DNA from: a virus
Length of the DNA: 24,021 bases
Direction: 5' to 3' (one strand)
IMG/VR virus record: IMGVR_UViG_3300032304_001010
Location: 1 to 24,021 of that record
A program made the translations under genes and the position numbers. Shown here piece by piece: positions 1 through 24,021 of this stretch. Under the pieces are notes generated by a model, which was not told the DNA's origin, searched no databases, and saw only the letters and a program-made list of their open reading frames with translations. Position 1 is the stretch's first letter. Every line of letters starts with the position of its first letter.

Positions 1-1
1 A

Positions 2-1693
2 CTGACCGAAAACGACCTGCTCTACGAGGACTTCCCGGAGGTCTGTCATGCGATCAGGGCGTTGGAGGGCAAGCCGCAGCGGTGTGCCGGGCAGTCCTAC
101 CAAGGCGAGAGCACCCACATCGAATGGACCGCCGACACGATCGTGCTGCCGACGATCCCGGGCAGCAAGGCAAGCGGTGCGATCGTCTCTTGCCACGGCC
201 TCATGGCTTCGTCCCGCGGTCTGCGGTACAAGCGGGCCGACGGCGTGCAGGCCCGGCCCGACCTTGTGATCCTCGACGACATCCAGACCGACGAGTCTGC
301 GGCCTCCGCCGTGCAGGTGGCGAAGCGGCTGGCGATCATCAAGAAGAACATTCTGAAACTCGGAGGTCACGGGAAGACGCTGGCCGTGGTGTGCAACGCC
401 ACGGTGATCGCCAAGGACGACGTGATCGACCAACTGCTATCCGACCCCGCATGGCAGGGCGTGCGGGTGAAGGCGGTGCGGGCGTGGTCGAAGCGGCACG
501 ACGACCTTTGGATGGGTGAATACAAGCGGCTGCGGCAGACCTACGACAAGGAAATCGACGGCGACCAGTTGCGGGCGTGGCGGGAGGCGACGGAGTTCTA
601 TCGGGTGAACCAAGCGGCGATGGACGAAGGCTGCGAGGTCTACTGGGAACACTGCTACGACCGAGAGCAAGAGCTATCCGCCGTCCAGCACTTCTACAAC
701 GCTTTGATCGACGACGGGCCGGAGGTGTTCGCCAGCGAGTACCAGCAGGAGCCGCTTGCCGACGAATCCCGCACCGACGCCGTCCGGCCTGCGGATCTCG
801 TCAGCCATGCGATCAACGTGCCGCAGTGGATCGTGCCGGCCGGCTGCAGCACGCTCACGGCGTTCGTGGACGTGCAAGAAGCGTGCCTCTACTGGCTGGT
901 GGCTGCATGGGGGCCGCAGCTTCGCGGGCACACGGTGGCCTACGGCACGTACCCCGACCAACACCGGCAGTATTTCGCACTCCGGGACGTGGAGAAGACG
1001 CTGCGGCTTGCGGCCGGCAACGCCCCGCTGGCTGATGCCATGCACCAGGGGCTCGAGGTGGTGGCGGCGGAGATTCTTGATCGGGAGTTTCAGTCAGAGG
1101 ATTCCGACGCCGTTCACCGGGTCGCCCTGATGCTCGTGGACGCCAACTGGGCACAGACCGCCGACGTGACCCGGGACTTTGCCCGTCGTTCACGCCACGG
1201 CACCCGCCTGATGCCGTCCCACGGTCGCTACGTCGGTGCAAGCCGGCGGACGATGTCCGACGCCAAGGCGGAGCCGGGCGAACGGGTCGGGGCCCACTGG
1301 CGGACATCGACGATCAAGAAGGGTCGCCACATCCTCTTCGATACGAACTATTGGAAGTCGCTTGTGATCGGCCGGATGAAGCTGGGTGCGGCCGACCCGA
1401 TGGCGTTCACGTTCCATTCCGGTAGGCACGAGATGCTGTTCGACCATCTCTCGAGCGAGTACCCGGTTCGCACCGAGAACAAATCCACCGGGCGGACAGT
1501 GGACGAATGGCAGCTCGTCCCTGGAAGGGACAACCACTGGCTCGACGGTGTCGTTGGTGCAGCGGTTGCGGCGAGCGTTGTTGGTGTGTCGGCGGTTGGT
1601 GCGGAGTCGCCGAAGGGACTTGTGCGAAGACGGATCACGGCGGAAGAGATGGCTGCCAGGCGGGCGGAAATCATCGCCAGGCATTCGGGTTGA
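2..1693 (+). CDS. Phage terminase large subunit, GpA-like (5' end outside window)
   Basis: This is the motor and nuclease that cuts concatemeric phage DNA and pumps it into proheads. The frame is open from base 2, so the true start and the Walker A motif lie upstream; 563 residues are visible. An LVILDD segment (nt 263-280) is the Walker B-like ATPase site. The C-terminal nuclease half shows the expected acidic residues: the Asp of FVDV (nt 869-871), the Asp of MLVDANW (nt 1139-1141) and the Asp of HWLDGVVGA (nt 1544-1546), a pattern known from the GpA family. The gpW-like and portal genes downstream fit lambda order (A-W-B), but here the cassette array separates them from this gene. The internal TTG at 62 is not a credible start because the homologous sequence continues upstream. 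Family assignment is from motif recall. Confidence 0.9.
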   Translation: MTENDLLYEDFPEVCHAIRALEGKPQRCAGQSYQGESTHIEWTADTIVLPTIPGSKASGAIVSCHGLMASSRGLRYKRADGVQARPDLVILDDIQTDESAASAVQVAKRLAIIKKNILKLGGHGKTLAVVCNATVIAKDDVIDQLLSDPAWQGVRVKAVRAWSKRHDDLWMGEYKRLRQTYDKEIDGDQLRAWREATEFYRVNQAAMDEGCEVYWEHCYDREQELSAVQHFYNALIDDGPEVFASEYQQEPLADESRTDAVRPADLVSHAINVPQWIVPAGCSTLTAFVDVQEACLYWLVAAWGPQLRGHTVAYGTYPDQHRQYFALRDVEKTLRLAAGNAPLADAMHQGLEVVAAEILDREFQSEDSDAVHRVALMLVDANWAQTADVTRDFARRSRHGTRLMPSHGRYVGASRRTMSDAKAEPGERVGAHWRTSTIKKGRHILFDTNYWKSLVIGRMKLGAADPMAFTFHSGRHEMLFDHLSSEYPVRTENKSTGRTVDEWQLVPGRDNHWLDGVVGAAVAASVVGVSAVGAESPKGLVRRRITAEEMAARRAEIIARHSG

Positions 1694-1761
1694 CCAATAG
1701 GCCAGTGGTGGCAGACTCGGGTAATCGACCGGTAAGCGTTCTTGATTGCGGCTGGCGTGGC

Positions 1762-1788
1762 TTAAGAGTTTCTGGTGCAAGGTAATAC
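1762..1788 (+). promoter_or_regulatory. Possible promoter before the cassette array
   Basis: A locally AT-rich patch in GC-rich DNA holds TTAAGA (1762-1767) and TAATAC (1783-1788), 15 bp apart, just upstream of the first array boundary. The spacing is short of the usual 17 bp, so this is only a candidate for array transcription. It could equally be composition noise at an insertion boundary. Confidence 0.25.
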
Positions 1789-1795
1789 TTTTTGC

Positions 1796-1804
1796 GTTCT
1801 CAAC
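1796..1804. repeat. Left boundary half-site of the cassette array
   Basis: GTTCTCAAC here is the same as the R-box end of attC sites 4 and 8, but no TGCATC arm or paired stem precedes it. It reads as the degenerate or truncated outer end of the array, two bases upstream of the first cassette ORF. Confidence 0.5.
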
Positions 1805-1805
1805 A

Positions 1806-2327
1806 ATGCTCAAAAATGATGGACATCACGAGCTTGATTTGCTGCCAGTGCTTCGCACTCTGGCCGACGGCGTGCGAGGTATGGGCCTCGGCGACCCAGA
1901 CTGCGGCGAACGCATAGAGGCAAGCGATGTTGTTCGGTGGGCTGTTGACGAGATCGAACGCCTGAGACTCACCGACGAGGAGCGTGAGGCGATCAGGTTT
2001 GCGTCCGCTTTGTACGAGCGCGGCGGACGCGAGGACTGCGCTGCCACGCTGCGTAGCCTTCTGGAGCGTGCGCCCCGAACGTATTTCAGAACAGCTGGAA
2101 AGCGACTGATTACGAATATGAGTGGGGATTGGATTCCAGTTTCGCAGCGGCTGCCGACCATCGGCGAGCAAGTGCTTGTGGTGGCGCTCGGTCGCGTCAT
2201 TACGGCGACGAGACGAGAAGGCTGGTGGAGGCATGAGGTCGGCACCGTAACCAAGACGTTCTCGCTAGGTTGCTGCGCCCCGACGCACTGGATGCCGCTC
2301 CCGGCACCGCCGACGGACGGCAAGTAG
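1806..2327 (+). CDS. Cassette ORF 1: helical LTDEERE module plus DUF551
   Basis: Function is unknown; the product is 173 residues. Residues 50-88 carry the module that recurs in the array (EIERLRLTDEEREAI ... TLRSLLER). Residues 107-173 match the DUF551 pattern, with WIPVSQRLP at its start and THWMPLPAPP at its end. DUF551 is a small domain common in phage and prophage accessory proteins and has no known activity. I chose ATG 1806 because it lies directly after the array boundary; a TTG at 1746 in the same frame would start outside the array and runs through the boundary repeat. No clear Shine-Dalgarno sequence precedes either start. The TAG stop lies three bases before the R box of attC 1. 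This is the only cassette ORF whose upstream attC is not recognisable. Confidence 0.7.
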   Translation: MLKNDGHHELDLLPVLRTLADGVRGMGLGDPDCGERIEASDVVRWAVDEIERLRLTDEEREAIRFASALYERGGREDCAATLRSLLERAPRTYFRTAGKRLITNMSGDWIPVSQRLPTIGEQVLVVALGRVITATRREGWWRHEVGTVTKTFSLGCCAPTHWMPLPAPPTDGK

Positions 2328-2329
2328 CC

Positions 2330-2419
2330 ACAGAACGTGAAGGATCAGGAGCGGCGAGACATGGACACTGACAACACGCGAGACGCAGCCGAGCCGTCTC
2401 TTGCATCCGCTGGTTCTCA
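2330..2419. repeat. attC-type site 1
   Basis: R box ACAGAAC (2330-2336), 6-nt spacer, then arm GATCAGGAGCGGC from 2343. The opposite arm GCCGTCTCTTGCATC ends at 2407, followed by a 5-nt spacer and R box GTTCTCA (2413-2419). The arms pair except for the two extrahelical bases found in all sites. The outer two R-box bases do not match, unlike in attC 3 and 6. The ATG of cassette ORF 2 lies in the loop at 2361, after AGGAG at 2347-2351. Confidence 0.85.
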
Positions 2420-2687
2420 GCCGGAGGCGTGGGCGAACGAGGACGACGATGGCATCTACGAGGTAGGACTTTCTGAGGCTCATGCACACTACGTCTGGGT
2501 GAGAGCGGCGACCGGCAAGTTTCGGCATCGCAATCCGCGCATCGTCCCGCTTTACCGCCATCCGCAGACCACTCTCACCGACGCGGAGCGGGAGGCGGTC
2601 GGGATGGCATATAGTCGCCTGACGGCAATTCCACACTACGAGGCAGTCTCCGCGACGTTGCGCAGGCTGCTGGAACGACTAGGCTGA
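2361..2687 (+). CDS. Cassette ORF 2: hypothetical protein with LTDAERE/LLERL module
   Basis: The protein has 108 residues and unknown function. It starts inside attC 1 (AGGAG at 2347-2351, nine bases before the ATG), so its first 20 residues, ending EPSLASAGSQ, are attC-encoded. A central stretch ending IVPLYRHPQ closely resembles IVPVYRSP in cassette ORF 9, and both run straight into the recurring C-terminal module, here LTDAEREAVGMA ... TLRRLLERLG. The TGA stop is the first three bases of the TGAGAAC R box of attC 2, so the ORF fills its cassette exactly. An upstream in-frame GTG at 2337 falls in the attC spacer and is less likely. The shared layout with ORF 9 suggests two members of one cassette family. 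Confidence 0.75.
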   Translation: MDTDNTRDAAEPSLASAGSQPEAWANEDDDGIYEVGLSEAHAHYVWVRAATGKFRHRNPRIVPLYRHPQTTLTDAEREAVGMAYSRLTAIPHYEAVSATLRRLLERLG

Positions 2688-2775
2688 GAACGCCAAGGAT
2701 CAGGAGCGGCGAGGAGCAGACCATGAGCCAACCAAACGACACCAACGAGCCGTCTCCTGCATCTGCTGGGTCTCA
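2685..2775. repeat. attC-type site 2, with altered R box
   Basis: R box TGAGAAC (2685-2691), spacer GCCAAG, arm GATCAGGAGCGGC; opposite arm GCCGTCTCCTGCATC, 5-nt spacer, then GGTCTCA (2769-2775). The conserved GTT triplet is changed to GGT, which in known systems should impair recombination at that box. The site is otherwise nearly identical to attC 7. It carries GAGGAG (2711-2716) and the ATG of ORF 3 at 2723. Confidence 0.85.
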
Positions 2776-3355
2776 CAACACGCACATGGCTACGGCGAGG
2801 CTGTCGGCGGCGAACACATGGCTGCAAGAAGAAATCAAGCGGCTGCGCCTCACCCACTTGGAGCGGCAGGTGATATTTCGCGCGATGTATCGGGCTACCG
2901 GCGTAGACTCCGCAGTACTCGGTTCGCTGCTGGAGCGGACTCTTGCATCCGCTGGTTCTGTGGCGCACCCGTTTGAGCAGATCATTCGCGGCACGGTCAG
3001 GCTCCATGAGTTGATTGAGCAAGGGCGATGTGATTCCGACGAGGCCGACGCCGTGCGGGACGAGATGGATGTGCCATTCTTGGAATTGAGCGAGAGCGAG
3101 CGAGAGGCGGCGCGTCTGGTTTCGGCGGCGATCAAACATCGGGATTGGATTCCGGTGGCGGAGCGGCTGCCAGCAAGGAACGTCAACGTCTTGATCCACA
3201 TCCCGGTTGCCGACGAGAAGACATACATCGCATCGCTTGACGAGGGCGGCATGTGGTTCAGCACTGACCCGACCGCTGACGCATACAGTCTCGGTGAGGA
3301 TGGTGCGCCAACGCACTGGATGCCGCTTCCGGCCCCGCCGAGCGACGGCAAGTAG
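2723..3355 (+). CDS. Cassette ORF 3: fused cassette protein ending in DUF551
   Basis: This is a 210-residue protein of unknown function that appears to be a fusion. It begins in attC 2 with good GAGGAG spacing (6 nt), giving leader MSQPNDTNEPSPASAGSH. Residues 37-72 resemble the recurring helical module (EEIKRLRLTHLERQV ... GSLLER). A second attC leader remnant, TLASAGSV (residues 73-80), follows at once, encoded by an attC 3' arm with no 5' arm. Then comes a helical stretch with SESEREAARLV, and a DUF551 domain (residues 141-210, WIPVAERLP ... THWMPLPAPP) closely like that of ORF 1. The simplest reading is that a deletion joined two neighbouring cassettes in frame. The TAG stop is three bases before the R box of attC 3. 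Confidence 0.75.
   Translation: MSQPNDTNEPSPASAGSHNTHMATARLSAANTWLQEEIKRLRLTHLERQVIFRAMYRATGVDSAVLGSLLERTLASAGSVAHPFEQIIRGTVRLHELIEQGRCDSDEADAVRDEMDVPFLELSESEREAARLVSAAIKHRDWIPVAERLPARNVNVLIHIPVADEKTYIASLDEGGMWFSTDPTADAYSLGEDGAPTHWMPLPAPPSDGK
2943..2961. repeat. attC half-site remnant inside ORF 3
   Basis: TTGCATC (2943-2949), a 5-nt spacer and GTTCTGT (2955-2961) reproduce the 3' arm of an attC, including its leader codons, with no matching GATCA arm upstream. The bases before it encode LLER, the usual end of a cassette ORF, so the missing 5' arm marks a deletion junction. Confidence 0.7.
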
Positions 3356-3357
3356 CC

Positions 3358-3445
3358 ACAGAACGGCTGCGATCAGCGGCCCGCGACCGCTGACTTACCA
3401 TTCCAGCAGACGGCATCGCGGGTCCGCTGCATCGCTTGGTTCTGT
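3358..3445. repeat. attC-type site 3
   Basis: The R boxes ACAGAAC (3358-3364) and GTTCTGT (3439-3445) are perfectly complementary. The spacers are GGCTGC (6 nt) and GCTTG (5 nt). Arms GATCAGCGGCCCGCGA and TCGCGGGTCCGCTGCATC pair over 16 bp with exactly two bulged bases. This is the cleanest attC in the window and belongs to the same stem type as attC 8. No ORF starts inside it. Confidence 0.9.
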
Positions 3446-3471
3446 GTTTTTCATCAACAGGAGAATGAGCA

Positions 3472-3744
3472 ATGTCAGAGAAGGTCAAGGTCGCAAGCAT
3501 CGTCGTTGTGTTTCCCGGCGGCGAGCGGCGAGAGATGACGCTGGACGAGGCGAAGGCTTTGCACGCGCAACTTGCGGAGTTGTTTGGCAGCAAGCCGGCC
3601 GTCATTTCGGTTCCGGTCTACGTTCAACGGGATCACTGGCCGCGAATCATCGACACGCCGCAGCCGGTGTGGTACGAGACGCAGCCGAACACGGGGCGGC
3701 CGGGTCTTCCGCAAGTGTGGTGCAAGGCGGATTCGACGATCTGA
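3472..3744 (+). CDS. Cassette ORF 4: hypothetical 90-residue protein
   Basis: I do not recognise this protein. Unlike most cassette ORFs it starts outside the attC, 26 bases after attC 3, with its own AGGAG (3460-3464) seven bases before the ATG, so it lacks the attC leader. The N-terminal half (VKVASIVVVFPGGERREMTLDEAKALHAQLAELFG) looks like a beta strand or hairpin followed by an amphipathic helix. The C-terminal half is rich in Pro, Trp and Tyr (VYVQRDHWPRI, QPVWYET). There is no signal peptide or membrane segment. The TGA stop lies three bases before the R box of attC 4. Codon composition resembles its neighbours. Confidence 0.7.
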   Translation: MSEKVKVASIVVVFPGGERREMTLDEAKALHAQLAELFGSKPAVISVPVYVQRDHWPRIIDTPQPVWYETQPNTGRPGLPQVWCKADSTI

Positions 3745-3747
3745 TAC

Positions 3748-3837
3748 ACAGAACACGCAGGATCAGGAGCATCGCATGACTGACGAAACTACACCGACCG
3801 ACGCCGCAGCGATGCCTCCTGCATCCGCTGGTTCTCA
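3748..3837. repeat. attC-type site 4
   Basis: R boxes ACAGAAC (3748-3754) and GTTCTCA (3831-3837), with 6- and 5-nt spacers. Arms GATCAGGAGCATCGC and GCGATGCCTCCTGCATC pair with the two standard bulges. AGGAG inside the 5' arm (3765-3769) and the ATG at 3776 serve ORF 5, so ribosome binding would compete with stem formation in the mRNA. Confidence 0.87.
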
Positions 3838-4138
3838 ACTGCGAGAGCAGATCGCCGCGCTCGTCCATGACGCGATGCGGTTTGACCGTGAGGCGAAAAC
3901 CCCGAAGTGGTATGGCGGAAACAGTCACGCCGAGAGCAGGGCGATGCTGGCAGCGAGTCGGATTGTGAAGTTGTTGCAGCCCACGCTCACCGACGAGGAG
4001 CGAGAGGACTTGCAGATGTGGATTTCCGAGTGTCTTCGGCAGTGCCGCAACGCGACGGACGGCAACGACTGGGACGCCGCCGAGAGATGGAGCGGCAGGG
4101 CTGCGAGGGCCGCAAAAATGTTGGAACGGTTGAAGTGA
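3776..4138 (+). CDS. Cassette ORF 5: hypothetical protein with LTDEERE module
   Basis: A 120-residue, largely helical soluble protein of unknown function. ATG 3776 follows AGGAG by six bases, both inside attC 4; the leader ends AAMPPASAGSQ. The body begins REQIAALVHDAMRFDREA, a likely amphipathic helix. The recurring module appears as PTLTDEEREDLQMWISECLRQC and ends in MLERLK, here less typical than in ORFs 1, 2 and 9. The TGA stop is the first part of the TGAGAAC R box of attC 5, so the coding sequence ends exactly at the cassette edge. The frame stays open upstream of 3776, but those codons overlap ORF 4 and the attC and are unlikely to be used. Confidence 0.75.
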   Translation: MTDETTPTDAAAMPPASAGSQLREQIAALVHDAMRFDREAKTPKWYGGNSHAESRAMLAASRIVKLLQPTLTDEEREDLQMWISECLRQCRNATDGNDWDAAERWSGRAARAAKMLERLK

Positions 4139-4224
4139 GAACACGGAAGATCAACGGCGGCCACCGGAGGATTCACCATGACGCATGACGTAGCAGGGCC
4201 GTCCGTTGCATCGGCTGGTTCTCT
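4136..4224. repeat. attC-type site 5
   Basis: R boxes TGAGAAC (4136-4142) and GTTCTCT (4218-4224). Arms GATCAACGGCGGCC and GGGCCGTCCGTTGCATC pair with the same two bulges, although the stem sequence differs from the other sites, which is compensatory variation. GGAGG (4166-4170) and the ATG of ORF 6 (4178) are in the loop. Confidence 0.85.
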
Positions 4225-4501
4225 TCGCTGGCGGCTCTTTGTCGTTGCTGCTGCGGTGGCGTGTTGCTCGCCATCGTTGGCAATACAATGCTCTGGCTGG
4301 GACCAGGACGCGAGCGCCTTTGCGGAGCAGAGAGAGTTAGCGGCATGGAACAAAGAGCAGAGGTTGCTGAACGCTCCTGCGGATTCTGTCCAAGAGTTGC
4401 GGAGACTGAGGGAGGAGGTCGCGGGATTGCGACAGGAAGTTGCCGGATTGCGTAAGGATTTGTCCCGTTCTCGTCACCGTAGGCCGCAAGATGACAAATG
4501 A
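4178..4501 (+). CDS. Cassette ORF 6: membrane-anchored coiled-coil protein
   Basis: 107 residues, not assigned to a known family. The attC 5-encoded leader MTHDVAGPSVASAGS is followed directly by a basic-flanked hydrophobic segment, LRWRLFVVAAAVACCSPSLA (about residues 16-35). This could be a signal peptide or a single membrane anchor; the two Cys could allow lipoprotein-like processing, but no clear lipobox is present. The rest is charged and helical, with heptad-like LRRLREEVAGLRQEVAGLRK near residues 74-93 suggesting a coiled coil, then a basic tail. The shape (N-terminal anchor plus coiled coil) recalls small phage membrane proteins such as spanin or exclusion factors, but nothing specific supports those roles. 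It overlaps ORF 7 by 11 bases in a different frame. Confidence 0.7.
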   Translation: MTHDVAGPSVASAGSLRWRLFVVAAAVACCSPSLAIQCSGWDQDASAFAEQRELAAWNKEQRLLNAPADSVQELRRLREEVAGLRQEVAGLRKDLSRSRHRRPQDDK

Positions 4502-4697
4502 CGAACGCCGGGCGATCCTTGATTCGCTCACTCCAGAACAGCGGCTCGGCATCGCGGCGATCATTCGCAGCCAGGAGCCGTCTGGCGATTGGGGATACGA
4601 CGACGACGGCAGCGGGTTCATTGAGTCAGTTGAGGAGACGCTGGCGGCACTCGCTCGCGTGTTTGAGGACTACGATCCGAAATCGGTGATCGAATAA
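4491..4697 (+). CDS. Cassette ORF 7: small acidic hypothetical protein
   Basis: 68 residues, strongly acidic, unknown function. The ATG at 4491 overlaps the end of ORF 6, so the two genes share one cassette and are probably translationally coupled; no attC lies between them. The product opens MTNDERRAILDSLTPEQRLG, which may be a distant echo of the LTDEERE motif of other cassettes, and continues with an Asp/Gly-rich segment and the helix FIESVEETLAALARVF. It lacks an attC leader. The TAA stop overlaps the first base of the R box of attC 6. An earlier in-frame start at 4440 would lie deep in ORF 6 and is less likely. Confidence 0.65.
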   Translation: MTNDERRAILDSLTPEQRLGIAAIIRSQEPSGDWGYDDDGSGFIESVEETLAALARVFEDYDPKSVIE

Positions 4698-4786
4698 GAG
4701 AACACCAAAGATCAGAAGATCGCGACAATGGAGACTGACAACATGAACGACGACGCTCGCGATTCTTCTGCATCGCGTGGTTCTCT
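4697..4786. repeat. attC-type site 6
   Basis: The R boxes AGAGAAC (4697-4703) and GTTCTCT (4780-4786) are fully complementary. Arms GATCAGAAGATCGCGA and TCGCGATTCTTCTGCATC pair over 16 bp with the two standard bulges. The ATG of ORF 8 (4728) is in the loop but only a weak ribosome binding sequence is visible. Confidence 0.88.
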
Positions 4787-5042
4787 CTGTGGGGACACCG
4801 CCGTTATCGCCGCCATCGTTTCGGCGCTGGTGTCAGTGGTTGTGTCTGGCGTGTGGCTTGCTGCGTGGAGTGACGCGGAGGCGACGCGGCTGAAAGGCGT
4901 GTATCTGAAGTTGGGTGACCATGAAAACGACTTGGTGATTCACGGCCAGTGCCTTGATCGAATCTGGATGGACGGCTACGGGGTGCGTCGCCCTCGTACT
5001 TACGAGGCCCGCCCGTACAGGCCGCAGTCGGCGGAAGAGTGA
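4728..5042 (+). CDS. Cassette ORF 8: small single-pass membrane protein
   Basis: 104 residues, unknown function. The attC 6 leader ends DSSASRGSL, a variant of the usual S-A-S-x-G-S. It is followed at about residues 24-48 by a strong transmembrane segment (TAVIAAIVSALVSVVVSGVW). The charged C-terminal part contains HENDLVIHGQCLDRIW and a basic Pro/Tyr-rich tail. The layout of attC leader, membrane segment and charged domain repeats that of ORF 6 with no obvious sequence identity. Small membrane proteins encoded between phage structural genes are often host-modifying accessory genes; that role is inference only. A second ATG at codon 6 is possible. The TGA stop overlaps the R box of attC 7. 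Confidence 0.7.
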   Translation: METDNMNDDARDSSASRGSLCGDTAVIAAIVSALVSVVVSGVWLAAWSDAEATRLKGVYLKLGDHENDLVIHGQCLDRIWMDGYGVRRPRTYEARPYRPQSAEE

Positions 5043-5132
5043 GAGAACGCCAAGGATCAGGAGCGGCGAGGAGCAGACCATGAGCCAACCAAACGACACC
5101 AACGAGCCGTCTCCTGCATCCTCTGGTTCTCA
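5042..5132. repeat. attC-type site 7 (near duplicate of site 2)
   Basis: R boxes AGAGAAC (5042-5048) and GTTCTCA (5126-5132), with arms, loop, GAGGAG (5068-5073) and ORF start as in attC 2. From the GAGAAC to the TGCATC arm the two sites read the same, including the loop; the differences are in the last dozen bases. Here the GTT triplet is intact. Confidence 0.88.
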
Positions 5133-5415
5133 CGGGGTTGCGGTCGGATGGATTCTTTTTTATGGCGAGCGGATGACGTTCGATGTCGTTTTTGACGACC
5201 GAGACGAAGCGGAAAAGTATTGCCGCGCCTATGAACGAAAGCCAGATATTGTTCCGGTCTACCGCTCGCCCACGCTCACCGACGAGGAGCGGGAGGCGGT
5301 CGGCTTTTTCTTAGAGAAGCACAGGAAAATCCAAAGCGAGGGACAAACCTACTGTTGCGTGGAGGCGAGTCCGCACGCGGATGCAATTCAGGGTCTGCTG
5401 GGGCGATTGGCTTGA
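5080..5415 (+). CDS. Cassette ORF 9: hypothetical protein with LTDEERE module
   Basis: 111 residues, unknown function. ATG 5080 lies in attC 7 six bases after GAGGAG and gives the leader MSQPNDTNEPSPASSGSH, almost the same as in ORF 3. The body has a beta-rich N-terminal part (VGWILFYGERMTFDVVFDD) and then DEAEKYCRAYERKPDIVPVYRSP, which parallels the IVPLYRHP segment of ORF 2. The recurring module follows (LTDEEREAVGFFLEKH ... AIQGLLGRLA). The TGA stop is part of the TGAGAAC R box of attC 8. The link from IVPxYR to LTDEEREAV in two separate cassettes marks ORFs 2 and 9 as related. Confidence 0.75.
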   Translation: MSQPNDTNEPSPASSGSHGVAVGWILFYGERMTFDVVFDDRDEAEKYCRAYERKPDIVPVYRSPTLTDEEREAVGFFLEKHRKIQSEGQTYCCVEASPHADAIQGLLGRLA

Positions 5416-5502
5416 GAACGCTTGCGATCAGCGGCCCGCGACCTATGACCATGAACAAACCATCCGACGCTCTCGCGGGTCCGCTGCATCGCGTGGTTCT
5501 CA
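5413..5502. repeat. attC-type site 8
   Basis: The R boxes TGAGAAC (5413-5419) and GTTCTCA (5496-5502) are fully complementary, with spacers GCTTGC (6 nt) and GCGTG (5 nt). Arms GATCAGCGGCCCGCGA and TCGCGGGTCCGCTGCATC are the same as in attC 3, while the loop differs. No ORF starts inside the site. Confidence 0.9.
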
Positions 5503-5517
5503 ACGGGGATTGGGGAA

Positions 5518-5754
5518 ATGTGTGATGTCGTTGTGATCGACGGGAACGCGGTTGAGACGATACGCGAACTGCGAGCGGCGATTCCGCTCGCGGAGGTGAA
5601 AAAGGCTAAACGCTACAAGGCAATACCGCCAGACGATTCCTGCCTGTGCGGCGTTGACGTTGAGGCCACGCTTAGACAGGCGGGCAGAGATTTTGAGTAC
5701 GATCCGATATTCGGGCGGTGGAAGGTGTGGTCGCCTTTCAGGCCGGAAAGTTGA
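5518..5754 (+). CDS. Cassette ORF 10: hypothetical 78-residue protein
   Basis: I do not recognise this protein. It starts 15 bases after attC 8, preceded by a G-rich stretch that may act as a weak ribosome binding site, and so has no attC leader, like ORF 4 behind the similar attC 3. Features are a short beta strand (CDVVVIDG), a helix (AVETIRELRAAIPLAEVKKAKRY), a central DDSCLCGVD segment with two nearby Cys, and an aromatic C-terminus (FGRWKVWSPF). The TGA stop is part of TGAGAAC at 5752-5758, the right end of the array, so this ORF also fills its cassette to the edge. Confidence 0.7.
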   Translation: MCDVVVIDGNAVETIRELRAAIPLAEVKKAKRYKAIPPDDSCLCGVDVEATLRQAGRDFEYDPIFGRWKVWSPFRPES

Positions 5755-5786
5755 GAACCAGTGATTATCCGGACCATGATAATCAC
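5750..5786. repeat. Right end of array with perfect inverted repeat
   Basis: GTTGAGAAC (5750-5758) closes the array. Two bases later a perfect 9-bp inverted repeat begins: GTGATTATC (5761-5769), 8-nt loop, GATAATCAC (5778-5786). It is AT-rich, has no T tract, and is unlike the attC arms. It might be an operator, an attI-like accessory element, or a transcript-end hairpin; the sequence alone does not decide. Confidence 0.5.
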
Positions 5787-5898
5787 CCATAATCGGACGC
5801 CCTGCTGCATATCACCCCGCCGAATCGGCGCCGCACGGCCGCGAAACGCGAAACAGGCGCGTTATCAAGGTCCGCATAACACGCCGGGAGGATCCCCA

Positions 5899-6045
5899 GT
5901 GAGTGCCCACCTGATCGCCTTGACCGGCTGCATCTACGCCTACGTCTGCCTTGAGCAGCTCTGGCGGGGCAACGTGCCGATGGCCGTCGCCTACGCGGGC
6001 TACGCCTTCGCGAATATCGGCCTGTGGGCGATGGCGACGAGGTGA
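5899..6045 (+). CDS. Small single-pass membrane protein
   Basis: A 48-residue protein starting at GTG 5899, with GGGAGGA (5886-5892) six bases upstream. Most of it is hydrophobic, with one or two membrane-spanning stretches (HLIALTGCIYAYVCLEQLW and MAVAYAGYAFANIGLWAMA). The frame is open from upstream, but the 5761-5898 part is basic, low in structure and crosses the inverted repeat, so the GTG with its strong ribosome binding site is preferred. I recall similar very small membrane proteins near the terminase-portal junction of related phages. A holin-like role is possible but unsupported. It marks the return to conserved phage genes after the array. Confidence 0.65.
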   Translation: MSAHLIALTGCIYAYVCLEQLWRGNVPMAVAYAGYAFANIGLWAMATR

Positions 6046-6094
6046 TCCGGCGGTCGTCCGTGCCCTCGTAAAATGGGGGTAAGGAGACACCGCC

Positions 6095-6202
6095 ATGCCT
6101 GCCTACCTCGATGAAGAGTTTTGGGACGATGTCGAGGCGGAGCTTTCCGCAGCGGATAGCGCGGGCTTCATGGAGTTCCTGGACGGCCCGGTGGGCTACT
6201 GA
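6095..6202 (+). CDS. 35-residue acidic hypothetical protein
   Basis: This tiny ORF begins at ATG 6095 with AAGGAG (6081-6086) eight bases upstream and reads MPAYLDEEFWDDVEAELSAA, then a short segment ending GPVGY. It is very acidic and probably helical. No family is recognised. Support comes from the good ribosome binding site, the gap it fills and the plausible composition. It ends just before the promoter-like leader of the gpW-like gene. Confidence 0.5.
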   Translation: MPAYLDEEFWDDVEAELSAADSAGFMEFLDGPVGY

Positions 6203-6206
6203 ACAC

Positions 6207-6256
6207 TGGTACACTGGTGGTAGGGATGCGGCAGCATCCCGCACCAGGAGCCTCCA
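6207..6256 (+). promoter_or_regulatory. Promoter-like leader with hairpin before gpW-like gene
   Basis: TGGTACACTGGTG (6207-6219) fits an extended -10 (TGnTACACT). A hairpin follows, GGGATGC-GGCA-GCATCCC (6223-6240), then the ribosome binding sequence in CAGGAGCCTCC (6245-6255). The same order and nearly the same words recur at 16693-16751, which argues for a real regulatory unit rather than chance. Confidence 0.5.
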
Positions 6257-6469
6257 GTGGCAGACAACTCCGACGTGATCGACGCGATCGCAGCGAATCT
6301 CGCCCAGCCCCGGCGTGCCCGCACCGACGCCGGCGAAGTCGAGCAGCACGAGCTTGACCGCCAAGTGGCCGCCGCTGAGTTCGTCTTGAAGGCCCGGCAG
6401 ACGCAAGCCTCGGGCTCGCCCTTCGCGAGCCTGCGGCTTGCTCAGTGCCGCTACCCCGGAGCGAGCTGA
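6257..6469 (+). CDS. gpW-like head-tail connector/adaptor protein
   Basis: In lambda, W sits between terminase A and portal B and its small product completes the DNA-filled head before tail joining. This 70-residue protein occupies the same place directly before the portal. The visible pattern is an N-terminal helix (DVIDAIAANLAQPRR), a GEVEQHEL turn and a second helix (LDRQVAAAEFVLKAR), with a short tail ending RYPGAS. That resembles small portal-adjacent proteins I recall from related phages, although identity with lambda gpW itself is weak. The start is GTG 6257, placed by AGGAG at 6246-6250. The stop overlaps the portal start (TGATG), indicating translational coupling. Confidence 0.65.
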   Translation: MADNSDVIDAIAANLAQPRRARTDAGEVEQHELDRQVAAAEFVLKARQTQASGSPFASLRLAQCRYPGAS

Positions 6470-7920
6470 TGGGGTTTCTCTCCCGCATCATGGGCGGTGG
6501 TGCCAGCCGGTCGAGTCTCCAGCAGACGATCGACACGCAGCAGGCTGCCATCTCCACGCTGGTGCGGGCGAAGTACGACGCGGCACAGACGAACGATCTG
6601 AACCGCAACCACTGGTCCCGGGCGGATCACCTGTCCGCTGACGCCAGCCTGCAGCCGCACGTCCGCCAGACGCTCCGAAACCGTGCCCGGTACGAGTTGC
6701 GAAATAACTCCTACGCCGCCGGCATCGCCTCCACTTGGAGCAACGATCTCGTCGGCACCGGCCCCCGGCTGCAACTCGACCTCGGCCCCGACGTGTCCGC
6801 GGAAGCCGTGCGGACGATCGAGATCGCCATCGCAGATTGGGCCGACGCAATCGACCTCGCCCGCAAGCTGCGGATCGCAAAGACCTCGAAGATCAGCGAC
6901 GGCGAAGTGTTCGGCTTGGTGACGAACAACCGCCTGCTCCAGGGCGTGCAGCTCGACATCAAGCTGATCGAGGCCGATCAGGTCATGTCTCCGATGGGCC
7001 TGCTCACGTCCAACGACGTTGACGGGCTGCGGTTCGACGACGACGGCAACGTCACGGGCTACTGGGTGTCGAAGCGGCACCCTGGATCCCTTGCAGCCGG
7101 CTACGCTCTCGACGGCAACTGGGTTGATGCCGGAAACGTGTGCCACTGGTTCCACGCAACCCGCCCCGGGCAGCATCGCGGTGTCCCGGAGATCACTCCG
7201 GCCCTGGAACTGTTCGCCCTTCTTCGCCGGTACACGCTCGCCGTGGTGACGGCGGCCGAGACGGCTGCATCGTTCGCCGCGATCTTGAAGACGACCATGC
7301 CGGCCGACGGCTCCGGGGCTGCGAGCCTCGAGACGCTGGAGACGATGCCGATCGTCCGCGGCATGGCGATCGCCGCCCCGGACGGGTGGGAACCGGTCCA
7401 GATGAAGGCCGAGCATCCAACTTCAAGCCACGACGCATTCGTGCGTCGGCTACTCAACGAGATCGCCCGCTGCCTGGATATGCCCTACATCGTGGCAGCG
7501 ATGGATTCGTCCACGGCCAACTACTCGTCAATGCGTGGCGATTACTTGGTCTATCGCAAGCGGATCGCCGTCGAGCGGTCGGACATGGAGCGGACGTTCC
7601 TTGATCCGCTCCTCTACTCGTGGCTCGACGAGGCGGTCGTGGCCGGCGTCCTGCCCCGCGGCCTCCCGCCGTTCGCTGCCTGGAACTGGACGTGGGTGTG
7701 GGACGGCTTCGAGCACGTCGATCCGCTCAAGGAAGCCGACGCCGACGCCGCGATGGTCACGAACAACATGGCGAGCCTCGCCGAAGTGTGCAGCAAGCGC
7801 GGCAAGGACTGGCGGGTCGTGGTCCGGCAGCGGGCCGCCGAGAAGGCGATGGAGCGTGAGTTGGGCATCGAGGTCGCCCCGCAGCCGGCCCGCCCGCAGC
7901 CACAGGAGCAACCATCGTGA
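6469..7920 (+). CDS. Phage portal protein, lambda family
   Basis: The portal forms the dodecameric ring at one capsid vertex, through which the terminase pumps DNA and to which the neck attaches. The product is 483 residues, near the size of lambda gpB (533). Typical features of the lambda portal family are an early RARYELRNNSYAAGIASTWSNDLVGTG segment in several helices, LIEADQVMSP, the VSKRHPGS and VCHWFHATRPGQHRGVPEITPAL stretch, and ARCLDMPYIVAAMDSSTANYSSMR with YSWLDEAV near the C-terminus. ATG 6469 overlaps the stop of the gpW-like gene. The gene overlaps the protease-capsid gene by GTGA at its end. A Gln/Pro-rich tail closes the protein. Confidence 0.93.
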   Translation: MGFLSRIMGGGASRSSLQQTIDTQQAAISTLVRAKYDAAQTNDLNRNHWSRADHLSADASLQPHVRQTLRNRARYELRNNSYAAGIASTWSNDLVGTGPRLQLDLGPDVSAEAVRTIEIAIADWADAIDLARKLRIAKTSKISDGEVFGLVTNNRLLQGVQLDIKLIEADQVMSPMGLLTSNDVDGLRFDDDGNVTGYWVSKRHPGSLAAGYALDGNWVDAGNVCHWFHATRPGQHRGVPEITPALELFALLRRYTLAVVTAAETAASFAAILKTTMPADGSGAASLETLETMPIVRGMAIAAPDGWEPVQMKAEHPTSSHDAFVRRLLNEIARCLDMPYIVAAMDSSTANYSSMRGDYLVYRKRIAVERSDMERTFLDPLLYSWLDEAVVAGVLPRGLPPFAAWNWTWVWDGFEHVDPLKEADADAAMVTNNMASLAEVCSKRGKDWRVVVRQRAAEKAMERELGIEVAPQPARPQPQEQPS

Positions 7921-9773
7921 GCAACCGCATCGAACTGTCCGCGACGCTGAACGTGCAGGCCGCCGACGAGGCGACCACGCCGACGTTTCAGTTGGTGGCG
8001 TACACCGGGGCAGCCATCCGGCAGGGGTGGAGCCGGAACCCTCTGGTGGTGGATCTCGCACAGATCGACGCCTCGCGTCCGATCCCGATTCTTTACGCCC
8101 ACGGCAAAGAAATGCCGCTGCTCGACTCCGTGATCGGCAAGAGCGTCGAGGCGACCAACGACGGCAGCCAACTCCTGCTCACCGGTGAGTTGATCCGCGG
8201 GACGCCCGCCGGCGACAAGCTGATTGCTCTGGCGAAGGCAGGCGTGCCGCTGCAGGCATCCATCGGAGCCGACGTTGGCTCGATCGAAAACATCGCCGCG
8301 GGAGCAAGCGTGACCGTGAACGGTCGCGAGTTCGCCGGCCCCATCAGTGTTGCTCGTGGAGCGGTTCTCCGTGAGACGAGCGTGGTCCTGTTCGGTGCGG
8401 ACAGTCAAACGTCCGCGGCTATCGCCGCCGAGGCGAATGAGGTTTCCCCCATGAGCGACAAGCTCAACGAGACGCCTGTCGATGCCGTCAAGGCTTCGGC
8501 GGAAGACACGGCGAGCGTCGCCGTGGAGAAGACCCCTGAGATCAAGGCTCACGCCCCCACCGCCGAAGAGATCGCGGGCCTCGTGCTCGAGAAGATTCGG
8601 GCGGAGCGGCTTGACGAGGTTCGTGCTTCCCGTGCCGTTGCCCCGGCTCCGGCCATCCACGTCACCGACGTGGCTGCCCAGAGCGAGCCGAAGGTGGTCG
8701 AGGCGGCCCTGTGCCTCGCGGGCGGTCTGCCCAACGTGGAGAAGGTCTTCGATCAGAAGACGCTCGAACTGGCCGACAAGCGTCGGAACCAGTCGAGTCT
8801 CCAGGAGGTGCTCGTTGAGGCCGCTCGCAAGAACGGCTATTCCGGCGTGAACCGCATCCACGCGGGCAACATCGGCGAGGTGCTGGCCGGTGCGTTTCCC
8901 CGGGTCCAGGCGAGCGGGTTTGCTACCCACTCGATAAGCAACGTGCTTGCCGCGACCTACGGCAAGTTCTTGCTCCAGGGCTACACGGCGGTCGAATCGA
9001 CGTGGGACCGGATCGCCTCGATCCGCCCCGTGTCGGACTACAAGACCGTCACCGGCGTGCGGCTGAACGGCGGCTTCGAGTTCGAGGATGTTGGTCCTGC
9101 CGGCGAACTGAAGTCGGCGGACGCGACGGACGAGACGCGGACGATCAAGGCCAAGCTGACCGGCCGCCTCTCGAGCGTGACGATGGTGGATATCGTGAAC
9201 GACGACTTGGGGGCTCTGACCCAGGTTCCTTCTCGGCTCGGCCGCGGAGCGGCGATCAAGCTGAACAAGGATTTCTGGACGGAGTACCAGTTGAACAACG
9301 CGACGTTCTACCAGCGGGAGTCGCCGGCCGCCGGCAACGCCCTCTCGATCTCGTCGCTGCGGACGGCTGTCACTTCTTACCGGAAGCTGACCGACCCCGA
9401 CGGCAATCCGCTCGGCATCACGCCGACGATGTTGCTCGTCCCGCCGGAACTGGAGATCACCGCCGACGAGCTCATGGGCTCGACGGTGCTCATCACCGGC
9501 GAGAACGCCACCCGTGGCAACGTGAACGTGTTCGCCGGTCGGTTCCAGGTCGTGTACTCGTCGTACCTGACGAGCGGAACGACGTGGTGGCTGGTGGCGA
9601 ACCCGGCCGACCTGCCCTGCATGGAGGTCGCGTTCCTCAACGGGCAGCGGACTCCGACGGTGCAGCAGGCCGATGCCGATTTCAACCAGCTCGGCATCCA
9701 GGTCCGCGGCTTCTTCTCCTACGGCGTCGCCAAGGCCGAAGGTCGTGCGGCCTACCGGATGGCGACCGCCTGA
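7917..9773 (+). CDS. Prohead protease fused to Mu gpT-like major capsid protein
   Basis: A 618-residue polyprotein. The N-terminal part (about residues 1-175) resembles HK97/Mu-type prohead proteases: ILYAHGKEMPLLDSVIGKS carries a candidate catalytic His62, and PLQASIGADV a candidate Ser115. A low-complexity charged linker (about 180-270) looks like the scaffold or delta region. The rest matches the Mu-like major head subunit: LNKDFWTEYQLNNATFY, GITPTMLLVPPELEITADEL and the C-terminal FFSYGVAKAEGRAAYRMATA. The protease would cleave itself off during capsid maturation. An internal ATG at 8451 (residue 179) sits exactly at the domain boundary and might allow separate capsid synthesis. GTG 7917 overlaps the portal stop. 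A hairpin follows the stop. Confidence 0.9.
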   Translation: MSNRIELSATLNVQAADEATTPTFQLVAYTGAAIRQGWSRNPLVVDLAQIDASRPIPILYAHGKEMPLLDSVIGKSVEATNDGSQLLLTGELIRGTPAGDKLIALAKAGVPLQASIGADVGSIENIAAGASVTVNGREFAGPISVARGAVLRETSVVLFGADSQTSAAIAAEANEVSPMSDKLNETPVDAVKASAEDTASVAVEKTPEIKAHAPTAEEIAGLVLEKIRAERLDEVRASRAVAPAPAIHVTDVAAQSEPKVVEAALCLAGGLPNVEKVFDQKTLELADKRRNQSSLQEVLVEAARKNGYSGVNRIHAGNIGEVLAGAFPRVQASGFATHSISNVLAATYGKFLLQGYTAVESTWDRIASIRPVSDYKTVTGVRLNGGFEFEDVGPAGELKSADATDETRTIKAKLTGRLSSVTMVDIVNDDLGALTQVPSRLGRGAAIKLNKDFWTEYQLNNATFYQRESPAAGNALSISSLRTAVTSYRKLTDPDGNPLGITPTMLLVPPELEITADELMGSTVLITGENATRGNVNVFAGRFQVVYSSYLTSGTTWWLVANPADLPCMEVAFLNGQRTPTVQQADADFNQLGIQVRGFFSYGVAKAEGRAAYRMATA

Positions 9774-9790
9774 TCCTGATGTGATCCATT

Positions 9791-9823
9791 CCCGGTCGGC
9801 GGGGGCCAAACCCGCCGGCCGGG
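9791..9823 (+). terminator. Stem-loop after the capsid gene
   Basis: CCCGGTCGGCGGG and CCCGCCGGCCGGG form a 13-bp stem with one G-T pair around a 7-nt loop. There is no T tract, so it may be an attenuator or RNA-processing or stability element rather than a full terminator, helping set capsid mRNA levels. Confidence 0.5.
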
Positions 9824-9862
9824 GCTCACTAACAACCCCCTCAGAGCAGAAAGGTTTCTCAG

Positions 9863-10189
9863 ATGGCTTCTCTTTATGCGGACGGCGACAAGCTCGACTA
9901 CACCCCGACGACGGGCGTGGCGGCGGGCGAGATGGTCGTCCTTGGTTCCCTCGTCACGGTGGCCGATCGTCCGATCGCCGCCAACGAGCTTGGTGCGGTT
10001 GTGACCAACGGCATCGTGACCGGCCCGGTGTTCACCACCGGCGTCACCGGTGCTCAGGGCGCGGCGATCAAGTGGTACGCCACGTCGGGCGTGTTCGACG
10101 CCTCGACCGGCACCAACGCCGGCTACCTGGCCCGTGCCCGCCTGGCGACCGACCGGCAGGTGGCCGTCCTCCTGTGGCCGGGCTCCTGA
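9863..10189 (+). CDS. DUF2190 family capsid decoration-type protein
   Basis: 108 residues with the DUF2190 pattern: GDKLDYTPTTGVAAGEMVVLGSLVTVADRPI at the start, then ELGAVVTNGIVTGPVF and a GAAIKWYATSGVF segment. This family is small, all-beta and encoded next to major capsid genes; where studied, such proteins decorate or stabilise the head. The ATG at 9863 is preceded by AAGG within AGAAAGG. The gene stands alone between two strong stem-loops (9791-9823 and 10205-10242), which fits the independent, high-level expression expected for a decoration protein. Confidence 0.8.
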   Translation: MASLYADGDKLDYTPTTGVAAGEMVVLGSLVTVADRPIAANELGAVVTNGIVTGPVFTTGVTGAQGAAIKWYATSGVFDASTGTNAGYLARARLATDRQVAVLLWPGS

Positions 10190-10204
10190 TCGACCCCACG
10201 CAAG

Positions 10205-10242
10205 GGACCGGGTACGGCCACGCTATCGGCCGTGCCCGGTCC
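10205..10242 (+). terminator. 15-bp stem-loop after decoration gene
   Basis: GGACCGGGTACGGCC (10205-10219), 8-nt loop, GGCCGTGCCCGGTCC (10228-10242): 14 Watson-Crick pairs and one G-T pair. The following bases are pyrimidine-rich (TCTTCGCTTTCT) but not a pure T run. It is a probable partial terminator or mRNA 3'-end stabiliser. Confidence 0.6.
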
Positions 10243-10262
10243 TCTTCGCTTTCTGGTGAACC

Positions 10263-10880
10263 ATGCAGGACATGATCGCCATCGGCGAGACGTGGTTTCG
10301 TTCGCAGCGGCGTGAGCATCTGGCGACGGAGGTTTCGTATCAGCCCGCCGTCGGACTCACCCGCACCGTCCTTGCGACGGTCGTGGTCGGGCGGTGGGAG
10401 TCGGTGGATGCCGCCGGCCAGATCATGCGGACGGAGACGAGGGACTTCCTCGTTGACACGACCGACCTCGCCCAAGACCCCAAGCGTGGCGACAAGCTGG
10501 TCTACGGTGGCGCGACCTACGAGGTGACGATCCCGCCGGGAGCCGAGCATCATTGGCGGTGGTCGGATCGGAATCAGACGCTCAGGCGGATTCACACGAT
10601 GGTAACGCAGGGGTCGGCCAGCCGGATTCCGCAGGCCGTACCGGGTGCCCCAACGATCACACTTGCGCAGATCTTCGAGTCAGTTCAGTGGACTACGCCA
10701 AGCAACGGCAACTCGCCGTTGACAGGATACAGACTCTACGCTGGCGGCCTGCCGATTGAAGATGGCGCATGGACAACGATAAGCAGTAACGTGTACGTCG
10801 AAGGCGAAGTCGTACAAGTCTCAGCCGTCAACGCCGTGGGCGAAGGGCCGAAGTCTGCACCAGTGACCGTCACGGCCTGA
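10263..10880 (+). CDS. gpFII-like head-tail joining protein with C-terminal Fn3 domain
   Basis: The N-terminal part (about residues 1-115) resembles lambda FII-type joining proteins, which form the head-proximal connector where the tail docks: FLVDTTDLAQDPKRGDKLVYGGATYEV and HHWRWSDRNQTLRRIH. Residues about 125-205 form a fibronectin type III-like domain (PGAPTITLAQ, SPLTGYRLYAGG, VQVSAVNAVGEGPKSAPVTV). Ig- and Fn3-like domains are common add-ons of virion proteins and may bind surfaces weakly. The join is near nt 10620-10640, where base composition turns less GC-rich, suggesting the domain was acquired. ATG 10263 is taken; ATG 10272 in the same frame is an alternative. Confidence 0.7.
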   Translation: MQDMIAIGETWFRSQRREHLATEVSYQPAVGLTRTVLATVVVGRWESVDAAGQIMRTETRDFLVDTTDLAQDPKRGDKLVYGGATYEVTIPPGAEHHWRWSDRNQTLRRIHTMVTQGSASRIPQAVPGAPTITLAQIFESVQWTTPSNGNSPLTGYRLYAGGLPIEDGAWTTISSNVYVEGEVVQVSAVNAVGEGPKSAPVTVTA

Positions 10881-10899
10881 CGCACAACGAGGAGAAGAA

Positions 10900-11808
10900 A
10901 TGGCTCGAGGATCATGGCCCCGCGGCGGAGTGCGGACCCGGCTCCCGGTGGCGATTTATCGGAGGGATAGTGCCCACCCAGAGGCGTCCGACTGGGCGGC
11001 TCGCGTCGTCGCCAATGGCGGAACGGTTGGCACATCGCTGCCGGCGGTGTCTGCATTCTGTAGTGCCATCGACGCTGCCGGCATCCGCGACCGCTTCTAC
11101 CGGCTCAACCTGTTCTGCGGCACCGGACTCAACGCCTGCATCGTTCCGCTGTACCGCAGTCAGTCGTTCGGCGGGGCGACGTTCGGCAACACTATCGACA
11201 CCAACACCGGTCCGTTCATCAGTGGCGACTACACGGAGACTGGTGCGAGCGGCGGGCTGACTGGCAACGGAACGACCAAGTACCTTGACACCGGACTCGC
11301 CCCTTCCAATCTGCCGTCATACACATCCGCACATGCCGCGGTGTATCACTCGCAGCCGAGCGGAGTCAATCAAACTCGCGCGTGGATTGGTTGCCGGGAT
11401 ACGTCAAGTGCATCACAAATCTACCTTAGCAACGGCTTTTTCAGCACATCGGCAGTGTTTGGGCAATACATGGCAAACGCGACTGTCAACTTCAACACCG
11501 GAGGTTCGCAGACCGGAGCCGCTGGTGGCTTCAGGGTGGTGTCTCGCGCGGCTGTAAACAGGTTGGACAACTACTACAACGCTGTTTCGCAAGCAAACTC
11601 AACGATCGACATCTCGGGCGGTATCGCAGGAGTCACATCCACCAGGCCGTTTTTCATCTTTGCCAACAACAATCAAGGCACGGCCGACTCGTTTATGAAC
11701 GGCAGGGTCATGGCGTACTCGCTGGGACTCGGACTTTCGCAGTCGCAGGTTGACGCATACACCGCCGCCATGCAGGCTTTCCAGACTGCGCTGGGAAGGA
11801 ATGTCTGA
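10900..11808 (+). CDS. Probable lectin-like (LamG/concanavalin-type) virion surface protein
   Basis: A 302-residue protein starting at ATG 10900 with a GAGGAG ribosome binding site. The opening SDWAARVVANGGTVGTSLPAVSAFCSAIDAAGIRDRFYRLNLFCG is a motif I recall at the N-terminus of phage proteins that continue into a beta-sandwich. Here TKYLDTGL and the alternating Ser/Thr/Gly-rich strands fit a LamG or concanavalin A-like fold that could bind glycans. The C-terminal SQSQVDAYTAAMQAFQTALGR is a helix often found at the end of such LamG-like units. It could be a head fibre, decoration protein or adhesin. Its base composition is more AT-rich than the flanking genes. The stop overlaps the next start (TGATG). 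Confidence 0.6.
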   Translation: MARGSWPRGGVRTRLPVAIYRRDSAHPEASDWAARVVANGGTVGTSLPAVSAFCSAIDAAGIRDRFYRLNLFCGTGLNACIVPLYRSQSFGGATFGNTIDTNTGPFISGDYTETGASGGLTGNGTTKYLDTGLAPSNLPSYTSAHAAVYHSQPSGVNQTRAWIGCRDTSSASQIYLSNGFFSTSAVFGQYMANATVNFNTGGSQTGAAGGFRVVSRAAVNRLDNYYNAVSQANSTIDISGGIAGVTSTRPFFIFANNNQGTADSFMNGRVMAYSLGLGLSQSQVDAYTAAMQAFQTALGRNV

Positions 11809-12119
11809 TGACACTCGCGGAACTCACGCTGCCCGTGGCATACGCCGGCTGCAAAGACCTCGCCCTGGTCTACCCGTATGAGGTTGCAGTCGCCCTCTAC
11901 CAAGTTCAGGTAGAGCATGGCGACCCGCGGCACGTTCCGGTTGGTCGGCAACTCACTGATGGCCGCTGGGTGATGCTGGGCGAGGTGCTGTCAGAGGTGG
12001 GGCCGGGCGGCCTGCTCTGCGGGGCGTTTCTGCACATCACGCCCGAGATGATGGCGAACGTCGAGGTGGTGCCGCTCGCTACTGCGGCGGCTCTGCTGCC
12101 AGCCGACACGCCCGCCTGA
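11808..12119 (+). CDS. Hypothetical 103-residue protein coupled to lectin-like gene
   Basis: I cannot assign a domain. The sequence has a compact N-terminal part with DLALVYPYEVAVALYQVQVEHGDPRHVPVGRQL and then DGRWVMLGEVLSEVGPGGLL, ending in helical HITPEMMANVEVVPLATAAALLPADTPA. No signal peptide or membrane segment is seen. Its start overlaps the stop of the upstream gene (TGATG), so the two are probably made together and may work as a pair, for example as a chaperone or assembly partner for the surface protein. A short GC hairpin follows its stop. Confidence 0.65.
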   Translation: MTLAELTLPVAYAGCKDLALVYPYEVAVALYQVQVEHGDPRHVPVGRQLTDGRWVMLGEVLSEVGPGGLLCGAFLHITPEMMANVEVVPLATAAALLPADTPA

Positions 12120-12130
12120 CGGCCAAAATC

Positions 12131-12148
12131 CCGGGGTTTACGCCCCGG
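12131..12148 (+). terminator. Short stem-loop before the glycan gene block
   Basis: CCGGGG (12131-12136), 6-nt loop TTTACG, CCCCGG (12143-12148). It lies right after the hypothetical gene and before the four-gene carbohydrate block. The stem is short and lacks a T tract, so it may be an attenuator or only a spacer structure. Confidence 0.35.
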
Positions 12149-12186
12149 CGTATTTCGATAGCCTAGTCGGTGAACGGGTGAACACC

Positions 12187-13245
12187 ATGATTGAACACCT
12201 CCACCGCATCGCCGCCCACGCCTACTACGTTGGCGAGGAAGCCGCCGGCCGCCGGGCGTGCGAACGCCTGCTCCGGCTGCCGCTGTCGCCGGAGCGCGAG
12301 GAGAAGGTGCGGTCGAACCGCACCTGGTACACGCAGACGATCCGCGACCTTGGCGTGGACGCACGGTTCCGCCGGATTGAAGTCTCCCCGGCCGCACCCG
12401 GCTGGTCGCTGTTCAACCCGTCGGTCGTGATCCACCACGGCCGGATGCTGGTCAACGTCCGGTCGAGCAACTACCGGATCGTGGACGGCCGGTACGTCAT
12501 GCCGCCGGAAGATCGCGAGACGATCAAGACACGCAACTGCCTGTGGATTCCAGGACGCGATCAGGCCACCTACTGGTCGGCCGACTACGAGACGACCGGA
12601 TACCCCGTCGAGGGGCTCGAGGACGTTCGCCTCAACTCCGTTGACGGCAGGCTGATCGTCTCGGCTACTGTCCGCAACTGGGCCTGCCTGGACGGCACAT
12701 GCCGGATCGGCGTTGGCCGGTTGGACCTGGTCGATCGGATCGACGGGCTGCGGGTCCACTCCACGATCGACGGCCGGCACGAGAAGAACTGGATGCCGAT
12801 CACCGGACGGAAAGAGTTCGTCTACCACTGCAGCCACGAAGGCCGGACGTGCCTCGTGCGTGAAGAGGACGACGACTGGAGCGTGACGGCTCACGCCGAG
12901 GCTCCGCCGGTCGCCCGGGGCTTCCGCGGCGGGTCGCAGCTTGTCGAGCACCCGTGGGCACCGGGCTTGTGGTGGGCGATCGTCCACGAGGTCGCCGTCT
13001 CCGGTGGCCGCCGGGTCTACGAACACCGGTTCGTCACGTTCGACGAGGCGGCTGACTGGAAAATCGTCCGGGTGTCCCCGCCTTTCGCGTTTCGCGAATC
13101 GCGAACGATCGAGTTCTGTGCCGGCTTGTGCGTGAACGACAGCGACTCGCTGATGGCCTCGTTCGGCGTCAATGACGCAGAGGCGTGGCTGGCCCGCATT
13201 CCGATTGCCGACGTGGTCAACATCATGGGTGACGCATGGGAGTGA
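12187..13245 (+). CDS. GH130-like beta-propeller glycosidase/phosphorylase-type protein
   Basis: 352 residues from ATG 12187. GTG 12178, nine bases upstream in frame, is also possible; neither has a clear ribosome binding site. An N-terminal helical part (HRIAAHAYYVGEEAAGRRACERLLRL) resembles a TPR-like repeat. The remainder looks like a five-bladed propeller: FNPSVV, LVNVRSSNYRI, GLEDVRL, EKNWMP, RGGSQLV, IVHEV, YEHRFV and IEFCAGL. GH130 enzymes cleave or phosphorolyse mannosides and related sugars; catalysis uses acidic residues in such blades, but I cannot pinpoint them. It leads a tightly overlapping block with two methyltransferases and a glycosyltransferase. A pure binding role is also possible. 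Confidence 0.65.
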   Translation: MIEHLHRIAAHAYYVGEEAAGRRACERLLRLPLSPEREEKVRSNRTWYTQTIRDLGVDARFRRIEVSPAAPGWSLFNPSVVIHHGRMLVNVRSSNYRIVDGRYVMPPEDRETIKTRNCLWIPGRDQATYWSADYETTGYPVEGLEDVRLNSVDGRLIVSATVRNWACLDGTCRIGVGRLDLVDRIDGLRVHSTIDGRHEKNWMPITGRKEFVYHCSHEGRTCLVREEDDDWSVTAHAEAPPVARGFRGGSQLVEHPWAPGLWWAIVHEVAVSGGRRVYEHRFVTFDEAADWKIVRVSPPFAFRESRTIEFCAGLCVNDSDSLMASFGVNDAEAWLARIPIADVVNIMGDAWE

Positions 13246-13796
13246 CGACCTCCGCAGCTTGGACCGAGACCGTCCGCCGTGCCCTTGAGAGCAACTGGCG
13301 GGAGGATGATTGGTTCGGCTGCGACAGCCGCGTGATATTCCACTACGCGATGAAGGGCGAGATTTTCCGCCGGTACAAGCCCCGCCGCGTGATCGAGATC
13401 GGCACCCGCTGCGGGTATTCGCTGCTGACGTTCCACAAGGCCGCCCCGGGGGCTAGTTATCTGTGCATCGACGGTGCGATGGATGCCGACTCCTACGACT
13501 GTCTCGCCCACTGGCGGCGGCTTGTGGAGCGGCACGAGATCGAAGCTGACCTGATCGTGGTGGATTCGCACGCGATCAAGTCTCTCCCGCCGGCTGACTT
13601 CGCCCACGTTGACGGCGATCACTCCTACGAAGGTGCCCTGGCCGATCTCCGGCTGGTGGCCGGCTGCCGAGTGATTCTCGCCGACGACTGCGACAACCAT
13701 GCTGTGAAGGCTGCTGTTGAGCAGTTTGCCAGGGAGCAAGCCTGCACGATTGAGTATTTCGATGATGGGTTGCGAAAGGGTGCGGTGCTGACGTGA
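13236..13796 (+). CDS. SAM-dependent methyltransferase (Methyltransf_24 type)
   Basis: 186 residues of a class I methyltransferase fold. Motif I is VIEIGTRCGYS (residues 52-62), the SAM-binding loop. SYLCIDG (75-80) is the strand after which the ribose is held. HVDGDHSYEGALADL (124-138) is typical of the Methyltransf_24/O-methyltransferase group, where HVDGDH carries metal- or substrate-binding residues. The substrate is probably a sugar, given the flanking propeller and glycosyltransferase genes. The gene overlaps the upstream one by 10 bases and the next by GTGA. The last stretch of the reading frame shows no membrane segment, so the protein is cytosolic. Confidence 0.8.
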   Translation: MGVTTSAAWTETVRRALESNWREDDWFGCDSRVIFHYAMKGEIFRRYKPRRVIEIGTRCGYSLLTFHKAAPGASYLCIDGAMDADSYDCLAHWRRLVERHEIEADLIVVDSHAIKSLPPADFAHVDGDHSYEGALADLRLVAGCRVILADDCDNHAVKAAVEQFAREQACTIEYFDDGLRKGAVLT

Positions 13797-14422
13797 GCCT
13801 CATGGAGCAGCTCGAGAAGCGTGGCGACCTGTGGTGGCCGAAGGCCGACCACGGGTGCTGGGAGTGGATGCACGCCGACGCCGGGCTGCCGGACGCACTC
13901 ATGGCCCACTGCCGGCAGTTCCGAACGGTGATCGTGGCCGGGGCGAATGCGGGCTTCTACATCGCGGCCTATGCCTCCCGGTTTGAGCGGGTGATCGCGG
14001 TCGAGCCGGAGCCGGTCAACTTCCTGGCACTCACGCTGAACTGCCCGCAGCCCAACGTCATCAAGGTGCAGGCGGCGCTTGGCAACGTCCGCGGTGATGT
14101 CGGCGTGCGAACCGATCACGAGGGGAACTGCGGCGGCTTCTATGTCACCGAGCGTGGCTTGATCCCCATCCTGCGGATCGACGACTTCGCGGCCTGCGTC
14201 GATGCCATCCACCTTGACGTGGAAGGCTATGAGGCTCCGGTCCTTACGGGGGCCGACAAGACGATCGCCGAAAACCACCCGACGATCATGGTTGAGTCGA
14301 TCGGCAACGGCAACCGTTTCGGATACTCCGGCGAGCACGTTCCGCTGATGCTTCTGTCCGGCGGCTACACGGTTGCCGAGAATCTCAAGCACGACACGAT
14401 CTACAAGTGGGGTGGTGCATGA
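13793..14422 (+). CDS. FkbM family methyltransferase
   Basis: 209 residues. SAM-binding motifs are TVIVAGANAGFYIAAYAS (residues 45-62) and RVIAVEPEPVNFLALTLN (66-83); the signature IHLDVEGYEAPVLTGADKTI (139-158) is characteristic of the FkbM/Methyltransf_21 family, which O-methylates sugars and related small molecules. The first motif has GANAG rather than the more usual GANIG. GTG 13793 overlaps the upstream stop (GTGA); ATG 13802 would remove three residues. The gene ends in an ATGA overlap with the glycosyltransferase, so all four carbohydrate genes are coupled. The likely target is a glycan laid down by the next gene product; this is inferred from context. Confidence 0.82.
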   Translation: MSLMEQLEKRGDLWWPKADHGCWEWMHADAGLPDALMAHCRQFRTVIVAGANAGFYIAAYASRFERVIAVEPEPVNFLALTLNCPQPNVIKVQAALGNVRGDVGVRTDHEGNCGGFYVTERGLIPILRIDDFAACVDAIHLDVEGYEAPVLTGADKTIAENHPTIMVESIGNGNRFGYSGEHVPLMLLSGGYTVAENLKHDTIYKWGGA

Positions 14423-15471
14423 AAGTTGCCATCTACGCTCTTGCCAAGAACGAGGCCGCCAACGTCGAGCGGTGGGAAGCCTCGTGCCGCGAGGCCGACT
14501 ACCGTGTGGTGACTGACACGGGCAGCACAGACGGCACCCTGGAGTTGCTCGGCAACGCTGGGGTGTCGGTGGCCCACGGGGCTCCAATCCCGTGGCGTTG
14601 GGACGATGCCCACAACCTCTCACTGATGCACGTCCCGGCCGACGTGGACGTGGCGATCCGACTCGACCTTGACGAAGCCTTGGACCCGGGCTGGCGGGAA
14701 GCGCTGGAGAGGGACTGGAAGCCCGGGACGACGAAACTCCGCTACTGGTATTGGTGGTCGAACGAAGTGCGGTTCCGCTGCGACCGGGTCCACTCCCGGC
14801 ATGGGTATCGGTGGACCGGGGCGACCCACGAGGGGCTTGTCCGGTGGTCCGGCGATGAGGTGCAGACCTACTCCGACGGTCTGGTGATCCGGCACCACCG
14901 GCAGCCCGACAAGAAGCACCGCACCGACCTGGAGTTGCTCCGCCGGGCCGTGGCCGAGAATCCGACCGACGCCCGGATGGCGTGGTATCTCGCCCGGGAG
15001 TTGGACTACGCCGGCGACAAGGGCGCCGGGCCGGCGTTCGCTGCCTATCTCACGATGGCGGGCGGGGCACCAAACGAGCGGGCCTATGCCCGCCGGTCGC
15101 TGGCGAGGCTGGACCCGAAGGGCGGCAACCTGCACATGCTGGCGGCCATGCTCGAGGCACCGCTGGAGCCGGAGCCCTACGTCCACGTTGCCAACCTTGC
15201 GTGGAAGAAACGGGACGCCGCGGCCACGCTCCACTTTGCACGGCAGGCGATCAACTGCTCGGACGAGAACCGGACGCATACCAGCGATCCGGAGTGCTAT
15301 GGGGATTCCCCGGCAGACCTCGCCTATTCCGCAGCCTACGAGTTGGGCCTGATTGACGAGGCTCTGGTCTACGCCCGTGAAGCCGCAGCCCGCAACCCCG
15401 GCGAGCCTCGCCACGCCGCCAACGTCTCGGCACTTGAGAGAATGATTGCGGAGGACGGACCCAAGCCATGA
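14419..15471 (+). CDS. Family 2 glycosyltransferase with TPR-like C-terminus
   Basis: 350 residues from ATG 14419. An N-terminal GT-A fold begins KVAIYALAKNEAANVERW. It has the nucleotide-sugar loop TDTGSTDGT (32-40) and the metal-site segment RLDLDEAL (81-88), a variant of the DxD motif. GATHEGLV (134-141) is typical of this glycosyltransferase group. The C-terminal half is helical and TPR-like (AWYLARELDYAGD, AYSAAYELGLIDEALVYAREAAARNP). Such enzymes transfer sugars onto proteins or glycans in the cytoplasm. Placed among virion genes, it may glycosylate a capsid or tail protein, or alter a host glycan. ATGA overlaps join it to both neighbours. Confidence 0.85.
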   Translation: MKVAIYALAKNEAANVERWEASCREADYRVVTDTGSTDGTLELLGNAGVSVAHGAPIPWRWDDAHNLSLMHVPADVDVAIRLDLDEALDPGWREALERDWKPGTTKLRYWYWWSNEVRFRCDRVHSRHGYRWTGATHEGLVRWSGDEVQTYSDGLVIRHHRQPDKKHRTDLELLRRAVAENPTDARMAWYLARELDYAGDKGAGPAFAAYLTMAGGAPNERAYARRSLARLDPKGGNLHMLAAMLEAPLEPEPYVHVANLAWKKRDAAATLHFARQAINCSDENRTHTSDPECYGDSPADLAYSAAYELGLIDEALVYAREAAARNPGEPRHAANVSALERMIAEDGPKP

Positions 15472-15929
15472 ATGCCATCGAAATACTGATCTGCGATTCG
15501 CTCGCAGACTCGCTTTGCAAGTTCACGTTCCCCGGCGACATCAAGACGATCACCGCGGTGCGGCGGATCGTCCCAGACGAGGTGACGGAGAATCTGGATA
15601 CGCTCCAGGTGTCTGTGGTTCCAGGCGAAGTGGACGTGAGCAATCACACCCACGGGGCCGACCTTTTCGAGCCGACCGTCCATGTCGTGATCGCCGGGCG
15701 GTTCGACACCGACGCCGAGCTGGATTCACTCTACGACCTGCGGAGCGACATCGTAGACGCCATCCGCTCCAAGGCGTTGCCGGCATCGACGCCAGCCATG
15801 CCGCCAGGCACTCACTGGATGAGCATCCAAAACGTCGTCACGTTCGGCCGCGATCAAGTGGCGAACATGAGGACGTTCCTTGCCGACATCGCCGTGGTCT
15901 ACCGGCGAAGCCAGGAAAAGGTGCTCTGA
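15468..15929 (+). CDS. Putative tail completion/terminator protein
   Basis: 153 residues. The length, the mixed alpha/beta pattern and the position between the head-joining and tail-tube genes fit a tail terminator of the lambda gpU type or a minor neck protein; I see no motif that proves it. Segments of note are DELDSLYDLRSDIVDAIRS-like helix residues around 83-102 and the strands NLDTLQVSVVPGEVDVS and TFLADIAVVYRR, which suit a small ring-forming fold. It overlaps the glycosyltransferase by ATGA and the next gene by TGATG, so the carbohydrate block and tail genes are co-translated. Confidence 0.6.
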   Translation: MNAIEILICDSLADSLCKFTFPGDIKTITAVRRIVPDEVTENLDTLQVSVVPGEVDVSNHTHGADLFEPTVHVVIAGRFDTDAELDSLYDLRSDIVDAIRSKALPASTPAMPPGTHWMSIQNVVTFGRDQVANMRTFLADIAVVYRRSQEKVL

Positions 15930-16690
15930 TGGGCATGATCCCGACGCCGCAAGTTCCTGCGATCGGGATGCGTGCGAGCACGTCGGCGTTCTTTGACCGC
16001 GGTGCGGTCAAGGCCGCCATGTCGGAAATGGATTTGAAGGCGTTGTCAAAGGCGTCGATGCTGGTGAAGGATCGGGCAAAGCGAATCATCAAGAAGCGTG
16101 GACTCGCACGCATTCCGATCAAGGCACAAGTGGCACACCCGGGTGCCGGCCCGACCGCCCTGCACAAGCTGGGCGTCATTTCCGCGAAGCTCCGAGACGT
16201 AATCATCCGAGAGGTGCAGTTCCCGCCAGCGTCCCCGCCTGGTTCGCCTCCCTTCACGCACACCCCGTATAGCGGACACCAATCGTCGTACATCGGGTTC
16301 CGGCGAAACCTTTGGAACTTCTACGACGCCCAAACGCATTCCGCCGTCGTCGGCCCATCCAAGAAGGGCCGCATGATCCCGTATCTCCACGAGTTCGGCG
16401 GCGTGCTGCGGCTGCGGACATGGGTCTACATCCCGCAGATCAAGACGAAGCGTGGCGGGATGCGAAGCCCGATCACGATGAAGTTGCCCACAGGCCAGCG
16501 TCCCCACAACCAAACCCATTGGCGGCCGATGTCGCAGCAGACCGTGGTGCAGTATCCGGCCCGTCCGTTTATGAAACCTGCCGTGTATTTCTGCAGTGCA
16601 AACGGCTCGATCGCAAGGGCATTCCGAAACACGTTCCGCGTAACGGCCGGCTCCCGCGGCGGTGGCTTCACCATCCGCCGTGGACCGTAG
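15929..16690 (+). CDS. Putative HK97 gp10-like tail completion protein
   Basis: 253 residues from ATG 15929, which overlaps the upstream stop (TGATG); the frame is open further upstream but that part shadows the previous gene. An N-terminal helical, basic region (KALSKASMLVKDRAKRIIKKRGL) precedes a Pro-rich stretch (FPPASPPGSPPF). ARPFMKPAVYF near the C-terminus matches the ARPFLxPA-type ending common in HK97 gp10-like and Mu gpG-like neck proteins. These connect head and tail during assembly. The protein is unusually basic. It is followed by the second promoter-like leader, which starts the tail-tube genes. Confidence 0.65.
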   Translation: MGMIPTPQVPAIGMRASTSAFFDRGAVKAAMSEMDLKALSKASMLVKDRAKRIIKKRGLARIPIKAQVAHPGAGPTALHKLGVISAKLRDVIIREVQFPPASPPGSPPFTHTPYSGHQSSYIGFRRNLWNFYDAQTHSAVVGPSKKGRMIPYLHEFGGVLRLRTWVYIPQIKTKRGGMRSPITMKLPTGQRPHNQTHWRPMSQQTVVQYPARPFMKPAVYFCSANGSIARAFRNTFRVTAGSRGGGFTIRRGP

Positions 16691-16692
16691 GC

Positions 16693-16751
16693 TGGTATAC
16701 TGATGTTCAGGTGGCCCGCCGGGCCAAAACCGATCAACAGGAGCCTCCTCG
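16693..16751 (+). promoter_or_regulatory. Promoter-like leader with hairpin before tail-tube genes
   Basis: TGGTATACTGATG (16693-16705) is a good extended -10 (TGnTATACT). A short stem GGCCC-GCC-GGGCC (16713-16725) follows, then CAGGAGCCTCC (16738-16748) with the ribosome binding site. Both the motif and the 11-mer recur at 6207-6255. It stands at the boundary between neck and tail-tube genes, where extra transcription would be useful. Confidence 0.5.
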
Positions 16752-17114
16752 ATGCCCCCCGTCGCTCACAGTTACCGGCTCGGCAAGGATCACACCTTCA
16801 CCTTCGCGTCCAGCATCGCGAACAAGGACGTGAAGAGCGTCACGGTGACGCGGGAGACCGCGGTTGAGGGCGAGGTGACGACCCGCGGCAGCGACAACGT
16901 CCAGGAGTTCGTGCCGATCCGCCAGAACACCACGCTCGAGGTGGTCGTGCTGGATCACTCGTGCGTGATGCACGCCACCGGCGTTGCCACCGTCACGCCC
17001 CCCACGGGCACTGCCACGACCGGCCCGTACTACGTCAACAGCATCGGCGAGCCGCAGGAAATCGACGGCGTCGTGGAATACACCATCACGCTCAAGCGGT
17101 TCGTCGGCGTGTGA
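16752..17114 (+). CDS. Putative tail tube protein A
   Basis: 120 residues, predicted beta-rich (SYRLGKDHTFTFASSIANKDVKSVTVTRE, TTLEVVVLDHS, GVVEYTITLKRFVGV). No firm family match, but the length, beta content, position before the chaperone and tape-measure genes, and its own promoter-like leader suit an abundant tail-tube or tail-sheath-like component. AGGAG (16739-16743) lies eight bases before ATG 16752. The ending VVEYTITLKRFVGV is echoed in structure by the next gene's FTLKQWGHA, so the two could be paralogues that stack together. A baseplate or tube-initiator role cannot be excluded. Confidence 0.55.
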   Translation: MPPVAHSYRLGKDHTFTFASSIANKDVKSVTVTRETAVEGEVTTRGSDNVQEFVPIRQNTTLEVVVLDHSCVMHATGVATVTPPTGTATTGPYYVNSIGEPQEIDGVVEYTITLKRFVGV

Positions 17115-17123
17115 GGCTGACGA

Positions 17124-17531
17124 ATGCCAATCAACGGCGGGCTGAACCGCGTCTACGTCCTGGGACGCGAATGCGTCCTCTTTATCGAGGGCGTGCAGAT
17201 GACGGGAATCTCCGATTTGGCGTTGCGTGAGTTGGTGACAGAGGTGGATGCGACCGGGTTCAACCACCAGGTCACGTCCACGATCGTCACGCAGCGTTCC
17301 ATCGAGATCAGTTTTGGGTGTCCGGACATGGCCCAGGCACGGCAACTCTACGCCCAGCGGTGGCGGCTGTTCAACGGATTCAAAATCCCCAACGTATTTG
17401 AGGTCTTCCTGGACGGCGGCCTGCTTGGGCCGATCGTCGGGAAGTTCACCCTGCACGACACCGACGCCGACGAGCCGATGAACGACATCGTCGCCCCGCG
17501 GTTCACTCTCAAGCAGTGGGGTCACGCATGA
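17124..17531 (+). CDS. Putative tail tube protein B
   Basis: 135 residues, beta-rich, starting GGLNRVYVLGRECVLFIEGVQMTGISDLALRELVTEVDATGFNHQ, then STIVTQRSIEISFGCPDMAQ and a C-terminal FTLHDTDADEPMNDIVAPRFTLKQWG. The pattern of a short mostly-beta domain, directly before the overlapping chaperone frames, is the usual place of the major tail protein in siphophages. It has no signal peptide or membrane segment. It ends in an ATGA overlap with the chaperone gene, so the ratio of tube to chaperone may be set by coupling. Which of A and B is the major tube protein cannot be told from sequence alone. Confidence 0.55.
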   Translation: MPINGGLNRVYVLGRECVLFIEGVQMTGISDLALRELVTEVDATGFNHQVTSTIVTQRSIEISFGCPDMAQARQLYAQRWRLFNGFKIPNVFEVFLDGGLLGPIVGKFTLHDTDADEPMNDIVAPRFTLKQWGHA

Positions 17532-18082
17532 AGCTGTTCAAGGATTCGCTAGGCCGCGAATGGAAGCTCGACGCCAACTTCACGTCCTATGGGCGTGTCC
17601 GGGACTACACCGGCGTCAAGCTCTACGACATCGCCACCGAGAGCCGCGACAGCCTTGTGCAGCTCACCGACCCGCTCACGCTCGGGAAGGTCTTGTGGGC
17701 GATGGTTGAGCCGCAGGCGGAGGACATTGGCGTTTCTCCGGAGGAGTTCGGAGAGGGCTTCCGCGGGGACGTTGTCCATGAGGCATACAGTGCCCTCATC
17801 GACGAGATGGTTTTTTTTTGCCACCCCCGCCAGAGGAAACTCCTGGAGATGACGCTGACAAAGCTCCGGGCAGCGGAAGAGAGGGCAGAGGAGACGGTCG
17901 AGGAAAAGATCGAGGAGTTCGGAGAGGCGATCGACAAGGCGATCGACCAGTGGACCCGTGGACTCTTGGATGGGAATACGCCGGCATCCTCGGCGTCCAT
18001 CCCGGCCAATGGTCACTCCGCCAGCTCTTCGACGCAGTCCGTGGGCGTCGCCGAGAAGCCTGGAATCACACGAGTGCCCTGA
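17528..18082 (+). CDS. Tail assembly chaperone, G-like frame
   Basis: 184 residues. In lambda, gpG and its frameshift product gpGT coat the tape measure during tail assembly and are absent from the final virion. This gene has the right place (between tube and tape measure) and form: a conserved N-terminal part (GREWKLDANFTSYGRVRDYTGVKLYDIA), VSPEEFGEGFRGDVVHEAYSALIDEMVFF, a long charged helix (RKLLEMTLTKLRAAEERAEE) and a Ser/Ala-rich disordered tail. A run of nine T (17811-17819) encodes Phe96-Phe97. The second frame (T-like) overlaps its 3' end by 133 bases. ATG 17528 overlaps the upstream stop. Confidence 0.75.
   Translation: MKLFKDSLGREWKLDANFTSYGRVRDYTGVKLYDIATESRDSLVQLTDPLTLGKVLWAMVEPQAEDIGVSPEEFGEGFRGDVVHEAYSALIDEMVFFCHPRQRKLLEMTLTKLRAAEERAEETVEEKIEEFGEAIDKAIDQWTRGLLDGNTPASSASIPANGHSASSSTQSVGVAEKPGITRVP
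17811..17819 (+). other. T9 run, candidate -1 frameshift site
   Basis: In the G-like frame the codons read GTT TTT TTT TGC, which contains the heptamer T-TTT-TTT, a classic -1 slippery pattern. The -1 frame is open from here without a stop to 18216, through the T-like domain. Nine T in a row is striking in such GC-rich DNA. The peptide immediately after the slip is Pro/Gly/Arg-rich, so a later site is also possible. Confidence 0.45.
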
Positions 18083-18216
18083 TAGCCCAGCAAGCCGAGT
18101 TCAACCGCGACCCGAAGAAGCGGCCACACCCTTTCGACTCGTCCGAGTTCCACCCCATGCGTGAGCCACCCTCGGTCCCGGTCGCCAGCGATGATGTCGT
18201 GAGGGAGCTGATATGA
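17950..18216 (+). CDS. Tail assembly chaperone, T-like frame
   Basis: An 88-residue segment in the -1 frame relative to the G-like gene. The conserved-looking part is WEYAGILGVHPGQWSLRQLF, then DAVRGRRREAWNHTSALIAQQAEFNRDPKK and a tail with FDSSEFHPM. I recall this pattern from short ORFs between the chaperone and tape-measure genes of related phages (Trp, then a helix, then RDPKK and a Phe-x-Pro end). It could be made as a G-T fusion by -1 frameshifting at 17811-17819 or nearer the overlap, or start alone at GTG 17950, which has no good ribosome binding site. The frame is open from 17782. It ends in an ATGA overlap with the tape measure. Confidence 0.65.
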   Translation: MDPWTLGWEYAGILGVHPGQWSLRQLFDAVRGRRREAWNHTSALIAQQAEFNRDPKKRPHPFDSSEFHPMREPPSVPVASDDVVRELI

Positions 18217-20102
18217 GTTCCGCATCCGCAGTCCGTGCCGGGAAGGCGTTCGTCGAGATCACGGCGAACGACACTGACTTCCAGCGTGGCATGAAGAGAG
18301 TCCAGCATTCCGTCGTGCGGCTCGGCAGCATGATGCGGCAGATCGGCAGCGGGCTTCTGCTTGCCGGCGGTGCGATGGGCCTGCCGATGGTGCTGGCCGC
18401 CAAGTCTGCGGCCACGTTTGAGGATGCCCTGCTCGAGTTGCAGGGGGCGGCCTCCGACCTTTCGCAAGGCGACTTGAAGAGGGTGCGGGACGAGGCCATT
18501 CGGCTTTCGTCTGCGATGGGCGTTGCTCCGGAGAAGGTCAGCCAAGCTTTCGCCCTGCTCGTCAAGGCGGGGATGAGAGTCAAAGACGCGCTCAATGGCG
18601 GTGCAAGGTCGGCCGTTGAGTTTGCAAGGGTGTCTGGCATCGAGGCTTCGGCCGCGGCCGAGTTCATGTCGGACGCGATGAACGTGTTCGGGAAAAGTTC
18701 GTCGGAGGCTTCCGACACGCTATCCGCAGCCGCAGATGCCAGCTCTACGTCGATCGCACAAATGGTCGAAGGATTCGGGCAGGTCGCCGGCGTCGCGAAG
18801 ATCACCGGCCAATCGCTTTTCGGTATTTCGCAAGCGATGGCCGTGCTTGCCGGATACGGCATCAAGGGCGAGGAGGCTGGCACGGCAATCAAGACGATGC
18901 TCACCAAGCTGATCGCCCCGTCCGACCAGGCGAAAGCCGCCCTCGCCACCCTTGGCCTTTCAATGGGCGACCTCGTTGACAACACCGGCAAACTGCTCCC
19001 GATGGCTCAACTTGCCGGCGTGTTTGAAAAGCGTCTTGGTGGCATGGGCAAAGAGGCTAGGGATGCCATGCTTGCCAGCCAGTCTCTAGTCGAGGTTTTC
19101 GACGTTCGAGGCATCAAGGTCATTTCGGCGTTTGCCGGTGCTGGGGCCGAAGGTTTTAGCGAGATCGCGAAGAAGATGGAGAACAGCCGGACAGTGTCCG
19201 AGAAGTTCTCAATCGCGATGTCGGGTGCCAGCGGGATGTTTGAGAAGCTCGAAGGAGCCGTGAAGCGGCTTGCAATTGCGTTCATGGTTGGGGCTGGTCC
19301 GGCCATGGCAATGGTTGGTGGTGTTCTTGTGAAACTTATCGACGTGCTTTCGTTTGCTCTGGAAAAGATGCCAGTACTGACCGGGGCGGCCGTTGCCGTT
19401 GCCGCGACGCTGGTCGTGTTCGGCGCTGCAGCGTACGGCACCGGAGCGGCGATGGCGTTTCTCAACTTCGGGTTGAAGAACTTCATCAACTTCTCGACGA
19501 CGTTTGCTCTTGCCGGCCGGTCCATGGCCAGCGTCATCGGCGGCATCTCCAAGGCACTCATCGGCCTGCGTGCTGCGATGTTCGCAATCCCTGGTTGGGG
19601 GTGGGCTCTCGCCGGCATCGCCCTCGCCGGCGGCATCGCCGCATATATGTTCTCCGGGTCCGGCGGCAAGAAGGCGTCCGCAAAGAAGTCCGGGCTCAAG
19701 AGAGACGAGGATCGGGCCGCCCTGGGTGGCGGAGACGCCGCACCTGCCGGGCAGGCGGCTTCCGGCAAGCGTGGGGAGTCGCTCGGCACGTTCGCCGGCA
19801 TCGTGGCAAACCAGCTTGGCGTTGGGCCTGCACTGACGGCCCAAGAGCAGACGGCAAACAACACCGGCAAGATGGCGGACGGCATCGACGCCCTCGTTCG
19901 CCAGGGCGACGCCCGGGTGCCCGGGGCGGCTGCCCTGCAGGCCGGCATGGCGGCACCTGGAGCCAAGGGTGGCGTTGCCGCCGCCGGTAGCCGCGACCTC
20001 CTCAGTGCTACCGAGCGAACCGCAATCGCCGCAGAGCAACAGAACACCTACCTGCGGCAACTCCTCGAGCAGTCCCGCGGCCCCGGATTCGCATTTGTGT
20101 GA
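18213..20102 (+). CDS. Phage tail tape measure protein
   Basis: 629 residues, the longest gene of the tail block. Its length sets tail length, at roughly 1.5 angstrom per residue in known phages, so a short tail of about 90-100 nm would follow. The PhageMin_Tail region is clear: AATFEDALLELQGAASDLSQGDLKRVRDEAIRLSSAMG, VSQAFALLVKAGM, AAEFMSDAMNVFG and GISQAMAVLAGYGIKGEEAGTAIKTMLTKL. Hydrophobic segments at about 43-63, 355-410 and 470-490 are typical and may enter the host membrane at infection. The C-terminus is Gly/Ala-rich, then helical (TERTAIAAEQQNTYLRQLLEQS). ATG 18213 overlaps the T-like stop. Confidence 0.93.
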   Translation: MSSASAVRAGKAFVEITANDTDFQRGMKRVQHSVVRLGSMMRQIGSGLLLAGGAMGLPMVLAAKSAATFEDALLELQGAASDLSQGDLKRVRDEAIRLSSAMGVAPEKVSQAFALLVKAGMRVKDALNGGARSAVEFARVSGIEASAAAEFMSDAMNVFGKSSSEASDTLSAAADASSTSIAQMVEGFGQVAGVAKITGQSLFGISQAMAVLAGYGIKGEEAGTAIKTMLTKLIAPSDQAKAALATLGLSMGDLVDNTGKLLPMAQLAGVFEKRLGGMGKEARDAMLASQSLVEVFDVRGIKVISAFAGAGAEGFSEIAKKMENSRTVSEKFSIAMSGASGMFEKLEGAVKRLAIAFMVGAGPAMAMVGGVLVKLIDVLSFALEKMPVLTGAAVAVAATLVVFGAAAYGTGAAMAFLNFGLKNFINFSTTFALAGRSMASVIGGISKALIGLRAAMFAIPGWGWALAGIALAGGIAAYMFSGSGGKKASAKKSGLKRDEDRAALGGGDAAPAGQAASGKRGESLGTFAGIVANQLGVGPALTAQEQTANNTGKMADGIDALVRQGDARVPGAAALQAGMAAPGAKGGVAAAGSRDLLSATERTAIAAEQQNTYLRQLLEQSRGPGFAFV

Positions 20103-20105
20103 CCT

Positions 20106-21155
20106 ATGCCAACACTCCCACCAACCACGATCGAGGGCGTTGAATCCGGCACGGGTTCGCTCTCCGTAGGCTCCGACGGGCTCATCTCTCGCGAGGTGGA
20201 GCTGCGGTTCCTCGTCATGTGCCTCGACGGCTACACGGCTGCGGAGGCCAAGGGGCAGGAGTTGGCCCCGCTCTACTACGACGGCCACCGCCGCGGCGAC
20301 ATCCGTTGCACGCCCGTCGGGGGCGGCTGGTATCAGATCGTATGCACCTACAACAACACGGGCGTGGATGCCTATGGGACGTGGGGCGTCGAGAACCCCG
20401 ACGGCGTCAAAGTAGTGCCGGCAGGTATTTCGGTAGACACCACCGGCGGCACGGAGCACGTCACGCAGGCTCTCTACGCTGAGTTTTGGGAGGAGAGTGG
20501 CGGCCAAGGCACCGAAGACGAAGCGCGGGCAGTGAATGTCTCTGGCGATCAAGTCAACGGGATTAGCAAGACTACTCCGGCATTCAACTTCACCGAAACG
20601 TGGCTTGTTCCTTCGTGGTACTTGATGGTTGGTGCTCAGAAGAAGGATGTCGCCGAAGACGGCGAGCAAGACCCTGGCCCGACGATCCCATACGCACAAA
20701 AACTTCGAGACCTGACAGGCACAGTAAACAAAGAGAAATGGAGAATCTTCCAAAAGGGTGAAGTGCTTTTTTTGGGGGCGAGATATGACGTATCTCGCGG
20801 CTCAAGCATGGTTCCCGTCACGTTCTCGTTTTCTGTCCAGAAAACATACGTCGAAAGAAACGTGCCGGACCCAGAAAATCCAGGGCAAAACAAACAGGTT
20901 CCGGGCCTTCAAATCGGCTCAATCCAGGTCTACACAAAACTTGGGTGGGACTACTACTGGGTGGAATACGAAGACGCTGTTGATACAGACGGCCAGCGTG
21001 CATTCAAGCGGCCGAAGCGCGTGTTTGTGGATCAGATTTACGAGCAAGTTGACTTCAAAGAACTTGGCATTGGCGATCAGTGGGGGCAGCACTTTCTCTT
21101 TACCGGCGAGACGTTTGCTCACCCACTTGATCCCGCAAAGAACAACATTGTATGA
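20106..21155 (+). CDS. Tail-tip region protein, hypothetical
   Basis: 349 residues starting three bases after the tape-measure stop. The opening (TTIEGVESGTGSLSVGSDGLISREVELRFLVMCLDGYTAAEAKG) and the mixed beta pattern fit a distal-tail or tail-tip structural protein, as expected immediately after a tape measure, but I find no named domain. Later segments include FTETWLVPSWYLMVG, GEVLFLGARYDVSRGSSMVPVTFSFSVQ and WDYYWVEYEDAV. The middle to 3' part (about 20520-21150) is clearly more AT-rich than the start, which may indicate a newer, recombined C-terminal part. It overlaps the next gene by ATGA. Confidence 0.65.
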   Translation: MPTLPPTTIEGVESGTGSLSVGSDGLISREVELRFLVMCLDGYTAAEAKGQELAPLYYDGHRRGDIRCTPVGGGWYQIVCTYNNTGVDAYGTWGVENPDGVKVVPAGISVDTTGGTEHVTQALYAEFWEESGGQGTEDEARAVNVSGDQVNGISKTTPAFNFTETWLVPSWYLMVGAQKKDVAEDGEQDPGPTIPYAQKLRDLTGTVNKEKWRIFQKGEVLFLGARYDVSRGSSMVPVTFSFSVQKTYVERNVPDPENPGQNKQVPGLQIGSIQVYTKLGWDYYWVEYEDAVDTDGQRAFKRPKRVFVDQIYEQVDFKELGIGDQWGQHFLFTGETFAHPLDPAKNNIV

Positions 21156-21868
21156 GCGACGCCTTCCGCAAGGTCCGGCCTGGCGAGCCTGTCCGCGTGG
21201 CGGCCTCAGCCTGGAACCGGATCATCGACCAGGTCGTCACCAAGCCGCGATTCGATGGCGAAGGATCGGCGTGGCCGGAGACAAACTTCCGGGTGCGGTG
21301 CAAAAACTTCACCTCCACCGGCATTTCCCGCTGGGGCGTGCTCCAGATCAGCAACGTGCTTGAGCAGCCGACCGGCGTCGGCAGCCAGTTCGAGCAGTGG
21401 CCCGGCGTCGTTGGAGTCACGCCGTCTTCGCTGTCCGGCGGCGGTGCTGCCTATGCGGTGGCGGTCGAGCCGATCCCGGCCGGGTCCATCGGCAAGGCTG
21501 CGATTGACGGCGTCGTGCAGGCGAAGGTGCTGGTGCTCTGCACGGGGCACCAATACGCCAAGCCGAAGTCGAGCGAGATCGACTACCTGGAGACGTGCGA
21601 GGCTGGGCCGTTCCGGATCATCTGGAAAGGGCCGACCGGGCCGGCAAACCCGACCGGCGTCACCGGCCCCACCAAGCCGTGGGCGTTGCTCTCTTTCTGC
21701 AACGATCGCATCCCGGAAAGTTATCCCGGCCACTCCACCGGCTCCACCCAGCTCCTCGGCCACGGCAAGGGCTCCACCGGTGCCAGCGGATGCGACACCG
21801 GCCTGCAGTGGTATTCCGTGACCGAGTGCTCGGGAAACCCGTCCTACGCCTCGTCCTACTTCCTCTGA
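21152..21868 (+). CDS. Tail-tip region protein, hypothetical
   Basis: 238 residues. The N-terminus (FRKVRPGEPVRVAASAWNRIIDQV) is a helical segment I recall from tail-region proteins of related phages. A beta-rich core (RWGVLQISNVLEQP, YAVAVEPIPAGSIGKAAIDGVVQAKVLV) follows, then a Gly/Thr/Pro-rich region with collagen-like triplets (GPTGPANPTGVTGPT) and a Ser/Thr/Gly-rich end with two close Cys. Collagen-like stretches are common in phage fibres and could form a trimer. It is coupled to the upstream gene by ATGA. A role in the tail tip or fibre base is inferred from place. Confidence 0.6.
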   Translation: MSDAFRKVRPGEPVRVAASAWNRIIDQVVTKPRFDGEGSAWPETNFRVRCKNFTSTGISRWGVLQISNVLEQPTGVGSQFEQWPGVVGVTPSSLSGGGAAYAVAVEPIPAGSIGKAAIDGVVQAKVLVLCTGHQYAKPKSSEIDYLETCEAGPFRIIWKGPTGPANPTGVTGPTKPWALLSFCNDRIPESYPGHSTGSTQLLGHGKGSTGASGCDTGLQWYSVTECSGNPSYASSYFL

Positions 21869-21875
21869 GACAACC

Positions 21876-22214
21876 ATGCCCGAAGCATTCGCCAGCCGCG
21901 GCTACCGGCTCTCCACCACCGGCACCACCTACGTCGCCACGGGCGTGACCGGGACAACTGGCACCACCGGCGTGACGCTCGTGCGGTCGATCTCGGTCGC
22001 CAACGTGGACATTTCCAACGCCGCTGCGGTGACGGTGCGGCTGCACCAGGGGGCGACGGGGTATGCCTTGGCCGCCAACGTCAACGTGGCGACCGGCACC
22101 CGCTACGAGGTGCTGACCGCACCTCTGGCGGTGAGGCAGGGGGATTCGGTGTCAGCCACGGCGTCGGCGGTTGACCGGCTCGAGGTGGTGGTGTCGTCGC
22201 TGGAGATCACCTGA
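21876..22214 (+). CDS. Small beta-rich tail/fibre-associated protein
   Basis: 112 residues starting seven bases after the previous stop. The first part is a Thr/Gly/Val repeat (STTGTTYVATGVTGTTGTTG), then VRSISVANVDISNAAAVTVRLHQGATGYALAANVNVATGTRYEVL and a final strand-rich segment. The composition and regular alternation point to a beta-sandwich or fibre-like fold. The pattern of ISVANVDISNAAAVTVRL is common in small virion proteins described as decorating or fibre components. No enzyme motif or signal peptide is present. It ends two bases before the next gene. Confidence 0.6.
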   Translation: MPEAFASRGYRLSTTGTTYVATGVTGTTGTTGVTLVRSISVANVDISNAAAVTVRLHQGATGYALAANVNVATGTRYEVLTAPLAVRQGDSVSATASAVDRLEVVVSSLEIT

Positions 22215-22216
22215 GC

Positions 22217-23584
22217 GTGGAGATCCGGTTCAAGGATGGGATGCCGTTGATGGTTGGCGGGCAGGTGGCCGGCAGCCAGACGTGTTGCTGTGAGAATCCG
22301 CCGCCGCCTCGGTGCTTTTGCGCCGACCTGTGCTCCTACGACATTGAGCTGGTTTCTCCTGCGATCACTCGCGTGACGATCCCATCAAATGATTGCTTCG
22401 CTGCCACATATCCAACAAACACAACTAGCGTCTTCGCCGACGACTGGGTGTTCCCAGAAACCGACTTCGGGGACTTTGTTCCTTGCACCGAAGCGGAAGG
22501 ACTGGTTGGCGTTATCAAGCCAGTTTCCGTGTTTTCCGTTGCCCGGAGATTCTCTGGTGATTTTGAGGCATCGACTTGGGTGTACGTCCTGCTTTGTGAA
22601 CCGGCAGACCCCGGCAAAGAGGAGGCGATAGTTAGCATTCGGGTCAAACTGCGAATGGCTTGCGATCCGACAACTGAGCAACTCTACGTTGAGGTGCAAT
22701 CATCGGCTTACGTCGGAGACTTCGACGACGAAGCTTTTAGGTCTAGCATTGAAGTCAACAACTATGGTTTTTATCGACCGCCTAGCACATGCATGGTGCC
22801 AGGAAAAAGGATTTGCATAACAGACCCAGTGCCGTGGTTTAGAACATCGTTTCTTGACACACCACTGGATGTCATTGTCCGGCTTGATGAGACTTCGCTT
22901 GGGCCTTACACGCTTGGTCGGCCGGAGGGGGAGGAGCGCGGCGACAGCCCAAACCCATACCGTGCGATGTACGACTCGGTTGTCGAAAACACTGAGTTCA
23001 CCTTCCGCATCACCTCGCGGCCTAACTGCGATTCGCCCATCGCGTGCAACTGCGACGCATCGCTTGGCGGGATGCGGGTTTTACTTGGCAATCTAAAATC
23101 ATTAAGCGTCAATCCAGAATACTACGAAGTTGGCAGCTCGCTAGTTGATTTTGTTCAGATGGATCCCGACCAAACCGTTTCTTGGCAAGGCCCGTTCGGG
23201 TTTTACGAATACACGCAACTAGACCCCGACGGGCCGCAAGACGGCGACGGCAACTACACACGCCGCCTGTGGTACCAGCGCGCAGAGCTCTATTGCGACG
23301 TGATTGACGGAGTCGCCCAGTGGTTCGTGCTTTTCACGAGCTTCAGAGATATCTACGACGAAGCCGGAACATCCACGCACCGGTCATACGACGAGTGGGT
23401 TGGAAAGATCGACTGCCGCAAGGCGTGCGAAGACCTGGATAACTTCATCGACAAAGATGAACCAGTGCCAATGGGAGAGCCGTATGAGATTGAATACCTC
23501 GGACGAACAACCGAAACCGGATACCTTGAGTGCGATCCTCCACCAAGACTCACAATCCGCCTCACGCAAATCGTCCTTTGTTGA
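22217..23584 (+). CDS. Cys-rich N-terminus tail-region protein, hypothetical
   Basis: 455 residues from GTG 22217, which follows the upstream stop by two bases. The N-terminus has an unusual Cys cluster, TCCCENPPPPRCFCADLC (about residues 22-39), which could bind metal or iron-sulphur as in some tail-spike tips, though the spacing does not match a family I can name. The rest is large, strand-rich and acidic, with additional Cys pairs (SPIACNCDASLGG, DCRKACEDL). From about 22340 on, the DNA is clearly less GC-rich than its neighbours and uses more AT-ending codons, a sign of recent exchange, as expected for a receptor-binding or host-range protein. Function is inferred only from position and composition. 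Confidence 0.6.
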   Translation: MEIRFKDGMPLMVGGQVAGSQTCCCENPPPPRCFCADLCSYDIELVSPAITRVTIPSNDCFAATYPTNTTSVFADDWVFPETDFGDFVPCTEAEGLVGVIKPVSVFSVARRFSGDFEASTWVYVLLCEPADPGKEEAIVSIRVKLRMACDPTTEQLYVEVQSSAYVGDFDDEAFRSSIEVNNYGFYRPPSTCMVPGKRICITDPVPWFRTSFLDTPLDVIVRLDETSLGPYTLGRPEGEERGDSPNPYRAMYDSVVENTEFTFRITSRPNCDSPIACNCDASLGGMRVLLGNLKSLSVNPEYYEVGSSLVDFVQMDPDQTVSWQGPFGFYEYTQLDPDGPQDGDGNYTRRLWYQRAELYCDVIDGVAQWFVLFTSFRDIYDEAGTSTHRSYDEWVGKIDCRKACEDLDNFIDKDEPVPMGEPYEIEYLGRTTETGYLECDPPPRLTIRLTQIVLC

Positions 23585-24021
23585 GCGATACAAAGCCATC
23601 CGTGCGGCGAAGCAGGCAGCTCCCGCCACGCCACCGCCCGCCATGCCCGGCTTCCTAGAGCGTGTCGGAAACTTCGCCACGTCCGCCATCCGGCACGTCG
23701 GCGAGGGGGCACCACGCTGCACCGAGGAGGAGGTGGCGGCGAGGTTCGCGATCTGCCAATCCAACGAGTGCGGGCTGTTCAAAGAGAACCGCTGCATGAA
23801 ATGCGGCTGCGGCCTGAGCGGGCAGCGGGGGTTGGTGTCGAAACTCTCGTGGGCCGGCGAGTCGTGCCCGGTCGGGAAGTGGGGGCCGATCACCAGGGAA
23901 AAAACAGAGGTTGACGGCTGTTCACCTACGGGGACACTCGCAAGAGACGCCAACCACGGAGGTGCGGATGGCCGAGAAGTTGCGGACGGCAGTTCTCCAG
24001 AATATCCCCGCCAGGACACGG
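23484..24021 (+). CDS. Cys-rich putative zinc-binding phage protein (3' end outside window)
   Basis: The frame is open from ATG 23484 to the window end, giving at least 179 residues. It overlaps the end of the previous gene by 101 bases in another frame; GGGAGAG lies just before the ATG. The N-terminal 40 residues are low complexity and overlap coding, so a later start is possible. The clear domain is ERVGNFATSAIRHVGEG, then CTEEEVAARFAICQSNECGLFKENRCMKCGCGL and the ending ESCPVGKWG. I recall this Cys pattern (C-x4-C, C-x2-C-x-C, CPxGKW) from small phage tail-region proteins; the Cys probably hold zinc. After GKW the sequence is Gly/Asp-rich and unassigned. Confidence 0.65.
   Translation, partial: MRLNTSDEQPKPDTLSAILHQDSQSASRKSSFVERYKAIRAAKQAAPATPPPAMPGFLERVGNFATSAIRHVGEGAPRCTEEEVAARFAICQSNECGLFKENRCMKCGCGLSGQRGLVSKLSWAGESCPVGKWGPITREKTEVDGCSPTGTLARDANHGGADGREVADGSSPEYPRQDT

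Follow-up and report, generated by a model that had tools for sequence, protein, structure and literature searches.

Is the block of short genes and repeated hairpins that lies between the terminase and portal genes of a phage an integron-type cassette array and, if so, which enzyme moves its cassettes? The DNA analysed here (the window) is a 24,021-nt viral sequence from IMG/VR. A first-pass annotation, made from the letters alone, had proposed that this block is a CALIN-like cassette array carried by a phage. PHROG matches confirmed its placement: the array occupies positions 1796-5758, with the gene of the terminase large subunit (TerL; 62..1693, + strand, E = 9e-23), whose start lies at or beyond the window edge, on the left and the portal gene (6472..7920, + strand, E = 4e-64) on the right. 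Capsid/protease (7917-9773) and tape measure (18213-20102) genes lie beyond. Within the structural gene cluster, the region 13236-15471 also holds ORFs that resemble methyltransferases, and the gene at 14407-15471 matches a glycosyltransferase (PHROG beta-1,4-glycosyltransferase). Sequence comparisons point to Planctomycetota as the probable host phylum of the window phage; distant TerL relatives (≤46% amino acid identity) were present in 33 of 294 Planctomycetota genomes. A cyanobacterial host was considered and rejected, TerL being found in none of 101 genomes of the Cyanobium order. No close isolated phage was found, the top match showing ∼30% TerL identity, and an Rfam search returned no relevant match.

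The array contains eight full attC-type hairpins, one half-site and an attI-like right end. The hairpins, which correspond to the eight sites of ∼90 bp noticed at first, scored 64-89 bits with a covariance model whose training set, assembled in this analysis, comprised 18 diverse sites and included four from the window; site 1 was also recovered by a structural scan. Each consists of a NNAGAAC box, 6 nt, a GATCA arm, a loop, a TGCATC arm, 5 nt and a GTTCTNN box, and two unpaired bases, T and C, stand six pairs apart on the right arm; spacers, arms and unpaired bases are those of the first-pass annotation and the scan upheld all of them. The scan requires no more than AAC...GTT, spacers of 6 and 5 nt, and 3+6+4 pairs flanking the two bulges; applied to 2.05 Mb from related viral records, it gave 274 matches, compared with a single one in the reversed control. 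The bulged bases were T in 256 and C in 267 of these 274 matches. The compensating changes originally noticed in the stems proved real: 39 double-changed cells were counted, compared with 14.2 in shuffles, and none of 500 shuffles reached 39. Stem columns were 95% paired, and sliding by one column abolished pairing. The sites thus display the R and L boxes, the 5/6-nt spacers and the two extrahelical bases on one arm that characterize attC.

The scan also found the aadA1 attC of plasmid R100, once, on the recombinogenic bottom strand. The phage coding strand therefore corresponds to the attC bottom strand, as the earlier minus-strand reading had correctly held, and it follows, though this had not been concluded at first, that the phage genes run antisense to attC. 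The aadA1 site, from a class 1 integron, resembles the phage sites in its 5/6-nt spacers and in two bulges six pairs apart, and differs from them in its T and G bulges, shorter loop, GTTRRRY boxes and canonical gene direction. In addition, the phage-trained covariance model detected attC arrays of hosts, among them the array of a planctomycete contig that carries intI (L225). The RAGAAC/GTTCTY boxes initially described are indeed seen in the window but are less constant in relatives, where only the AAC/GTT core is invariant (GTTAT...ATAAC in L133). GTT is mostly followed by CT or AT, which departs from the consensus GTTRRRY/RYYYAAC; the prevalent CT, unlike the published RRRY, counts against an integron explanation, and many host sites deviate likewise. 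Short versions of ∼52 nt from which the long loop has gone were also observed (L133:2604-2658, L132:12579-12630 and L224:13780-13832). The search, which started from a strict pattern and undercounts degenerate or shortened hairpins, located sites in at least 120 viral stretches, most viral records being fragments.

The eight sites and the units that they delimit all lie on the + strand, the attC top strand being the minus strand. The leftmost unit (1796..2330) has no hairpin on its left, carries a gene with DUF551 (1806-2327) and ends that do not match, and is probably made of two fused or truncated cassettes. Cassette 1 (2336..2690) combines site 1 (2328..2421; 89.4 bits) with gene 2361-2687, and its ends are identical over 10 nt. 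Site 2 (2683..2777; 72.8 bits) is followed by the gene of cassette 2 (2691..3363), an in-frame fusion (gene 2723-3355) with a C-terminal DUF551. A remnant half-site inside it (∼2930-2962) has a box, GTTCTGTGGC, that matches the unit end at 3362 over 10 nt, and cassette 2 is for this reason read as two fused cassettes. That site has lost its left half, and the resulting protein of 210 aa contains an internal stretch encoded by the site (LASAGS). Next come site 3 (3356..3447; 64.1 bits) with cassette 3 (3364..3753; gene 3472-3744; 9 nt end identity), and site 4 (3746..3839; 82.0 bits), which holds the start codon of the gene (3776-4138) of cassette 4 (3754..4141). Site 5 (4134..4226; 82.1 bits) belongs to cassette 5 (4142..4702), where gene 4178-4501 is accompanied by a second ORF ending at 4697. 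Site 6 (4695..4788; 83.3 bits) and gene 4728-5042 form cassette 6 (4703..5047; 8 nt end identity), while site 7 (5040..5134; 80.5 bits), 97% identical to site 2, and gene 5080-5415 form cassette 7 (5048..5418). Finally, site 8 (5411..5504; 76.0 bits) lies in cassette 8 (5419..5757; gene 5518-5754; 9 nt end identity), which adjoins the attI-like end.

These units behave as cassettes. Seven of the eight cassettes in the window show a match of 7-10 nt between the bases that follow GTT and the reverse complement of those preceding the next AAC, and the match across one site within the array is usually shorter than that within one cassette. Over 2 Mb, within-cassette matching reached a run sum of 563, compared with a mean of 276 and a maximum of 329 in 2000 shuffles. 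Such matching is expected if the two ends of each unit formed one site in a circle. Identical cassettes were also found in other phages. Where two contigs share a gene, the hairpin upstream of it was in most pairs much more alike than the downstream hairpin, and in the pairs L053/L064 and L024/L064 identity begins and ends exactly at AAC. From these limits and the kept upstream hairpin we concluded that the unit is a hairpin plus the following gene, cut between AA and C in the left box. Matching ends and breakpoints at the AAC/GTT box are the marks of integron cassettes.

It had been reasoned at first that related phages with the same genes in the same order would refute a cassette array. The comparison gave the opposite result. 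A phage nearly identical to that of the window (L133; TerL 99% identical in amino acids, portal 97% and right flank 90% in nucleotides) carries an entirely different set of cassettes at this locus. The array of another relative (L132) consists of exactly one cassette, and a third (L123) has none.

Virus cassettes were oriented opposite to attC in 88 of 92 clear cases (88:4), whereas host integron cassettes were so in three of 17 (3:14), a small host sample (P = 1e-11 for the virus-host difference); the arrangement in which the gene precedes attC in the same orientation is thus not that of the virus cassettes. The loop carries the Shine-Dalgarno (SD) sequence and ATG of the downstream gene in 179 of 230 viral sites, compared with two of 41 host sites and 19 of 230 shuffled ones, and GTT falls in one reading frame in 174 of 182 viral sites. 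Therefore, attC usually encodes the N-terminus of its own gene, with a consensus around S-ASAGS, and, attC and gene being oppositely oriented, each such cassette would supply its own SD and ATG in the hairpin loop. In most loci with recognised TerL or portal relatives, the array lies between both genes on the coding strand, the arrangement differing in L010, L048 and L061; in other phages it comes after the sliding-clamp gene. Pfam searches with 140 cassette proteins gave 15 matches to DUF551, seven to DNA methyltransferase families and one Mom-like match, most proteins having none, which would fit a cargo of anti-restriction and accessory functions.

The right end of the array (5756..5835, - strand) reads AAC followed by CAGTGATTATCCGGACC, and is conserved in other phages, where it directly follows the final cassette. 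The motif AAC-CAGTG-TTTMTRCGG... had array sites just upstream at 45 of 47 places, with none downstream and none in the reversed control. When the scan started from the motif, detected sites lay upstream in 18 of 41 matches and downstream in none; among the remainder are chance matches in coding sequence and arrays that are short or escaped detection. The motif scored 22.9 bits against the attI beside intI in the planctomycete contig L225 and 16.1 bits against the place beside intI in L212, compared with a null maximum of 13.0. By sequence, the right end of the window array is attI-like.

With eight tandem sites on one strand in a record without intI, the array has the composition of a CALIN (at least two tandem attC sites in the same orientation). 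Searching for intI, as had been suggested, gave none in 50 array-bearing related virus records (TIGR02249 profile), so that no complete integron was recognised among them, and the window record, searched with PF13495 rather than TIGR02249, gave no match either. In the host phylum, intI was found: the gene exceeded the cut-off in 33 of 199 sampled Planctomycetota genomes (17%), compared with eight of the 11 genomes that have these sites. Host genomes seldom contain phage-type sites: 11 stretches, mostly of the host type, were found in ∼85,000 genomes. In a Cyanobium-labelled contig, FGCU52 (L224:9903-15720), intI reads toward the array, beside a gene that resembles lipA by sequence reading, and the array mixes canonical cassettes (mazEF-like) with two phage-type sites and reversed genes.

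The attC sites, their minus-strand layout and the turnover of cassettes support the CALIN-like array first proposed. We consider it fairly probable that the block is a phage-resident CALIN with an attI-like end, without an intI of its own, in a planctomycete phage, its cassettes being moved most likely by the IntI of the host. A host-supplied integrase would fold the coding strand, that is, the attC bottom strand, and cut between AA and C in the left box, so that single cassettes would be excised or inserted. New cassettes would enter on the right, beside the attI-like motif, and, having their own SD and ATG, might be read as part of the phage operon. IntI1 is able to recombine phage-borne attC sites (PMC9892861), and several large site-bearing records without the phage recombinase family described below also favour host IntI. 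Against it stand the rarity of phage-type sites in host genomes, though host integrons should capture them if the enzyme were shared, the presence of intI in only 17% of sampled Planctomycetota, and the strong co-occurrence of a phage tyrosine recombinase with the arrays.

A second enzyme may move the cassettes instead, because many array phages also encode one family of tyrosine recombinase, A3 (∼300 aa), that is not IntI. These phages might run an integron of their own, in which an attI-like site and this recombinase would serve to exchange reversed cassettes among phages from a pool private to them, and we give this autonomous system a chance that is real but clearly lower. PF00589 matches were found in 34 of 50 array records compared with two of 34 array-less TerL relatives (Fisher P = 5e-9). 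These counts are lower bounds, since the search missed at least one recombinase, that of G046, a close relative of the window phage in which the gene lies 7.5 kb upstream of TerL. The association may also reflect shared ancestry, because the array-less set is one distant TerL clade. All 28 extracted recombinases form one family, which was scanned by subgroup searches, and the 24 that were aligned all have the catalytic residues R, K, HxxR, H and Y. In records with mapped positions for both, the recombinase gene has the array upstream of it, on the opposite strand; in L024 the array begins directly after the recombinase gene, on the same strand. That the recombinase of L024 is itself a cassette was rejected, no left box being found upstream. 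As prophage the family is nearly absent (two of 294 Planctomycetota genomes), which also favours an autonomous system. However, sites occur in only eight of 28 independent recombinase-bearing records, and the family is missing from large site-bearing records. Single sites without this family were observed in four viral records of 123-205 kb (L051, L006, L012 and L097). A weak excisionase-like neighbour suggests, moreover, an ordinary lysogeny integrase. In L311:9516-10912 and L416:9538-10909 the recombinase is accompanied by a divergent small helix-turn-helix gene, with a weak excisionase match in L311, and this pair is possibly an int-xis module. IntI has an extra segment preceding its HxxR motif, and in our reading of the alignment the phage recombinases appear to be without such an insert. 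The AlphaFold model of a phage recombinase (pLDDT 91) retrieved general tyrosine recombinases in a fold search, with IntI among the matches and not the best of them, and a PDB sequence search gave no match.

Cassette variety could also stem from ordinary homologous recombination, between hairpins or gene ends that resemble one another, rather than from a site-specific reaction. The mutual similarity of the sites (60-97% identity in repeats) and two pairs with L092, in which the hairpin changes internally while the gene is unchanged, agree with such an origin. Nevertheless, in the best pairs the breakpoints coincide with the AAC box, homologous exchange does not predict matched ends within a cassette, and bulge geometry is conserved across sites; we regard this explanation as improbable. 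That the hairpins are translational control elements whose cassette-like look is secondary is very improbable, since such a role, although it accords with the start signals in 179 of 230 loops and the common GTT frame (174 of 182), leaves the AAC/GTT boxes, matched ends, exact breakpoints, turnover and attI-like end unexplained, and host sites have the same fold without SD and ATG.

Qi et al. (2023) surveyed 10,705 phages and found 17 CALINs (PMC9892861). Those arrays are like ours in having attC sites without intI, in occurring also in virulent phages, in a methyltransferase cargo and in attC sites that IntI1 can use. They differ in that TJE1 and PH101 had arrays of the typical structure, with everything in the same direction, while the present sites occupy at least 120 viral stretches and recur at certain genome positions, the genes run antisense to attC and have their start codon within it, the array has an attI-like end, and cassettes turn over between phages that are otherwise nearly identical. 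Models of attC exist for the chromosomal integrons of Planctomycetota (PMC8352920). These integrons share with the phage arrays the attC fold with T and C bulges, a similar length and, in L225, a similar attI, and differ from them in the canonical direction of host genes (14:3), the near absence of SD and ATG in the hairpin and the presence of intI in the genome. Among open-licence papers, our literature search retrieved no report of cassettes that are reversed and have their start codon in attC, and none of this phage locus.

The cassettes look adapted to phages, most having their own translation start in the site and nearly all being oriented with the operon. If the proposed reading is true, integron-type recombination would be a routine means of gene shuffling in a group of phages rather than a rare accident, and the possible use of attC by enzymes other than IntI would become testable. 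It would also provide a concrete route for the transfer of cassettes between cells; the Cyanobium-labelled integron holds two cassettes of the phage type.
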